A DNA stretch of 64,000 bases from Candidatus Thiodiazotropha sp. (ex Codakia rugifera) (lineage in GTDB: Bacteria > Pseudomonadota > Gammaproteobacteria > Chromatiales > Chromatiaceae). The stretch is taken from positions 248,001 to 312,000 of the forward strand of contig JAHXHN010000004.1 of NCBI GenBank assembly GCA_025656675.1, written 5' to 3'. Made by a program: the position numbers and the translations under genes. Below, piece by piece: positions 1-64,000 of the stretch. A model generated the notes under the pieces. The model had not been told where the DNA came from. It did no database searches and saw only the letters and a list, made by a program, of their open reading frames with translations. Within the stretch, counting starts at the first letter, position 1. Each line of letters begins with the position of its first letter.

Positions 1-2
1 GA

Positions 3-422
3 ATGAAAATCGCTTACCACGCATTTGCAATCGGATTGCTGCTATGTTTCTGCGGAACGGCACAATCTATCGATCTGGTCATCAATCCTGATGTCTCCCA
101 GGAGACAATCTCGCGCAATGCCTTGCGCTCCATTTTCAGCATGCGTATGACCCGTTGGCCTGACGGTAAGCCAATCCATGTATTTGTTATGGGTGATAAA
201 ACCAACCTGCACTCGGATTTCAGTAAACAGCTGCTAGGCGTTTTTCCGCACCAATTGCGCCGAGCCTGGAATCGCCAGATCTACTCCGGTATGGGCCAAG
301 CACCCACTAAGGTGGAATCTGAGGAAGAGATGCGCAATCAGGTAGCAGAAACTCCCGGGGCTATCGGTTATCTTTCTGAAGGAAATATCAATGAGCATAT
401 TCGGACCATTTCAGTCGAATAG
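3..422 (+). CDS. Small periplasmic phosphate-binding-like (PBP-like) protein
   Basis: A 139-residue exported protein with an N-terminal signal peptide (about residues 1-22, hydrophobic LLLCFCGTAQS). It is followed by a fold resembling the C-terminal half of PstS-type substrate-binding proteins: a conserved stretch around FSMRMTRWPDGKPI, then a W-N-R segment and the terminal GAIGYLSEGN motif typical of this family. At 139 residues it is much shorter than a full transporter-binding protein, and no ABC transporter is adjacent. Its end overlaps the next gene by 32 bases, so the two are probably co-translated. It likely works with the porin and the GGDEF-EAL protein as a periplasmic sensing module (inference). 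The window edge lies 2 bases upstream, so a start further upstream cannot be excluded. Confidence 0.75.
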   Translation: MKIAYHAFAIGLLLCFCGTAQSIDLVINPDVSQETISRNALRSIFSMRMTRWPDGKPIHVFVMGDKTNLHSDFSKQLLGVFPHQLRRAWNRQIYSGMGQAPTKVESEEEMRNQVAETPGAIGYLSEGNINEHIRTISVE

Positions 423-1599
423 TAGTCGGGTAATTTGCCTGCTTGCACTATTCTGTCTGCCTGGCAAGGGATTGCTGGCCTCAGAGCTTTCAGATTTCAG
501 TGGTGTGTTTCAAATCCATGGCTTTTTGACCCAGGGCTATGTCAAAACGACTGAAAACAGTTTTTTCGGTGAGAGCAAAGATGGCAGTTTTGATTTCAAT
601 GAGATAGGTATCAACGCCTCTTATCGTCTTTCGCCGGCAATGATGGCCTCTGCTCAAATACTCTCCCGTACTGCAGGTGAGATGTATGACGGCTCCCTGG
701 ATCTCGATTTCGCTCAATTCGATTATGCCTATCAGTTGAATGAGACAAACCGTATCGGTTTTATTATTGGTCGCAGTAAAAACCCTCTTGGACTCTATAA
801 TGACACCCGGGATGTAGCGGCTACACGGCCAGGTATCTTCATGCCTCAGGCGATCTATTGGGATCGTGTGCGAAACATGGTCCTCTCCAATGATGGAGGA
901 CAACTTTACACTGAAGGCCAATACGCCAACCACCATTTCAGTCTGCAACTGTTTGCCGGTAAAACGCCAATCGACGAAAATGTTGAAAAGAGCTACCTTG
1001 GCCCTAGCTTTAATCCACGTATGGAGCAAGATGGTGTCACAACCGGTGGCCGATTACTCTATGAGTGGGATGGAGGTCGAGTCAGATTGGCATTGAGTAA
1101 CGCTTCCCTGACACTGGATAGCCAGACAAGTCTATTTCCCCCGGGTAGTATCGATATAGATTACTGGGTACTCTCAGCCCAATATAATGATGGCCCCTGG
1201 AGCCTCACCATGGAGTATATGGAGGAACCGATAGACTATGCAGGTTTTGGTGGTTTCATGGATGTGGCGGACACCACCGTTGATGGATATTACCTGCAAG
1301 GCAGTTATCGCCTGCAGGCAGATTGGGAAATGTTTGCCCGTTTCGAGGAGAGCCACTACGACAAAAACGATACAAACGGCAAAAAAAGTAGCGCCAAACT
1401 TGGTTTCCCTCCGCACACATTCTTTAGTAAATTATGGACTCTGGGGCTGCTCTGGGAGCCCACTGAGCAGTTAATGCTCCGTACTGAATTCAGTCAAGTG
1501 GAAGGTTCTATTTTTCTCTCCAACCTGGAAAACCCTTTACCCAACATTAAAGAGCGCGATTGGAACCTGTTCTCGCTGCTTGTCTCATATAGCTTCTGA
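391..1599 (+). CDS. Porin-like outer-membrane beta-barrel protein
   Basis: A 402-residue protein with a signal-peptide-like N-terminus (hydrophobic core VICLLALFCLPG near residues 14-25). The body shows alternating amphipathic beta strands and ends in a terminal phenylalanine (LLVSYSF), the usual outer-membrane barrel signature. Its early motif (QIHGFLTQGYV) resembles porin-like proteins encoded beside small phosphate-binding-like proteins. It overlaps the preceding gene and lies 9 bases before the GGDEF-EAL gene, so a three-gene operon is likely. The substrate is unknown; a direct role in phosphate uptake is not shown. Confidence 0.75.
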   Translation: MSIFGPFQSNSSRVICLLALFCLPGKGLLASELSDFSGVFQIHGFLTQGYVKTTENSFFGESKDGSFDFNEIGINASYRLSPAMMASAQILSRTAGEMYDGSLDLDFAQFDYAYQLNETNRIGFIIGRSKNPLGLYNDTRDVAATRPGIFMPQAIYWDRVRNMVLSNDGGQLYTEGQYANHHFSLQLFAGKTPIDENVEKSYLGPSFNPRMEQDGVTTGGRLLYEWDGGRVRLALSNASLTLDSQTSLFPPGSIDIDYWVLSAQYNDGPWSLTMEYMEEPIDYAGFGGFMDVADTTVDGYYLQGSYRLQADWEMFARFEESHYDKNDTNGKKSSAKLGFPPHTFFSKLWTLGLLWEPTEQLMLRTEFSQVEGSIFLSNLENPLPNIKERDWNLFSLLVSYSF

Positions 1600-1608
1600 G
1601 CGATAAAC

Positions 1609-4524
1609 ATGGATTCATCGAATAATAAAAAAAACACCATACCGTCAGATTCACATAAAGGACCATTTTTCCTCAGTCTGAAATGGAAAGTCGTTCTGTT
1701 GTTCAGTTTGGTCTTGTTTATCATCAACGCTGGTTTGGCAGGCATGGGGTATCTACAACAAAGAAGCCTGTTTAACACCTACCAGGGACAAATCCGCGAG
1801 CAACAAAACAGGCAGGTTACATCCCTTCTTGACACTAGCTTTTACCGTTTGGAACAGATAGCTCTGATGATTCCAGCATTGACTGAGGCAGCCATCACTC
1901 AACAAAACCTTACTCTGAACGAGAAGCTTGAAAGATTTTTTCAACATAGTGAAACGACGCTGGATATTGATTGGGGACTTGAACAGGCTGCATATTTCAA
2001 CAACGACAACAAACTTCAGTTTAACTGGCAAACTGGTGAGCTAGATGGCACTTTCGATGAGCTGGTCAAGTCAGTTAATCGTCTCAAGATACCGCTGACC
2101 ACTTTACACTGTGATATTCGCTGTACTCAGTATGTTGCCGTACCTTTACTCGAAAGAGGGAAAGATGCGGGAGTGATACTGGTAGGTCGATCCCTGGCTG
2201 ATGTGATCATAGAGTTCAATGAATTAGCAAAGACAGACGTCGCCATAATCAGCCGCCCGAAATTACATGAAAATCTGCTGGGTAGAACCCGTTATCTCAC
2301 AGAGTGGCAACGATATATCACTGCATCGAGTAATTTAGACAGCGTAATTCCTCTATTACATTCAACCGCTGAGAACATTACTCTCAAGACACTTGCAGAA
2401 AGTGAATACACAATCCTTAGTAACGGTGAGCACTATTCTCTAAGTCTTATACCAGCAAGTAGTGATAAATCAGTCATATCAGCTGATTTTATTATTGCTA
2501 GTAATATTACAACTGTGGTCCATCAAATACAGCAGGCAACAACACAATCTGTCGTAATAGGCATTATTGGCTTTATTGTTTCTGAACTACTCTTAGCGCT
2601 ATTCCTTTGGCAGCCCATGAAACGACTGCTGATGATATCCAACAGTCTACCATTGTTGGCAAAAAATGCCTTTTACGAAGTAAGAAGTAAACTCTCTGTC
2701 AAACACCGTGATTGGTATCAGGATGAGATTGACATTGCCAGTGATTCAGCCATTCAACTAACACATACACTGGAGGATCTTCATGATGAGATTAAAATTA
2801 ATACTAACAATCTCATTAAACGTAGCGACGAGTTAGCCGTAGAGCGCGATTTTCTCAATACAATCATGAACAGCGCTCAGGTCATAATACTGACACAGGA
2901 CTGCAATGGCGCCATCCTTACAATTAATACTGAGGGTGGTCAGTTCATTGGCGCTAGAGACTATCAGCGCGGCACCCGCCACTTCTGTGATTTATTTATG
3001 AATGTGGATCAACTCAAAGAGATGAAGCATGTCATGTCGCGCTTACAGGGTGGCATGATTAGTTCCTACCAACACGATGCAAGTACGTTTTCATCCGATG
3101 GTCAGAAAAAAACCATCTCCTGGGTACACTCTCCACTCGCCGGCAAGCAAACTCCGGATGTCCCTATTGTCCTCTCGGTCGGACTCGACATCACTGACCG
3201 TGAAGCCGCAGAGCAACGCCTTACATGGCTTGCAAATCACGATCCGTTGACAGAACTGAACAATCGCCGCAATTTTCAGTTAGAGTTCGAAAAGATCATT
3301 ACACTTGCTGAGCGTTATCACCATGCCAGTGCCCTACTCTTCTTTGATCTTGACCAATTTAAGTTCATCAATGATTCAAGCGGCCATCAAGCAGGTGATG
3401 CATTGTTACAGGTCGTTGCCCGTAAATTACGTGAAATTACCCGTTCTACTGATCTGATTGCGCGCTTGGGTGGTGATGAATTTGCTATCGTGATACCGGA
3501 AACAGATATACCAAGTACCACACTTTTTGCTGACAAGTTACGTAATGAACTCAGGAAGATTACCATTCCATTGAAAGGTCACAGCCATCGCATCTCGGCA
3601 AGTATCGGTATTGTTGCATATCCGAAACATGGCTCTTCAGCCGAGGAGCTGCTTTCAAATGCCGACCTTGCCATGTATCAGGCAAAAGAGTCTGGTAGAG
3701 ACCAATGGCATCTATTCTCCAGCAAGGAGCAAGCTCGTGAACAGATGACTGCCCGGGTTACCTGGAAAGACAAGATCGAACAGGCCTTGACAGATGACCG
3801 TTTCATTCTCTTCTTTCAACCCATTATGGAGATCAACAACGGTACCATCTCGCACTATGAAGTGCTCATCAGGATGATTGAAAAGGATGGCACTTTAGCT
3901 ATGCCTGGAGAGTTCATACCTGTAGCTGAACGGACAGGTTTGATTCACCAGATCAACCGATACGTACTGCGTGCCTCCATTGAAAAATTGTCAATCCTAA
4001 AGGTGCAAAACCAGGATATCACTCTTTCTATCAATCTCTCTGGCCGCGTCATTGATGACCCGGAGCTACTGCCACAATTGACCCAATTGCTGAACACCAG
4101 TGGTATTAACCCCGAGCGCCTGGTATTTGAGCTGACTGAAACTGCAGCACTGGCTGATGTGAATGCAGCGATTGACTTGATGAGCGAACTCCAGGCACTC
4201 GGATGCCGGTTTGCATTGGACGATTTCGGTGTTGGTTTCTCATCCTTTTACTACTTGCGGGAACTACCTCTGGATATCGTCAAGATCGATGGTTCATTTA
4301 TCAGACAACTACCCACGAACAAGATGGACCAGGTCTTTGTCAAAGCACTGACCGAGATGGCAACTGCTCTAGGAAAGGAGACAGTCGCAGAATTTGTTGA
4401 AGACGAAAACACCCTCAAACTATTAGCAGAAATCGGTGTCATCTACGCACAAGGTTATTATATCGGTAGACCTTCTCCAGATATTCCTATAGCCACGAAA
4501 TCACTTTCTACGATAAATTATTAA
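1609..4524 (+). CDS. Membrane sensor with PAS, GGDEF and EAL domains (cyclic-di-GMP turnover)
   Basis: A 971-residue inner-membrane signalling protein. The order is: transmembrane helix near residues 25-48, periplasmic sensor to about residue 310, second helix (VVIGIIGFIVSELLLALFL), a linker, a PAS-like region (about 420-530), GGDEF (about 540-700) and EAL (about 720-960). The diguanylate-cyclase motif GGDEF is intact at 621-625, and an RxxD inhibitory site (RSTD) sits five residues before it. The phosphodiesterase motif reads EVL at 751-753, a common active variant. Downstream catalytic blocks are present (ELTET, LDDFG, VKIDG, YAQGYYIG). It is probably bifunctional. As the third gene of an operon with a periplasmic binding-like protein and a porin, it may be tuned by a periplasmic ligand (inference). 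Confidence 0.92.
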   Translation: MDSSNNKKNTIPSDSHKGPFFLSLKWKVVLLFSLVLFIINAGLAGMGYLQQRSLFNTYQGQIREQQNRQVTSLLDTSFYRLEQIALMIPALTEAAITQQNLTLNEKLERFFQHSETTLDIDWGLEQAAYFNNDNKLQFNWQTGELDGTFDELVKSVNRLKIPLTTLHCDIRCTQYVAVPLLERGKDAGVILVGRSLADVIIEFNELAKTDVAIISRPKLHENLLGRTRYLTEWQRYITASSNLDSVIPLLHSTAENITLKTLAESEYTILSNGEHYSLSLIPASSDKSVISADFIIASNITTVVHQIQQATTQSVVIGIIGFIVSELLLALFLWQPMKRLLMISNSLPLLAKNAFYEVRSKLSVKHRDWYQDEIDIASDSAIQLTHTLEDLHDEIKINTNNLIKRSDELAVERDFLNTIMNSAQVIILTQDCNGAILTINTEGGQFIGARDYQRGTRHFCDLFMNVDQLKEMKHVMSRLQGGMISSYQHDASTFSSDGQKKTISWVHSPLAGKQTPDVPIVLSVGLDITDREAAEQRLTWLANHDPLTELNNRRNFQLEFEKIITLAERYHHASALLFFDLDQFKFINDSSGHQAGDALLQVVARKLREITRSTDLIARLGGDEFAIVIPETDIPSTTLFADKLRNELRKITIPLKGHSHRISASIGIVAYPKHGSSAEELLSNADLAMYQAKESGRDQWHLFSSKEQAREQMTARVTWKDKIEQALTDDRFILFFQPIMEINNGTISHYEVLIRMIEKDGTLAMPGEFIPVAERTGLIHQINRYVLRASIEKLSILKVQNQDITLSINLSGRVIDDPELLPQLTQLLNTSGINPERLVFELTETAALADVNAAIDLMSELQALGCRFALDDFGVGFSSFYYLRELPLDIVKIDGSFIRQLPTNKMDQVFVKALTEMATALGKETVAEFVEDENTLKLLAEIGVIYAQGYYIGRPSPDIPIATKSLSTINY

Positions 4525-4571
4525 GGTTTTCCCACTCACAGCAAAGAAACCTGTACAGGACAACCGTTACC

Positions 4572-5264
4572 GTGGCAAAAAAAAAGATCGCTATCATCGA
4601 GGACGAACGGATAATTCGCGAAAATTATAGTGACTATCTCACCCGTCAGGGCTATACAATCACTGGTTTTGCAACACGACAGGATGCTATGGCCGCCTTT
4701 GACAAGGCGTTACCTGACCTTGTTATTCTAGACATCGGTCTGGCCGATGATATCGATGGCGGCTTTGAACTCTGCCGTGAGTTGCGCAACCGGTCCGCTA
4801 CCCTACCTATCATCTTCCTGACCGCACGGGACAGTGACCTTGACAGTGTTTCCGGTCTAAGACTTGGTGCTGATGACTACCTCACCAAAGAGATAAGCCT
4901 ACCCCACTTGGTAGCGCGTATTGCCGCCCTTTTCCGGCGTATCGAGGCCATGCAAACAAAACTACCGAGTGAATCACTACTGGTCAGAGGTGACTTAAAG
5001 CTCGACAGTGATCGTCTCGTAGCTCACTGGCAAGGTACCCGATTAAACCTTACTGTGACGGAATTCTGGATGTTACATGCATTGGTACGTCATCCTGGTC
5101 ATGTGAGAAGCCGTACTCAGTTGATGGAAGAGGCGAATATCTATGTGGATAGCGCCAGTATTACAACCCATATCAAACGGATTCGCCGCAAATTTCAAGA
5201 AGTGGATACAGACTTTACCCACATCGACTCAGTCTACGGTGTCGGTTATCGATGGCAATCCTGA
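4572..5264 (+). CDS. pdsR: OmpR-family response regulator, PdsR-type (dedicated sortase system)
   Basis: A 230-residue regulator. The receiver domain has acidic pocket residues E10/D11, phosphoacceptor D54 (VILDIG), T84 and K106. The C-terminus is a winged-helix DNA-binding domain (about 130-228) ending in VYGVGYRW. The opening MAKKKIAIIEDE and the block FELCRELR...RDSDLDSVSGLRLGADDYLTK match what I recall of the response regulator of the proteobacterial dedicated sortase system. It starts with GTG. It is followed 257 bases later by its histidine kinase. No sortase or sortase-target gene is visible in the window, so its regulon here is unknown. Confidence 0.85.
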   Translation: MAKKKIAIIEDERIIRENYSDYLTRQGYTITGFATRQDAMAAFDKALPDLVILDIGLADDIDGGFELCRELRNRSATLPIIFLTARDSDLDSVSGLRLGADDYLTKEISLPHLVARIAALFRRIEAMQTKLPSESLLVRGDLKLDSDRLVAHWQGTRLNLTVTEFWMLHALVRHPGHVRSRTQLMEEANIYVDSASITTHIKRIRRKFQEVDTDFTHIDSVYGVGYRWQS

Positions 5265-5350
5265 TTCTAATCTAATTGTAGGTTTACAAACTTACTCGAC
5301 AATTGCGGCTAGAAGAATGGCTCAGATCTGGACGCATCCCAAGGATACTT

Positions 5351-5372
5351 CCTGCGGAGCGCCACTCGCAGG
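5351..5372 (+). other. Small hairpin in the gap between response regulator and kinase
   Basis: The 257-base gap 5265-5521 holds no convincing gene. It contains a short inverted repeat, CCTGCG (5351-5356) and CGCAGG (5367-5372), with a 10-base loop and no T-run. This is too weak to call a terminator. It could be a degenerate repeat. Confidence 0.3.
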
Positions 5373-5509
5373 CAATTCCCATTCCCTTGTCAAACACTAC
5401 AACACGAGCTGTCCCGTTCGCCTAGGGCCTGTTAACACTAATCCAATCGGCCCAAGCCTCTAACCTTACGATATTCAATGACAGGCCACCATAGACTTGG
5501 GATTCAAGT

Positions 5510-5515
5510 TATAAT
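5510..5515 (+). promoter_or_regulatory. Perfect -10 box (TATAAT) immediately before the kinase gene
   Basis: TATAAT ends six bases before the ATG at 5522, so transcription would be expected to start at or next to the start codon. No Shine-Dalgarno sequence is visible in the intervening bases. No good -35 box lies at the right distance. The kinase may be made from a leaderless transcript in addition to read-through from the regulator gene. Confidence 0.4.
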
Positions 5516-5521
5516 CACCCC

Positions 5522-7591
5522 ATGCAGCTAAAAAAGACTCCGCCCTTCACTCAGTCACTGCGATTCAAACTCCTCCTTGCATCACTCACTCTGTTGCTTA
5601 TTCCATGGGCTGGTTATCACTATTTATCGGAGATGGAAACATCACTGCGCTTGGCCCAAGAGACCTTACTTCTGAATCGCGCCGAGATTGTCGCAAACAT
5701 GCTTGCTACGGATAGTGGCAACTGGTTGGATGACTCACAGACAGGGGATATTACCTCAACCAATTCGCTCTACGTTCATCCACTAAAGAAGCAGCCGGTC
5801 TTAGATGGATATGCCGAGGAGTGGCTTGCCCTAAAGTCGCAATCCCGTCAGTTTAATGCAAGCGCCTCACGCTCTGATGCAGTCAGTATTGAGTGGCTAG
5901 CAGGCTTCTATGCGGATTCGCTCTACCTGTTGATAGAGATAATTGACCAGAAAATCATCTATCCGCATACAGAGAGGAGTCTAGGTAGTGGCGATCACCT
6001 GATTCTGGCCCTGCCCGGTCCATCCGGTAAAAGTAGACAGTACCACTTGGGCACCCCCGCTCCCGGTTGGATCAACGTGATTGAACAGGGCACCCATCGT
6101 CCACAGACTAGCATTCATGGTGAGTGGCAAGAATCACCGCAGGGCTATCGTGTGGAACTAAAGCTGCCTCGTTCCCTAGCTAATGGTCGTCTCTCACTGG
6201 CTGTTGTGGATATTGATCAACTTGATGCAAAGCCGGATGGCATCGCATCCACCTCGGGTTGGAATAACAACCGCAATCTGGCCCACCTGGTAATGCCTAC
6301 CATGCAGGCAGACCGGCTTCTGCAAGGCCTGGATAGTACCAATCATCGATACAGTATTCTCAACAGTATGCGCCAGGTACTCGGTCGACACGGATCGATC
6401 CAACCGATTGTCTACAACACACACACTCTTTTAAGTCGCCTCCTATCACTCTTGGCACCCACGCCAGCAGGATCAGCAGATGTCTTAAGAGAGGGTGCAG
6501 GTAAACTGGATGGCCCTGAAATTCGCCAAGCGCTATCGGGTGAAGGGGCGGTCAATCGTTACAAACTATCCGGCTCGAGAGCACTGGTTCTCGCTGCTGC
6601 CTATCCGATCAGGATTGATCAGCAGATAATCGGCGTAGTGGTGGTTGAACAGAGTACCCAGAAAATCCTACTCCTGCAGCAGAGCGCTCTAGAACGTCTG
6701 TTCTTTATCAGTCTGATTCTATTCATCGTTACCGGTGGCACACTACTGCTATTTGCGTCCTCATTGACACGGCGTATTACACTACTCAATCGCAAATACA
6801 ACCAAGCAGTCAGTAAGGACGGCAGAATCATTGAAGAAGTTGCAACAGTCGACGATGGTGACGAACTGACTGAACTCGACCGAAACTTCAGCGTAGTATT
6901 GAAGCGTTCAAAAGACTACACAGGCTACCTGGAGTCCATGGCATCCCGTCTTGCCCACGAATTCCGCACCCCATTGACTGTCGTACAGACCTCCTTGGAG
7001 AACATTCAAACCGATAGCAACCCTACCCAGGGGACACCCTATATTCAACGTGCATTAGAGGGTACACATCGACTCAACTTGATACTCACACGCTTACGCG
7101 AAGCATCTCGCCTTGAACATTCGCTGCAAAATACTGAAAGTGTAAAGGTTGATATCTCAGCGCTATGTAAAGCGCTTTGTGACGGGTATGTCGCTACTTA
7201 CACCGATATTGGGTTTGAGTGCCTCATGCCAAACCATCCGATTTGGATCGATGTGTCTCCTGATCTTATCAGTCAGGCAATGGATAAGTTGATCAGTAAT
7301 GCTGTAGACTTCCATCAACCCGGGACTGCCATTAACATCGAACTGGTGACTGTAAACAGTCATAAGATCCATATTAAAGTTAAAAATCAGGGCCCACAGA
7401 TTCCCGAAATCGATCAGTCTAAGCTTTTTGACTCTATGGTATCGTGTAGAAAAAACAGCGACCAACAAACCCATCTTGGTTTAGGGCTCTATCTGGTACG
7501 TCTGATTGCTGAGTTCCATCAAGGAAAGGCATGGGCAACCAACGAAGTTGACGGTGTTTGCTTTGTGATTGATCTGCCATATAAAGTGTAG
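5522..7591 (+). CDS. pdsS: Sensor histidine kinase, PdsS-type (dedicated sortase system)
   Basis: A 689-residue membrane kinase. There is an N-terminal transmembrane segment near residues 12-30 and a long periplasmic region. The early part of that region contains a domain like those that bind carbohydrate (about 80-240). A second helix lies near residue 390, then a HAMP-like linker, the dimerisation domain with H479 (LAHEFRTPLT) and an ATPase domain with N-box LISNAVDFH and G-box LGLGLYLV. Length and layout fit the kinase partner of PdsR-type regulators. It phosphorylates the upstream regulator (inferred from adjacency). The input signal is unknown. Confidence 0.85.
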   Translation: MQLKKTPPFTQSLRFKLLLASLTLLLIPWAGYHYLSEMETSLRLAQETLLLNRAEIVANMLATDSGNWLDDSQTGDITSTNSLYVHPLKKQPVLDGYAEEWLALKSQSRQFNASASRSDAVSIEWLAGFYADSLYLLIEIIDQKIIYPHTERSLGSGDHLILALPGPSGKSRQYHLGTPAPGWINVIEQGTHRPQTSIHGEWQESPQGYRVELKLPRSLANGRLSLAVVDIDQLDAKPDGIASTSGWNNNRNLAHLVMPTMQADRLLQGLDSTNHRYSILNSMRQVLGRHGSIQPIVYNTHTLLSRLLSLLAPTPAGSADVLREGAGKLDGPEIRQALSGEGAVNRYKLSGSRALVLAAAYPIRIDQQIIGVVVVEQSTQKILLLQQSALERLFFISLILFIVTGGTLLLFASSLTRRITLLNRKYNQAVSKDGRIIEEVATVDDGDELTELDRNFSVVLKRSKDYTGYLESMASRLAHEFRTPLTVVQTSLENIQTDSNPTQGTPYIQRALEGTHRLNLILTRLREASRLEHSLQNTESVKVDISALCKALCDGYVATYTDIGFECLMPNHPIWIDVSPDLISQAMDKLISNAVDFHQPGTAINIELVTVNSHKIHIKVKNQGPQIPEIDQSKLFDSMVSCRKNSDQQTHLGLGLYLVRLIAEFHQGKAWATNEVDGVCFVIDLPYKV

Positions 7592-7596
7592 ACAAA

Positions 7597-7797
7597 TCAA
7601 TCCCGCTCTTCTATCCATGCCGCTTGTATGGCTTCAAGAATCTTTTCACCTGAGTGAGTGGGCTCATCATCGAAATTCTCCAGCGCAACCACCCAATCAC
7701 GCAATTCAACAAAATTGACCTTACGAGGGTCTATTTCAGGATGGGTCTCATCCAGCTCTATGGCTATATCCAGACTATCGATCCACTTCAATCCCAT
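7597..7797 (-). CDS. iscX: IscX, Isc iron-sulfur assembly accessory protein
   Basis: A 66-residue acidic protein, the normal length for IscX, with the family's WIDSLDIAIEL start, a DPRKVNF block and the terminal EAIQAAWIEERD helix. IscX binds IscS and iron and modulates cysteine-desulfurase activity. It is the last gene of the isc operon, 13 bases after fdx, and lies tail-to-tail with the kinase gene with only five bases between them. Confidence 0.95.
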   Translation of the reverse strand: MGLKWIDSLDIAIELDETHPEIDPRKVNFVELRDWVVALENFDDEPTHSGEKILEAIQAAWIEERD

Positions 7798-7810
7798 GAA
7801 AGCCCCCTGT

Positions 7811-8149
7811 TTAATGGTGCTCAGAAACCATGTTGATAGTGTACTTGGGTATCTCTATCACCAAATCTTCACTCCCTACGATCGCCTGACAACTAAGACG
7901 TGATTCAGGCTCAAGGCCCCAGGCCTTGTCAAGCATATCCTCCTCAGTCTCTTCTGCCTCCTGAAGCTCGTCAAATCCTTCACGGATGATGACATGGCAG
8001 GTTGTGCAGGCACAGGATTTCTCACAGGCATGTTCAATATCTATCCCGTGCTGCAGGGCCGCGTCACAGATGGTGATACCCGGTTCCACATCGATGGCCG
8101 CACCTTCCGGACAGATCTCTTCGTGGGGAAGAAAGATAATTTGTGTCAT
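7811..8149 (-). CDS. fdx: Isc-type [2Fe-2S] ferredoxin
   Basis: A 112-residue adrenodoxin-type ferredoxin. The cluster ligands are visible as C-x5-C-x2-C in HACEKSCACTTCHV, with the fourth cysteine in SRLSCQAIVG. The family supplies electrons for cluster assembly on IscU. It lies 8 bases downstream of hscA and 13 bases upstream of iscX in the same operon. Confidence 0.96.
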   Translation of the reverse strand: MTQIIFLPHEEICPEGAAIDVEPGITICDAALQHGIDIEHACEKSCACTTCHVIIREGFDELQEAEETEEDMLDKAWGLEPESRLSCQAIVGSEDLVIEIPKYTINMVSEHH

Positions 8150-8157
8150 GCTACTAC

Positions 8158-10029
8158 CTATTCAAATTCATCAACATTGTGCCCAGACATAGCCTGTTGA
8201 ATACTCTGATTCATACGTCGTTCCACATAGAATCCACAGTGTTCTTCAAGTGCCTCGATAGCCTTTTTGATGATACTCTGATCGTCGGCACGGGCAACCG
8301 ATCGAAGTTTATCCAGAGCAGACTCGACCTGCTGGCGCTCCCCACTATTCAGAAGTCGTTCACCATCATCAGCCAGTGCAGCCTCCAGTGCTTCAATAAC
8401 CCGATCCGCTTCAACTTGTTGTTCACGCAGGCTTCGTGCCAGTTTATCCTCACTGGCATGGGTAATGGATTCACGTAACATGGTCTCGATTTCATTGTCA
8501 GTCAGCCCGTAGGAAGGCTTAACTTCAATACTGGTTTGTATACCACTACTTTGCTCTACCGCACTAACACTCAATAACCCATCTGCATCAACGGCAAAAG
8601 TAACGCGTATACGCGCTGATCCAGCAACCATGGGTGGTATGCCGCGTAGTTCGAATTTTGCCAGGGAACGGCAATCCGAGACCAACTCCCGCTCCCCTTG
8701 GACAACATGGATAGCCATCGCAGTTTGGCCATCTTTGAAGGTTGTAAACTCCTGCGCTCTCGCCACTGGAATGGTGGTGTTGCGATTGACCAGCTTCTCG
8801 GTCAATCCACCCATTGTCTCAATACCGAGTGAAAGCGGAATAACGTCCAGCAACAGCATCTCGTCATCCGGTTTATTGCCTGCCAGAATATCCGCTTGGA
8901 GAGCAGCGCCCACAGCAACCACCCGGTCGGGATCGATATCCACCAGGGGTTGGGTAGCAAACAGTTCTCCAACCATTTCACGTACTCTGGGCACCCGAGT
9001 TGATCCACCGACCATGACCACTTCCTGTACCTCGTCTGCAGATATGCCAGCATCACGCATGGCACGCCTGCAGGCGATCAGGGTTTTCTTGATGAGTGGA
9101 TCGACCAGCTCATTGAATTGGGCTTGCTGCAACTGTCCTTGCCAGTAACTGCCATCTTCTAATTGAACACGAATTACAGTTTCGTCAGCTTCACTGAGCG
9201 CCTCTTTGGCAGCGCAACCAGCAAGCATCAGGCGTTTCAACTGAGCATGACTCACATCATTTTCAATGGCAGCTTGTTGCATGATCCACTCAGCCAGGGC
9301 ACGATCAAAATCGTCACCACCAAGGGCAGAATTCCCACCGGTGGCCATCACTTCAAAGACACCTTTATTGAGTCGAAGGATAGAGATATCAAAGGTGCCA
9401 CCACCCAAATCGTAGATGGCATGTACACCTTCAGCTCCCTTGTCCAGGCCATAGGCAACTGCAGCTGCCGTCGGCTCATTGAGGAGACGTAACACAGGCA
9501 ATCCAGCTAATTTGGCCGCATCTTTTGTTGCCTGACGCTGCGCTTCGTCAAAGTAGGCAGGGACTGTAATCACAACCCCGCTCAGTTCTCCGTCAAGGGT
9601 ATCTTCAGCCCGCTGAGCCAATACCTTCAGAATCTCTGCTGAGACTTCTACCGGACTGACCTCCCCTGCCACCGTTTGGATACGGGGGACAGTGGTATGG
9701 GCCTGAACGAATTGATAGGGAAGCCGGTCACCGAGGGTACTGATATCGTCAATGCCACGCCCGATCAAACGCTTTGCTGACGAGATCGTATTGAGCGGAT
9801 CTTCCGTTTCAGCCTGTTTGGCACTATAGCCTACCTCGACTGTATCCCTCTGGTATCGAACCACTGATGGCAGAAGATGGCGCCCTTGTTTGTCAGGCAG
9901 GGTTTCAGCTTGACCGCTGCGAACACTGGCCACCAATGAATTGGTTGTACCCAGATCAATGCCGGCCGCCAATCTATGTTGATGGGGTGCTTGTGCCTGA
10001 CCCGGTTCTGCAATCTGAAGAAGTGCCAT
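8158..10029 (-). CDS. hscA: HscA, Hsp70-type chaperone for iron-sulfur cluster transfer
   Basis: A 623-residue Hsp70 family protein, close to the usual HscA length of about 616. The ATPase domain starts with [14 protein letters not shown] and contains [15 protein letters not shown] and [16 protein letters not shown]. The substrate-binding domain and helical lid follow. HscA, with its co-chaperone HscB, binds the LPPVK motif of IscU and releases the assembled cluster. It lies 28 bases after hscB. Confidence 0.97.
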
Positions 10030-10057
10030 CTATCTCTATTCCGTCCGATAAGTGAGT

Positions 10058-10606
10058 TCAGTTCAACTCATCTTCCAATGCAGCTTCCACACTCTCTGCT
10101 TCGGCATGCAGCTTTTGCAGAAAACGCATTTTTCGCAGGATCTCTCTGGCGGCATGCAACTGTTCTTCTGTAGGGGTTTCGAATTGAACAGCCATCTGCG
10201 CCACCAGGCTTGTAATCTGTCTGTTGATCCGGCCACGCAGATCAATAATTGCTTGGTAGGAATCTGTTTGACGGGGGATCGCCTCCAACTCCTCCCGTAA
10301 TTCCATCTGTTGCATGAGAAATGCCATATCTTGAGTGGATTCATTCTGAGCATCCATCTCAATACCGTGCAGTGTGAGTAGATAACTGGCTCGAGCAATT
10401 GGGTCCTTAAGCGTTTCGAATGCCTCATTGATCAATGAGGCCCCCTGTACAGAAAGGCGTCGCTCTTGATCGGTGGCATGGGCGTATCGATCAGGATGCA
10501 TCACCCGTTGCAGATCCCTATAACGTTCAGACAGTGAGTTACCATCAACGATATAACCGATCGGCAAACCAAACAGATCAAAGTAGTTTTTCGAAAAATC
10601 CAGCAT
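10058..10606 (-). CDS. hscB: HscB, J-domain co-chaperone of HscA
   Basis: A 182-residue protein with an N-terminal J domain carrying the HPD motif (VMHPDRYAHAT, about residues 36-38) and a C-terminal helical domain for IscU binding. It recruits IscU to HscA and stimulates ATP hydrolysis. It sits between iscA and hscA in the isc operon. Confidence 0.96.
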   Translation of the reverse strand: MLDFSKNYFDLFGLPIGYIVDGNSLSERYRDLQRVMHPDRYAHATDQERRLSVQGASLINEAFETLKDPIARASYLLTLHGIEMDAQNESTQDMAFLMQQMELREELEAIPRQTDSYQAIIDLRGRINRQITSLVAQMAVQFETPTEEQLHAAREILRKMRFLQKLHAEAESVEAALEDELN

Positions 10607-10661
10607 ATCGAAAAAACGGCCGCCTTATGGCAGCCGTCTCATATCCTTTAATAGTTGCGCT

Positions 10662-10985
10662 TCAGACACCAAAACTCTCACCACATCCGCACTCACTCTT
10701 GGCATTGGGATTATTAAACTTGAAGCCTTCATTAAGACCTTCACGGCCATAATCAACCTCAGTGCCATCGAGATAGACAAGACTCTTGGGATCAATAATC
10801 ACCTGTACGCCTCGATCTTCAAAGACCTGGTCATCTTCCTGCAGGTCATCCACAAATTCCATCTCATAAGCCATCCCGGAGCAACCCGAAGTACGTACAC
10901 TTAAACGTATACCCAAACCTTTGCCCCGATTGGCAAGAAAGGCCTGTACCCTATTGGCTGCAGCTTCTGTGATCGTGATACCCAT
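10662..10985 (-). CDS. iscA: IscA, A-type iron-sulfur carrier
   Basis: A 107-residue A-type carrier. The three conserved cysteines are in [11 protein letters not shown] and in the C-terminal [10 protein letters not shown]. The start chosen is the ATG giving [10 protein letters not shown], which matches family length. A longer reading of 136 residues is possible but would run back towards iscU without homology. It carries clusters or iron to apo-proteins. Note that the Fe-S gene order runs iscS, iscU, iscA. Confidence 0.95.
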
Positions 10986-11022
10986 CGTTCCTACTCTATC
11001 AAATCGAATTATACCGATGCAG

Positions 11023-11406
11023 TTATTTAGTTTTCTTGTCAGAAAAGTCTTTAATGGCCGCTTTAATGGCATCTTCAGCCAAAACAGAGCAATGTACCTT
11101 CACTGGCGGTAACGCTAACTCTTCGGCAATTTCTGAATTCTTGATCTCCTGCGCCTGCTCCAGTGTTTTGCCCTTGACCCACTCTGTCAGCAGGCTGCTG
11201 GAGGCAATTGCAGAGCCACAACCATAGGTCTTAAAACGGGCATCTTCGATGACGCCCTCTTCGTTGACCTTGATTTGCAAACGCATCACATCCCCACAAG
11301 CCGGCGCACCCACCATACCCGTACCAACACGGGTATCGTCTTTGTCGAAGGCGCCCACATTTCGTGGATTCTCATAATGGTCCAGTACCTTGTCACTGTA
11401 TGCCAT
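11023..11406 (-). CDS. iscU: IscU, iron-sulfur cluster scaffold
   Basis: A 127-residue scaffold with all three ligand cysteines ([29 protein letters not shown]) and the LPPVKVHC motif recognised by HscA. A [2Fe-2S] or [4Fe-4S] cluster is built here using sulfur from IscS. It lies 33 bases after iscS. Confidence 0.98.
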
Positions 11407-11439
11407 AATCTACAACCTCTGAATGATGCATGAAGCGCA

Positions 11440-12654
11440 CTAATGCGCTGCCCATTGAATCGATTTCAGGTCGACACCATCCTTGAACATCTCCCATAGG
11501 GGCGATAGCTCACGCAATCGCTCTACCTCAGTACGGATCTTATTGATCGCGTAATCCACCTCTTCCGCAGTGGAAAAACGGCCCAGAGTAAAGCGGATGG
11601 AACTGTGTGCCAGTTCATCTTCGCGTCCCAGGGCACGCAATACATAACTTGGTTCCAGGCTTGCCGACGTACAGGCAGAGCCAGAAGATACGGCCAGATC
11701 CTTCAGTGCCATAATCAGGGATTCCCCCTCTACAAAGGCAAAACTGACATTTAGATTTCCAGCTACTCGCTGATCCTCATCGCCGTTCAGATAGACCTCT
11801 TCAATATCGCTGATCCCGGCCCAGAGCCGATTCCTTAATCCTAAAACCCGTTCATTCTCCGTTGCCATCTCCTCTCCGGCAAGCCGGAAAGCCTCACCCA
11901 TTCCAACTATCTGGTGAGTAGCAAGGGTTCCGGAACGCATACCACGCTCATGCCCCCCGCCATGCATCTGCGCCTCTAGACGCACCCTCGGTTTACGTCT
12001 TACATAGAGTGCGCCTATGCCTTTCGGCCCGTAGATCTTATGCGCTGAAAAAGACATGAGATCAACCTTCAGGGTTTCGAGATCGATCGGTACCTTGCCA
12101 GCGCTTTGGGCCGCATCTACATGAAACAGGATCTTGCGCTCACGGGTCAACTCACCGATTGCATGTATGTCCTGTATCACACCGATTTCATTATTGGTAT
12201 GCATGATCGAGACAAGAATCGTGTCATCCCGTAACGCCGCTTCCAATTTTGCAAGATCGATCAAACCGCTAGGTTCCGGATCCAGGTAGGTCACCTCATA
12301 CCCATCACGTTCCAGCTGCCGACAAGTATCAAGTACCGCTTTATGTTCGGTTTTGCAGGTAACGATATGGCGTCCCTTCTTGGCGTAAAAATCTGCCACA
12401 CCTTTGATGGCCAGGTTATCTGACTCTGTCGCACCGGAGGTCAGCACAATCTCTTTAGGATCGGCATTCACCAGGTCGGCTATCTGCTGCCTTGCTACCC
12501 TTATCGCATCACCCGCAGTCCAACCAAATGCATGTGAACGTGAGGCTGCATTTCCAAAATCGCCATCCGGGGTGAGATAACGACACATCAATTCCGCAAC
12601 ACGGGGATCTACAGGCGTTGTAGCCGAATAGTCCATGTATATGGGTAACTTCAT
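11440..12654 (-). CDS. iscS: IscS, cysteine desulfurase
   Basis: A 404-residue PLP enzyme that converts cysteine to alanine and passes sulfane sulfur to IscU, to tRNA-thiolation enzymes and to others. The PLP lysine is in [12 protein letters not shown] and the catalytic loop cysteine in [16 protein letters not shown]. The start is the ATG giving [12 protein letters not shown], with GGAG eight bases upstream. This gives the same length as the well-known family members. An in-frame ATG five codons upstream lacks such a site. Confidence 0.97.
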
Positions 12655-12681
12655 CTCAAACTCCGACAATCGATTTTTTAG

Positions 12682-13185
12682 TCAGGCACCAGCCAGGTCA
12701 TTCGATCCATCTGCCATGGATATTTCCAGTCCAGATAACTCATCGTGATCGGCATGGTCCTGCCGGTCCGCCACCTCACGTACCGCCTTGCGATCCATGA
12801 GATCCTGTAAGCTTATTTTATTGAGATAGCTATATATTTGATTACTGAGATCTGACCATAAATCATGAGTCAAGCAACGTTCATTGTTCTGGCAATTGTG
12901 AGCACCATTGCATCGTGTGGTATCGATATTTTCATCCACTGCTGAAATAACCTCACCGACGAAAATCTCTTCGGCACTTTTCCCCAGGCTATATCCTCCA
13001 CCTGGACCACGCACACTGGCAACCAGGGATTTTTTGCGCAAACGGGAAAATAACTGCTCCAAATAGGAGAGCGAAATTCCCTGACGCTGGGCTATATCGG
13101 CAAGGGTAATCGGACCTTCACCATAATGTAGGGACAGATCCAACATGGCTGTCACTGCGTATCGGCCTTTTGTGGTAAGCTTCAC
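12682..13185 (-). CDS. iscR: IscR, Rrf2-family iron-sulfur regulator
   Basis: A 167-residue regulator starting with GTG ([14 protein letters not shown]), with GGAG eight bases upstream. An upstream in-frame ATG would add 25 unrelated residues that coincide with the promoter. The winged helix ([14 protein letters not shown]) is followed by the cluster-ligand cysteines in [21 protein letters not shown]. Holo-IscR normally represses its own isc operon. A matching operator is present just upstream. Confidence 0.96.
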
Positions 13186-13216
13186 TTCATCGACTCCGTG
13201 AATATTTCCAAACGCT

Positions 13217-13248
13217 AATATACATTCCCAAGCAAAATAGTCAAGATT
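13217..13248 (-). promoter_or_regulatory. isc operon promoter with probable type-1 IscR operator
   Basis: On the minus strand TTGACT (13239-13244) and TATATT (13217-13222) are separated by 16 bases, a good sigma-70 promoter. The segment 13224-13248 overlaps the -35 box and spacer. It matches about 19 of 25 positions of the type-1 IscR consensus as I recall it, including the central GACTA/TTT core. Placement over the promoter fits repression of isc by cluster-loaded IscR. The match was counted by eye, not scored with a matrix. Confidence 0.7.
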
Positions 13249-13260
13249 ATCCCACCCCAT

Positions 13261-14088
13261 TCATTCGATGGTTTTCTCTTCCTCGGGAATCTGTTCATCA
13301 AGTTTCTGCAGCTCCTCTGCTGTTGAAATTATCTCGCAGGAATCGAGATCGGGGAGATTGGATTGATCCTCATCCACTCCAAGTTTTTTCAACGCTTCAC
13401 ACATTGACTCCATTTTCCTGTCCATAACATGGATATGATCAAGCATGCAGTTGATCGCATGAGCCACCGGATCTGCAGCATCTTTGGTCGCTCCATAAGC
13501 ATCGAAACCTATCTTCTTTGCAATTTTCTCTCTATGACCATCCTGTTGCGGTTTTCTGGGTGTGATGAGTTTACCGGGTACACCAACCACAGTAGCGCCT
13601 GCAGGCACATCTTTAACCACGACTGAATTGGAACCAATCCTGGCTCCTTCTCCCACTACAATGGGCCCAAGTACCTTGGCCCCTGCACCGACAACCACAT
13701 TGTTCTCAAGGGTGGGATGGCGTTTTCCCTTATCCCAGCTTGTGCCACCCAGAGTGACACCGTGATAGAGCGTACAATCATCACCAATTACCGCTGTCTC
13801 TCCAATCACGACGCCCATCCCATGATCGATGAAAAAACGCCGACCAATCACCGCGCCGGGATGAATCTCAATACCGGTAAGTAACCTGGCTATGTTCGAT
13901 ACCACACGGGCTAGCCATTTCAGCCCGATATGCCATATTGCATGGGCGAAACGATGATAGACCACAGCATGCACACCAGGATAGGTGGTGATTATCTCAA
14001 AAGCATTGCGGGCTGCAGGGTCCCGCTCAAAAACGCTCTGGATATCCTCTTTCCAACGAGAGACTTTCTCTTCACCTGAAGTGTCCAA
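13261..14088 (-). CDS. cysE: CysE, serine O-acetyltransferase
   Basis: Makes O-acetylserine from serine and acetyl-CoA, the first step of cysteine synthesis. The N-terminal helical domain ([20 protein letters not shown]) is followed by left-handed beta-helix hexapeptides ([21 protein letters not shown] through [17 protein letters not shown]) containing the active-site His regions DHGMG and LYHGVTLGG. After the helix comes a 90-residue acidic, coiled-coil-like tail, which is unusual. The start is uncertain: TTG at 14088, preceded by AGGTAGG, places 11 residues before the conserved Trp. A longer TTG start at 14166 is also open. Cysteine supply and IscS are linked by context. Confidence 0.92.
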
Positions 14089-14568
14089 CTGCCTACCTAC
14101 GCTTGAGTATGAAATCGGTGGTGCCACACTAACAATGGTGGCATGAGGAAAGCAGATTATCCACAATCCCGCACAAAATACTAGGGTATTAGATGGGTAT
14201 CAGCAGATATTCGAATAATTTGGCCTAGAATCTGCTGTTGAACGCTTTGGAAGGTGTGTTTGTGGTGTTGTAGGGCAAAACACGATGACAGTGAAAAATG
14301 TGCTATTGCAAGGCATTTAACGCAGCCATGCGCTGCCACAAGTGTGCCGTTTGCAGTGTAGCCTTGCCACTCAAAATGAGAAGAAGCTTCTCTAAACTGA
14401 AAAACTATATCTCCATTGCATCTCGTGCTATGGATCACGGTACACGAGTGTGGTGTCTCATATTGTTTGACGATTATAGCGAGACACTATGCGGCTAGCC
14501 GCTAGGCGCGTTCCGCAGGGAATGGCAGGCCCTTTCCTAAGGAGGGCAACAACGCGGATGGCCGCTGA
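14089..14568. other. 480-base gap between cysE and trmJ
   Basis: No convincing gene. An 85-codon open frame on the minus strand (14181-14438) shows no family features or good ribosome site. The segment next to trmJ is rich in palindromes (see the repeat entry). The cysE promoter must lie here but I cannot place it. Confidence 0.5.
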
Positions 14569-14574
14569 TCAGCG
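14491..14574. repeat. Palindrome-rich repeat-like element at the end of trmJ
   Basis: Two perfect 12-base palindromes bracket the segment: GCGGCTAGCCGC (14491-14502) and CGCTGATCAGCG (14563-14574). A near-palindrome, CCCTTTCCTAAGGAGGG, lies between them. The last palindrome includes the trmJ stop codon. The layout resembles REP-type extragenic elements and could also act as a transcript-end structure. I see no full second copy in the window. The short hairpin at 5351-5372 shares only the TTCC-TGCGGA-like core. Confidence 0.4.
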
Positions 14575-15294
14575 TCTCATCGACTTACGTCCCTGCATGG
14601 CACTTAGGATACCGCGCATGATATTTATCTCATCCTTATCCGGCCGGGCCCGCTGAAAAAGACTACGCAGTCTTCGCAACAGTTTTTTTGACTGCTTTGG
14701 CTGGGTAAAACCCACATCATCCAATGCCTGAGCAAGGTGTTCATGGAAGCCCTGCAGCATCTCGGCAGTGGCCAGATCCCTTGTGCTCTCATCGGTTAAC
14801 TCAACCTGCTGCAGTTGAGCCTGGAATATTTCGTAGGCTAAGACTTGGACTGCAGCACCCAGGTTGAGTGAGCTATAAGCCTCATTGGTTGGGATATGCA
14901 CAAGAAAGGTGCAACGATCCAATTCACTATTACTGAGACCTGATCTTTCACGTCCGAACACCAATGCTACTTCCCCGTGTGCGGCCTCTTGCACCAACTT
15001 CGCAGCAGCCTCTCTGGGTGATACCACTGGCCAGTCGACGCTGCGCGCACGGGCACTTGTACCAACCACAAGACGGCAGCCCACCAAGGCATCGTCGAGT
15101 GAATGGGCTACCTGGGCGCTATTCAACAAGTCATCAGCGCCTGAAGCACGGGAAGTGGCTTCTTGATGAGGAAAAAGCTGTGGGGTAACCAGATGAAGTT
15201 GCTGCAGCGACATGTTTTTCATGGCCCGTGCAGCCGCTCCAATATTACCAGGATGACTGGTATCCACCAGCACGATTCGGATATTGTTCAGCAT
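14569..15294 (-). CDS. trmJ: TrmJ, tRNA (Cm/Um32) 2'-O-methyltransferase
   Basis: A SpoU (SPOUT) family methyltransferase that modifies ribose at position 32 of tRNAs. The N-terminal NIRIVLVDTSHPGNIGAAAR motif, ALVFGRERSGLSN and PTNEAYSSLNLGAAVQ form the knotted AdoMet site. The start chosen gives MLNNIRIVLV; another ATG lies three codons earlier. It is divergent from suhB, a common arrangement in this class. Confidence 0.93.
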   Translation of the reverse strand: MLNNIRIVLVDTSHPGNIGAAARAMKNMSLQQLHLVTPQLFPHQEATSRASGADDLLNSAQVAHSLDDALVGCRLVVGTSARARSVDWPVVSPREAAAKLVQEAAHGEVALVFGRERSGLSNSELDRCTFLVHIPTNEAYSSLNLGAAVQVLAYEIFQAQLQQVELTDESTRDLATAEMLQGFHEHLAQALDDVGFTQPKQSKKLLRRLRSLFQRARPDKDEINIMRGILSAMQGRKSMRR

Positions 15295-15379
15295 AGCCGG
15301 CAAGGGTACCTGATTCTAAATAGGGAATAAATTAGGAAATAGTTTATCCTCATCGCCACTTGCTGTATCCTCGCGGCCC

Positions 15380-16177
15380 ATGAATCCAATGCTAACCATT
15401 GCAGTGCGTGCCGCCCGCGAAGCCAGTCGCGTCATCACTCGAAACTTCAACCGCATCGACAGGTTGACAATATCGGACAAGGGAAGCAACGATTTTGTCA
15501 GTGAAGTGGACCGGAATGCTGAAGCCGTCATTATTAATGTATTGCGAGAAAAATACCCCCATCACGCCATACTGGCCGAAGAGAGCGGTAAGCATGCTGG
15601 GGATGACTACCAGTGGATTATCGATCCACTCGACGGCACAACTAATTTTTTGCATGGATTCCCTCAATTTGCCATCTCTATCGCCTTAAAAATCAAAGGA
15701 CGCTTGGAGATTGGGGTGGTTTATGACCCTATCAATGAAGAGATGTTCACTGCCAGCCGGGGTGAAGGTGCACTACTGAATGACCGAAAGATCCGTGTAT
15801 CCGGTCGAAAAAGCCTGGAAGGTGCGCTGCTTGGTACAGGGCTACCCTATCGAGACTTCAGATTTACTGACAACTACCTGGGTATGCTCAAAGATTTAAT
15901 GAAGGATAGCGCAGGTGTACGTCGACCCGGTTCTGCAGCACTCGATTTTGCCTATCTGGCAGCGGGTCGTACAGACGGTTTCTGGGAGTTGGGACTGAGT
16001 GTGTGGGACTTTGCTGCAGGCGCAGTACTGGTGAGAGAGGCAGGCGGATTGGTTACCGACATTGGTGGAGGCGAGCGCTTCCTCGATACTGGAAATGTGA
16101 TCGCAGGAAACATCAAGGTCCATAATGCCATGCTAAAACGTATCCTACCCCATCTCGACGATAAACTTACCGCTTAA
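15380..16177 (+). CDS. suhB: SuhB, inositol-1-monophosphatase family protein
   Basis: A 265-residue Mg2+-dependent phosphatase family member. The metal-binding motifs are visible: LAEESG, IDPLDGTTNFLHGFPQ and LSVWDFAAGAVLVREAGG. In enterics SuhB also joins the rRNA antitermination complex with Nus factors. It is transcribed away from trmJ, with a 76-base intergenic region. Confidence 0.95.
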   Translation: MNPMLTIAVRAAREASRVITRNFNRIDRLTISDKGSNDFVSEVDRNAEAVIINVLREKYPHHAILAEESGKHAGDDYQWIIDPLDGTTNFLHGFPQFAISIALKIKGRLEIGVVYDPINEEMFTASRGEGALLNDRKIRVSGRKSLEGALLGTGLPYRDFRFTDNYLGMLKDLMKDSAGVRRPGSAALDFAYLAAGRTDGFWELGLSVWDFAAGAVLVREAGGLVTDIGGGERFLDTGNVIAGNIKVHNAMLKRILPHLDDKLTA

Positions 16178-16299
16178 TTCCCATCCTCAAGAACCCGATT
16201 CACAGATTGCTGTAAACCGGGTAAATGCACCTCAAGAAAGCAAATTGACAACCGTTAATTTGGATGAAGACACACATCCACTATTACGGATAATTCCAA

Positions 16300-16503
16300 A
16301 TGGAAAGCGATCATAATAAGAGAAAAAACCTAAGCGACCATGCCCTGGAAATGGTAATGCGAGATGTCCTGAGTGGACTGAGAGATTTCTCTCTAGAGCT
16401 GCAGACAGAGTCAGCATCGGGATCATCAACATCAGACCAGAGACAGACTCACGATCTGTCTTCTGGCAACTTTAATAGCAGGTCAAATCAAAAAAAGAGC
16501 TGA
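16300..16503 (+). CDS. Possible small protein of unknown function
   Basis: A 67-residue open frame in the 373-base gap between suhB and secF. It is hydrophilic, with a helical N-terminal half (ALEMVMRDVLSGLRDFSLEL) and a Ser/Gln/Asn-rich tail. No ribosome site is convincing and no family is recognised. The helical segment looks protein-like, but the frame could be chance. The rest of the gap holds nothing I can identify. Confidence 0.3.
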   Translation: MESDHNKRKNLSDHALEMVMRDVLSGLRDFSLELQTESASGSSTSDQRQTHDLSSGNFNSRSNQKKS

Positions 16504-16550
16504 TACGCTACATTGACGTTGAGAAGAGCCCTATACGGGTGTAACGCCTC

Positions 16551-17486
16551 TCAGGGCATCTCATCCGGTCCACCATCCTCTTTCTGCACAGGCATCAGAT
16601 CCGCCCTGCTGACACCCATTGAAATCACTGAGCTGCTTGCTACATAGATGGAAGAGTATGTACCAATGACCACACCAACGATCAACGCCAATGCAAAGCC
16701 ATGGATAATCTCACCACCGAACAGAAACAGTGCCACCAATACCAACAGGGTTGTACCCGATGTGATCAAGGTTCGTGAGAGGGTCTGATTGACTGATGTA
16801 TTGATGATATCGATTGCCTCTCCCTTGCGTATCTTACGGAAATTTTCCCGGATGCGGTCGAATACAACAATCGTATCGTTGAGCGAATAGCCGATTACAG
16901 CTAAAACTGCCGCCAGCACCGGCAGATCAAAATCCACCTGAAAAAGTGCAAAAAAACCAATAGTTATCAGTACGTCATGTACAAGGGCAATCACTGAACC
17001 AACCGCAAACCTGTACTCAAAACGTAATCCCACGTAAATCAGGATACCGATTAAGGCATACAGCATCGCCAATCCACCGTCCTCAGTCAGCTCATCACCT
17101 ACCTGAGGTCCTACAAATTCGACACGACGCAGGTCTGCCCCTGGATCGATCCCCTTCATAGCGTTGAAGGCACGGTCACTGAGCACCGCACTCTCCAAAT
17201 CATCACGCGGTGCTAGCCTCACCAGGACATCCCTTGGTGTCCCAAAGTGCTGGATTACCGCATCGCCAAACCCATCTTGGGTCAGTGCATCCCTTACCAC
17301 AGAGAGTTCTACTGCTTGTGTGTACCCCACTTCGACAAGCGTCCCTCCAGTAAAGTCGATACCGAAATTAAGACCACGCACACCGATCGCAATGAGGGCG
17401 ATCAGCAACAGCACCCCGGAGAATACCAGCGCCATACTGCGCTTACCCATCAAGTCAAAACGGGTGCCTTTGTTAATAATCTGCAT
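16551..17486 (-). CDS. secF: SecF, Sec translocon accessory subunit
   Basis: A 311-residue inner-membrane protein with six predicted helices. The first helix is followed by GLNFGIDFTGGTLVEV, the characteristic SecF periplasmic start. The conserved helix 4-5 block AVIGYSLNDTIVVFDRIRENF is intact. With SecD and YajC it uses the proton gradient to complete protein export. It lies 11 bases after secD. Confidence 0.97.
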   Translation of the reverse strand: MQIINKGTRFDLMGKRSMALVFSGVLLLIALIAIGVRGLNFGIDFTGGTLVEVGYTQAVELSVVRDALTQDGFGDAVIQHFGTPRDVLVRLAPRDDLESAVLSDRAFNAMKGIDPGADLRRVEFVGPQVGDELTEDGGLAMLYALIGILIYVGLRFEYRFAVGSVIALVHDVLITIGFFALFQVDFDLPVLAAVLAVIGYSLNDTIVVFDRIRENFRKIRKGEAIDIINTSVNQTLSRTLITSGTTLLVLVALFLFGGEIIHGFALALIVGVVIGTYSSIYVASSSVISMGVSRADLMPVQKEDGGPDEMP

Positions 17487-17497
17487 AACTGGACTCC

Positions 17498-19351
17498 TTA
17501 TATCGCTAACGCTTTTACGCGTCTGTGACCATAGATAAAATTGATCACTGCACGTGTTCCCACGATAGCGGTAAACATGGAGGTAAGAATTCCTATCGCC
17601 AGGGTGACAGCAAAACCCTTGATCGGTCCGGTGCCGAAACTGAACAAAACAACAGCGGCAATCAATGTTGTAATATTGGCATCGATGATGGTGGAGAAGG
17701 CCTTCTCATATCCGGCCTGAATACTTGCCTGGGGTGAATTACCGTTGGCAATCTCCTCGCGGATACGTTGAAAGATCAACACATTCGCATCCACGGCCAT
17801 ACCCACGGTCAGGACGATACCGGCAATACCAGGCAGCGTCAGAGTGGCCTGCAACATCGAAAGAATGGCCACGATCAGTACCAAATTCATCATCAGCGCC
17901 AAGTCGGCAACCAGACCAAACACCCTATAGTAGAAGGCCATGAACACCATCACCAGGGCCAGGCCAATCATCACTGACATAAAACCTTGATCGATACTAT
18001 CCTGTCCCAAGCTTGGTCCGATCGTGCGCTCCTCGACAATCTCAATCGGGGCTGCCAGGGCACCAGCCCTCAACAACAGGGCCAGATCGCGTGCCTCTTC
18101 AGTAGAATCAAGCCCCGTGGTTTGAAAGCGCCGTCCAAAGGGTTCCAGGATATTGGCGATTGAGATCACCTCCTCCACCTTCTTTTTCACCTTCACTGGC
18201 TTCCCGTCCACCATTCGGGTAGTGACGCGATTCTCAATGAACACCACCGCCATGGGTTTGCCCACATTCTCATTGGTCATCCGTCGCATCCGTTTGGCAC
18301 CCACGCCATCCAGGCTGACAAAGACTGCAGGCTGACCGGAACGTTGATCCAGACCCGACGAAGCATCAACAATTTGATTACCGGTTACGATCACCCGCTT
18401 CTTCAGTAGCACCGGCTGACCATCACGTTCGTGATAAAGGTTGGATCCTGGTGGAATACGACCATTCACCGCATCTTCAACGCTATGCTCAGTGTCAGCC
18501 AGGCGATACTCGAGGGTTGCGGTAGCGCCTAGAATCTCTTTCAACTTAGCAGGATCCTGCGCCCCGGGGAGTTGCACAACAATACGTCGCACACCTTGTT
18601 GCTGTATCAGAGGTTCTGCGATACCCAGGGCATTGACCCGGTTACGCAGGGTGGTGATGTTCTGTTGCAGAGCAAATTTCTGAACCTCCTGTTTCTCGAC
18701 GGGAGAGAGAGAGGCTCTGACTAGGAAGGCCTCTGCTTCATCGAGGCTTTCCAGATTCAAGGAGCGGAATTCATTGCCGATCGCCTCTGTTGCCTGATCA
18801 CGCTTTTCGGCATTATTGAATTTGACCAGTACCTGATCATTTTCGCGACTGATACGGATATAGCGCAGCTTTTTCTCACGCAAAAGGGTGCGTATGTCAC
18901 TACTGTAGCGTTCTGCCGCCTGCTCGATTGCCGTTTCCATGTCCACATCAATCAACACATGGATACCACCTCGCAGATCGAGCCCAAGATACATCGGCTC
19001 AGCCCCCAAACCGCTTAGCCAATCAGGCAGATCGGGAGATAGGGTCAATGCAGGGGTGTAGTTATCGCCGAGCTCTGCGGCGATGATATCCATGGCCTTA
19101 AGCTGGTCTTCGGAACTCTTGAACCGTACCAGCATTTTTTGATTCTTAATGGCCATACCCTTGGCAACCACGCCAGCCGGTTCCAACGCCTGTTCAATTC
19201 GTGACTGGGTCGCCTGATCGATGACGGCATCACGTTGGGCGGAGATTTCCATGGAGGGGTCCTGATCAAAGAGATTGGGCAGGGCAAACAGCCCACCCAG
19301 CAGGACCACTGTCAAAACCAGCAGGTTTTTCCAAAGTGGGTATTGGTTCAT
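17498..19351 (-). CDS. secD: SecD, Sec translocon accessory subunit
   Basis: A 617-residue partner of SecF. Helix 1 is at the N-terminus, then a large periplasmic domain with GLDLRGGIHVLIDVDME (the SecD D1 motif), then five C-terminal helices including GIVLTVGMAVDANVLIFQRIREE. It lies 53 bases downstream of yajC and forms an operon with yajC and secF. Confidence 0.97.
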   Translation of the reverse strand: MNQYPLWKNLLVLTVVLLGGLFALPNLFDQDPSMEISAQRDAVIDQATQSRIEQALEPAGVVAKGMAIKNQKMLVRFKSSEDQLKAMDIIAAELGDNYTPALTLSPDLPDWLSGLGAEPMYLGLDLRGGIHVLIDVDMETAIEQAAERYSSDIRTLLREKKLRYIRISRENDQVLVKFNNAEKRDQATEAIGNEFRSLNLESLDEAEAFLVRASLSPVEKQEVQKFALQQNITTLRNRVNALGIAEPLIQQQGVRRIVVQLPGAQDPAKLKEILGATATLEYRLADTEHSVEDAVNGRIPPGSNLYHERDGQPVLLKKRVIVTGNQIVDASSGLDQRSGQPAVFVSLDGVGAKRMRRMTNENVGKPMAVVFIENRVTTRMVDGKPVKVKKKVEEVISIANILEPFGRRFQTTGLDSTEEARDLALLLRAGALAAPIEIVEERTIGPSLGQDSIDQGFMSVMIGLALVMVFMAFYYRVFGLVADLALMMNLVLIVAILSMLQATLTLPGIAGIVLTVGMAVDANVLIFQRIREEIANGNSPQASIQAGYEKAFSTIIDANITTLIAAVVLFSFGTGPIKGFAVTLAIGILTSMFTAIVGTRAVINFIYGHRRVKALAI

Positions 19352-19404
19352 TGTGCTTTCAAATCATTATGGCTAGGAGAGTAGAGGCGTTCGTTCAACC
19401 TTGG

Positions 19405-19734
19405 CTAGAGCTCTTTGAGAGATCCCTTGGGCAGAACAGAGTCTATAGCCTGTCGGCGTACTTTCACCTCGGTCCCATCTGATATCTCAACCAGGAGAAA
19501 GTTCTCACCAAGATCAGAGATTTTACCCGCCATACCTCCCGTGGTGACGATTTCATCCCCTTTCGCCAGAGCATCAACCATCTTTTTGTGCTCCTTCTGG
19601 CGTTTGACCTGTGGACGAATCATCAGAAAATAGAGCACAGCACCGAAGATCACCAATGGGAGCAAACCGGTAATCGCACTGGCCTGCTCTGCTGCCGGTC
19701 CTTCCGCCAACGCATCAGATATAAAAAAACTCAT
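19405..19734 (-). CDS. yajC: YajC, SecDF-associated membrane protein
   Basis: A 109-residue single-helix protein (LLPLVIFGAVLYFLMIRPQ), the usual YajC length and motif. The start chosen is the ATG giving MSFFISDALA, with AGAGG nine bases upstream. A longer frame adds 19 unrelated residues. In many Gammaproteobacteria tgt and queA lie directly upstream. Here they are 24 kb away, across the inserted block. Confidence 0.95.
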   Translation of the reverse strand: MSFFISDALAEGPAAEQASAITGLLPLVIFGAVLYFLMIRPQVKRQKEHKKMVDALAKGDEIVTTGGMAGKISDLGENFLLVEISDGTEVKVRRQAIDSVLPKGSLKEL

Positions 19735-19956
19735 TTCTATCAACCTCTCAATCGGGTCAAAAAAGATTGTCAGGCAGATCCTGCCCTGCAAAAAAAATCA
19801 GCGGCCGATTATGACACAGAAGGCGACAAGAAACAGGGGCCAGTGACATAGTTGGATATTATCTGGCCAGGAAGTCACTATTCGGTGGGACAGGATCACC
19901 GTTCAGACTTTGACAAAGTGGGGGTCTGCTAACGCTGTTTTTTACTCGAAAACGGC

Positions 19957-21126
19957 TTAATACCAGATAGATAGGTAGGCCTTGATGACATTCGCCGAGA
20001 ATGAGTAAAAAGGTTCCTGGCCTACCACACCTCCACGGGTGATATCACGAAAATCATCATAATCAAAACGGATCAAATCAAGTGAGAAGTTGAAGCTGCC
20101 GCTATCGATAAACTCCCAGCTGGCGGGTTTAAACGCGTAACTGACGCCAAAACCAATGCTGTGACTTTGAAAGCTACTCAACTCCTTGTCACGAGCGAGA
20201 AAATTTTGTTCATCCTGGCGAGTGAAAAGATCACTGTAGAAATCGGCTGCCCCCTGAGTGTAATAGCGGTATCGGACATCGAATACCCAATCCTTCTGTA
20301 ACGGATGGGTATAGGCAAATTCAAGATTGTTTGCGCTGATGCCCCAGGTATCATTGAAATAACGATACTCACCACTCAAGGCGGCACGATAAGGGAGATA
20401 ATATTTCAGACGTAACGCCAACGCGTTACTGGTACGCGTACGAGGATACTTCTCGGGTTGGAGACCAAATCCCTTTTCACTCAATGGATCGAGAAAGCGG
20501 TAAGCCCGATAGGGATTATTCAGAAAGCCCTGATCGGTAATGGTCTCCCAGTCAATACCGAGAATACTCTCTTTAGTCAGAACCTGAGTCACTCCAATGC
20601 GATAATTCTGCCTTTTCACCGACACACCGAAATCGCTGTCACCGTTGCGACTGATATCGTCATTTCCCACTGCATAGCCTAGCGAAACGGTGGTGAGATC
20701 GCCGAACATATCATGGCTGATATTAAAACTGCCGGTCTCTGCCTGGTAGTCGCTTTCATCACTGCTGGTAAATGCAAGACTCATTAAAGTCTTATTGTGC
20801 AGATAGTCCATTGCCAAACTGGTTTCGGTGCGCTCTTCGGTATAGGGGGAAGCGGTACTGACCACATCGACCGAGGCACTTGAGATGGAATCCACATAAT
20901 AATTGGCATTCACAGAAACACTTTGACCAATCGATTTTCGTACCAAAATCGAAGGTCCATCCACTTCGACGCCGCCGCCGTCGTAGCGATGATACATGAC
21001 GTCTGCCCGATCTTCCGGAAGTACTGTGGCATGCAGCCCCATACTGAACAGAAGTAGAAGGTGCAACCAACCACCGGTCCATCCAGTACAGCCCCAAAAA
21101 CAGGGTCTTTGACTAGTTACAGCCAC
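19957..21126 (-). CDS. DUF3570 outer-membrane beta-barrel protein
   Basis: A roughly 389-residue protein with a late hydrophobic signal segment (WLHLLLLFSMGLHA). The body is mature barrel sequence with regular aromatic, amphipathic strands (SVNANYYVDSISSASVDV, FDVRYRYYTQGAADFYSDLF) and ends in IWY. This matches DUF3570. The chosen GTG start overlaps the DUF4266 gene by 14 bases and uses its Gly-codon GGAGG run as ribosome site; a longer start at 21219 is possible. DUF3570 genes commonly accompany DUF4266, thioredoxin-like and ApbE genes (recalled association). Function unknown, presumed outer-membrane pore or exporter. Confidence 0.85.
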   Translation of the reverse strand: MAVTSQRPCFWGCTGWTGGWLHLLLLFSMGLHATVLPEDRADVMYHRYDGGGVEVDGPSILVRKSIGQSVSVNANYYVDSISSASVDVVSTASPYTEERTETSLAMDYLHNKTLMSLAFTSSDESDYQAETGSFNISHDMFGDLTTVSLGYAVGNDDISRNGDSDFGVSVKRQNYRIGVTQVLTKESILGIDWETITDQGFLNNPYRAYRFLDPLSEKGFGLQPEKYPRTRTSNALALRLKYYLPYRAALSGEYRYFNDTWGISANNLEFAYTHPLQKDWVFDVRYRYYTQGAADFYSDLFTRQDEQNFLARDKELSSFQSHSIGFGVSYAFKPASWEFIDSGSFNFSLDLIRFDYDDFRDITRGGVVGQEPFYSFSANVIKAYLSIWY

Positions 21127-21349
21127 AACCACCTCCCCCGCCACCCTCGGCACCACGGGCTGCCTCTCGGGTCTGGTGGACATGATGACGATAGGCACCT
21201 GCCACAGGGTCACGCTCAAAACTCATAATCGGGTCTGCCAGATGTGCCCGCTCATAGGGTTGCACCCAAGGTTCGATACTGCACCCAGTGCCTGCCATAA
21301 GCAGCATACAAGAGAGAAACAGCCTGGTTTTTGAATGAGGTAGGTTCAT
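21113..21349 (-). CDS. DUF4266 mini-lipoprotein with Gly-rich CGCN tail
   Basis: A 78-residue exported protein. The signal has a lipobox-like end (LMAGTGC, Cys about residue 23), then a short conserved core (ERAHLADPIMSFERDPV...HVHQTREAARG) and a run of glycines ending GGGGCGCN. The core and CGCN end match DUF4266. The mature protein is only about 55 residues, with two cysteines at the extreme C-terminus beside a His-containing core. It lies 11 bases after the TlpA-like gene. It could be a metal- or flavin-carrying peptide or a substrate matured by its neighbours; nothing in the sequence settles this. Confidence 0.88.
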   Translation of the reverse strand: MNLPHSKTRLFLSCMLLMAGTGCSIEPWVQPYERAHLADPIMSFERDPVAGAYRHHVHQTREAARGAEGGGGGGCGCN

Positions 21350-21360
21350 AAAACTGTTGA

Positions 21361-21876
21361 TTACTCGCGTAGTAATGCCCGAATCTGCTGTTGATAATCC
21401 TCTTCATATCCAGGCTTGTAGCCCTTGTGCAGATGGCGCACTTGACCGTCACGGTCGACCATGAAGGTACTTGGCATAGCTTTGACCTGGTACTGCTTGC
21501 TCACTTGGCTTTGGTCATCGAAGAGGATCGGAAAGCTGACCGTTACATTGCCCAGCATCTTGTCAGCCGCTGTATGATCTTCATCCACATTGACACCCAG
21601 CAGTGTAAAGCCCATGGATTGATATCGTTGATATAACTGTTCCAGTAACGGCATCTCTTGCCGACAGGGTCCACACCATGAGGCCCAGAAGTTGATCATT
21701 ACAACCTGTCCGCGCAATTCGCTTAGCTTGATGTTCTCACCGCTCCGGCTCTTGAGTGTAAAATCAGGGGCCGCTTGTGTTGAACTGGCAGCAATAACCT
21801 GTCCACTGAAAAACAACATCAGTCCGACCACCAGAGCTCGTTTCAATGGCAGTTTAATTTGGCATATTCTCAACAT
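21361..21876 (-). CDS. TlpA-like periplasmic thioredoxin
   Basis: A 171-residue thioredoxin-fold protein with a signal peptide (residues about 1-30) and the active site FWASWCGPCRQEMPLL. The cis-Pro motif is AMPSTFMVD. This fits a periplasmic disulfide reductase of the TlpA/ResA/CcmG type. Placed directly before the DUF4266 gene, it likely keeps the CGC cysteines of that lipoprotein, or haem-binding cysteines of nearby cytochromes, reduced (inference). Confidence 0.92.
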   Translation of the reverse strand: MLRICQIKLPLKRALVVGLMLFFSGQVIAASSTQAAPDFTLKSRSGENIKLSELRGQVVMINFWASWCGPCRQEMPLLEQLYQRYQSMGFTLLGVNVDEDHTAADKMLGNVTVSFPILFDDQSQVSKQYQVKAMPSTFMVDRDGQVRHLHKGYKPGYEEDYQQQIRALLRE

Positions 21877-21886
21877 CTCTATTCCC

Positions 21887-22549
21887 TCAAAAGAAAAAGG
21901 TCAGACTGCCATGCAGTTCAAAGTTATGAGTAGTCTTTGTCTCACCCAGCAAATCCGACTCGAACATGTGATCCCTGGCATCGAGATGCAGGGTCAGCCA
22001 GTCACTGATCAATAGACGATAACCTGCTCCCAGATTGACAGTGAACTCATCGTCACCGGCAAATCGAGTGCTACCAATCCCTGCAATCAGATAGAACTGG
22101 CTGTTGTAGGCATACTTGCCGCCTAGAAAGACCTCTCCCGGGAGAATGTTGTACCCGGCAGACAGGTTGTAGTAGGTGAGCTTGCGATCATCATCGGTTA
22201 ACAGTTGCACATCACCACCAAGCAGTTCAAAGCTGGTCTCATTGGCTTCACTGGTACCAATTGCAGCCTCCAGGAAGATAGACTCCGTACCATGATAGGC
22301 AAGCCGAGCCCCGTAAACTGCGCTAGTACCGAAATCCTCAATGGTCATGAGCCCCGCGTAGACGCCTACCTCGAAATCCTCTGAATCGATCTCAGGTTCC
22401 TCAATTTCACGTCGAGCAATCTCCGGTTCTATCAGTAGCTCCTCACGCAGGTTGTCACCAAGGGGCTCAGCCGCCTTGCAAGGCAACAGCACCAGAGATC
22501 CCAGCAGCGTTGCTGTACTCAGAAAAAGAAACCGAGTCCGATTTTCCAC
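21887..22549 (-). CDS. Outer-membrane beta-barrel protein
   Basis: A 220-residue protein with a signal peptide and an acidic linker (EPEIARREIEEPEIDSEDF), then an eight-strand-sized barrel ending FELHGSLTFFF. It resembles small barrels found with Agl/AgmX-type systems, though this is a recalled association. It overlaps the upstream SH3-barrel gene by 31 bases and lies 11 bases before the TlpA-like gene, so translation is probably coupled. Confidence 0.75.
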   Translation of the reverse strand: MENRTRFLFLSTATLLGSLVLLPCKAAEPLGDNLREELLIEPEIARREIEEPEIDSEDFEVGVYAGLMTIEDFGTSAVYGARLAYHGTESIFLEAAIGTSEANETSFELLGGDVQLLTDDDRKLTYYNLSAGYNILPGEVFLGGKYAYNSQFYLIAGIGSTRFAGDDEFTVNLGAGYRLLISDWLTLHLDARDHMFESDLLGETKTTHNFELHGSLTFFF

Positions 22550-23274
22550 TGGTCAAATTCCTCATTATCATCACGACTGGTAAAAACGGCGTAGTGGCGG
22601 AACTCCCCACGCATGAAAAAACGCCTTGTCAGATAGACTCGCAAACCTACCCCGACATGGGCAGTAGAGTCAGTACGATCCTCTGTCTGCACTAAGGTGG
22701 CATTCGGTTTGGTGCGGATGATACCGCTCCCAAGGGTAAAAAAAGGACTATAGGTCCACTCTGGAAAGGGTTGCGACAGTAGATTGATATCAATCAGATA
22801 CTCACTGGAAAAATCACCCAGAGCCTGTGAAAAACTGATCTCGGTGGAGAGGTTCTCATTGAATGAATAACCACCATATAGACCCAGTAAAGCAGCCCCT
22901 TCCATCTCTCCACCATAGAAACTGAATTCCCATTTGCGCTCTCGGAAATCATCCTGAGTATAAGAGACCAGTCGCAGTGGCTCTCTGTCTTCGGTACGAG
23001 TCTGGCGCATTTGATCGATGATAACCCAACCCAGTCGGCCACGGCGGGTATGGACCTGAAACCAGTCAGTACGACGCTTGCGGATCTCGACCCACTCCCC
23101 CCGCTCCACTACAAAGTCAATTGGATAGGAGCTTCCTGGACCTGTATGCATCTCAATATAAGGAGCTGTTACCTGAATGCGCCGATAATCATCATCTGCG
23201 TAACAGATTACAGGTAATAGCCAAACCAATATCCAGCTTGTATAGAGGAACCACTTTAACCTAAGAAGTCTCAA
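22519..23274 (-). CDS. SH3-domain outer-membrane beta-barrel protein
   Basis: A 251-residue exported protein. The signal peptide is followed by a bacterial SH3 domain (about 30-90: PYIEMHTGPGSSYPIDFVVERG, then GRLGWVIIDQM) and then a barrel of about 150 residues ending WKIGLGFFF. The SH3 domain suggests peptidoglycan or protein contact in the periplasm while the barrel sits in the outer membrane. It begins two bases after the HzsA-related gene ends. Confidence 0.8.
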   Translation of the reverse strand: MRLLRLKWFLYTSWILVWLLPVICYADDDYRRIQVTAPYIEMHTGPGSSYPIDFVVERGEWVEIRKRRTDWFQVHTRRGRLGWVIIDQMRQTRTEDREPLRLVSYTQDDFRERKWEFSFYGGEMEGAALLGLYGGYSFNENLSTEISFSQALGDFSSEYLIDINLLSQPFPEWTYSPFFTLGSGIIRTKPNATLVQTEDRTDSTAHVGVGLRVYLTRRFFMRGEFRHYAVFTSRDDNEEFDQWKIGLGFFF

Positions 23275-23276
23275 GC

Positions 23277-25916
23277 TTACTCATCCAGGGGGGCAATAAA
23301 GGGATCATTGTAATACTGTGCACCGATATCGAGCCATTCGGAAAGCAGTTTTTTTTCTGCATCACTCAGGTAGCCAGAATGGGAGCCGCCCGTATCAAAC
23401 ATTTCCAGAAAACGGCTGTTATTGGCAGAGCCGGCCATCATTGAAGCCCCTCCCGGTACAGGTACAGGTACATCAGGAAGTGGTACTGGATTTCCGTCTC
23501 CATCCAGGACCAGTTCACCGTTTTCATCTGTTTCAAAGAGCTGATTACCATTTGCATCCACTGCAGGTACCAGGACATCGACCAGGATACCATCCACAAC
23601 CTCCTGCAGATTGTCGGTAAACAGCAGCTCCCGGTAAGCGGCAAAATGCTCTGGATCATCTTCGGAAGGACCGTCACTGAGATCCAACTGGGCATCCGGT
23701 ACCACAGTCACACCAGCATCATCACTAGCGTGGCAAAGGATACAAGTATGGTCATCGATCTGAGTATCAGTAGCATCAAACACTGGCCGCGGCAGACTCC
23801 ATAATGGATGAATATGCTGCTCGTAATGAATGATGGCACGACAGAGTTCATTCCAGTTGGATGTGCAAAGAGCATCATTCAAGGGAGAGGCGCTATCCAG
23901 GTCAACATAGCGATAGCTGAATGCCTCATCAATCGCGCTTGTTGCAGGATCCGTCCAGACGTCACTGAAGAGCAGATCCATACTAGGATCACAAGCAGCT
24001 GCATTGCATTGCAATCTGTTTCGTGTCTGTGCCATGGTCTCACCCGTATCGCCCCACAGCTCAGGATTCGCGTTTGGAAAAGGTTGACCTGTCTCGGTGT
24101 TGCCACTGTTGATGCTGGGTGGCGCTGCACTCAGGCGACCATGTGCAAGGGGATTATCGGCCTCATGACAACCACTGCACTCAACCACTTCACCCGGCCG
24201 AAATTGCAACCAGAAACCATGGTCTTGCCCGGTACGTCTACCATTAGCATCCAGTATACTGAAGCTGACAGGTACATTCGCCGGCACCTTAACCTGCACC
24301 GACCCATCGGGCTCGATGGGCGCATAACCGATCACCTCACGCATACCAAACTGGGCGGTCCTTCCGAATGCGCTGGATGAAAATTCAAGCACATCATCGT
24401 CCGGTATCGTGACCTGCTTGATCAGGCGAAGAAATCGTGCAGGACGATCATCTGCTCTTGTCTGTGCCGGATCAGCCAGGGTTGCTATATCGGGATCAGC
24501 CCTATCAACACCGTCCAGATCATAAACGCTTCGGATGTGCAAAAGACCGGCCTTGTCAGCCACAAGTGAAGGATCGAGATCGATACCCGCTGTCTTATCG
24601 TGGCGGATAATCGGCAGTGAACGCCCTACAGCCACGACTACATCAGTGTAGATAATGCCCTCTTGCGGTTTTACGATCGGCTGCTGGGTCTGTTCCGCCC
24701 CGTCATAAACAAACAAACTATAGAGTGGCGGTGCGGGCTCAGCATCAGGATTGGCCAGACGTTCCTCGGTACAGGGAACAATGCGTTCCTGTTCCAGTAA
24801 TCGACACTGATTCCAACTGATCAACAACCTGTCAGTACCGTCAAACAATGGGTAAGCACTGCGCAGCTGCCCTCCCCTGGAGAGGCTGCCGTCAGTAGTG
24901 ATCTGATGTACCGTTGCACGACTCTGTGCAGGTCCGGTTAGTCCCAGGTTGTCCCATGTGGGCTGTTCATTATCGACAAAATTGCTGCTATCAATAAGGG
25001 TTAGATCGCCACCCTCATCCGTACCATCCACAGGTAGTAACAAGGCCATGATGCGACCATCCGGCATCTCCTGTGGTCGCATGAACTGCACCGTGCTTCC
25101 CGATGTCCCGGTTTCATGACTATTCAAACCATATAACAACTCCATCTCCGTCCCATCAGGATTCATACGGTAGAGATGGATAGCATTGTTGCCATCTGAA
25201 TTATCCCATCGACTGAATACTATCTGACCGTTGGTGAGTACGCTCGGAGTGAAATCGTGGCTACGATTAAATGAAATCTGGGTGATATTGCTACCGTCAT
25301 CATTCATGACATGCAGCACCATGGCCGGCTCGTTAACAGCGCGTTCGATGGCTAAATATTGAGGCTTGCCCTCATCCAGCAGACGTGCCTTGGCAAGACG
25401 CTGACGGGTGGAAGAGAAGACAATGCGTCCATCGGGTAGATAGTGGGGAAAGCGATCATGGCCATCTTCCGCGGTAATATCCGAAACGATGATTCGTCTG
25501 ATCGCGCGGGAGGGAATATCGTACTCCCAGATATTCCATGTCGGTTGATCTTCAGGTTCAGCATCTTCAATCAGTGCCAAACGAAGAGAGAACAGTAACT
25601 TCATACCATCAAATGAGACAGAGACATCCCTGACATCACCGAGACCACCCGTCACTGAGCCAGTGAGGTTGATCTCATCCGCACTCCCAGCGGCGAAATC
25701 CTTCAGATAGAGATCACCACCCGCTTCAGTGGCCTGACTTACCCTGATATCCGTGTTGCTCATCTCCGTGACAGGGCGTTTAACATACGCAACAGGATAG
25801 TCGACCACGACAGGATCCTGCTCCTGGCTGCTCCCTCCACCGCATCCCAACAGGGTAAGGAATAACAGGACCGCACAGACATCTATCAGGATAGTCACGC
25901 GAATAGCAGATTTCAT
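23277..25916 (-). CDS. HzsA-related dihaem c-type lipoprotein with beta-propeller
   Basis: An 879-residue lipoprotein using the ATG at 25916, which gives a lipobox (LTLLGCGGGSS). The first two thirds carry TolB/PD40-like propeller repeats (SFDGMKLLFSL, LPDGRIVFSSTRQ, LTNGQIVFSRWD). Two haem sites follow: CSGCH near residue 580 and CILCH near residue 724. This layout matches proteins annotated as related to the hydrazine synthase alpha subunit, but that does not imply hydrazine chemistry, and no anammox genes are present. It is probably a surface or periplasmic electron-transfer protein. It heads the six-gene minus-strand operon. Confidence 0.8.
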   Translation of the reverse strand: MKSAIRVTILIDVCAVLLFLTLLGCGGGSSQEQDPVVVDYPVAYVKRPVTEMSNTDIRVSQATEAGGDLYLKDFAAGSADEINLTGSVTGGLGDVRDVSVSFDGMKLLFSLRLALIEDAEPEDQPTWNIWEYDIPSRAIRRIIVSDITAEDGHDRFPHYLPDGRIVFSSTRQRLAKARLLDEGKPQYLAIERAVNEPAMVLHVMNDDGSNITQISFNRSHDFTPSVLTNGQIVFSRWDNSDGNNAIHLYRMNPDGTEMELLYGLNSHETGTSGSTVQFMRPQEMPDGRIMALLLPVDGTDEGGDLTLIDSSNFVDNEQPTWDNLGLTGPAQSRATVHQITTDGSLSRGGQLRSAYPLFDGTDRLLISWNQCRLLEQERIVPCTEERLANPDAEPAPPLYSLFVYDGAEQTQQPIVKPQEGIIYTDVVVAVGRSLPIIRHDKTAGIDLDPSLVADKAGLLHIRSVYDLDGVDRADPDIATLADPAQTRADDRPARFLRLIKQVTIPDDDVLEFSSSAFGRTAQFGMREVIGYAPIEPDGSVQVKVPANVPVSFSILDANGRRTGQDHGFWLQFRPGEVVECSGCHEADNPLAHGRLSAAPPSINSGNTETGQPFPNANPELWGDTGETMAQTRNRLQCNAAACDPSMDLLFSDVWTDPATSAIDEAFSYRYVDLDSASPLNDALCTSNWNELCRAIIHYEQHIHPLWSLPRPVFDATDTQIDDHTCILCHASDDAGVTVVPDAQLDLSDGPSEDDPEHFAAYRELLFTDNLQEVVDGILVDVLVPAVDANGNQLFETDENGELVLDGDGNPVPLPDVPVPVPGGASMMAGSANNSRFLEMFDTGGSHSGYLSDAEKKLLSEWLDIGAQYYNDPFIAPLDE

Positions 25917-26203
25917 CGGTAGATAGGTTCCCCGCAGAGCCGATAGTACAGTCACGAGTTGAGCTGCATAGACAGACTTAAATATCACTATCGTCTAGTA
26001 AAATCATGGACTTGAGAGTCTACCTTAACGAAGAGGCCAATCAGTGCACGAGTTCACAACCTGAAAAAACAAAAGTCTCGTATTCGCCACTTAGCATTGA
26101 CAAAAAAAACGACTGATATAGATAGAGAGGGGAAACTATCGCATATTCATTCGAGGCTAACCTTCATGCCTCGTGAACAGACGGCTTCAGGGGCGCATTC
26201 ATC

Positions 26204-27397
26204 ATGTCAGGACAGTGTCAATCCAACTATCCACTATCACGTTCTGGTTTCCTGGTACTGCTGATGACGCTGACATCACTGTTTCTTCATGCTGCAAGTG
26301 CCACAGCAGGACCACGCGAACAGGCTCAGCGAATTCATGATCGGATTGCCGGTGTACCACCGAGTGCTGCCATCCTCACCCAGATGGTCAGCGAGATAGC
26401 GGATAACAACGATCCACTGGCAGCTGCCATGCTTGCGACGGAACATCCTGACTTTTACAACGTCACCATAAAGAACTGGGCGACTCCCTGGACAAATGAG
26501 GACCAAACACCCTTTGCCCCTTTGAATGACTACTCAGCCACAGTCATCGGTATGGTGCGCGATGATGTACCGTTTAATCAATTACTCTCTGCCGATATCC
26601 TTTACATAGGCAGCAATTCACCTGCCTACTCAAACAACAACAACGATCACTACGAAACGATGGAGAACCAGGGAGTAAACCTCAAGGATGATCTTCAAAG
26701 AACAACCCAATCGAGTGTAACCGGTCTTCCGGTAGAAGGAACCGCCGGCATCATCTCCACCCGGGCTGCTGCAAGGGCCTTCTTTATCGATGGCACTAAC
26801 CGAGCCATGTTCCGTTTTACGATGCTCAATCATCTGTGTAAGGATCTTGAACTAATCAAAGATCCGACACGCTCCAGCGACCGGGTACGCCAGGATGCCA
26901 CACGTAGTCCCGGTGGTGATAGCCGGGTGTTTTTCAATAACTGTGTGGGATGTCATGCCGGCATGGAGCCTTTGACACAGGCCTATGCCTACTACAACTA
27001 TGAGTACACCGACGATCAAGAAGCCGGCAGACTAAGCTACACGCCCGGTACCGTCCAACCCAAGTACCTCATCAATAGCAGTGTCTTCAAAGATGGTTAT
27101 GCCACCCCGGACGACAGCTGGGATAACTACTGGCGAGAAGGCCCCAACTCCCTCCTTGGCTGGGACCCTAGCCTGCCGGGCTCGGGGATGGGCGCCAAAT
27201 CGATGGGCGAGGAGTTGGCCAACAGTCACGCCTTTGCCGAATGCCAGGTCAGCAAGGCCTTCCAGGCGGTCTGTCTACGCTCACCGGTGGATAGCCCTGA
27301 CCGTACTCGTATCGCTGAGATCACAAATAACTTTAAAACCGGCTACAACATGAAGCGCGTGTTTGCTGAAGCGGCCGTCTATTGTGCAGGGGATTGA
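26204..27397 (+). CDS. Exported monohaem c-type protein, function unknown
   Basis: A 397-residue protein with a signal peptide (hydrophobic core near residues 15-35, ending SATAG). One haem-binding motif, CVGCH, lies near residue 247. The family is not one I can name, but it recurs beside the next two genes in marine Gammaproteobacteria as far as I recall. It is divergent from the HzsA-related gene across a 287-base region that holds both promoters but no gene. The next gene starts within a few bases of its stop. Confidence 0.75.
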   Translation: MSGQCQSNYPLSRSGFLVLLMTLTSLFLHAASATAGPREQAQRIHDRIAGVPPSAAILTQMVSEIADNNDPLAAAMLATEHPDFYNVTIKNWATPWTNEDQTPFAPLNDYSATVIGMVRDDVPFNQLLSADILYIGSNSPAYSNNNNDHYETMENQGVNLKDDLQRTTQSSVTGLPVEGTAGIISTRAAARAFFIDGTNRAMFRFTMLNHLCKDLELIKDPTRSSDRVRQDATRSPGGDSRVFFNNCVGCHAGMEPLTQAYAYYNYEYTDDQEAGRLSYTPGTVQPKYLINSSVFKDGYATPDDSWDNYWREGPNSLLGWDPSLPGSGMGAKSMGEELANSHAFAECQVSKAFQAVCLRSPVDSPDRTRIAEITNNFKTGYNMKRVFAEAAVYCAGD

Positions 27398-27401
27398 GCC
27401 A

Positions 27402-29882
27402 GTGAGCATGCTAAACAGAGCGAACAATAATCGTGGATGGGCAGATAAAACTATCCATATCATCATTGCTGCTATTGCATTGGCTGGGCTTCAGGCTTGT
27501 CAAGACGGTGTATCCACCCAAGGTCAGCAACAGACGAATATAATAACCAGTACCTATAGTGGCCCAGCAGCACGTACAACGGATATTCAGGGGTTTCGTA
27601 TCAGTGTATGGGAACCTCTGCGAGCTCAAAACCGCTGTGGCGCGTGCCACAATACAGGTGGTCAGGCACCCCTGTTTGTACGCGAGGATGATGTTAATCA
27701 GGCTTATGAAGCAGTCAACCCTCATGTGAACAGGGAAGAACCTGACGAATCCCTGTTGGTCACCAAGGTTGCAAATGGACATAACTGCTGGGAAGCCAGT
27801 AATAGCGCTTGCGCCACTATCATCACCAACTATATCGAGTCATGGGTTGGCGATGGCAGTGGTGCAGGGCGGCAGATCGAACTCGAAGCACCTCCTGAAA
27901 ATGTTGTCGGAGAGAGTAAGGTTTTTCCCGATGATGCCGGACTATTCACCACCCATGTTCACCCACTGCTTACGCAGTATTGCTCCGAATGTCATGTTGA
28001 GGATGCTGATTCTCCCCAATCCCCCTATTTTGCCAGCAGTGACACTGGGGCCGCTTATACGGCGGTTAAGACATCCATTGACCTGGATACACCTGTCAAT
28101 TCACGCTTGGTACAACGTCTGGTCGAGCTTCACAACTGCTGGGACGACTGTCCCGACAACGCTCAGGAGATGGAAGGTGCCATCAGCAACATGGCCAACA
28201 GCATTACTCCGACACCTATCAATCCCAACTTGGTTGTCAGCCGTGCCTTGACCCTGCCTGAAGGGACCGTGGCCAGTGGTGGAAGCCGTCAGGAAAACGA
28301 TATTGTCGCACTGTATGAGTTTAAAACCGGCAATGGTAACATTGCTTATGACACCAGTGGCGTCGATCCGGCTATCAACCTCACCCTAAACGGTGATGTT
28401 TCCTGGGTCGAAGGTTGGGGACTCGATTTTAAAAACGGCAAGGCTCAAGGCAGTACCGGCGACAGCCGCAAACTGGCTCAATTGGTTCAGGCCACCGGTG
28501 AATATACCATTGAAGCCTGGGTGGTACCCTCGAATGTAACCCAGGAAGGACCAGCACGTATTATCAGCTATTCTGCCGGTACCGATGTACGTAACTTTAC
28601 CCTCGGTCAAACACTCTATACCTATAACCATCTGCATCGCTCCAGCACCACCGATGGCAATGGTGAGCCAGCCCATTCCACTTCCGACGACGATGAAGAC
28701 CTGCAAGCTACGGAACAACATGTGGTTGCCACTTTCGATCCTGTGAATGGACGCCGTCTCTATGTAAATGGTTTATTCACCGACGATATGGATGAGACCG
28801 CACCAGGCAACCTGAATGACTGGGACGATAGTTATGCCCTGGTATTAGGCAATGAAGCATCCAGCAACCGACCCTGGGCAGGAAAAATACGCTTACTGGC
28901 TATCCATAATCGGGCATTGACTCAAGAACAGATAACACAGAATTTTGCCGCTGGCGTGGGAGAGAAATACTTTCTGCTATTTAATGTCAGCCAGCTGGTC
29001 GATCTTCCTCAAAGCTTCATCGTATTCGAGGTCAGCCAATTCGATAACTACAGCTATCTTTTCCGTCAGCCAAAATTCATCAGCCTGGATGAAACTGTAT
29101 TACCAGGATCCATTCCTTTGGAGGGTATGCGTATCGGCATCAACGGCAAGGAAGCGGCTATCGGCCAAGCCTATACCCGTTTAATAACGACCATTAATGA
29201 CAGTGAATATTCTGTAAATGGTCAGCTTCTTTCGAATATCGGTACAACCATCGCCTCTGAAAAGGGATCGGAAAGTGACCAGTTTTTCCTCACCTTCGAA
29301 AGACTCGGAGCCCATACTAACGTCTACACTGAACCCGCTGTACTACCACCGGCTGAGCCAGCAGATAGTGAGCCTGTCTCTCTGATCGGCCTGCGGACGT
29401 TTGACGAGATCAACGCAACAATGTCAGCTCTGACAGGTGTCAGTCACACCCTGAGTGCCGTACAGACCACCTATACCACCATAAAGCAGCAGCTTCCTTC
29501 AGCAGAGGATATCAATGGTTTTCTCTCCTCTCATCAAGTCGCTGTTTCACAGTTGGCCATCGAATACTGTAGTGCACTGATTGATGACACTGGCCTGCGT
29601 TCCGGTTTATTGCCAGGATTTGATTTCAGCATCAATGCCAATGATATTCAGAACGCCACCTGGCAAAGCCAGGTAGTGGCTCCGCTGATGACCCGATTCA
29701 TGGGACAAAACCTGACCACTCAGCCTAATCCGGCACTTGTCGAGAGTGAACTGATGAATCTCCTGACAGGTAGTGTGGGTCTGGCCCGATGCAGTGGCCA
29801 GTGTGCAGCAGACCGTACTGAAAAGGCGACCAAAGCAGCTTGTGCCTCACTGCTGGGTAGTGCTGTGGTTCTACTGCAGTAA
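27402..29882 (+). CDS. LamG-domain dihaem c-type lipoprotein
   Basis: An 826-residue lipoprotein (signal IIAAIALAGLQAC). Two haem motifs lie in the N-terminal third: CGACH near residue 79 and CSECH near 194. A LamG/concanavalin-like domain spans about 300-520 (YTIEAWVVP, TFDPVNGRRLYVNG, GKIRLLAIHNRALT). The C-terminal 300 residues are unrecognised. The GTG start at 27402 has GGGGA eight bases upstream; an ATG two codons later is the alternative. Combining haem with a sugar-binding-like fold suggests work on an extracellular polymer or surface (inference). Confidence 0.8.
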   Translation: MSMLNRANNNRGWADKTIHIIIAAIALAGLQACQDGVSTQGQQQTNIITSTYSGPAARTTDIQGFRISVWEPLRAQNRCGACHNTGGQAPLFVREDDVNQAYEAVNPHVNREEPDESLLVTKVANGHNCWEASNSACATIITNYIESWVGDGSGAGRQIELEAPPENVVGESKVFPDDAGLFTTHVHPLLTQYCSECHVEDADSPQSPYFASSDTGAAYTAVKTSIDLDTPVNSRLVQRLVELHNCWDDCPDNAQEMEGAISNMANSITPTPINPNLVVSRALTLPEGTVASGGSRQENDIVALYEFKTGNGNIAYDTSGVDPAINLTLNGDVSWVEGWGLDFKNGKAQGSTGDSRKLAQLVQATGEYTIEAWVVPSNVTQEGPARIISYSAGTDVRNFTLGQTLYTYNHLHRSSTTDGNGEPAHSTSDDDEDLQATEQHVVATFDPVNGRRLYVNGLFTDDMDETAPGNLNDWDDSYALVLGNEASSNRPWAGKIRLLAIHNRALTQEQITQNFAAGVGEKYFLLFNVSQLVDLPQSFIVFEVSQFDNYSYLFRQPKFISLDETVLPGSIPLEGMRIGINGKEAAIGQAYTRLITTINDSEYSVNGQLLSNIGTTIASEKGSESDQFFLTFERLGAHTNVYTEPAVLPPAEPADSEPVSLIGLRTFDEINATMSALTGVSHTLSAVQTTYTTIKQQLPSAEDINGFLSSHQVAVSQLAIEYCSALIDDTGLRSGLLPGFDFSINANDIQNATWQSQVVAPLMTRFMGQNLTTQPNPALVESELMNLLTGSVGLARCSGQCAADRTEKATKAACASLLGSAVVLLQ

Positions 29883-29925
29883 TTATCAGTAGTTGATTGA
29901 AGAGAAATCCAACGGAAAACAGACC

Positions 29926-31497
29926 ATGCGCAGAAAAGTGAACAACCTCTCTCCTGATGCCCCACTGCTCTACCCTGATCATCCTCGTCCTGTGACGCGT
30001 CGTGACTTTATTCGTCAGGGACTCATGGCTGGCCTCGGTGCTGTTACTGCACCCTCACTTTTCGGTCTCTTTGCCAATCCAGGAGAAGCCAGGGCAGCCC
30101 TCTCATCTGACCTAGAGACACTGAAAAATGCCTGCGGTATCGATACCCTGGGCGGTGGAAAGGTTCCTTTCATCTGTTTCGACCTGGCAGGAGGAGCCAA
30201 TATCGCCGGTTCAAACGTATTGACAGGGCAACAAGGCGGACAACTCGATTTTCTCACCACGGCCGGTTATAACCGGCTTGGCCTACCTGGAGACATGGTT
30301 CCTTCGATCGCCAATCCGGATACCGGGCTCAATGATTTCATCAACAATGAACTGGGGCTTTCTTTCCATTCGGACAGTGCCTTTCTTCGAGGAATACTTG
30401 AGAAGGTCTCTGTCGGAAATCGGGCCAGTATCAATGGCGCTGTAATCCCAGCCCGTTCAGAAAATGATACCGGCATTAATCCTCACAATCCTATGTATGC
30501 CATCAATCGTTGCGGTGCGGACGGAGAGCTGTTAACCCTGATCGGATCCCGCAGTTCCGATTCTGGTGGTAACTCTGTTGCACCTGCGGATCAAATCGAT
30601 CCATCTGTCCGACCCACCAAGGTCGACCGGCCCAGTGACACAACAGGACTGGTGGACACCGGTAAGCTGGTGGGGCTGTTAGATCAATCCGATGCAGTAG
30701 CGGTTATGGAAGCGATACAACGTATCTCCGACATGAAACTCGACAGTGTCAACACCGGCATATCCACAGACCAGGTAGTCAAGGAGTTGGTACGCTGTGG
30801 TTATGTAAAGAGTGCTGACCTGGTGGATCGGTACGGTGACCCGGCAGCCCTAGATGTCACTGCCGATACGGATATCATCGGCCCTATCTTCACTCAAGCG
30901 GAGTTTGATAACGACAGCGAATTCCGTAAAACCGCATCTGTGATGAAGTTGGTCATCAATGGTTATGCCGGGGCTGGCACAATCACTATGGGCGGTTACG
31001 ACTATCACACCGGCGATCGGGCTGTGGGTGAAATCCGTGACCTCCGTGCAGGACGTTGCATGGGTGCCTGTCTGGAGTATGCAGCCCGCATTGGAACCCC
31101 GCTGATGCTTTACGTTTTCAGTGATGGATCCGTTTCCAGTAATGGCACTATCGACAATTCAGCCGATGGACGCGGCAAGGGTGTCTGGACGGGCGACAAC
31201 CAATCCACTGCGGCTTCCTTCTTCCTGGTCTTTAACCCTGGTGGTCAACCTGTGTTGGCAGGTGGCTCAGCCGATGAACAGTTGCGCCATCAACAGATCG
31301 GTTATTTCACAGCTGATGGTGCGGTTGACAATGGCTCCAGTCCGGCAGCTAACAATGTAAATCAACTGGTACAGACAGTGGCCCTCAACTACCTGGCACT
31401 ACACGGTGAGCAGGGGCAGTTCAGCACCCTATTTGGTACCAATCTAGGCAATGCAACCATGCTGGACAGTTTGACAGCGTTCAATCCGGTCGTTTAG
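29926..31497 (+). CDS. Tat-exported DUF1501-like protein
   Basis: A 523-residue protein with a twin-arginine signal (TRRDFIRQGLMAGLGAVTA). The mature region begins with the conserved VPFICFDLAGGANIAGSN and contains NPHNPMYAINRCGADG and FGG/MGGYDYHTGDRA-type blocks. It resembles DUF1501-like Tat proteins, which are sometimes mislabelled GspF. Folding before export suggests a cofactor or metal. It lies 43 bases after the LamG gene and completes a haem/LamG/Tat trio, an arrangement reminiscent of planctomycete DUF1501 loci. Confidence 0.8.
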   Translation: MRRKVNNLSPDAPLLYPDHPRPVTRRDFIRQGLMAGLGAVTAPSLFGLFANPGEARAALSSDLETLKNACGIDTLGGGKVPFICFDLAGGANIAGSNVLTGQQGGQLDFLTTAGYNRLGLPGDMVPSIANPDTGLNDFINNELGLSFHSDSAFLRGILEKVSVGNRASINGAVIPARSENDTGINPHNPMYAINRCGADGELLTLIGSRSSDSGGNSVAPADQIDPSVRPTKVDRPSDTTGLVDTGKLVGLLDQSDAVAVMEAIQRISDMKLDSVNTGISTDQVVKELVRCGYVKSADLVDRYGDPAALDVTADTDIIGPIFTQAEFDNDSEFRKTASVMKLVINGYAGAGTITMGGYDYHTGDRAVGEIRDLRAGRCMGACLEYAARIGTPLMLYVFSDGSVSSNGTIDNSADGRGKGVWTGDNQSTAASFFLVFNPGGQPVLAGGSADEQLRHQQIGYFTADGAVDNGSSPAANNVNQLVQTVALNYLALHGEQGQFSTLFGTNLGNATMLDSLTAFNPVV

Positions 31498-31698
31498 CTG
31501 ATTCATTAGTGACGGCTGGAGGTCGAGCCCAGCCGAATGCACCCTCCGTTGAATAGCCCATGATGTGTCAAAACGTCAGTACATTGAGTCATGCTGCTAT
31601 TTTTTATCCATAGATTCCACTCAAAAACAAGACTGACAATGGTCTCCCTGATTGATTAGAATCTTCGACCATTGATATACATCTGAGATCTGAAAAGG

Positions 31699-32520
31699 AT
31701 GAAAACAGAGCTGCTTGACTACTTCACATGGAATGCTGATCCGACACTGATCTCATTTGCAGGTTTGGATATCCGGTGGTATGGCGCACTTTTTGCCACG
31801 GCCTACCTGTTGGGCTACCAGATCGTACACTGGATCTATCAACGGGAGGGAAGGGATACTCAACACCTTGAGCGACTCTCAATCTATCTGGTCATTGGGA
31901 CGATCGTAGGCGCCAGACTGGGCCACTGCCTCTTTTACGATCCCGGCTACTACCTGAGTCATCCGTTAAAGATTCTAGCCATCTGGGAAGGAGGCCTGGC
32001 CAGCCATGGTGGTGGTGTGGGTGTTTTGCTTGCCCTCTATTTCCATCAGCGGCAGACCGGGGAGTCCTATCTCTGGTTACTGGACAGATTTGCTATACCA
32101 ACAGCACTTGCCGGTTCCTTTATTCGTCTTGGCAACCTGTTCAATTCAGAAATCTATGGCATCCCCACCTACCACCCCTGGGCCATTATTTTCGAGCGTG
32201 TAGATAATCTGCCCAGGCATCCGGCTCAGCTTTACGAGGCGATTGCCTATGCAGGGATATTCATGTTTCTACTCACACTCTACTTACGCAGTGAAATGCG
32301 ATTTAAATCAGGCTTTATTTTTGGTACTTTCCTGATCACTGTATTTAGTGCGAGATTCGGCATTGAATTCATTAAAGACAGACAGGCCGCCTACACCACA
32401 GATCTATGGTTGAGTACAGGTCAGGTCCTTAGCCTGCCCTTTATCGCTGCTGGTCTGATTCTGGTTTTACTGGCACTAAAATCTGCACGAAATACCAAGC
32501 CGCAATCCTCAATGGAATGA
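31699..32520 (+). CDS. lgt: Lgt, prolipoprotein diacylglyceryl transferase
   Basis: A 273-residue integral membrane enzyme that attaches diacylglycerol to the lipobox cysteine of prolipoproteins. The Lgt signatures LGHCLFYDPGYYL, LASHGGGVGVLLAL and FIRLGNLFNSEIYG are visible. It follows a lipoprotein-rich operon after a 201-base gap. Its last 12 bases overlap the end of the convergent DUF3187 gene. Confidence 0.96.
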   Translation: MKTELLDYFTWNADPTLISFAGLDIRWYGALFATAYLLGYQIVHWIYQREGRDTQHLERLSIYLVIGTIVGARLGHCLFYDPGYYLSHPLKILAIWEGGLASHGGGVGVLLALYFHQRQTGESYLWLLDRFAIPTALAGSFIRLGNLFNSEIYGIPTYHPWAIIFERVDNLPRHPAQLYEAIAYAGIFMFLLTLYLRSEMRFKSGFIFGTFLITVFSARFGIEFIKDRQAAYTTDLWLSTGQVLSLPFIAAGLILVLLALKSARNTKPQSSME

Positions 32521-33519
32521 GTGCTTATAGGATAGATTGACCATAAAATCGGGCACTGTATCGGTGGTGAGGTTTTCTCCGATCGAGATATCGATACCAC
32601 TTTGTCCGTCATTGAGCAGGATCGAACCACCAACAGTGATCATTACTGCAGTACCGCCCAATTGGTCCACAGCACTGTCGTATAGCGAAGTATGTCCATC
32701 TACCTGGAGCTTAAGCGCCAACCAGTCATAAGCGAGCCACCGGGTTCCCACTGTACCGAAAAGTGCAGCATCCCGCTGTTGTTCGCTCAAAATATCAGCT
32801 TTCCCCTTAATCAATAGTCCAGCCTGACCATAGACCCCCATCGACCAGCGCTTCAACAATTGAGCATCCGAACCGCTTATCCAAAAAGCGATGTCGGGTG
32901 CTCCACTGCCAAGCAGCGAATCTGAATCACCGGTAGGTAGCTTGAGGCTGGCATGTACGGCACTATTTCTGCCAGCCGCATCTCGCTGAAGCGTATGGGA
33001 TAAAAAAAGCTGGATATCGCCAACACCCTGCGTGTTTTTTTGAATCGATACACGTTCATCCCCATCCTTCACATAAAGATAGCGCAAACGGTTTTGTGGC
33101 CAGTCTTCCCGTTTAGCGTTGGATAAACCAAAAATGTCATGCCAATTCTCAATCAGATTATCCATAAAACCATCACGATGTGATAGGTAGGGTACTTCTA
33201 TACCCATCTGCCAACCGGCCCCAACACCTTTTTTCCAGACTAGACCGATCCGGTATGTCTCACCATCCAATGTGACCTGCTCTCCATCCGATGTGCCCTG
33301 TATTGAGTTGTTGGCAACATCCATTGATAGATGCAGACTCGACTCATCCTCGTTCAGTAATTGTGATGAGGAGGCCGCTGGCAGACCATGGATGAGAGTG
33401 AAAGGGTTCAGATTGCGTACTCTAAATGGCTCATAGCCCGATTCTCCTGCCAGAGCCAAGACAGGGCATAGGGTCACCAGTATGCTCAATAAAAGTGTTG
33501 TTCTAATGGTGAATTGCAA
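32509..33519 (-). CDS. DUF3187 outer-membrane-like protein
   Basis: A 336-residue exported protein with a signal peptide (ending VLALAG). The next block FRVRNLNPFTLIHGLPAA is typical of DUF3187. The rest looks like a barrel, with alternating strands and a terminal aromatic or His end (LSYKHSFH). It is tail-to-tail with lgt, overlapping by 12 bases. Function unknown. Confidence 0.8.
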   Translation of the reverse strand: MQFTIRTTLLLSILVTLCPVLALAGESGYEPFRVRNLNPFTLIHGLPAASSSQLLNEDESSLHLSMDVANNSIQGTSDGEQVTLDGETYRIGLVWKKGVGAGWQMGIEVPYLSHRDGFMDNLIENWHDIFGLSNAKREDWPQNRLRYLYVKDGDERVSIQKNTQGVGDIQLFLSHTLQRDAAGRNSAVHASLKLPTGDSDSLLGSGAPDIAFWISGSDAQLLKRWSMGVYGQAGLLIKGKADILSEQQRDAALFGTVGTRWLAYDWLALKLQVDGHTSLYDSAVDQLGGTAVMITVGGSILLNDGQSGIDISIGENLTTDTVPDFMVNLSYKHSFH

Positions 33520-33919
33520 AATCCATCCTCAAATTAGGGTGATTGTCACCTGTCATCATTTACCTGAACCTGAGGATTGATGACCGTTACAGACGGTAAA
33601 TGGGTTTTTCATTACCCACGGGAGCCACCTCCCCTTTTACCCCCCATAACTAGGCTCATCAATAGCAAAAAAATAGACCCGATTCAGGCTGAATTTTATT
33701 GCGACCTCAAATTAACTATTTAATTCAGCTAATTACATAGCGGTATATATACATTTTTCTTTCCATACAACTGGCATTATTATTACATTGTGAACAGGCA
33801 TAGCGATTGACAGCCACATCACCTATCATGGTATTTGGGCATTTATTACCAACTTTCCAGTTCAACCTGTGACTATGATCGCAAACGCAACACACTAATT
33901 CATATAGATTTGTTTGTTC
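33520..33919. other. 400-base divergent intergenic region
   Basis: No gene seen. The region is AT-rich in its right half and separates the DUF3187 gene (minus) from the TPR/Exb operon (plus). It presumably holds both promoters. I cannot place either one with confidence. Confidence 0.4.
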
Positions 33920-34483
33920 ATGACTCAGCTTAAAAATGACTCGGGAATCAACACTTTGAAGATCTTACTCCGAATTGCGCTTATTACCCTCTGCTGTTTC
34001 GGTATATCGCTGTCAGCCGAGCCGCTTGCGGACAGCGGTCAAGGCCTGGATCAACAGGTTGAGGATCTAAAAAAAGCAGTCGTAGAACTCAATCGAGAGC
34101 TCTTTATCCTCGAAGAGGAGTTATTATTCCCAGGCAATACTCAGGTCTCAATTTTTCTCTCCCTGGATATTGGCAAATACTTCAAACTCGATTCTGTACA
34201 GCTCCAGATAGATAGCAAGGAACTCACCAACTATCTTTACACTGAACGCGAGATCAAGGCTTTACAGCGAGGTGGGGTACAACGTCTCTACCTGGGAAAT
34301 CTGAAATCGGGTGATCATGAATTGGTTGCCTTCTTCACCGGAATCGGACCGAAAGGAAGAGATTACAAACGAGGCGCAACAGTCAGTTTCAATAAAGGTA
34401 TTGGGCCAAAATACCTGGAGCTGAAAATTGTTGACGGTGTCGCCTTGCAACAGCCGGATTTTGAGATCCGGGAGTGGGAGTGA
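33920..34483 (+). CDS. Exported small protein at the head of the TPR/Exb operon
   Basis: A 187-residue periplasmic protein. A signal-like helix (IALITLCCFGISLSAE) is followed by a short coiled coil (QGLDQQVEDLKKAVVELNRELFIL region), then a beta-rich domain (about 80-185). Such proteins next to TPR/ExbBD genes are sometimes labelled AraC regulators, but no helix-turn-helix is visible. The next gene starts in a GTGA overlap at its stop, so the two are co-translated. Function unknown. Confidence 0.7.
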   Translation: MTQLKNDSGINTLKILLRIALITLCCFGISLSAEPLADSGQGLDQQVEDLKKAVVELNRELFILEEELLFPGNTQVSIFLSLDIGKYFKLDSVQLQIDSKELTNYLYTEREIKALQRGGVQRLYLGNLKSGDHELVAFFTGIGPKGRDYKRGATVSFNKGIGPKYLELKIVDGVALQQPDFEIREWE

Positions 34484-36345
34484 TACGGGTGCTATCTGGC
34501 CTGACTTCCCGCCTGCTAATCTCGCTCTCTCTTGCCTTACCACTCTGCGCCACGGCGGAGATACGTGTCGGTGAACCACAAGAGCTGCGTGACCTGCACT
34601 ATGGCGAAGCCCTATATCAGCTCTACCAGCAGAACTATTTTCCCGCTATCGTCCATCTCCTTTCCGCCAGAAAACAGGGATTGATGGAGGCCTATGAAGA
34701 TGAGCCTGAACTATTGCTGGGTGGGCTCTACCTGGCCTATGGCATGCCAAATACCGCAGAAACGTTGTTTAACCGGGTTCTGAAACAGAGTGCATCACCC
34801 AAGATACAGCGTCGGGCCTGGCTGCAACTGGGTAAATCGCGTCATCGCAGGGGCAACACGCAAGCCGCTAAAAGTGCGCTCAAACAGGTGGGTGATGACC
34901 TAGAGTCAGAGATGAGTGATGAAAAACACCACTTGACAGGTCTGATCGGTCTTATCCAGAAAAATGAACCTGCAGCCTTATCTGATCTCAGTAAAATTTC
35001 CCAACAGAGTGAATGGTCTCTGTATGGTCGTTTCAACCTGGCTATAGCCCATCTGCGAAGTAATCAGCAGGAAAAAGGCCTCGCTTTGCTGCAGGAGATC
35101 GGCAGCGGCTCCAAGGAGACAGATGACGCAGAGGCCAAATCGATACGCGATCGGGCCAATCTTGCCCGAGGCTTTTTATTACTGGAGACCCAACAAGCCG
35201 AAGATGCCAGAAATTCCCTGCAACGCGTTCGCCTTAAAAGCCCGTCCAGTAGCCAAGCATTATTGGGACTCGGCTGGGCGTCATTACAACTGGGAAATCG
35301 AGAACAGGCCCTCCCACCCTGGCAACTGCTCGCTCAACGCAATACCAGCGATCCGGCTGTACTGGAAGCGAAACTGGCAATCCCTTATGTCCTCTCCCTA
35401 CTACAGGCTGATCGCCAGTCACTAGAGTCCTATCGCGATGCAATCGATACCTATGACAGCTCAATTCAACAATTGGACCGAATGCTTCAAGAAGTCACCA
35501 AGGGTGATTTCCCAAATAGTCTGCTAGGTGACTTAGATCCCACACCTACTACGGGGATAGCTGAGTCTGAACTGCGCTCCCTGCTCTCATATCTGCTATC
35601 AGGCAATGCTTTTCAGGAACGACTACAGGACTACCGTGATCTGCTCGCCATTGAAAGCAACCTGAAACAATGGCAAAAGAAGATCACATCCTATCGTACA
35701 ATGCTGGCCAACCAGCGGGATGCCTATAAACAGAAAGAACCGCGTGTTGATGCTCACTTGCAGGGTCAAAGCCTCGACCAGGTAGTCATAGAGAAAGATC
35801 GGCTCAAGGCCCTCTACGAACAGGCTGAATCAACAGAGGAGCCCCTGTTTGCCCTTGCAGATCAAAAAGAGAAAGGCTGGATCGAAAGACTAAAGCGCAT
35901 CAATCGTCTGATCACCAAACACAACGCAAGTGGTCAATTATCAACCCAAGTGGAAATGGCGCGATTGATGGAAGGCATACTTACCTGGCGGATGGCAACT
36001 GAACACCCCAGCAGGATTCGGGCACTGAAAAAACAGCTAACCGACCTGGAACTGAACATCGAACTGGCCCACCAAAAGGAGAGTAAGCTAGCCAAAGCAC
36101 GCAGCAGTGCCAAAGGCCGTTTCGACTCATTCTCAAAGCGAATATTAAAACTAGAGAGAGCGATACCACAGCTACAACGGCAGCTGAACAAGCTGCGCCA
36201 GTCACAAGCTGGCGCACTGCAGGAAATTGCACTCTCCCAACTTGAGAAGCGCAGAAGCCTGATCAACAACTATCTGATCCAGGCAAGATTCGGTGTCGCC
36301 AATCTGATGGATCTTAGTGCCGCAAGAGAGGGGGGACAAGAATGA
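34480..36345 (+). CDS. Exported TPR protein with C-terminal coiled coil
   Basis: A protein of about 621 residues with a signal peptide (LLISLSLALPLCATAE). TPR-like helices follow (YGEALYQLYQQNYFPAIVHL; TLFNRVLKQSASPKIQRRAW), then a long helical and coiled-coil C-terminal third (LKKQLTDLELNIELAHQK). The GTG at 34480 overlaps the previous stop by four bases; other GTGs lie two codons upstream and three codons downstream. It is probably a periplasmic scaffold of the Exb/AgmX machine (inference). Confidence 0.8.
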   Translation: MIRVLSGLTSRLLISLSLALPLCATAEIRVGEPQELRDLHYGEALYQLYQQNYFPAIVHLLSARKQGLMEAYEDEPELLLGGLYLAYGMPNTAETLFNRVLKQSASPKIQRRAWLQLGKSRHRRGNTQAAKSALKQVGDDLESEMSDEKHHLTGLIGLIQKNEPAALSDLSKISQQSEWSLYGRFNLAIAHLRSNQQEKGLALLQEIGSGSKETDDAEAKSIRDRANLARGFLLLETQQAEDARNSLQRVRLKSPSSSQALLGLGWASLQLGNREQALPPWQLLAQRNTSDPAVLEAKLAIPYVLSLLQADRQSLESYRDAIDTYDSSIQQLDRMLQEVTKGDFPNSLLGDLDPTPTTGIAESELRSLLSYLLSGNAFQERLQDYRDLLAIESNLKQWQKKITSYRTMLANQRDAYKQKEPRVDAHLQGQSLDQVVIEKDRLKALYEQAESTEEPLFALADQKEKGWIERLKRINRLITKHNASGQLSTQVEMARLMEGILTWRMATEHPSRIRALKKQLTDLELNIELAHQKESKLAKARSSAKGRFDSFSKRILKLERAIPQLQRQLNKLRQSQAGALQEIALSQLEKRRSLINNYLIQARFGVANLMDLSAAREGGQE

Positions 36346-39176
36346 GGCTGCCGCTCACTATCTCCCTATTGGGGCTGGCCCTGAGTGGCTGCATTTCGAT
36401 GCCATCTACTACTGATAAAAAAACTGACGAACCTACCCTCGCAGATATACAGAAAAGCCCTGTGAAGATAGAAAAACAGGCGTTATCTGCTTCTGATCGT
36501 ACCGATGTCATTGAGAATTACCGTGCTCTATTGCAACTCAATCCTGACCAGCGCCTCAGCAGTGAAGCCACCCGTCGTCTGGCAGATCTCGAACTGGAAC
36601 GCAGTGAAACGAAACTATTGCAATCGTCGCTGGAAGCAACACCCAGCGAAGAGGAACTGGCAAAGTCGATACACCTCTATGAAGCGTTGTTAGAGAAGGA
36701 TCCTGATTACGCTTCCCGTGATCTGGTTCTCTATCAGCTTGCAAGAGCCTATGAACTCAAGGGCGACATGACCAACATGATGCAAACGTTGCAGACATTG
36801 GTTACCCAGCATCCACAGAGCGCCCATTGGCAAGAGGCACATTTCCGCCGTGGTGAACGCTTCTTCGTCATGCAGCAATTTAAACAAGCTGAAAATGCCT
36901 ACAATGCAATTCTGAAGCAGAACCAGGACTCTCCCTATTTTGATCGGGCACTGTTCAAGCATGGTTGGTCCCGTTTCAAACAAAGTAACATCGAACAGGG
37001 ACTCGACTCATTCACCCTTCTGCTTGACAGAAACCTGGGTGATTCACCACAAGCCGACGTCAGTCAACTCTCCCCTGCCGATCAGGAGCTACTGAAAGAG
37101 ACTGTACGGGTGATCAGCCTTACATTTTCCGAGCTGGGTGGTGCACAACGTATAAGTCGATACTTTAATGGAAAAGGTCATCGCAACTACGAATATATGA
37201 TCTATCAGGGACTGGGTGACCTCTACCTCAAACAAGAGCGCATCCAAGATGCAGCGGAAGCCTACCTTGCCTTTGTTGACCTGAGTCCAGATCATCCTCA
37301 GTCCCCGAGGCTCTCGGTTAAAGTAGTTGATATCTACAAAGAAAACGGCTTCCCAGCCCGTGCTGTGGAGAGTAAAAAATCCTTTGTTCAACACTATGCC
37401 GTAGGCAGTGATGCCTGGAAAAAGCAAGCATCTGATAATCAGTCCTGGCTAAACAAACAGTTGCGCATCTACCTTAAAGAGCTAGCAGAATATCATCATG
37501 CCCTGGCTCAGCAATATAAAAAGAGCAAGGCTAAAACGGCCGTAGCGGAACAGTCAAAGCAGGGGCATGAGGCTGCCCGCTGGTATCGGCTCTATCTGGA
37601 TACTTTTTCAGATGACTCAACTGCAGGCAGTATCAGTTTTCTACTGGGTGAATTGTTGTTCGAATTAAAAAAGTATCCTGAAGCGGTCACCGCTTATGAA
37701 GACAGCGCCTATCGATTGCCAGTGCATGACAAACAGGCTGAAGCAGGCTATGCCGCCCTGCTGGCATACGCAGCCCAGGCTGAACGTCTGTCAGTGACAG
37801 AACAGGTTGCATGGCATAACCAAAGCGTCGAGAGCGCCCTGAAATTCAGTAATGTATTTCCTCAAGATAAACGCAAGGCTTCTGTATTGACCGAAGCGGC
37901 TGATCAACTACTTCAACTGAAGGATCACGGACGTGCTCGGGGCGCTGCCTTGCAAGTAGCCAATCTAGCTCCGCCTGCCAGCATAAAGTTACAACGCACA
38001 GCCTGGACAATTGCGGCACATGCTGCATTTGAGCAAAAGGATTTTTCTGCCGCTGAAAGTGCTTACCAGCAAGCATTGAAACTGCGGCCCAAGGACAGTA
38101 AGGAAAAGGAGCAACTGCAAGAGAGACTGGCTGCAAGCATCTATCAACAGGGGGCCATGCTACGCACCCAAGGCAAACATACGGGCGCGGCAGAGGCATT
38201 CAAGCGTATTGCCAATCAGGCACCTCAAGCCTCGATTCTTGCCACTGCTGAGTATGATGCTGCTGCTAGTCTGATTGCTGCTGGTGACTGGGCGGGATCG
38301 ATAAAAGTGCTTGAGTCATACAAGGTCAATCACCCAAAAAGTGAGCTGATACCGGAGGTCAACAGCAAACTGGCAGTTGCCTATATGGAGACCCAGCAAC
38401 CCCTTAAGGCTGCAGCTGAACTTGCCACCCTGTCCACTCAGGCCTCAACCCCCGAATTGAGGCGGGAATCAGGATGGCGCGCCGCCGAGCTGTACGAAAA
38501 GGGTGACAAGCAAAAACAGGCGATTGTTGCTTATAAACGCTACGTCAAGGACTTCCCGGCACCATTGGACCAGGCCATGGAAGCGCAACAAAAACTGGTT
38601 GATCTCTATCATAAAAGCGGTGAAACCGGCAAACGTGACTGGTGGTTAAAACAGTTGATAAAGGTCGATGCAAATGCTGGCAAGGAACGCAGTGACCGTA
38701 GCCGATATCTGGCAGCCCACGCATCGATACGGTTAGCTGAACCAACTCTGGAAAAATTTCGATACGTTAAATTGAAGGCACCACTGGAGAAGAATCTGAA
38801 GCTCAAAAAGGAGCGGATGCAGACAGCCATCGCTGCCTATAAAAAGGCAGCTAAATACGGTGTAGCTGAGATCACCACTACAGCCACCTACCGTATCGGA
38901 GAGATGTATCAACAGTTCGGCACCGCGCTGATGACCTCCCAGCGACCGAAAGGGCTGAATGCTGAAGAGCTGGAGCAGTATGAGATCCTACTGGAAGAGC
39001 AAGCCTATCCGTTCGAGGAGAAGGCTATCACCCTTTATGAATCGAATGTCGAAAGAGTCGAAAACGGTATCTACGATGATTGGGTAAAAAAGAGTTTTGA
39101 TGCCCTTGCAAAACTTCTGCCCGGACGATATGCAAAACAGGAGAAAAGGGAGGTCTTAGTCGATGCGCTTAATTAA
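36342..39176 (+). CDS. Large TPR lipoprotein
   Basis: A 944-residue lipoprotein (lipobox LALSGC, Cys about residue 17) made almost entirely of TPR repeats, for example YQLARAYELKGDMTNMMQ, YNAILKQNQDSPYFDRALF, YQQALKLRPKDSKEK and AFKRIANQAPQ. It resembles the large TPR proteins next to Exb/Agl modules in gliding bacteria, though gliding cannot be inferred. It overlaps the previous gene by four bases (ATGA) and the next by 14, so the set is tightly coupled. Confidence 0.82.
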   Translation: MRLPLTISLLGLALSGCISMPSTTDKKTDEPTLADIQKSPVKIEKQALSASDRTDVIENYRALLQLNPDQRLSSEATRRLADLELERSETKLLQSSLEATPSEEELAKSIHLYEALLEKDPDYASRDLVLYQLARAYELKGDMTNMMQTLQTLVTQHPQSAHWQEAHFRRGERFFVMQQFKQAENAYNAILKQNQDSPYFDRALFKHGWSRFKQSNIEQGLDSFTLLLDRNLGDSPQADVSQLSPADQELLKETVRVISLTFSELGGAQRISRYFNGKGHRNYEYMIYQGLGDLYLKQERIQDAAEAYLAFVDLSPDHPQSPRLSVKVVDIYKENGFPARAVESKKSFVQHYAVGSDAWKKQASDNQSWLNKQLRIYLKELAEYHHALAQQYKKSKAKTAVAEQSKQGHEAARWYRLYLDTFSDDSTAGSISFLLGELLFELKKYPEAVTAYEDSAYRLPVHDKQAEAGYAALLAYAAQAERLSVTEQVAWHNQSVESALKFSNVFPQDKRKASVLTEAADQLLQLKDHGRARGAALQVANLAPPASIKLQRTAWTIAAHAAFEQKDFSAAESAYQQALKLRPKDSKEKEQLQERLAASIYQQGAMLRTQGKHTGAAEAFKRIANQAPQASILATAEYDAAASLIAAGDWAGSIKVLESYKVNHPKSELIPEVNSKLAVAYMETQQPLKAAAELATLSTQASTPELRRESGWRAAELYEKGDKQKQAIVAYKRYVKDFPAPLDQAMEAQQKLVDLYHKSGETGKRDWWLKQLIKVDANAGKERSDRSRYLAAHASIRLAEPTLEKFRYVKLKAPLEKNLKLKKERMQTAIAAYKKAAKYGVAEITTTATYRIGEMYQQFGTALMTSQRPKGLNAEELEQYEILLEEQAYPFEEKAITLYESNVERVENGIYDDWVKKSFDALAKLLPGRYAKQEKREVLVDALN

Positions 39177-39756
39177 GCTTTCACTCGCCAGCCTCTTTTT
39201 TATGCTCCACTTTTCCGGATGCGGCACTAATCCAGTTCAAAGCATCAGCCGTGACGATTCCGAATTGCGCAATGTTGATTCGGAGTTACAACAGACTTTC
39301 GAATCAGCGCTGCAACTGATGCGTCAGAATAAAACGGCACAGGCAAAAAAGCATTTACAAAACCTGATAGACCAATATCCTCAAATGGCTGGGCCCTATA
39401 TAAACTTAGGCATCATTCAACTGACAGAAGGCGATCTAGCCAAGGCTGAGAACACATTTACTACTGCCTTGAAAATCAAACCTGACAGTCCCCCAGCCCA
39501 TAATCAACTGGGAGTCGCCCTCAGGATGCAAGGTAAGTTTCAGGAGGCGGAGCAGGCCTATACAAGCGCTCTTAAATTACAACCCGACTACCTGCTGGCT
39601 CACCGCAACCTGGGAATTCTTTACGATCTCTATCTACCCAGACCAAAGCTTGCATTACAACACTACAAGCACTGTCAGACTTTGAGTGATTCCTCCGACA
39701 AAGAGATCAGTGGCTGGATTCTCGATCTTGAGCGTCGAATCAAGCCATCAAAATAG
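39163..39756 (+). CDS. TPR lipoprotein
   Basis: A 197-residue lipoprotein (lipobox HFSGC) with about three TPR units (GPYINLGIIQLTEGDLAKAE, PAHNQLGVALRMQGKFQEAE, LAHRNLGILYDLYL). It is of PilF/NlpI size. It overlaps the larger TPR gene by 14 bases. It is probably another periplasmic adaptor of the same machine. Confidence 0.82.
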   Translation: MRLIKLSLASLFFMLHFSGCGTNPVQSISRDDSELRNVDSELQQTFESALQLMRQNKTAQAKKHLQNLIDQYPQMAGPYINLGIIQLTEGDLAKAENTFTTALKIKPDSPPAHNQLGVALRMQGKFQEAEQAYTSALKLQPDYLLAHRNLGILYDLYLPRPKLALQHYKHCQTLSDSSDKEISGWILDLERRIKPSK

Positions 39757-39768
39757 TGTGAACAAGAT

Positions 39769-40056
39769 ATGTTGAACAAATCCCTTATACGACTGATGCC
39801 GACACTTGCCGGACTACTGCTTCTACTGACGCAGAGTATCCAGGCAGAGCAGCGGCTCGACCTGGAAGGCACTGCGATTTTCGGCAATAAAGAGTCGCCA
39901 AATGTACTTTACGTGGTGCCCTGGCGGTCGGCAAAACGTCTCACCAATATGATGCCACCTGAAACAGGCCGCAGGGATGAGCTACTCGCCCCTCTGGACC
40001 GTGATGTATTTCGCAGACAGATCGATTGGTACCAGAAATTTGGCGAAAAACCGTAA
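39769..40056 (+). CDS. Small exported protein of the Exb/AgmX operon
   Basis: A 95-residue protein with a signal peptide (LAGLLLLLTQSIQA) and a compact mature part. That part contains GTAIFGNKESPNVLYVVPWR and ends in YQKFGEKP. No domain is recognised. It lies 12 bases after the TPR lipoprotein and 87 bases before the ExbB-like gene. Conserved-looking charge and aromatic residues suggest it is a real component rather than a chance frame. Confidence 0.7.
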   Translation: MLNKSLIRLMPTLAGLLLLLTQSIQAEQRLDLEGTAIFGNKESPNVLYVVPWRSAKRLTNMMPPETGRRDELLAPLDRDVFRRQIDWYQKFGEKP

Positions 40057-40143
40057 AGAATCTGACAACCTGTGCCGCATGACTGAAATATCCCAGTTTC
40101 CAGCAAACACCGACTATTAAGCGTTTAACAACGGAGAACCCTT

Positions 40144-40797
40144 ATGGAACTCATTGATCCCATCATCCGATTTTTCCAGGAAGGCGGACTCTTTATGTAT
40201 CCCATCCTGCTGATCTTTGCCGGCGGAGTGGCGATAGCCATTGAACGCTGGGTCTATCTAACCCTGGCGACAGGGAGCAACAAACGTACTTGGAAATCAG
40301 TCCTGCCTCATCTCAATGATGGCGATTTCAAGTCAGCTATGGAGGCTGCAAATAAGTCCAAGACAGCCATAGGCACCATGCTGACCTACGGCTTAGCCCG
40401 CGCACGTACCGCCAGGCGTCGTGATGATGTGGAGGTTGCCATGGAAGAAGGCTTGATGGAAGCCATCCCACGCATGGAAAAGCGCACCCACTATCTCAGC
40501 ACACTCGCCAATATCGCCACCCTTCTCGGTCTGCTAGGTACCATTATCGGCCTCATTCAAGCATTTACCGCTGTCTCCAATGCTGACCCTGCTGAAAAAG
40601 CGGATCTATTATCGGCCAGTATCTCGGTTGCCATGAATACAACCGCATTCGGTCTGATGGCGGCTATACCCTTGTTGTTGGTCTATGCCCTACTACAGAG
40701 CAAGACGACGGCTATTGTTGACAGTCTGGAGATGGCTTCAGTCAAGTTTCTCAACATCTTCAATGAGAAGGCTTTCACCACACGGAGCAAGGCATGA
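40144..40797 (+). CDS. ExbB/TolQ/MotA-family proton channel protein
   Basis: A 217-residue inner-membrane protein with three helices: LFMYPILLIFAGGVAIAI near the start, and the pair around NIATLLGLLGTIIGLIQAF and AMNTTAFGLMAAIPLLLVY. The last two hold the conserved Thr/Gly proton-path residues. Paired with the following two ExbD-like proteins, it would form a proton-driven motor. A good GGAG site lies upstream. Confidence 0.92.
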   Translation: MELIDPIIRFFQEGGLFMYPILLIFAGGVAIAIERWVYLTLATGSNKRTWKSVLPHLNDGDFKSAMEAANKSKTAIGTMLTYGLARARTARRRDDVEVAMEEGLMEAIPRMEKRTHYLSTLANIATLLGLLGTIIGLIQAFTAVSNADPAEKADLLSASISVAMNTTAFGLMAAIPLLLVYALLQSKTTAIVDSLEMASVKFLNIFNEKAFTTRSKA

Positions 40798-41312
40798 GAA
40801 GCCGATTACGTCACCATCACCATGAGGCGGAGTTGAATATCACCGCCTTTCTCAATCTGATGGTGATCCTGATCCCCTTTTTGCTGATTACTGCCGCTTT
40901 TTCGCGATTCTCCATTATTGAACTCTATCTACCACCTGCCAGCGAAGGTACCTTGCAAGCCATTAAAGAGCTCCAGTTGGAGGTGATTATTCGCAAACAG
41001 GGGCTTGAAGTGGCAGATCGTGAAGGTGGATTGATCAGGCGCCTTAACAATACACCTGAGGGTTATGACCTGAAGGGATTGAATGAACTGCTGGTACAGA
41101 TCAAGGTTCGCTTCCAGGATAAGCGAAGTATTTTTATCCTCTCCGAGCCAGATACCGACTATGAAACCATGGTTCAGGTGATGGATGCAGTACGTATGAC
41201 AGAGAATGTAGAAGCCGGGTCGGTGATCCAATATGAACTATTCCCTGATATCGCACTGGGCGATGCGCCACCAATAGTCAACCAGACGCAGGATAAAGGT
41301 AATCCCTCATGA
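40794..41312 (+). CDS. ExbD/TolR-family protein (first copy)
   Basis: A 172-residue protein with one helix (AFLNLMVILIPFLLITAAF) and a periplasmic domain. The usual membrane aspartate of ExbD is not seen at its normal place, where the helix reads FLNLMVIL, whereas the second copy retains SLMDIFTIL. This copy may be a structural partner only. It overlaps exbB by four bases (ATGA). Confidence 0.88.
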   Translation: MRSRLRHHHHEAELNITAFLNLMVILIPFLLITAAFSRFSIIELYLPPASEGTLQAIKELQLEVIIRKQGLEVADREGGLIRRLNNTPEGYDLKGLNELLVQIKVRFQDKRSIFILSEPDTDYETMVQVMDAVRMTENVEAGSVIQYELFPDIALGDAPPIVNQTQDKGNPS

Positions 41313-41821
41313 AGATGTCGCGTCGTGCCAAACGCATGGATCGTCACCACAGGAGGCACAAGGGAGGTGCGGTTCTGAACCTGGTCTCACTGATGGATAT
41401 CTTCACCATTCTGGTGTTCTTCCTGCTGGTGAACTCCGGCGAGGTACAAGTACTTCCCAACGCCAAGGCGTTGAGCCTGCCTGAGTCACTGGCCGAGGTA
41501 AAACCCAGAGAGACCCTGGTGGTGATGGTCAATCATAACGAAATCCTGGTGCAGGGGCATCGGGTTATCGATCTTGCCCAACCACTACCCGCCGGCACAA
41601 CTCTACCTGCATTGAAGCAAGAATTGCAGCGCCATGCTGAACGCTCCAAAAGCAGCCCCCTGGAGCCGTTTAAAGGCAAAATCACCATCATGGGTGACAA
41701 GAAGATCCCCTACAACTTGTTGAAACGTGTCATGGCCACCTGCGCGGAGTCGGAATACCCTCATGTCTCGCTAGCCGTACTCAGAAAAGCTGAGAAGGCC
41801 GATGGAGGACAGACACTGTGA
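41309..41821 (+). CDS. ExbD/TolR-family protein (second copy)
   Basis: A 170-residue protein whose helix LVSLMDIFTILVFFLLVNSG keeps the conserved proton-carrying aspartate. A periplasmic domain follows, ending SLAVLRKAEK. It overlaps the first ExbD gene by four bases. Two different ExbD partners per ExbB are typical of AglRQS-like machines. Confidence 0.9.
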   Translation: MKMSRRAKRMDRHHRRHKGGAVLNLVSLMDIFTILVFFLLVNSGEVQVLPNAKALSLPESLAEVKPRETLVVMVNHNEILVQGHRVIDLAQPLPAGTTLPALKQELQRHAERSKSSPLEPFKGKITIMGDKKIPYNLLKRVMATCAESEYPHVSLAVLRKAEKADGGQTL

Positions 41822-42795
41822 GCGCCGCTTACCGACACTCCCTTAATCTACCCTGGAACACAGCGACTGCAGATGAACGACGCTTTCAGATCATCACACT
41901 CTCAGTCCTCATCGTTGCACTGTTGTTAGGCACCTTGGTACCACTCATTGAGCTGCCGGAAAAAGAGCGATTCAAAAAACAGACACTACCACCTCGCCTG
42001 GCCCGATTAATTTTGGAACAGAAACAGGTACCTCCTCCAAAACCAAAGCCTAAGATCGTAAAAAAGAAACTGCCGGATCCGAAAAAACCTAAGCCGGAGA
42101 AAAAGCCTCCGAAAGAGAAAAAGAAACCCGAACCTGCAAAGAAACCGCCCAAGCAGGTAGTAAAAAAGCAGCCCTCGCCTGAGGATGCTCGTAAAAAAGC
42201 GGCAAGTTCCGGTCTACTCGCTTTTGCCGATCAATTGGCAGATTTACGCGAAGAACAGGTAGTGTCCAGCGTAAAAGGCGTTCAGAAATTATCGACTACA
42301 GGCAAGAAGACCTACCGCAGTCAACGCTCCATCATCTCATCCGGTGTCAGCAAAGGGAGTGGTGGTATCAATACAGCCGCGTTAAGTCGAAATACCGGTG
42401 TTGAGGGTCTTTCAGGTCGAAGTACTACCGAGGTGCAAAGCAGTGCCATCACGGAGGAGACAAAAGCGGCTAATAGAGGAAAGCTCAAAGGCAAGAACTA
42501 TAAGGGCAACCGAACCCGGGAAGAGATCCAACTGGTATTTGATCAGAACAAGGGAGCTGTATACGCATTGTACAACCGGGCTTTACGCAAAGACCCGGCC
42601 CTGCGTGGCAAAGTGGTGCTGGAATTGACAATTACCCCTGCAGGCAAGGTAACGAAATGTGTCATCCTCTCTTCTGAATTAAATGATCCGAAATTAGAGC
42701 GTAAGCTAGTCTCACGTATAAAATTATTTAAATTCTCGGCCAAAGATGTGGAAACCGCCATCGTCTCCTATCCCATCGACTTCCTACCTTCTTGA
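41818..42795 (+). CDS. AgmX/TonB-like energy-transducing protein
   Basis: A 325-residue protein starting with GTG in a GTGA overlap with the second ExbD gene. There is one helix (RFQIITLSVLIVALLLGTL), then a Pro/Lys-rich periplasm-spanning arm (about 75-120: PPPKPKPKIVKKK, KPKPEKKPPKEKKKPEP). A linker and a C-terminal AgmX/PglI-like domain follow (REEIQLVFDQNKGAVYALY; LELTITPAGKVTKCVIL). The layout is TonB-like, but the partner in the outer membrane is unknown. The DUF3570 or other barrels of the island are candidates (inference). Confidence 0.88.
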   Translation: MSAAYRHSLNLPWNTATADERRFQIITLSVLIVALLLGTLVPLIELPEKERFKKQTLPPRLARLILEQKQVPPPKPKPKIVKKKLPDPKKPKPEKKPPKEKKKPEPAKKPPKQVVKKQPSPEDARKKAASSGLLAFADQLADLREEQVVSSVKGVQKLSTTGKKTYRSQRSIISSGVSKGSGGINTAALSRNTGVEGLSGRSTTEVQSSAITEETKAANRGKLKGKNYKGNRTREEIQLVFDQNKGAVYALYNRALRKDPALRGKVVLELTITPAGKVTKCVILSSELNDPKLERKLVSRIKLFKFSAKDVETAIVSYPIDFLPS

Positions 42796-42854
42796 TTCCA
42801 GGATGAGCATAGGAAGTGTTCATTCAGAAACGAACATCCTTTTAGCGTCACATC

Positions 42855-42918
42855 ATCCCGGCACATGCCGGGATCCAACGAATTCTATCGCTTACTGGAT
42901 TCCGGCATACGCAGGAAT
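42855..42918. repeat. REP-type doublet of inverted repeats
   Basis: Two hairpins: ATCCCGGCA/TGCCGGGAT (42855-42863 and 42866-42874) and an imperfect ATTCC/GGAAT pair (42899-42903 and 42914-42918). The outer segments TGCCGGGATCCA and TGGATTCCGGCA also pair at 11 of 12 positions. This is the widespread extragenic palindromic type. It lies in the 329-base gap between the agmX-like gene and apbE. The rest of that gap holds nothing recognised. Confidence 0.75.
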
Positions 42919-43124
42919 GAAGAAAGCTGTCCTTTTTTGGACGAGTACGGTGTGGTAATTTTCCTGAAATGGTCTTGCAGACACAGGGAGTCACATCAAT
43001 AACTGGTGGTGTTCATACAGGCACCAGCTGGTTGTCGTCACACCTGCCACCGCCTATGGTGGATATATCCACTTTGTGTGCATCCCCCAATTGGTTTGTC
43101 TTTTCCACATACCCTATGTAGCGA

Positions 43125-44147
43125 TTGAAAATGCAGCCTAAACGAATTGGATTTTTACTCCTGCTGCTAGCCGGCAGCTTATTGCATCCCCTGAATGCAG
43201 CCTGGATCAGTATGGATGAGGCTATCATGGGTACAAAGATCAGTGTTCAGATTTGGCATTCAGATGATACTGTGGGGCAAGCTGCCATCAATGCAGTAAT
43301 GGATGAATTTCACCGCCTGGACCGAAAGCTGAGTCCCTATATTGAAAGCAGTGAACTCTCGTTACTCAACAATACGGCAGCGTACAAGCCTGTACCCATC
43401 TCCGACGAGTTCTACCAATTGTTGAAAATCTCAATGGATTATTCTGAACTGACCAATGGGGCATTCGATATCACCTTTGCCTCTATCGGCCATCAATACG
43501 ACTATCGCGAAGGTATCAAACCGAGTGAGAAGCGTATTGATCAGAGCTTATCCCTGATTCAATACAAACACATACAGCTGATACCCGAAAAGCAGGCAGT
43601 TTTTTTCAGGCGCCCCGGCGTTAGAATCGACTTGGGAGGCATTGCCAAAGGTTATGCCGTTGACAGGGGTATAAAGCTACTGCAACAGCGAGGTGTAAAG
43701 CATGCACTGATCAGTGCCGGTGGAGACAGCCGGTTGCTAGGCGATCATATGGGTAGGCCGTGGCATATCGGCATTCAGGCACCACGGGATAGAACGAGTA
43801 TGGCTGCGGTATTGCCCCTTGCAGACAGTGCGGTATCAACTTCTGGTGATTACGAGCGCTATTTCGAGCGTGATGGAATGCGATATCACCACATCATCAG
43901 CCCCAAAACAGGCCGCTCAGCCGATACCCTGCAAAGTGTCACTATCATCGGACCCAATGCTACCCGGACCGATGCCCTGTCTACCAGCATCTTCATACTG
44001 GGTGCGAGTGCCGGTATGGAATTGATCAATCGCTTGAATGATGTGGAGGCCGTGATTATCGATAGGCAGGGATACATGTCGACATCGGACGGCCTGGCCG
44101 ATCTTGCTACCCAGCAATCAAGCAAAGCCTCAAATAAACATGAATAG
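43125..44147 (+). CDS. apbE: ApbE, FAD:protein FMN transferase
   Basis: A 340-residue exported enzyme (signal LLLLLAGSLLHPLNA) that covalently attaches FMN to Ser/Thr of periplasmic proteins. The family motifs are intact: EAIMGTKISVQIW, RIDLGGIAKGYAVDRG, ALISAGGDSRLLG, STSGDYERYFERDG, HHIISPKTGRSAD and ATRTDALSTSIFILG. No NQR, RNF or FMN-binding-domain target is in the window, so its substrate is unknown; an island protein is possible. It is convergent with tgt, 27 bases apart. Confidence 0.95.
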   Translation: MKMQPKRIGFLLLLLAGSLLHPLNAAWISMDEAIMGTKISVQIWHSDDTVGQAAINAVMDEFHRLDRKLSPYIESSELSLLNNTAAYKPVPISDEFYQLLKISMDYSELTNGAFDITFASIGHQYDYREGIKPSEKRIDQSLSLIQYKHIQLIPEKQAVFFRRPGVRIDLGGIAKGYAVDRGIKLLQQRGVKHALISAGGDSRLLGDHMGRPWHIGIQAPRDRTSMAAVLPLADSAVSTSGDYERYFERDGMRYHHIISPKTGRSADTLQSVTIIGPNATRTDALSTSIFILGASAGMELINRLNDVEAVIIDRQGYMSTSDGLADLATQQSSKASNKHE

Positions 44148-44174
44148 AGATGTCTTAAATGTCATCACCCCTCA

Positions 44175-45290
<1,116 letters not shown>

Positions 45291-45419
45291 CTAGGTTTCA
45301 ATTGTCATAAAGACCGTGGGTCAAGAGAGAAAAAGATCACATCATTTGCGATAGCAATTGTGAACTTTTATGAGGGTTTTCCCTAATTCAACTTGACAGA
45401 TCAATTATTATATTAGAAA

Positions 45420-45518
45420 ATGTTTATGTGCTGATCCTTTTGGGTTTGCACATTACACTCCTCCATCCTCCTTTGGTGGAAATTTTTAGCGCGGCATCCC
45501 TGCCGCGCTTTTTTTTTT
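45420..45518 (+). ncRNA. Candidate small RNA with anti-Shine-Dalgarno motifs
   Basis: A plus-strand segment between tgt and queA (both minus). It has a 6-bp hairpin (45426-45431 with 45448-45453), then a CU-rich open stretch with CTCCTCC (45458-45464) and a second CCTCC (45467-45471). A U-rich run and a 9-bp GC-rich hairpin with ten T follow. A TTGACA lies at 45393-45398, but the matching -10 box is poor, so the 5' end is approximate. Layout and U-run fit an Hfq-type sRNA that could pair with ribosome-binding sites. It resembles no family I can name. Confidence 0.6.
45488..45518 (+). terminator. Strong rho-independent terminator (plus strand)
   Basis: Perfect 9-bp stem AGCGCGGCA/TGCCGCGCT (45488-45496 and 45501-45509) with a 4-base loop TCCC, followed by T from 45509 to 45518. 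The other strand has only AAAAATTT after the stem, so it is directional. There is no plus-strand protein gene upstream, hence the sRNA call. Confidence 0.9.
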
Positions 45519-45578
45519 ACCCGTCTCCAGTATTTCATCAATGTAGGATTGATGGCGTACCAGGGCCTGGTAACAGGC

Positions 45579-46616
45579 CTACCCTTTGTTTTCGGCAGGG
45601 GTGAGAAACATCGCATCACCATAGCTAAAAAAACGGTATTGCTTGGATATAGCATGTTGATAGGCCTGCATGATGCGGTCATAGCCCGCAAAGGCAGACA
45701 CCAGCATCAACAAGGTCGATTGTGGTAAATGAAAGTTGGTAATCATTGCATCGACACTGTGAAATTGATATCCCGGTCTGATAAACAACCGGGTATCTCC
45801 CTGGAAGGGTTTCAAAATCCCATCACTGGAAGCGGCCTCCAGACTACGCACGCTGGTTGTCCCTACCGCTACAACACGCCCCCCCCTTTTGCGTGTATCC
45901 GATACCAGGTCACAAACACGCTCATCAACCTCAACATACTCTTTATGCATGATGTGCCGATCCAGGTCATCCACTCTCACAGGCTGAAAAGTTCCCGCCC
46001 CGACATGCAGGGTCACTGTTGCCTGGCTAATGCCCATTTTGGTCAGCCTCTCCAGCAGGGCCTGGTCAAAGTGAAGACCTGCGGTAGGAGCAGCTACAGC
46101 ACCCAGCTTTTGAGAAAAAACTGTTTGATAGCGCTCCTGATCATCTGGTTCATCTTCACGCTGAATGTAGGGAGGTAACGGCATGTGGCCATGCTTCTCC
46201 ATCAAGGTAAAGAAGCTCCCAGATAGACATCGCAGGATAAAAAGATCACCTTCACGCCCTTCAACCCTGATTTGATGATCAATATCACCCACTTCCAGTT
46301 GAGTCCCAGGTTTGGGTGATTTACTGGCTCGTACATGCGCCAGTGCCAAATCAGGCTGTATGATCCTTTCTATCAGTATTTCAACGTTTCCTCCGCTCTT
46401 TTTATTTCCATACAAACGGGCGCGCATTACCCTGGTATCATTGAGTACGAGCAAATCCCCTGACTGCAGTAAGGCAGGAAGATCGGTAAACATCAGGTCT
46501 TTCGGCTCCTTTTCGCCGGATAACAACCCGAGCAGACGGCTTTCGCTCCGCTCATTCTTTGGGAATTGAGCAATAAGTTCTTCGGGTAAGTGATAATCAA
46601 AATCGGACAGACGCAT
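45579..46616 (-). CDS. queA: QueA, S-adenosylmethionine:tRNA ribosyltransferase-isomerase
   Basis: A 345-residue enzyme forming epoxyqueuosine from preQ1-tRNA and AdoMet. The start at 46616 gives MRLSDFDYHLPEELIAQFP, the normal QueA opening. A longer frame adds 26 unrelated residues. Family blocks GDLLVLNDTRVMRARL, AAPTAGLHFDQ and HVGAGTFQPVR are intact. It acts after tgt in the queuosine pathway. Confidence 0.96.
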   Translation of the reverse strand: MRLSDFDYHLPEELIAQFPKNERSESRLLGLLSGEKEPKDLMFTDLPALLQSGDLLVLNDTRVMRARLYGNKKSGGNVEILIERIIQPDLALAHVRASKSPKPGTQLEVGDIDHQIRVEGREGDLFILRCLSGSFFTLMEKHGHMPLPPYIQREDEPDDQERYQTVFSQKLGAVAAPTAGLHFDQALLERLTKMGISQATVTLHVGAGTFQPVRVDDLDRHIMHKEYVEVDERVCDLVSDTRKRGGRVVAVGTTSVRSLEAASSDGILKPFQGDTRLFIRPGYQFHSVDAMITNFHLPQSTLLMLVSAFAGYDRIMQAYQHAISKQYRFFSYGDAMFLTPAENKG

Positions 46617-46847
46617 AGCGCGCGGATGGTAGCACGTCACATGAATGTGGTGAATAACGGGTTTCCAAACAGACAGGTGATGGAAGTCAATCATTTACCG
46701 CTGTTTCTGGGTGAGCATTCACTCGGGGCACTCTCGACTCATCGAGTTTGTTTAATATTCATTCCTGCATTCAAGAAAGGTGGTCTACAAGTCGATAGAT
46801 AAGCTGCAACCCACGTCATATTTTACAATGATAATAGGAGGTAAAGG

Positions 46848-47714
46848 ATGATCGCCTCGATATACCGCACCCTATTTCGCAACGTACCAGGTTCAATAGG
46901 CCTAGTCTGTCTTCTTTTAACAGGCAGTGCAGCGTCTGAGGTGGTCCACGAAAAACTGGAAAATGGGTTGATGGCATCAGCCTATTACCTTCCATCGGAT
47001 GGCCAAAACAGCCCGATTCTGATACTTCACGGTTTTTTACAAACGTGGGATTTTTTCACTGTACGCCGCATCGCCACTGCATTACATGAGGCTGGCCATC
47101 CCGTACTTCTTCCCAATCTAACGCTGGGTATAGAGAATCGGCGTCAGAGCCTTGCCTGCGAGGCAGTTCATAACCACTCCATGTACCAGGATGTCAGTGA
47201 AATAGCCTTTTGGGTTAAGTGGCTTAGCCATGACACCGGGCGGCCTATTACCCTGATCGGTCACAGTGCCGGCAGCCTGACGTTAGTTGCTTATCTGGAC
47301 AGATATCACGATGCGCCTGTCGGAAAGAGTATTTTAATTAGCTTGATTGCATTTGCTCAAGGTCCTGTAGCGAAGGAGAACAAAAAAGAACAACTGCGTG
47401 CAGAGGCTGATTTACATAAGGCCACTGATAAATTGCATAGTTACCGCTTAGCTTACTGCGATAAATTCATTACAACCCCAGTAAATTATCTCTCCTACCT
47501 AACCTGGAACCAACAACGTACGCTTGACGCGATAGTGAGAATGGATAGAAAACCGAGTATTATACTAGGTAGCAATGATAATCGTCTTGGATCGGACTGG
47601 AAGCAACAGTTACAGGCACTAGAGGCAAGCGTAATTGAAATCGAAGGGGCAGATCATTTTTTCGATCATTCTCATGAATTCGACTTGCTCGATAGCATCG
47701 AACAACTTCTATAG
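46848..47714 (+). CDS. Exported alpha/beta-hydrolase
   Basis: A 288-residue protein with a signal-like segment (IGLVCLLLTGSAASE) and an alpha/beta-hydrolase fold. The nucleophile is S140 in LIGHSAGSL, the oxyanion region is ILHGFLQTWD, and the acid (SNDNRLG) and histidine (GADHFFDH) lie near residues 245 and 268. The substrate is unknown. A strong AGGAGG-like ribosome site precedes it. It is followed 27 bases later by the GGDEF-EAL gene. Confidence 0.85.
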   Translation: MIASIYRTLFRNVPGSIGLVCLLLTGSAASEVVHEKLENGLMASAYYLPSDGQNSPILILHGFLQTWDFFTVRRIATALHEAGHPVLLPNLTLGIENRRQSLACEAVHNHSMYQDVSEIAFWVKWLSHDTGRPITLIGHSAGSLTLVAYLDRYHDAPVGKSILISLIAFAQGPVAKENKKEQLRAEADLHKATDKLHSYRLAYCDKFITTPVNYLSYLTWNQQRTLDAIVRMDRKPSIILGSNDNRLGSDWKQQLQALEASVIEIEGADHFFDHSHEFDLLDSIEQLL

Positions 47715-47741
47715 TAATTTTAGGGGGCTGAGCAATCAGGT

Positions 47742-49991
47742 ATGGCCATAAGTCTCAAGCCACTCTCCCTCAGTGTCTTCACGACATTCTTCGTGATGGT
47801 CTTTCTAATTCTGTTATTCGGTCTTGGGCATCTGACATACAGGGAAATTGATAAATTGGACAGCAAGTTCCGTGCTGCCAATGAGCTTAGGGCCGAGTCT
47901 GAAATTCAGTCGACACTCAATGAATCAATCAACCTTATTGAACAACAAACAGTTCAACTCGCAGTTTGGGAAGAGTTAACACAACAACTGAATAATTCAA
48001 CTTTCTATACCTACTGGTATCGCCACAGGTCGAAAAGTAACAGCTTTGTCTCTGATTACACACTCGATGTGGCACTGTATGACCTTCAAGGAAGAGTACT
48101 GGCCCCCATCGACACCTCTTTACTCCCCGCACAGATAAATATTGACAACACAAACCGCTATCTTCGAGTCAGCCAATCTGAACCTCTATTAGTGGTTATT
48201 AAGCCGGTGATAGATGCTTTCACTCAACGTACTCTGGGATATGTTGCCACCATTAACAGATTATTACCTGTCTTTAACAGCCTGGGAAATTTCAATCAGG
48301 TGGATCCAAATAGCTTAAGTATCGATATCATCGAGACTGACAGGATCGAAAGCCAGGCATTTATCGAACACATCCATTATCAACTCTCCAGCGATCCGTA
48401 CACAGAAGCAATGAAAACGGTTTTCGAGGAGTCATTACTCCACCTGGCAAATATTGCTTTCATATTGACACTATTGATATTCCCTTTAGCTGCCTGGTTA
48501 GTAAATCGACCTATTTTGCAGATCTCACAACAGATTGACCAATTAAAAAAGAATCCTCAGACCCTAGTCAGTTCACATAAGAAAACACCACTTTTAATCA
48601 AGGAGTTAGATAAGATTCAAGACTCCCTGAATGCCTATCACAATCAACTCAATCAAGTAAACACTACCCTGGATGAAAAAACCCGGGAGCTAAATGACCT
48701 CACACATCACGACCCGCTGACCGGCGCTTTGAACCGTACCGCTTTTGATAACTATTGGCATGAGGTGAGTGATGTATTCCAATATAGCCCTAACCTTATC
48801 TGCTTGATACTATTCGATATTAACCATTTTAAGGCGCTTAACGACACCTATGGGCACCAAGCAGGTGACAAAGTACTGATTGCTGTATCCCAGACGATTA
48901 AAAACATCTTCCATGGACGGGAGCAACTGTTCAGAATAGGCGGTGATGAGTTTGCATCTGTGCTGATCGGGGTAAACCCGCGCAAAGCAATGCAGATAGC
49001 CAAGCAATGCCACCTAGCCATCACGAGCTATCCCTTCAAGAAGTTGGGTATTAATGAGCCGGTGCGTATGAGTATCGGTGTGGCTCATACCAAACCAGAC
49101 GAAAATGAGAATATCAACTCACTTCAGTGGCAAGCGGATATAGCCATACATTTTGCCAAACGCCCTGGTTATTCAAGCATTGTCCGCTTTACACCGGAGT
49201 TGGCTGAGAATGCACAAGGACTCTTCTCCAATCGCACGCATAGCGCTGTCTATGAGGCAATAACCAGGGGTACTGGTTTAATCATGCATTACCAGCCGAT
49301 AGTCAATCTCGAGGATGGTAAACCCCAATACTATGAAGCACTAGTGCGCATTGTTCATGAAGGGCAGTTGATCATGCCTTCGCACATCTTTCCCTTAGTG
49401 GAAGCGCGGAGCCTGGAACTGGACCTCGACCGCCAAGTTATCACAAAAATCCTTGAGGACATGCAGCACCAAGTCATTCCCATTGGCACAGGTGTTTCGA
49501 TCAATATCTCCGCACCTGCCATAGTAGAAAGTGAACTCCTGAAATGGCTGGCAGAGTTTAAGCCGTATATGGATGATTACAAACTGTTGATCGAGGTAAC
49601 AGAAACCGCCCTTATCACTCAACTTCAAACAGCCAGAAATAACCTTGAATCACTGAGATCAATGGGTTTCAGGGTTGCGTTAGACGATTTCGGAAGTGGC
49701 TACTCTTCTTTACGTTATCTAGGTGCCATGCCGGTGGATGTGGTCAAATTTGACATTACCCTTACCCGACTGCTGGATGATGAAGCAAACAGCCCTATCC
49801 TCAACTACCTGGCGAAGATGATTACAGAGTCAGGCCATTTATTAGTAGCGGAAGGCATCGAATCGGAAGATAACGCAGAGCAACTCGCCAAGCTGGGATT
49901 CCGTTATGGCCAAGGTTACTATTTTGGTAAACCGACAATCACTATCCAGAGCCTGAAATCAACCGACGATCCACTTAATTATTCTGCATAA
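47742..49991 (+). CDS. Membrane sensor with GGDEF and EAL domains
   Basis: A 749-residue c-di-GMP protein. A helix lies near residues 13-30, with a CHASE4-like periplasmic domain to about 225. A second helix (NIAFILTLLIFPLAAWLV) is followed by a HAMP-like region, GGDEF (motif GGDEF at 400-404) and EAL (EAL at 532-534). The downstream motifs are LDDFGSGYSSL, VKFDITL and GQGYYFG. No RxxD inhibitory site precedes GGDEF, unlike in the first sensor. Probably bifunctional, or mainly a phosphodiesterase. Confidence 0.92.
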   Translation: MAISLKPLSLSVFTTFFVMVFLILLFGLGHLTYREIDKLDSKFRAANELRAESEIQSTLNESINLIEQQTVQLAVWEELTQQLNNSTFYTYWYRHRSKSNSFVSDYTLDVALYDLQGRVLAPIDTSLLPAQINIDNTNRYLRVSQSEPLLVVIKPVIDAFTQRTLGYVATINRLLPVFNSLGNFNQVDPNSLSIDIIETDRIESQAFIEHIHYQLSSDPYTEAMKTVFEESLLHLANIAFILTLLIFPLAAWLVNRPILQISQQIDQLKKNPQTLVSSHKKTPLLIKELDKIQDSLNAYHNQLNQVNTTLDEKTRELNDLTHHDPLTGALNRTAFDNYWHEVSDVFQYSPNLICLILFDINHFKALNDTYGHQAGDKVLIAVSQTIKNIFHGREQLFRIGGDEFASVLIGVNPRKAMQIAKQCHLAITSYPFKKLGINEPVRMSIGVAHTKPDENENINSLQWQADIAIHFAKRPGYSSIVRFTPELAENAQGLFSNRTHSAVYEAITRGTGLIMHYQPIVNLEDGKPQYYEALVRIVHEGQLIMPSHIFPLVEARSLELDLDRQVITKILEDMQHQVIPIGTGVSINISAPAIVESELLKWLAEFKPYMDDYKLLIEVTETALITQLQTARNNLESLRSMGFRVALDDFGSGYSSLRYLGAMPVDVVKFDITLTRLLDDEANSPILNYLAKMITESGHLLVAEGIESEDNAEQLAKLGFRYGQGYYFGKPTITIQSLKSTDDPLNYSA

Positions 49992-50027
49992 TCAGAAAAA
50001 ATTAGGTATACTCTGCGGCCTTCCTTA

Positions 50028-50114
<87 letters not shown>

Positions 50115-50318
50115 CCTACTACGTTAGTATTCACTAACTTGATTTCTCGTCGCCCATCTCAAATTCACCACAACTGAATCCCCAAGTTAATAACTGTAAA
50201 AATAGATAGATTTAGGGAACATCCTTATTTACTCAGCTAACTGATTTGTTATAAAACACTGTTTATAATCTCAGGAGATTCCTCCCAGGTGATTGGCTTA
50301 CATTTGGAGTTGAACCCA

Positions 50319-50588
50319 ATGGAAAATAGAAGGATTGGGATGGGCCCCATTCCCCCTGTACCCGAAGACTATCTCACTGAACAGCAGTTGACAAAACTCG
50401 ATATCCTTAAAAAGTTTGGATGGATACTCGTTTGCATTAGACGCCCTGAAAATGAAGAGTCAACCATAGTCCTCAGACACAAGCAGGATCATTCCATAGG
50501 TATCATGAAAGAAGACGGGACTCTCACAATAAGCGAAGAGACAAAAATTCGAGGCGGAAAATTAGAAACAGATAACTTTTATACCTAG
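50319..50588 (+). CDS. Small conserved protein, paralogue 1
   Basis: An 89-residue protein. The ATG at 50319 follows GGAG with nine bases spacing and aligns with the start of the next gene. It shares with the next protein RxGMGPIPP, a Y-L block, KFGWxxVCxRRP and a later GxxxxDGxLxI block. The 30-base longer GTG start at 50289 is less likely. No signal peptide or known domain is seen. Function unknown. Confidence 0.75.
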   Translation: MENRRIGMGPIPPVPEDYLTEQQLTKLDILKKFGWILVCIRRPENEESTIVLRHKQDHSIGIMKEDGTLTISEETKIRGGKLETDNFYT

Positions 50589-50720
50589 ACCTGAACTGTC
50601 TCTATTTAACCTGAATTCGTGGCTTCAGGTTCAAGTAGTTCATATTTTGGTAGATTTATCCTATATATAGTTAGGAAATATCCCTTCAATATGGCTGCTC
50701 AACAATGAAGATCAAGTAAT

Positions 50721-50984
50721 ATGGATAGAAGGACAGGAATGGGCCCCATACCCTCCGAACCAAAAGTCTATCTAAATGCAGAGCAAGTCAGCGGACTATC
50801 AGTCCTAAGAAAATTTGGATGGAGAATTGTCTGTGTGAGACGCCCATCAGCATCGGATACAACAACCATCCTTATTAACAAACACAGTTGCAAACTGGGC
50901 GTCCTTGGCAGTGACGGGATACTCCGACTCACCAATAATTTACAGATTCGCGATACCAAAAAGAAGCATATCGTTACGGAATAG
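50721..50984 (+). CDS. Small conserved protein, paralogue 2
   Basis: An 87-residue paralogue of the preceding protein (RTGMGPIPSEPKVYL, KFGWRIVCVRRP, LGSDGILRL). The pair arose by tandem duplication and is now well diverged, so both are likely kept by selection. It is cytoplasmic by appearance. A 132-base gap separates them, so each may have its own promoter. Confidence 0.75.
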   Translation: MDRRTGMGPIPSEPKVYLNAEQVSGLSVLRKFGWRIVCVRRPSASDTTTILINKHSCKLGVLGSDGILRLTNNLQIRDTKKKHIVTE

Positions 50985-51193
50985 CAAAAAAATCCTATAA
51001 GAGCAGATTTGGGGCACCCAAAGCTATCAGATTAGCTTCTAGCCTGGCACCTCCCTGACAACATCAGGAGTGACGGTCCCTGTTTCTACTGACTGAGCCG
51101 CTGATCTAGTTCCTCTTCCACATATTGGACATGTAGATTTTAGATGCCTGTTCTGTTCAAATATTAGCTTTGTGGTATCAGCCAATAAAGTGG

Positions 51194-51221
51194 TTGGTTG
51201 GGTACTTGAGCCAGCTATAAT
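51194..51221 (+). promoter_or_regulatory. Probable promoter of the vWA/ABC operon
   Basis: TTGGTT (51194-51199) and TATAAT (51216-51221) with 16-base spacing, 18 bases before the ATG of the first gene. A second TATAAT lies ten bases downstream but lacks a matching -35. Confidence 0.55.
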
Positions 51222-51239
51222 TTAATATAATCAGGCAGC

Positions 51240-51956
51240 ATGACCAGTTCGGATTCCAAACTACCCGATGAGTATCCCAGTGATGCTGAGATTCCCCACA
51301 ACTCTGGCCGCCTACGGGTGACTATTGAGATTGCTGTCGCTGCGCTCATTCTAGTTGGTATCTACTTCATGTTTGCACCGGAAGAGCAGATCAATCTTGA
51401 ACCACCCTTGAAAGAGAGCCAGATCGACCCAATCATCCGGGCCCAAATAGATTCCGCCAATCAGCCAGAGCACCCTGTCAGCAACAAGGTCGTCGACCCT
51501 GTCGAGTCTGAAATCGATACCAGCCCCAATCCTACTGTTCCGGATACCCCAACCGATAGGGTACTCAAAGAAGGTGAAGCGGCACGTACACTGATCTCTC
51601 GCCTGCGTTCAAAAGAGTCAACATTTTCATCTGATCAAATAGTGGATCAAGCGATTGCTTTCCAACAACAAGGACATTTGACAGATGCCTATTTATTGCT
51701 CTTCTATGCCGCAAGAGAGGGAGATGGACCTGCAGCCTTTGCATTGGGAAGTATGCACGACCCAAATCATTTTGTAGAGGGTAACTCACTATTAGATAAT
51801 CCCGATGCTTATCAAGCACATAAATGGTATCTAGTAGCAGCTGAAAAGGACATTACAGCAGCTCAAAAACGGCTCCAGGTTCTACACAGTACCACCGAAG
51901 AACAGGCAAAGACCGGAGATCTTGCAGCTCAGCGTCTGTTACTGAACTGGCAATAG
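51240..51956 (+). CDS. Sel1/TPR-like membrane-anchored protein
   Basis: A 238-residue protein with a single helix near residues 30-46 (IAVAALILVGIYFMFAP). A Pro-rich periplasmic linker follows, then Sel1/TPR-like helical repeats (AFQQQGHLTDAYLLLFYAAR; PDAYQAHKWYLVAAEK). It is probably an adaptor in the vWA/ABC system. It lies 21 bases upstream of the vWA gene. Confidence 0.75.
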   Translation: MTSSDSKLPDEYPSDAEIPHNSGRLRVTIEIAVAALILVGIYFMFAPEEQINLEPPLKESQIDPIIRAQIDSANQPEHPVSNKVVDPVESEIDTSPNPTVPDTPTDRVLKEGEAARTLISRLRSKESTFSSDQIVDQAIAFQQQGHLTDAYLLLFYAAREGDGPAAFALGSMHDPNHFVEGNSLLDNPDAYQAHKWYLVAAEKDITAAQKRLQVLHSTTEEQAKTGDLAAQRLLLNWQ

Positions 51957-51977
51957 ACCCTTTTAAAGGATATTTCG

Positions 51978-53987
51978 ATGGCTACTCTCAAATCGGTCTT
52001 CATCTCTCTGATTTTTCTATTTTTCGTACCTAGCACCGTTGCATCACCGCCACAACAGCCTTTGCTCATGAAAGGCAAGCAGGCCCTTTACCAGCGGGTT
52101 CTCAGTAAACCGGGGGCACATTTTTTCCAGGAAATAGACCAAGGCAAAAGTAAACCGGCCACACCCTTCAGTGTCTACTATGTGTATAGCCGTACAGTTA
52201 AAAACGGTTCCAGCTGGCTACAACTCGGTCAGAATCGCCATGGTGTCCTTGCCGGTTGGATGCCGGAAACCGACACCATTCCGTGGAATCAAGGTTTGAC
52301 CGTTGCTTTTCGTGATCCGTTGGGAAGTGACCGGGTTCTCCTTTTCAATGAAAAGACGAACCTGAAGAAGCTGTTAACGAATAATGACAAGGCCCTTTAT
52401 AAACAGCTCTATCAAGCTGCAGAGGCTGGAAAGCTCGATGCTGATTCACCTGTAGTCGCCATCCAGCCCAGAACCCATGTGGATATACTGAAGGATTTTT
52501 ACCTGGTACCCATACGTGACCATGAGGATATCTATATCGGTAATGAGCAGGCACGTATGCTGCAAGTATCAAGCGTACCCCTGCTTCCCTATCAGCCTCC
52601 CACTGAGAAAACTAAAGCTAAAGCACCTGCAGACAATGCCAATATCAAACCATTCCGATCCGCAGTAGTCTTTGTAATCGATTCCACGCTTTCCATGGAC
52701 CCCTATATTGATCGTACCCGAGAGGCTGTCCGTAAGATTTATGACACCATAACCAAAGAGGATCTGACCGGTGATGTGAGCTTTGGTTTAATCGCGTTTC
52801 GTGACAATCCTCAAGCAGTACCCGATCTGGATTATCTGACCCACACCTATGTTGACCTTCATCAGGGACAGGATGCCGAAGGCTTTTTCAATCAGGTTAC
52901 TTCACTTAAGGCTGCCACTGTATCGAGTCGCGACTTCAGTGAAGACAGTTATGCCGGTGTCAATGAGGCGATTGCTGGCATTAACTGGGAGGGACAAGAT
53001 GCCCGTTATGTCGTTTTAATCACTGATGCAGGTCCACGCGAAGCGGGTGACCCACTCTCGGGTACAGGCATGTCGAGTGCCGCCCTGAGACGGCTGGCTC
53101 AAAATAAAGGGATTGCCCTCTCTGTTCTGCACCTGTTAACACCCAGCATTATGGCTGATCACACAAAAGCAGAGGAGACCTATCGCGACCTCTCTTATTA
53201 CCCAGGTATTGGTAGCTTCTATTTTGGTGTGGAAACTGGAAATGTTGAGCGTTTCGGTCGGGTCTTAGATGCCCTCGCCCAACAGATCACAGAGCAGGTA
53301 AAGCTGGCTGCAATGGCAACAGTTGGAAAGAGTATGGCCGAAGAACGCCAAGCCAAGGAGAAGCAGGATGACCAACAGGAGGAACCGGACCAACTTGCCC
53401 AGTTTCAGGCAAAGGTAGCCAAGCTGGGTTATGCCCTGCGCATGCGTTATCTACAACAGCAGGATAAAGAGCAGATACCCAGTGTATTCAGTGCATGGTT
53501 GGTTGACCGTGATATCAGTAACCCACAACGGCAAACACTGGATGTGCGCGTGCTCTTGAGTCGCGATCAACTCAGTGATTTGCATAGTATCATGCGCCAG
53601 GTCCTGGTAACTGCAGAAGAGGGTCTGCTATCACCACGCAACTTTCTTAATGATTTAAAAAGTCTTGCAGCCACCATAGCACGTGATCCTGAACAGCTTG
53701 GAACGACAACTCGAGTGACCGGCGCACGCGAAGGCAACTTAGCGGACATGGGCTTTATGCGTGAGTACATTGAGGATCTCCCCTACACGGGTGAGGTCAT
53801 GAGCCTCTCATTAGATAATTGGCAGGACTGGCCTGCACGGGATCAGATCAGTTTCATCAATCGTTTGGAAGAGAAAATCAACTATTATCAGGTACTGCAC
53901 GACCATACTGATCTTTGGGTTTCATTGGACGGCGGACCTGTCTCAGGTGACTCGGTTTTCCCCCTTGCTTTGGAAATGTTGCCCTGA
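51978..53987 (+). CDS. PpkA-like vWA-domain protein lacking the kinase domain
   Basis: A 669-residue exported protein (signal SLIFLFFVPSTVAS). An SH3-like N-terminal region (ALYQRVLSKPGA; VYYVYSRTVKNGSSWLQLGQ) and a von Willebrand A domain (about 230-430) follow, with MIDAS-like DSTLSMD and a later LITDAGPRE. This matches the C-terminal part of PpkA from the type VI secretion threonine-phosphorylation pathway. No Ser/Thr kinase domain is present and no T6SS gene is near. It probably senses envelope state together with the ABC pair (inference). Confidence 0.82.
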   Translation: MATLKSVFISLIFLFFVPSTVASPPQQPLLMKGKQALYQRVLSKPGAHFFQEIDQGKSKPATPFSVYYVYSRTVKNGSSWLQLGQNRHGVLAGWMPETDTIPWNQGLTVAFRDPLGSDRVLLFNEKTNLKKLLTNNDKALYKQLYQAAEAGKLDADSPVVAIQPRTHVDILKDFYLVPIRDHEDIYIGNEQARMLQVSSVPLLPYQPPTEKTKAKAPADNANIKPFRSAVVFVIDSTLSMDPYIDRTREAVRKIYDTITKEDLTGDVSFGLIAFRDNPQAVPDLDYLTHTYVDLHQGQDAEGFFNQVTSLKAATVSSRDFSEDSYAGVNEAIAGINWEGQDARYVVLITDAGPREAGDPLSGTGMSSAALRRLAQNKGIALSVLHLLTPSIMADHTKAEETYRDLSYYPGIGSFYFGVETGNVERFGRVLDALAQQITEQVKLAAMATVGKSMAEERQAKEKQDDQQEEPDQLAQFQAKVAKLGYALRMRYLQQQDKEQIPSVFSAWLVDRDISNPQRQTLDVRVLLSRDQLSDLHSIMRQVLVTAEEGLLSPRNFLNDLKSLAATIARDPEQLGTTTRVTGAREGNLADMGFMREYIEDLPYTGEVMSLSLDNWQDWPARDQISFINRLEEKINYYQVLHDHTDLWVSLDGGPVSGDSVFPLALEMLP

Positions 53988-53989
53988 CC

Positions 53990-54775
53990 TTGACTTCTAC
54001 TGCAATCCCCTCCGACACTCAAACAGGTGTCAATTTTACCGGTGAACGAGTACTGATCTATCATCTACGTGATGTGGAGAAGACTCGCGAAGCTGAAGGT
54101 ACCGCATTCCGCCTGCGTGTACCCAGCCTGCAGATCGCACTGGGTGAAAAGATCGCTCTCATCGGTGAGAGTGGCTGCGGTAAGAGTACCTTACTGGACA
54201 TGCTCTCCATGACGTTAAGACCAAGCAGAATTGGCTCATTTCGCTTTCGACCGGCACGTGGTGCAGAGCCTGTCGATATATCTGATCTATGGCGTAAGAA
54301 ACAGCTCAATCAACTCGGGGATTTGCGTCGCTTACGTATCGGTTATGTCATGCAGACTGGCGGTCTACTCCCCTATCTGACCGTAAGGGAAAATATCAAC
54401 CTTTCACGACGCTTGCTCGACATGCAAGATGATAGTTTAGTCGATGAACTGGCAGGTGATCTAGGAATACGACGTCATCTCGATAAATTACCACATATGC
54501 TTTCAGTAGGAGAACGTCAACGGGTTGCCATTGGCCGAGCCCTGGCACATCGCCCTTCGATAGTTATTGCCGACGAACCCACCGCTTCTCTCGATCCTAT
54601 TGCGGCAGAGCGCATCATGTCCTTATTCATCGAGTTAGTGGATGAACTGCATATTACCGTTATCCTCGCCAGCCACGCCTGGCGACACATTAACCGGCTT
54701 GGCCTGCGTCATCTGGAACACCACACCCATAGGGAATCAGATGGTTCAATGACAGAGACTGTTGTGAGTGGTTGA
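53990..54775 (+). CDS. ABC transporter ATPase, TagT/LolD-like
   Basis: A 261-residue ATPase starting with TTG just two bases after the vWA stop. Walker A GESGCGKSTL, signature LSVGERQRVAIG and Walker B IVIADEPTASLD are intact. It is of the FtsE/LolD/MacB type that pairs with FtsX-like permeases. Its end overlaps the permease start by one base. Confidence 0.9.
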   Translation: MTSTAIPSDTQTGVNFTGERVLIYHLRDVEKTREAEGTAFRLRVPSLQIALGEKIALIGESGCGKSTLLDMLSMTLRPSRIGSFRFRPARGAEPVDISDLWRKKQLNQLGDLRRLRIGYVMQTGGLLPYLTVRENINLSRRLLDMQDDSLVDELAGDLGIRRHLDKLPHMLSVGERQRVAIGRALAHRPSIVIADEPTASLDPIAAERIMSLFIELVDELHITVILASHAWRHINRLGLRHLEHHTHRESDGSMTETVVSG

Positions 54776-55986
54776 TGCCTCATCGTGTTAAAGACATTCT
54801 TTGGTTAGCCGGTCGCGACTACCGAAACGAGTGGCAGATGTCTGCCTTCTTTATTGTTTCACTGGCCGCCGTTCTCGGGCCTATGATGATTCTCTATGGT
54901 CTTAAGTTCGGCATAGTCGGCAGTATGCTTACCAATCTCATTGAGGACCCCCGCAATCGGGAGGTCCGCCCTATCGGTAGCGGCCGATACGACAGTGCAT
55001 GGGTAGAGCAGTTGCGAAATCGGGAGGAGATCGATTTCATCGTACCACGCACTCGTGCTATTGCTGCCACTATTGACCTTAAGAGTGACACCGCAAACCG
55101 GATAATCTCTGTAGAGATGATTCCTACAGGCCAGAGAGATCCATTATTGAAGACCCAGGCAATTCCTCAAAGTCTGCAACAGATTGTACTGTCCAGTAAA
55201 GCGGCTCAAAAACTGAACGTTAAACCTGGAGATGAGGTCAGTGGCAGCCTTTCACGTCGATTCAAGGGGCGTAGCGAAAGAATCCATCTCTCACTCCAGG
55301 TAATCGACATAGCGAAACCTGGGAGCTTTACCCGAGATGGTGCCTTCACAAACCTCCTTCTGGTGGAAGCAGCAGAGGATTTTCGCGATGGTCGCGCTGT
55401 CCCTGCTCTCGGGTGGAGTGGAACGGCTGAAGGTAATGATAGACGTACATACCCGAGTTTCCGTCTATACACCAGATCCATCTACGATGTCGCACCTATC
55501 AGTGAGGCATTGGGGAAACTAGGTATTGAGGTCAGCACAAGAGTAGCCGACATCGATATCGTGCGCACGATGGATCGCAACCTGAGTGTCGTCTTCTGGC
55601 TAATTGCCATAATTGGTCTGGTTGGTTTTACATTTTCCCTGGGCGCCAGCCTGTGGGCCAATGTAGACCGAAAGAGAAAAGAGTTAAGTGTACTTCGTCT
55701 GGTTGGTTTCCGTACGGGAGAAATAGTCTGGTTCCCAGTTTTACAATCTGCCTTTACAGCTCTCTTTGGCTGGTTTACAGCCTCGATAATCTATCTAGGT
55801 ATAAGCTTTACCATCAACGGAATTTTTGCCTCACAGATGGAAAGCAATGATAGTATATGTCGCCTGCTGCCAAATCACTTTCTCATAGCTCTGATCCTGA
55901 CACTCGGAGCAGCCACGATCGCTGCAATATTGGCAGGCTACCGAGCAGCACGCATTGAGCCCTCAGAGGGTCTCAGAGATATTTAA
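54775..55986 (+). CDS. FtsX-like ABC permease, TagS-like
   Basis: A 403-residue permease with an N-terminal helix (FFIVSLAAVLGPMMILYGL), a large periplasmic domain (about 45-270) and three C-terminal helices (FWLIAIIGLVGFTFSLGAS and two later). This is the usual MacB/LolC/FtsX layout. The ATG at 54775 overlaps the ATPase stop as TGATG; a TTG one codon earlier is the alternative. With the vWA protein it resembles PpkA/TagST, and probably transduces envelope signals. Confidence 0.88.
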   Translation: MPHRVKDILWLAGRDYRNEWQMSAFFIVSLAAVLGPMMILYGLKFGIVGSMLTNLIEDPRNREVRPIGSGRYDSAWVEQLRNREEIDFIVPRTRAIAATIDLKSDTANRIISVEMIPTGQRDPLLKTQAIPQSLQQIVLSSKAAQKLNVKPGDEVSGSLSRRFKGRSERIHLSLQVIDIAKPGSFTRDGAFTNLLLVEAAEDFRDGRAVPALGWSGTAEGNDRRTYPSFRLYTRSIYDVAPISEALGKLGIEVSTRVADIDIVRTMDRNLSVVFWLIAIIGLVGFTFSLGASLWANVDRKRKELSVLRLVGFRTGEIVWFPVLQSAFTALFGWFTASIIYLGISFTINGIFASQMESNDSICRLLPNHFLIALILTLGAATIAAILAGYRAARIEPSEGLRDI

Positions 55987-56182
55987 ATAAGTGCTGAGCA
56001 GTCATGAGCGGCCATCCTGTAACCAAAAACCCCGCCTCTACGTTGTCAAACCTGGCAATAGACCGGCTATTGTCTGCGAATGACGCCTCGATGCAAAAGT
56101 TTTATGGCTCACAATCTGACTCTTCAAGACTTGTTCATACCTTCCTTAACTTTTTGTAGAACATTGACTCAGACATAGACAT

Positions 56183-56213
56183 AAAAAAAGCCATGAGGGG
56201 AACCCCCCATGGC
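56183..56213 (-). terminator. Terminator of the VPLPA-CTERM gene (minus strand)
   Basis: Stem GCCATG...CATGGC with inner GGGG/CCCC (56190-56213). On the minus strand it is followed by a run of seven T (56183-56189). It lies 35 bases past the stop at 56248. Confidence 0.85.
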
Positions 56214-56247
56214 CTCGACTACTCTGTATAAAATAGTTGACTTAAAT

Positions 56248-56718
56248 TCAGACTTTGCGTCTTCTGCTGAAGGCTACGAAACCAATTAATGCTGAACCAA
56301 ATAACCAGGCAGCTGCCGGTAGAGGAACAGCCTGTATTTTAAGGCTATAGTCAGAATATACCTTTGGATCCAAAGCATTCAGTGCAAACCCGGAAACAGT
56401 AAATACATAACTACCAAGTCCTAAGCTTAATGTTTCAGAGAAGGTATTACCGAGGTGATATGACTGACCGTTTGCAGTGTCTGTCAGTAACAAGTCATCA
56501 GCAGCCATACCTTCATGTGAACCTGAAAAGTTGATATCCAGTGGATTTTTCGAGCCAACATCGAAACTCCATACATCAGTAAAAATCCCTGAATAAGGTG
56601 ATGCTATAAAAGAATCTCCACTTGTTGAAAATGAACCAGCATCAAATGTTGCAGCTTGCAATCCAAATGACAGGGTTAACGCAAGTAGTGCTAAATAGCG
56701 TTTAAATAGTTTCTTCAT
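56248..56718 (-). CDS. VPLPA-CTERM sorting-domain protein
   Basis: A 156-residue secreted protein with a signal peptide (LLALTLSFGLQAA). It ends with the PEP-CTERM variant VPLPAAAWLFGSALIGFVAF then SRRRKV: Pro motif, helix and basic tail. Exosortase cleaves this tail. The mature part is small and Ser/Gly/Asp-rich, of the kind that is often surface or matrix attached. AAGGAAG lies seven bases before the ATG. No exosortase is in the window. Confidence 0.85.
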   Translation of the reverse strand: MKKLFKRYLALLALTLSFGLQAATFDAGSFSTSGDSFIASPYSGIFTDVWSFDVGSKNPLDINFSGSHEGMAADDLLLTDTANGQSYHLGNTFSETLSLGLGSYVFTVSGFALNALDPKVYSDYSLKIQAVPLPAAAWLFGSALIGFVAFSRRRKV

Positions 56719-57146
56719 GATCTTCTTCCTTTAAGATAATCCGTGAAATCTAGATTTCCAATGCAGAAGCATCAGTAGCTGCAAACTTATCATCTAGTAT
56801 AAAACAGGTAAATACTTAAAATCCCAAATCAAGAGTAATATCTCAAATTTTAACAATTAAGTTATTAGGGCTCACATGCAGTATTGTTGAGTTAGTTTAT
56901 ATTTTGATTTTTAAAATAATTTCACTTCAGAAACTATATTACGCCTGTACTCCAACAGTTCATTATTGTGACTTGCATCACGCTTTATTTCACTTTTGCT
57001 TTTCAATGACAGACGCTCATATCACCTTTTTACACATGCCACATACTATTTAACGTCGTTTAAATTTTTTGGGTGAACAATCGTCTCTTATTGCCCATTG
57101 ATCAACTATTCCGTTCTGGATAATACACACTGGCCATCAGACTTTT
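56719..57146. other. 428-base AT-rich gap
   Basis: No gene found. It presumably holds the promoter of the VPLPA-CTERM gene and the 3' end region of the ATPase gene. No clear sigma-54 or sigma-70 pair could be placed. Confidence 0.4.
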
Positions 57147-58985
57147 TTAAATGTTTATCCTTGACCTATTGTCTGAATAAACATATTTAATATCGGCAAG
57201 ATTCATTGATCCAAAAATTCCTTCCATCGAGTTTTGCCATTGCAAGCGCAGATTACTGGGTAAAAACTGTAACAAGAACAAAATGAGCAGACCAAAACTC
57301 ACCAAGTAGAGAATACGTACAAGCGATCGCTTATGATAACTGGCTATTTCTATCTTGTTGCTTTCGTTTAAAGGTACTGTTGCCTGAGAATGAGTTATAT
57401 CAGGACAGCTATCGATCCATACCGATGGTAATTTTAAATTGTCATATCCCTGACCGGTGCGAGTGCAGTTGTCATCAGCTGCTAAACGCCGTGGGTTGAT
57501 TGAACACTGTTTAGGTTTGCCCTTGGGTTTTGAAGAATCAAGCATGGGCTCAGTTCTATCTGAATCATTACTATTCGACATCCACCAAACGCCACCCCAC
57601 TGATGACCATCCCTTTTCTCGTATTGATCATGGTCCACACCATCTGATATTGAGTCGATGATGTAAGCATCACTATTTGTTGACGATTGAATATAGAGCG
57701 GCTCGATATCATTCAATCCTGAAGATACTTCATCACTATCCTCCCACAAAGCTGGGCCTTCTATCTGCCCTGAATACGACCGTTGTAAACTATCACTTTC
57801 TAGTTCGAAAGCTATCGGTTCTACTGAACTGTTAGCATAACGGGATAATGGTATCGATGAGATATCATCCTGACTTGCATCGTCCCACGCAAACCAGTCC
57901 GTGTCGGGCAATTCCCAGTCATCGTTACTCTCTAACGAATGCTCACTATCTGCATTTATGCCGCTAACCGCTGTAAAACCATATTCATCAATTCTTTGAT
58001 CGATAGCGGCCTCATCATCCTCTGCGGTAAGAACCTCGTTTGCATCATTGTTCAAACCACTGATATCTTCTGATAGAGGCTCTACTGTATGAGCCTGAAT
58101 TGAAAGTGATTGTTTCGTTGCAAGGTACCTATCTTCAAATGAATCGAATGACTCATCATCCATCAATGTCAGTCGTTTTTCGTCAACCAGTTCCTGAACT
58201 ACCAGAAGGACATCCTCATCACTCAGATGGTGCTTGTTCTCGATGGCAGCAAACAATAATAGACGACTCATAATATGATTAACTTGTCTTGGCACACCCT
58301 GTGTAACCTGGTATATCAGAGAAAAAACACACTGATTGAAACTCGGATCCGATTGCCATCCAACCAAGCCAAGTCTATGAGTTATATAACCCTCTGTCTG
58401 TTCAGCTGACATTGACTCCAAGTGACAAGTTGCAATTAACCTTTGTTGAATGTGTTCCATGCCTGGACTTAACACACTCTCTCTCAACTCACTATGGCCA
58501 ATGAGTACTATTTGCAGTAAAGAGTGCTTACCTTCTTGTAGATTAGAGAGCAACCGCAACTCTTCAAGCCCATTTGAAGTTAGGTTTTGTGCTTCATCAA
58601 GAAAAATAATTGAGCGCTTGCCTGTGCTATGCAGACCAGCGATATGTTTATGAATACTTGTCAGTAATGTTGCTTTATTAAATCGCTCAGCCGGCAAACC
58701 ATATTCAAGAGCAACCTTCCTGAGAAGCTCTTCTGCCTGCAGCTGGCTCGTTACCAGATTGATGACATTAATCTTAGTATTATCAATTTCAGATATGACA
58801 TCCCTGCACAGGGTAGTCTTACCTGACCCAGGACTGCCTGTAATCATGACAAATCCCTCGCCCTGCTCCAAGGCATATGCCATATATGCCGATGCCCTTT
58901 TATAATGATTGTGGGCATAGCGAAATTTTTCATCCGCACTTAGTCTGAACGGCGTATCCTTGAAACCAAAGAATGATTCATACAT
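57147..58985 (-). CDS. ExeA/GspA-like AAA ATPase with long acidic linker and C-terminal helix
   Basis: A 612-residue protein opening MYESFFGFKDTPFRLSAD, typical of ExeA/PEP-CTERM-locus ATPases. Walker A is MITGSPGSGKTTLC (about residue 50) and Walker B IIFLDEAQNL, with a GVPRQVNHI helix-2 motif. Residues about 280-540 form a very acidic, Asp/Glu/Ser-rich, low-complexity linker. It ends with one helix (ILYLVSFGLLILFLLQFLP) and a short tail. It probably organises surface secretion beside PEP-CTERM proteins. The ATG at 58985 is preferred over a GTG three codons upstream. Confidence 0.85.
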   Translation of the reverse strand: MYESFFGFKDTPFRLSADEKFRYAHNHYKRASAYMAYALEQGEGFVMITGSPGSGKTTLCRDVISEIDNTKINVINLVTSQLQAEELLRKVALEYGLPAERFNKATLLTSIHKHIAGLHSTGKRSIIFLDEAQNLTSNGLEELRLLSNLQEGKHSLLQIVLIGHSELRESVLSPGMEHIQQRLIATCHLESMSAEQTEGYITHRLGLVGWQSDPSFNQCVFSLIYQVTQGVPRQVNHIMSRLLLFAAIENKHHLSDEDVLLVVQELVDEKRLTLMDDESFDSFEDRYLATKQSLSIQAHTVEPLSEDISGLNNDANEVLTAEDDEAAIDQRIDEYGFTAVSGINADSEHSLESNDDWELPDTDWFAWDDASQDDISSIPLSRYANSSVEPIAFELESDSLQRSYSGQIEGPALWEDSDEVSSGLNDIEPLYIQSSTNSDAYIIDSISDGVDHDQYEKRDGHQWGGVWWMSNSNDSDRTEPMLDSSKPKGKPKQCSINPRRLAADDNCTRTGQGYDNLKLPSVWIDSCPDITHSQATVPLNESNKIEIASYHKRSLVRILYLVSFGLLILFLLQFLPSNLRLQWQNSMEGIFGSMNLADIKYVYSDNRSRINI

Positions 58986-59458
58986 GTTTTTCACGCAAAT
59001 CCACTATAACCCATCACTTAAACAGCACTTCATGGGTTTTTAGATTGGGAGAGTATCGATAACAAATAGATCAGTAAGAAACATGCTGACGACTCCTAGT
59101 GTTTCCGCCAGTAAATTCAGCACTGTTTAAAATAGTGATACTTTGCAAGTACAACAAACTTTTCAGGCTGGATAGTGATATTTCCCAACCTTTTTTTCTT
59201 AGATACAGACAATTGCAATATTGATTAAACTCCATCTTCACTTACTCCCTTGAGGCAATAATTCATCCCTCTTTATTAAACTTAGCTGGAATAAAGTAGT
59301 GAAAACCTATTCTAGAGTCAATCATTTGCTCTCTTATGAATCATTTGACATTCATTACGCCACAAACAAAAAATCCTGGAAGAGTGGCAATTTCTTACCT
59401 CTTTTCCAGGATTATTCAATCCGTCGTGATGCAGGAATTCCCTGCTAACAAATCGTGT
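58986..59458. other. 473-base gap with a minus-strand terminator at its right end
   Basis: No gene seen. The right end carries the terminator of the lipoprotein gene (see next entry). The left half should hold the ATPase promoter, which I cannot pin down. Confidence 0.4.
59367..59414 (-). terminator. Terminator of the Ig/FnIII lipoprotein gene (minus strand)
   Basis: Stem AATCCTGGAA(A)AGAGG with CTCTTCCAGGATT (about 59373-59413) and a long loop, followed on the minus strand by T-rich ATTTTTTG. It lies 45 bases after the stop at 59459. Confidence 0.75.
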
Positions 59459-60382
59459 TCAATTTACGACGGTTTTCAGCACTATGTTTGAATAAGAGCT
59501 CATAATGTCTTGCTGGTCATAGACAGAAACCGCTACATAATATTCACCAAGTTCAAGGTTATCTAATACATACGAGGTCAGATCACCTTCAGCCAGTTCA
59601 ACCTGCATCTGTAAATTATCACGTGTTGTACCAATATAGATACAAAATCCTTTGATATCGGCAAGACTCAGCGAAGATCCATCAGTACGCGTTGTTGGTG
59701 CGGTCCATCTCAACGACATCGAACCAGTTGTTGGAGCAACATCCACAGGATTCACTGAAACACTGAAAGCAGCCAACGTAGCGCTGTCTGTTCCATCGGA
59801 AACCGTAATCTGGATATTGTTGTAGTTACCAACATCCTGATCAGTCGGCGATCCACTCACTGTGCCGTTCTGTGTATTGAAGTCAGCCCAATTTGGCAAG
59901 TTGGCAACAGAAAAACTGAGTGTATCGGTATCTCCATCCGTTGCTGTAGGTGAAAAACTATATACATCCCCTGCATCAACAGCAGAAGCTGGTGTTCCGC
60001 TGATCACAGGGACTTGATTCACTGGTTGTGGTACTTCATTCTCTGAAGGATCAGTTGGAGTCTGATCTCCTCCGTTGTCAGAGGTATCTTCGGGAGGCTT
60101 TGTCGGTGCAACTGGCTTCACTGTAGGCGTTGTCGGAGCAACTGGGTTAACTGTAGGAGAAGGAGGAGGTGGAGGTGGAGCAACTACACTCACTTCCTGT
60201 TCATCCTTGACTGTCTCTTCCTGAGGGGCTGGTGTGTTATCGGCACCGCCATTAGAAACCGCTGTATCTTGATCAGGATTACTGGCGACTTGATTGGAAT
60301 CCGGTGTAGCGCTTCCACCACCACACGCACTGAGAATGAAACTCAATACTATTGTCGTCAAAATCGCCTGTGTTGATTTCAT
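59459..60382 (-). CDS. Pro-rich lipoprotein with Ig-like and FnIII-like domains
   Basis: A 307-residue lipoprotein using the ATG at 60382, which gives the lipobox LSFILSACGGG. A low-complexity Pro/Thr/Val segment follows (repeats of PTVKPVAPTK), then a putative-Ig domain (VPVISGTPASAVDAG; GTVSGSPTDQDVGNYN) and a C-terminal fibronectin-III-like domain (SMSLRWTAPTTRTDGSS). Probably a surface-exposed adhesin-like stalk. A frame reading 25 codons further upstream is unlikely. Confidence 0.8.
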   Translation of the reverse strand: MKSTQAILTTIVLSFILSACGGGSATPDSNQVASNPDQDTAVSNGGADNTPAPQEETVKDEQEVSVVAPPPPPPSPTVNPVAPTTPTVKPVAPTKPPEDTSDNGGDQTPTDPSENEVPQPVNQVPVISGTPASAVDAGDVYSFSPTATDGDTDTLSFSVANLPNWADFNTQNGTVSGSPTDQDVGNYNNIQITVSDGTDSATLAAFSVSVNPVDVAPTTGSMSLRWTAPTTRTDGSSLSLADIKGFCIYIGTTRDNLQMQVELAEGDLTSYVLDNLELGEYYVAVSVYDQQDIMSSYSNIVLKTVVN

Positions 60383-60823
60383 TTTGAATGGCCTCGATAT
60401 CAGAATTCCTGCATAGAGTAACGGCATTCCCATCCACACTCTGAGGAACTGGATCACAGATAAAGGCGACCTTATTCACAATACCGGATATACATTTATA
60501 TCCTATTGATATAATTACAATAATTAGTTAGTTCGAGAGGGTGAACAACGGCGGAAAAATCGAAATATATGCCAACAAATAACTTAACTGTTCTAATCAA
60601 ATACCCAAGTAATCAAGTCAAGATAAAATCACTTTTGAAGACGCACTAAAACACTATGTAATAATTTCGCACCTTTAGCTTGGTCTCATAGGTCATGCAT
60701 TCATCCTTTACCAGGCAAACATGACCTAATACCGCAACTCTCTCATGGTGTCCGCGCTTGATGCCGAATAGATTCGCCACTTATACTCTGCGACGTTTAA
60801 TTCGATAACAATAGGCATCACGT
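60383..60823. other. 441-base divergent intergenic region
   Basis: No gene seen between the lipoprotein (minus) and the aminotransferase (plus). It is AT-rich near the middle and holds the promoters of both. Individual boxes could not be assigned safely. Confidence 0.4.
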
Positions 60824-62011
60824 ATGACAACTCCAAGCTTTAACCCACCCGTTCGCACCCTGATGGGTCCCGGACCATCCGATGTTCATCCTCGTATTCT
60901 AGAGGCTTTGTCACGCCCGACAATTGGCCATCTGGATCCACTCTTTGTCGATATGATGGAACAAACCAAAGGATTGCTTCAGTACGCTTTCCAAACCGAA
61001 AATCCACTGACCATGCCTGTATCTGCACCAGGATCGGCAGGTATGGAGACCTGTTTTGTCAATCTGGTGGAGCCTGGGGATAAGGTTATCGTCTGTCAAA
61101 ACGGTGTGTTTGGCGGTCGTATGAAAGAGAATGTCGAACGTTGTGGCGGTGTGCCGGTAATGGTCGAAGATGAATGGGGTAAAAGTGTCGATCTTGGAAA
61201 GGTGGAAGCCGCGCTGGAAACAAACAGTGATGCCAAGATCCTTGCCTTTGTACATGCAGAAACCTCAACTGGAGCGCGATCCGATGCTAAGGAACTCGTG
61301 GAACTCGCCCATCGTCACGACTGCCTGACTATCGTCGATGCGGTAACCTCTCTGGGTGGTAGTGAACTTAAAGTCGACGATTGGGGAATTGACACCATCT
61401 ACTCTGGTACCCAGAAATGTCTCTCTTGCACCCCTGGTATTGCCCCTATCAGCTTCAATGAACGGGCCTTGGATAAGGTACGAAACCGCCAAAGCAAGGT
61501 CCAAAGCTGGTTTCTTGATCTGAACCTGGTCATGGGCTATTGGGGAAGTGGCCAAAAACGCGCCTACCACCATACAGCACCGGTCAATGCCCTGTACGGT
61601 TTGCATGAATCACTCTGCATTTTACAAGCAGAGGGCATAGAGAATGCCTGGCAACGCCACAACATCATGCATACAGCTTTGAAAGCGGGACTTGAGGCAA
61701 TGGGACTGCGTTTTATTGTTGATGAGTCTCATCGCCTACCTCAACTGAATGCAGTATCCATTCCTGAAGGTGTTGATGATGCAATAGTCCGAGGCCGCTT
61801 ACTGAATGAATACAATCTGGAGATTGGTGCAGGTCTTGGTGCACTGGCTGGGAAAGTGTGGCGAATTGGTCTGATGGGACATAGTGCCCGGGCTGAGAAT
61901 ATCCTGCTCTGCATTAGCGCCCTGGAAGCTGTTTTGAGTGAGCTGAATGCACCGATAAATACCGGTGTCGCCCTAGCTGCCATGCAGCAGGTGCTCTCAT
62001 CGGAGAAGTGA
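60824..62011 (+). CDS. Alanine/serine-glyoxylate aminotransferase family protein
   Basis: A 395-residue fold-type I PLP enzyme. The N-terminal TLMGPGPSDVHPRILEAL, HAETSTGARSD and VDAVTSLGGSEL motifs and the PLP lysine in SGTQKCLSCTPG are typical of the AGT family. It interconverts glyoxylate and glycine with alanine or serine as amino donor; which donor cannot be told from sequence. It overlaps the rhodanese gene by four bases. Confidence 0.9.
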   Translation: MTTPSFNPPVRTLMGPGPSDVHPRILEALSRPTIGHLDPLFVDMMEQTKGLLQYAFQTENPLTMPVSAPGSAGMETCFVNLVEPGDKVIVCQNGVFGGRMKENVERCGGVPVMVEDEWGKSVDLGKVEAALETNSDAKILAFVHAETSTGARSDAKELVELAHRHDCLTIVDAVTSLGGSELKVDDWGIDTIYSGTQKCLSCTPGIAPISFNERALDKVRNRQSKVQSWFLDLNLVMGYWGSGQKRAYHHTAPVNALYGLHESLCILQAEGIENAWQRHNIMHTALKAGLEAMGLRFIVDESHRLPQLNAVSIPEGVDDAIVRGRLLNEYNLEIGAGLGALAGKVWRIGLMGHSARAENILLCISALEAVLSELNAPINTGVALAAMQQVLSSEK

Positions 62012-62826
62012 CACCCGATCTGCCACTGCTGATCGAGCCAGAGGATCTACAAAGCCTGCTTGAAAAGGAGAGCCTGGTGGTTGTCGATCTCTGTAAGGAG
62101 ACCACCTACTCTCAACTACACATTCCGGGGGCGATACATCTTTCCTATGGCTCGATCGTTGCGGGAAATCATCCGGTAAATGGCCTGTTGCCAGAACCCT
62201 GCCATTTGGAGCAGGTTTTTACTGCCCATGGCATAGGCAACCAGACCCATGTCGTTGCCTATGACGACGAGGGTGGAGGGAATGCTTCGCGTCTCCTGTG
62301 GACCCTGGAAGCCATGGGACACCATCATCACTCATTGCTGAATGGTGGATTGCATGCCTGGGCCAATGAAGGACACCCCTGCAGTAGAGAAAAGGCGACT
62401 CCAACTGTAACCACATTTTCAGCAATCCCCTCCACGCAACCCGTAGCCAGCACTGATGATATATTACAGCGGCTGAACAATAGCGACTTTTCACTTTGGG
62501 ATGCACGCAGCGGTAGCGAGTTTTCGGGCAAGTCCCGATTTTCCCAACACCCCGGACACATACCCGGTGCCATCAACCTTGATTGGTTGGAGGTAATGGA
62601 TCGGCAACGAAATCTACGTCTCAATCCTGATGATCAGCTTAAAAGGCAATTATCCAGCCTAGGGTTCACCAAGGAAAAAGAGATTGTCACCTACTGCCAG
62701 ACTCATCATCGTTCATCACTCGCCTGGTTTGTACTCCATTACCTGGGCTACCCGCGTTGCAAAGGCTATCCCGGCTCTTGGTCCGATTGGGGAAACAGGG
62801 ATGACACCCCGAAAGCGATGTCATGA
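62008..62826 (+). CDS. Two-domain rhodanese (sulfurtransferase)
   Basis: A 272-residue protein with two rhodanese domains. The first (about 1-125) lacks the catalytic cysteine. The second has C in TYCQTHHRSS near residue 229, a C-x4-R loop that differs from the CRKGV/CGSGV loops of TST and MST. Sulfur-acceptor specificity is therefore uncertain. The GTG start is in a GTGA overlap with the aminotransferase. It also overlaps the Sco-like gene by four bases. Confidence 0.88.
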   Translation: MTPDLPLLIEPEDLQSLLEKESLVVVDLCKETTYSQLHIPGAIHLSYGSIVAGNHPVNGLLPEPCHLEQVFTAHGIGNQTHVVAYDDEGGGNASRLLWTLEAMGHHHHSLLNGGLHAWANEGHPCSREKATPTVTTFSAIPSTQPVASTDDILQRLNNSDFSLWDARSGSEFSGKSRFSQHPGHIPGAINLDWLEVMDRQRNLRLNPDDQLKRQLSSLGFTKEKEIVTYCQTHHRSSLAWFVLHYLGYPRCKGYPGSWSDWGNRDDTPKAMS

Positions 62827-63416
62827 GACGACCATCCAGCAAACAGCGCCGATTGGTCATTCTGACATTGGCTGTTACAACTTTTTGCATCGCCTACTAT
62901 GCGGGTGTTCTGCAAAAGGACCGTGACCAAAAACCGCCACAAATTAATGGTGTCCTCATTCACCCGCCAACACCCTCTCCCACACTTAATCTGCTGAATA
63001 ACAACGGCGAAGCATTTACTGCTGCTGACCTGTTGGGTCATTGGAGTCTACTGATGCTGGACCCGCAACGGGAAGTTAACCCTGCCCCAGCGCTGGTCCA
63101 ACTCATTCAGGTACACAACCGAATGGCAACCAACCCGGAACTTCAGCAGCGGATACACTATCTCTATCTTCCCCGGCATGAGACAGCCGCGGTAACACAA
63201 TCGCTATCCGAACTTGGGAGTAACATCTATGGACTCACTGGAGAGACACAGCAACTGGATGAAACCTTTCACCTTTTCGGGAGTGGCGATACGGGTGCCG
63301 AATACACGCTCTACCTGATCGGACCAGAGGGGCTTTTGCATGCCCTGTTTACCCAAACAGTAGATGCCGCTACTATCGCTGAGGATTTGACCAAGATGAT
63401 CACCTTCACGCAGTAA
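62823..63416 (+). CDS. SCO1/SenC-like protein lacking the copper-binding cysteines
   Basis: A 197-residue protein with an N-terminal anchor (LVILTLAVTTFCIAYYAGVL) and a thioredoxin-like domain (GEAFTAADLLGHWSLLMLDP). Where Sco proteins carry CxxxC, this reads DPQREVNP, and the domain has no cysteine at all. A late GAEYTLYLIGPEG block fits the family. It is likely a degenerate Sco with a non-copper role. It overlaps the rhodanese gene by four bases and lies seven bases before psd. Confidence 0.7.
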   Translation: MRRPSSKQRRLVILTLAVTTFCIAYYAGVLQKDRDQKPPQINGVLIHPPTPSPTLNLLNNNGEAFTAADLLGHWSLLMLDPQREVNPAPALVQLIQVHNRMATNPELQQRIHYLYLPRHETAAVTQSLSELGSNIYGLTGETQQLDETFHLFGSGDTGAEYTLYLIGPEGLLHALFTQTVDAATIAEDLTKMITFTQ

Positions 63417-63423
63417 AAACTTA

Positions 63424-64000
63424 ATGAAACAAACCAATACACAGCTTAAAAAAACCTTGCAGAAGATCGCCGAGACCTTTTTTATTGGCTTGCAGTATCT
63501 GCTGCCTCACCATCTCCTATCTTGGGTGATGCATAGCATCGCACGCATCGAGGCAAAGCCAATTAAAGATTTTCTGATCCATCGTGCTGTCGATTGGTTT
63601 AAAGTGGATATGCAGGAAGCCCTGGAGAGCGACCCAACACGCTACCGTCACTTTAATGACTTTTTCACCCGTGCATTGAATCCCGATGCCCGTCCTGTCA
63701 CCCAACAAAGTAATGAAATTGCCTGCCCGGCTGATGGTGCCCTCAGTCAGGCGGGAGACATTGAGGCGGGCTACCTGTTTCAGGCAAAGGGACACGACTA
63801 TTCACTGCTCGAACTGCTCGGAGGTGATGCAGAGATGAGTCATCTCTTTGAGGATGGCAACTTTGCAACCATCTACCTGTCACCTCGGGACTACCACCGA
63901 CTGCACATGCCCATCAGCGGAAAATTAAAAAAGATGGTGCATGTTCCAGGACGACTTTTCAGTGTCAATGCAACCACCTGTCAAAAAGTACCGAGACTGT
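63424..64000 (+). CDS. psd: Psd, phosphatidylserine decarboxylase (partial, runs off the window)
   Basis: The first 192 codons of an inner-membrane enzyme that makes phosphatidylethanolamine. Motifs HFNDFFTRALNPDARPV, CPADGALSQAG, QAKGHDYSLLELLGG and TIYLSPRDYHRLHMP match Psd. The LGST site that is self-cleaved to a pyruvoyl group lies beyond the window end. The start ATG follows the Sco-like stop by seven bases. Confidence 0.93.
   Translation, partial: MKQTNTQLKKTLQKIAETFFIGLQYLLPHHLLSWVMHSIARIEAKPIKDFLIHRAVDWFKVDMQEALESDPTRYRHFNDFFTRALNPDARPVTQQSNEIACPADGALSQAGDIEAGYLFQAKGHDYSLLELLGGDAEMSHLFEDGNFATIYLSPRDYHRLHMPISGKLKKMVHVPGRLFSVNATTCQKVPRL

Follow-up and report, generated by a model that had tools for sequence, protein, structure and literature searches.

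Gene order, the conservation of a C-terminal Cys-Gly-Cys (CGC) tail and of a flavin acceptor, the joint loss of both in two genera, a DUF4266-DUF3570 fusion and a joint absence of a LamG cytochrome connect the DUF4266 mini-lipoprotein analysed here with the neighbouring DUF3570 outer-membrane barrel. The window, i.e. the whole stretch of 64,000 nucleotides from Candidatus Thiodiazotropha sp. (ex Codakia rugifera) that was analysed, carries a copy belonging to a gammaproteobacterial subtype of this pair, which is found beside a dihaem protein resembling the alpha subunit of hydrazine synthase (HZS-like) and two outer-membrane proteins. From sequence comparison and by analogy with the CXC tail of Erv2, we lean, at little better than even probability, towards the reading that the CGC tail acts as a flexible thiol-disulfide shuttle to FMN on DUF3570.

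The operon and its published relatives

The operon occupies the minus strand from 25988 to 19957 in the order HZS-like, SH3/barrel, OMP_myx_plus, TlpA, DUF4266 and DUF3570, with the following features:

23277 to 25988, minus strand: hydrazine-synthase-alpha-like lipoprotein with two CxxCH (PF18582, 61 bits; PDB 5c2v, E 3e-7)
22519 to 23274, minus strand: SH3 plus outer-membrane barrel protein (PF13505)
21887 to 22549, minus strand: OMP_myx_plus outer-membrane beta-barrel (TIGR04565, 163 bits)
21361 to 21876, minus strand: TlpA/ResA-like periplasmic thioredoxin with WCGPC (Redoxin/AhpC-TSA match; ResA and TlpA chains in the PDB)
21113 to 21349, minus strand: DUF4266 mini-lipoprotein, type A (REAARGAE... 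subtype; Pfam PF14086, 80.9 bits)
21116 to 21127, minus strand: CGCN codons at the C-terminal end, directly before the stop of the DUF4266 gene (read from the sequence)
19957 to about 21099, minus strand: DUF3570 outer-membrane barrel, type A, exact start codon uncertain (PF12094, 140.7 bits)
20872 to 20892, minus strand: predicted flavin acceptor site 1, DSISSAS (alignment with orthologues)
20848 to 20868, minus strand: candidate flavin acceptor site 2, DVVSTAS (alignment with orthologues)

The DUF4266 ORF encodes 78 amino acids, and reading of its sequence gave a signal peptide with the lipobox LLMAGTGC and, after the lipobox Cys, a mature part of 56 residues with the C-terminal end GGGGGGCGCN. 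The PF14086 profile (cut-off 27) was matched at positions 1-50 of 50, to the last residue of the protein. The first-pass annotation had described a DUF4266 mini-lipoprotein with a CGCN end flanked by a TlpA-like thioredoxin and a DUF3570 barrel; the lipoprotein was found as described and both neighbours were borne out by profile matches. Only 11 bp lie between the TlpA/ResA-like gene and the DUF4266 start, and the barrel gene follows directly after DUF4266. An AF2 model of DUF4266 (63 sequences) was of low confidence (pLDDT 65), with helices at residues 9-15, 18-22 and 26-42 and an unstructured tail of very low confidence. Sequence searches of the PDB returned no useful relatives of either DUF4266 or DUF3570, neither protein matched a Pfam family other than its own at E 0.001, and no viral homologues were found.

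Within the open-access literature, the only paper found to name DUF4266, DUF3570, PF12094 or PF14086 was that of Meheust et al. 2021 (PMC8238504). Its accessible text describes 221 DsbD-type clusters with DUF4266 as well as a further 316 ApbE/DUF3570/thioredoxin-like/DUF4266 clusters away from DsbD, reports by experiment that Chlorobium luteolum DUF3570 is flavinylated at two [ST]GA[ST] sites, proposes that the C-terminal CXC of DUF4266 'may undergo redox cycling' and calls the role of DUF3570-based electron transfer uncertain. As far as that text goes, the window shares with the ApbE/DUF3570/thioredoxin/DUF4266 clusters the Pfam families, a flavin acceptor on DUF3570 and the CXC tail: in its operon order DUF4266 adjoins DUF3570 and a thioredoxin-like protein, and the barrel bears the acceptor motif DSISSAS with Ser for Gly. 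The scan of 20 proteins from 19957 to 44147 found no DsbD, which sets the window apart from the DsbD subtype. It further differs in that its DUF3570 is divergent with Ser at the motif Gly, that ApbE is usually not adjacent, and that its locus has haem proteins and a nearby Glt-like core set, neither of which is mentioned in the accessible part of PMC8238504.

Several earlier suggestions have to be read against this background. An ApbE in the same island had been proposed; the ApbE is genuine, but it is located 22 kb off, beside an ExbB/ExbD/TonB set and outside the DUF4266 operon. A thiol role of the tail had also been put forward, and a redox role of CGC is indeed the best reading; this idea is not new, however, since it is already in print in the accessible text of Meheust et al. 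2021 (PMC8238504), which likewise answers the proposal to look for co-occurrence of these families. The suggestion that DUF4266 is an undescribed modified substrate was not supported, because the protein has no conserved ApbE motif and the substrate established by experiment is DUF3570, in Chlorobium luteolum. Similarly, DUF4266 was rejected as a flavin acceptor after inspection of tails and an alignment of relatives, which contained no conserved D-x-x-[ST]-G-A-[ST]; the residue after RGA varies (E, D, S, T, G, M, L or V).

Distribution of the subtypes and the genes around them

A search of 204 genomes from the class of the window genome, with the completeness filter set at 90% or more, detected DUF4266 in 51 and DUF3570 in 55, with both in 51, DUF4266 alone in none and DUF3570 alone in four (Fisher 8e-44, not corrected for kinship; 12 weak second DUF3570 fragments, all in genomes already counted, were left out). 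The survey that the first-pass annotation had called for therefore places DUF4266 together with DUF3570 beyond chance (51 of 51 genomes), with a TlpA-like gene in most loci. A same-strand DUF3570 was found within 3 kb at 71 of the 73 DUF4266 places, the exceptions being in genomes G100, where the two genes are 30 kb apart and tail and acceptor are both kept, and G250.

An HZS-like gene was located within 8 kb at 29 of the 73 places, and at all 29 the DUF3570 matches its Pfam profile in part, from about 93-226 to 262-397. The gene for a 189-aa protein was found within 20 kb on the same contig at 21 of these 29 places and occurred in 31 of 32 genomes with an HZS-like gene vs 17 of 172 other genomes; the number of HZS-like genomes was reduced from 35 to 32 by leaving out weak hits in G153, G191 and G273 (E above 1e-6), and one weak hit in G217 and second fragments were also not counted. 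Genome-wide searches found no HZS-like gene in G127, G254 and G175, which have a type A-like DUF4266, DUF3570 and a nearby 189-aa gene. The other 44 DUF4266 places, which have no HZS-like gene within 8 kb, were each read (loci L006, L113, L114 and 39 of the 40 class-wide loci L132-L171); L171, the fortieth, has an HZS-like gene. The genome of the window contains both subtypes, type A in the window and type B on contig C3, where TlpA, a DUF3570 carrying TGAS and an adjacent ApbE were found, as in the clusters published by Meheust et al. 2021. In this type B locus, a COX1-like 464-aa protein encoded upstream of TlpA (L006:9978-11372) is a possible electron partner.

Type A loci were also collected by pattern searches, and the best 80 of 216 (L026-L105, 79 of them type A) are referred to as the named loci; they include records named Alteromonas, Shewanella, Colwellia and Glaciecola. 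Counted over those of the named loci (best 80 of 216) with room for the respective gene, OMP_myx_plus was present in 74/74, the SH3/barrel protein in 71/71, the HZS-like gene in 63/63, DUF3570 in 76/76, TlpA-like in 68/77, a single-haem protein in 54/58, the LamG protein in 48/52 and a 534-aa protein in 35/38; the four loci without LamG in the flank (L055, L065, L096 and L103) have it elsewhere in the genome. HZS-like ORFs of the same loci (best 80 of 216) carry two CxxCH in 65 of 71 cases. The 189-aa gene was found within the available downstream flank of 4-10 kb in 22 of 61 named loci (best 80 of 216), whereas in the window it is on the other flank. An ApbE of the window's subtype was located within 5 kb of the type A DUF3570 in eight of 79 type A loci, and ApbE was present in the downstream flank in seven of 61 loci with at least 4 kb there (both among the best 80 of 216); those within 5 kb are closer to the window ApbE (285-372 bits) than to the C3 ApbE (71-110 bits). 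On the plus strand of the window, the corresponding genes and the Glt-like core set are as follows:

26204 to 27397, plus strand: single-haem protein (CVGCH) of a divergent operon (one CxxCH in 58/58 ORFs of the named loci, best 80 of 216)
27363 to 29882, plus strand: LamG-domain protein with two CxxCH (PF13385; two CxxCH in 53/56 ORFs of the named loci, best 80 of 216)
29893 to 31497, plus strand: 534-aa protein with a twin-arginine-like N-terminus (no Pfam match)
33914 to 34483, plus strand: 189-aa protein of the Glt-like core set (gene in 31/32 HZS-like genomes)
34474 to 39756, plus strand: three TPR proteins (34474-36345, 36342-39176 and 39163-39756; profile matches)
40144 to 42795, plus strand: ExbB, ExbD, ExbD and a TonB-like protein with AgmX/PglI C-terminal domain (NF033768, 71.6 bits, cut-off 40)
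43125 to 44147, plus strand: ApbE flavin transferase (PF02424, 284.3 bits)

The single-haem protein matched PSCyt2 (E 0.0074) and PSD2 (E 0.12), both families from Planctomycetes, weakly. Lgt and DUF3187 are encoded between the divergent haem genes and the 189-aa gene. For the 534-aa protein, which may be the functional heart of the locus, neither Pfam nor NCBIfam gave a match, and copies with 61-67% identity were found in three other Gammaproteobacteria; a suspected kinship with DUF1501 was discarded, there being no Pfam match even at E 10.

ExbB, two ExbD, a TonB-like protein with the AgmX/PglI domain and TPR proteins are thus clustered in the window, and these are the components shared with the Agl-Glt/Nfs core in the accessible texts of PMC3169522 and PMC3858216. 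No Glt orthology is claimed, because the equivalog models for GltG, GltJ and GltE hit far below their cut-offs. According to the part of Luciano et al. 2011 (PMC3169522) available to us, the Agl-Glt core complex is present in Gammaproteobacteria with a function that was unknown as of 2011. The window set differs from the Agl-Glt/Nfs systems of these accessible texts in travelling with a flavin-thiol-haem set; in the main text of both papers the word 'thioredoxin' occurs 0 times, as do 'cytochrome' and 'flavin' in that of PMC3858216. The DUF4266 family and the shuttle mechanism are of known kinds. As far as our searches of open-access papers show, within the text accessible, the tie of DUF4266/DUF3570 to an Agl/Glt-like core set with haem proteins is new, and the same holds for the Ser-for-Gly acceptor of DUF3570 and for both co-losses described below.

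Cysteine tail, flavin acceptor and their joint losses

Every DUF4266 tail read consists of CGC plus one or two residues, except for that of the degenerate L169, which has one in-frame stop at the DUF3570 place and a partial DUF4266 match. CGCN was found in 79 of 79 DUF4266 proteins of the named loci (78 type A plus L104, no DUF4266 ORF having been called in L102; best 80 of 216), a count that is partly circular because one search pattern contains GGGCGCN. Profile-based samples are fairer for tail counts than these pattern-found loci; in one such sample 17 of 17 places end in CGCN, and the 41 DUF4266 hits in L132-L171 comprise 35 with CGCN, two with CGCEQ, one each with CGCE, CGCY and CGCD, and one with none (L169). 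The tail of L113 is CGCN and both genes of L114 end in CGCY. Two DUF4266 genes per locus were observed in L114 and L154.

On the barrel, D45, A50, S51 and D53 are invariant in 59 aligned DUF3570 sequences, and in 78 of 80 DUF3570 ORFs site 1 has the form D..[ST][SGA]A[ST] with a hydrophobic residue and then D behind it; L028 and L104 fall outside this expression but contain SGAS motifs. The motif Gly position at site 1 is occupied by Ser in 62, Gly in 15 and Ala in one of the 78 orthologues. At site 2, A58 and S59 are at least 90% kept and the preceding residues are variable. A loss of the flavin sites in the window DUF3570, as the missing Gly in SSAS and STAS might suggest, was rejected because Ser and Gly interchange with D, A and S kept. 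For a Gly-to-Ala change in the acceptor motif, the accessible text of a review (PMC12052999) gives about 50% of flavinylation as retained.

For mature DUF3570, AF2 (59 sequences) predicted a barrel of 16 long strands (pLDDT 92, pTM 0.86), in which the flavin sites are located in loop 49-61 (mean pLDDT 60 for residues 51-60). Foldseek with this model returned general outer-membrane barrels including a chain of the Mtr complex, with a query TM of at most 0.54 among the 50 matches listed, and no function was drawn from these matches, the Mtr chain included.

Four genomes of the class sample (G147, G267, G110 and G214) have DUF3570 without a DUF4266 match, the DUF3570 hit of G214 being itself only weak. 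In genus g113 (G147 and G267; loci L106/L130 and L107/L131), DUF4266 is absent genome-wide and TlpA is absent at the locus in both genomes; the OMP directly adjoins DUF3570, therefore TlpA and DUF4266 are missing between them. The DUF3570 of this genus reads ESIRGLPED or EQISGLPDD at site 1, where the acceptor is gone, and keeps A-S at site 2 as ATAS (L130) and ASAS (L131); 12 of 78 orthologues that have the tail share this form. Because A-S of site 2 remains, only site 1 was lost with the tail. The G147 locus retains the HZS-like gene, both outer-membrane proteins, DUF3570, the 189-aa gene and TPR genes, and its HZS-like protein has three CxxCH in the absence of the tail. The G267 contig carries the OMP, DUF3570, the 189-aa gene and two TPR genes before it ends, with the HZS-like gene on another contig.

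In genus g76 (G110, G312 and G332; L115-L117), a DUF4266-like stretch is fused to DUF3570 in all three copies, in the order lipoprotein signal, DUF4266-like stretch (PYERT ... SREAEEGASGA) and DUF3570. Alignment and gene order identified the fusion; on its own the DUF4266-like stretch scores weakly (10.8 bits in L116, no hit in L115 and L117). The fused protein has no CGCN tail and neither site aligns with the acceptor motif, and at two of the three fusion loci a CxxC TlpA is retained although the tail is gone. TGAS or SGAT strings in L116, L117 and L131 are located in the C-terminal part or the signal peptide, off the sites. Joint loss of tail and site 1 was hence found as only two events (g76 and g113). 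Relatives of the fusion were matched in 26 of 40 genomes, with loci obtained for 15; all 12 non-fused loci read (L118-L129) have CGCN together with D..[ST][SG]A[ST], and class-wide 39 of the 40 loci L132-L171 have CGC and a Ser/Thr acceptor with a motif like [DE]xx[STVI][GAS][ASP][ST], L169 being the exception.

The LamG cytochrome was not found in five tail-less genomes and was present in 12 of 12 checked tail-bearing genomes, which were hand-picked rather than random (G000, G311, G321, G165 and G278 as well as those of L055, L065, L066, L089, L096, L098 and L103; the genome match of L055 was in pieces). G126 (L109) keeps the LamG module and has no barrel or DUF4266. In this genome the module is found beside an HZS-like gene in pieces and without the 189-aa gene, which looks like a decaying locus.

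Proposed electron exchange between tail and flavin, and its alternatives

In the mechanism we propose, DUF4266 would be an outer-membrane lipoprotein that holds its flexible CGC tail near the DUF3570 barrel, and ApbE would attach FMN to Ser51, perhaps also Ser59, of the barrel. The tail would cycle between dithiol and disulfide, passing electrons between the periplasmic TlpA-like thioredoxin and the FMN; the FMN might in turn exchange electrons with c-type haems of proteins from this locus. The direction could be either outward (DsbD-like donors, thiol, FMN, haem, outside) or oxidative (thiols via flavin to cytochrome c). We infer flavinylation of the window DUF3570, contact between tail and flavin, and redox cycling from the comparative data; the joint loss of CGC and site 1, the fusion to the barrel and the invariant flexible tail make electron exchange between tail and FMN the best explanation.

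A mobile C-terminal CXC serves as shuttle in Erv2, and the ERV flavin hands electrons to cytochrome c or oxygen (accessible text of PMC4019985). Our model would resemble the Erv2 and Erv1/Mia40 relay, as outlined in that text, in combining a mobile CXC tail, a flavin and cytochrome c; it differs in that the FMN is predicted to be attached through ApbE to an outer-membrane barrel and that the tail is on a separate lipoprotein. Pfam at E 0.001 gave neither DUF4266 nor DUF3570 a match to the FAD-binding helical domain with CXXC of Erv/ALR proteins, and no sequence relation to these was seen.

TlpA is the likely thiol partner of the CGC tail. It is not an obligate neighbour, since nine of 77 type A loci with room (best 80 of 216) have no adjacent TlpA; in these nine the barrel is still there, as are tail and acceptor wherever they were read. 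The haem proteins of the locus are likely the other partner, because the LamG cytochrome is absent where the tail is lost. Against such a relay stand the three-CxxCH HZS-like protein of G147 without the tail, the LamG module of G126 without the barrel, and G127, G254 and G175 without an HZS-like gene. The small number of two loss events, the site-2 A-S kept in g113, the weak score of the DUF4266-like stretch and the TlpA at two of the tail-less fusion loci likewise weigh against the model. The shuttle model also has to face the AF2 barrel, in which strand parity counted from periplasmic termini would place the flavin loop on the outward side, opposite the termini, whereas ApbE and DUF4266 are expected to be periplasmic.

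Some ResA/TlpA/DsbE proteins serve cytochrome maturation, and the window TlpA resembles this group. With cytochromes encoded in the same locus and tail loss accompanied by absence of the LamG cytochrome, TlpA and CGC might keep the thiols or haem sites of these cytochromes in order during assembly instead of feeding the flavin. We consider this unlikely: the tail disappears along with the site-1 flavin acceptor on the barrel, the G147 HZS-like protein keeps its three CxxCH with neither TlpA nor DUF4266 at the locus, and where no HZS-like gene lies within 8 kb of DUF4266 (44 places), the pairing with DUF3570 persists in 42. In addition, at most 22 of the 40 loci L132-L171 hold ApbE within a few kb (ApbE was seen in 19), with no HZS-like gene needed.

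CXC can also bind soft metals, and Met20 and His34 do not vary across 63 type A DUF4266 sequences. A tail that binds copper or iron, with DUF4266 as a metal carrier or sensor beside the barrel, would fit these residues as well as the VIT1 iron transporter found in 25 DUF3570 clusters (accessible text of PMC8238504), yet seems quite unlikely to us, given that metal binding alone predicts no joint loss with the flavin acceptor. In about eight of 40 class-wide CGC-bearing DUF4266 proteins (for example L137, L153, L156 and L164, judged by eye), K, R or Q stands in place of the His, and no metal transporter family was present among the 20 window proteins scanned.

DUF4266 might also be a structural plug or anchor of the barrel whose Cys tail sits in a lasting disulfide or modification with no electron flow. 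In favour of this, the fusion seems to keep DUF4266 apart from its tail, so that the role of the protein may be partly non-redox. The reading nevertheless seems quite unlikely to us, as the strict conservation of CGC and its disappearance along with the flavin site argue for a redox function and ApbE is the only modification enzyme recognised among the proteins scanned.

Electron exchange between the CGC tail and FMN on the barrel could also take a more specific form, which we regard as quite improbable: a haem-free outer-membrane conduit, in which the 14-residue Gly-rich CGC tail would enter the 16-stranded barrel from the periplasm and hand electrons to FMN on the outward loop, which would in turn supply cytochromes at the surface, parts of a machine driven by an Agl/Glt-type proton motor. 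If this were true, the gammaproteobacterial Glt core would be at least partly a redox machine. With an Agl/Glt-like core and DUF3570 genes in one conserved locus, and with two natural losses in which Cys tail, site-1 acceptor and a cytochrome are missing jointly, the functions of the core and of DUF3570 become testable in culturable marine bacteria.
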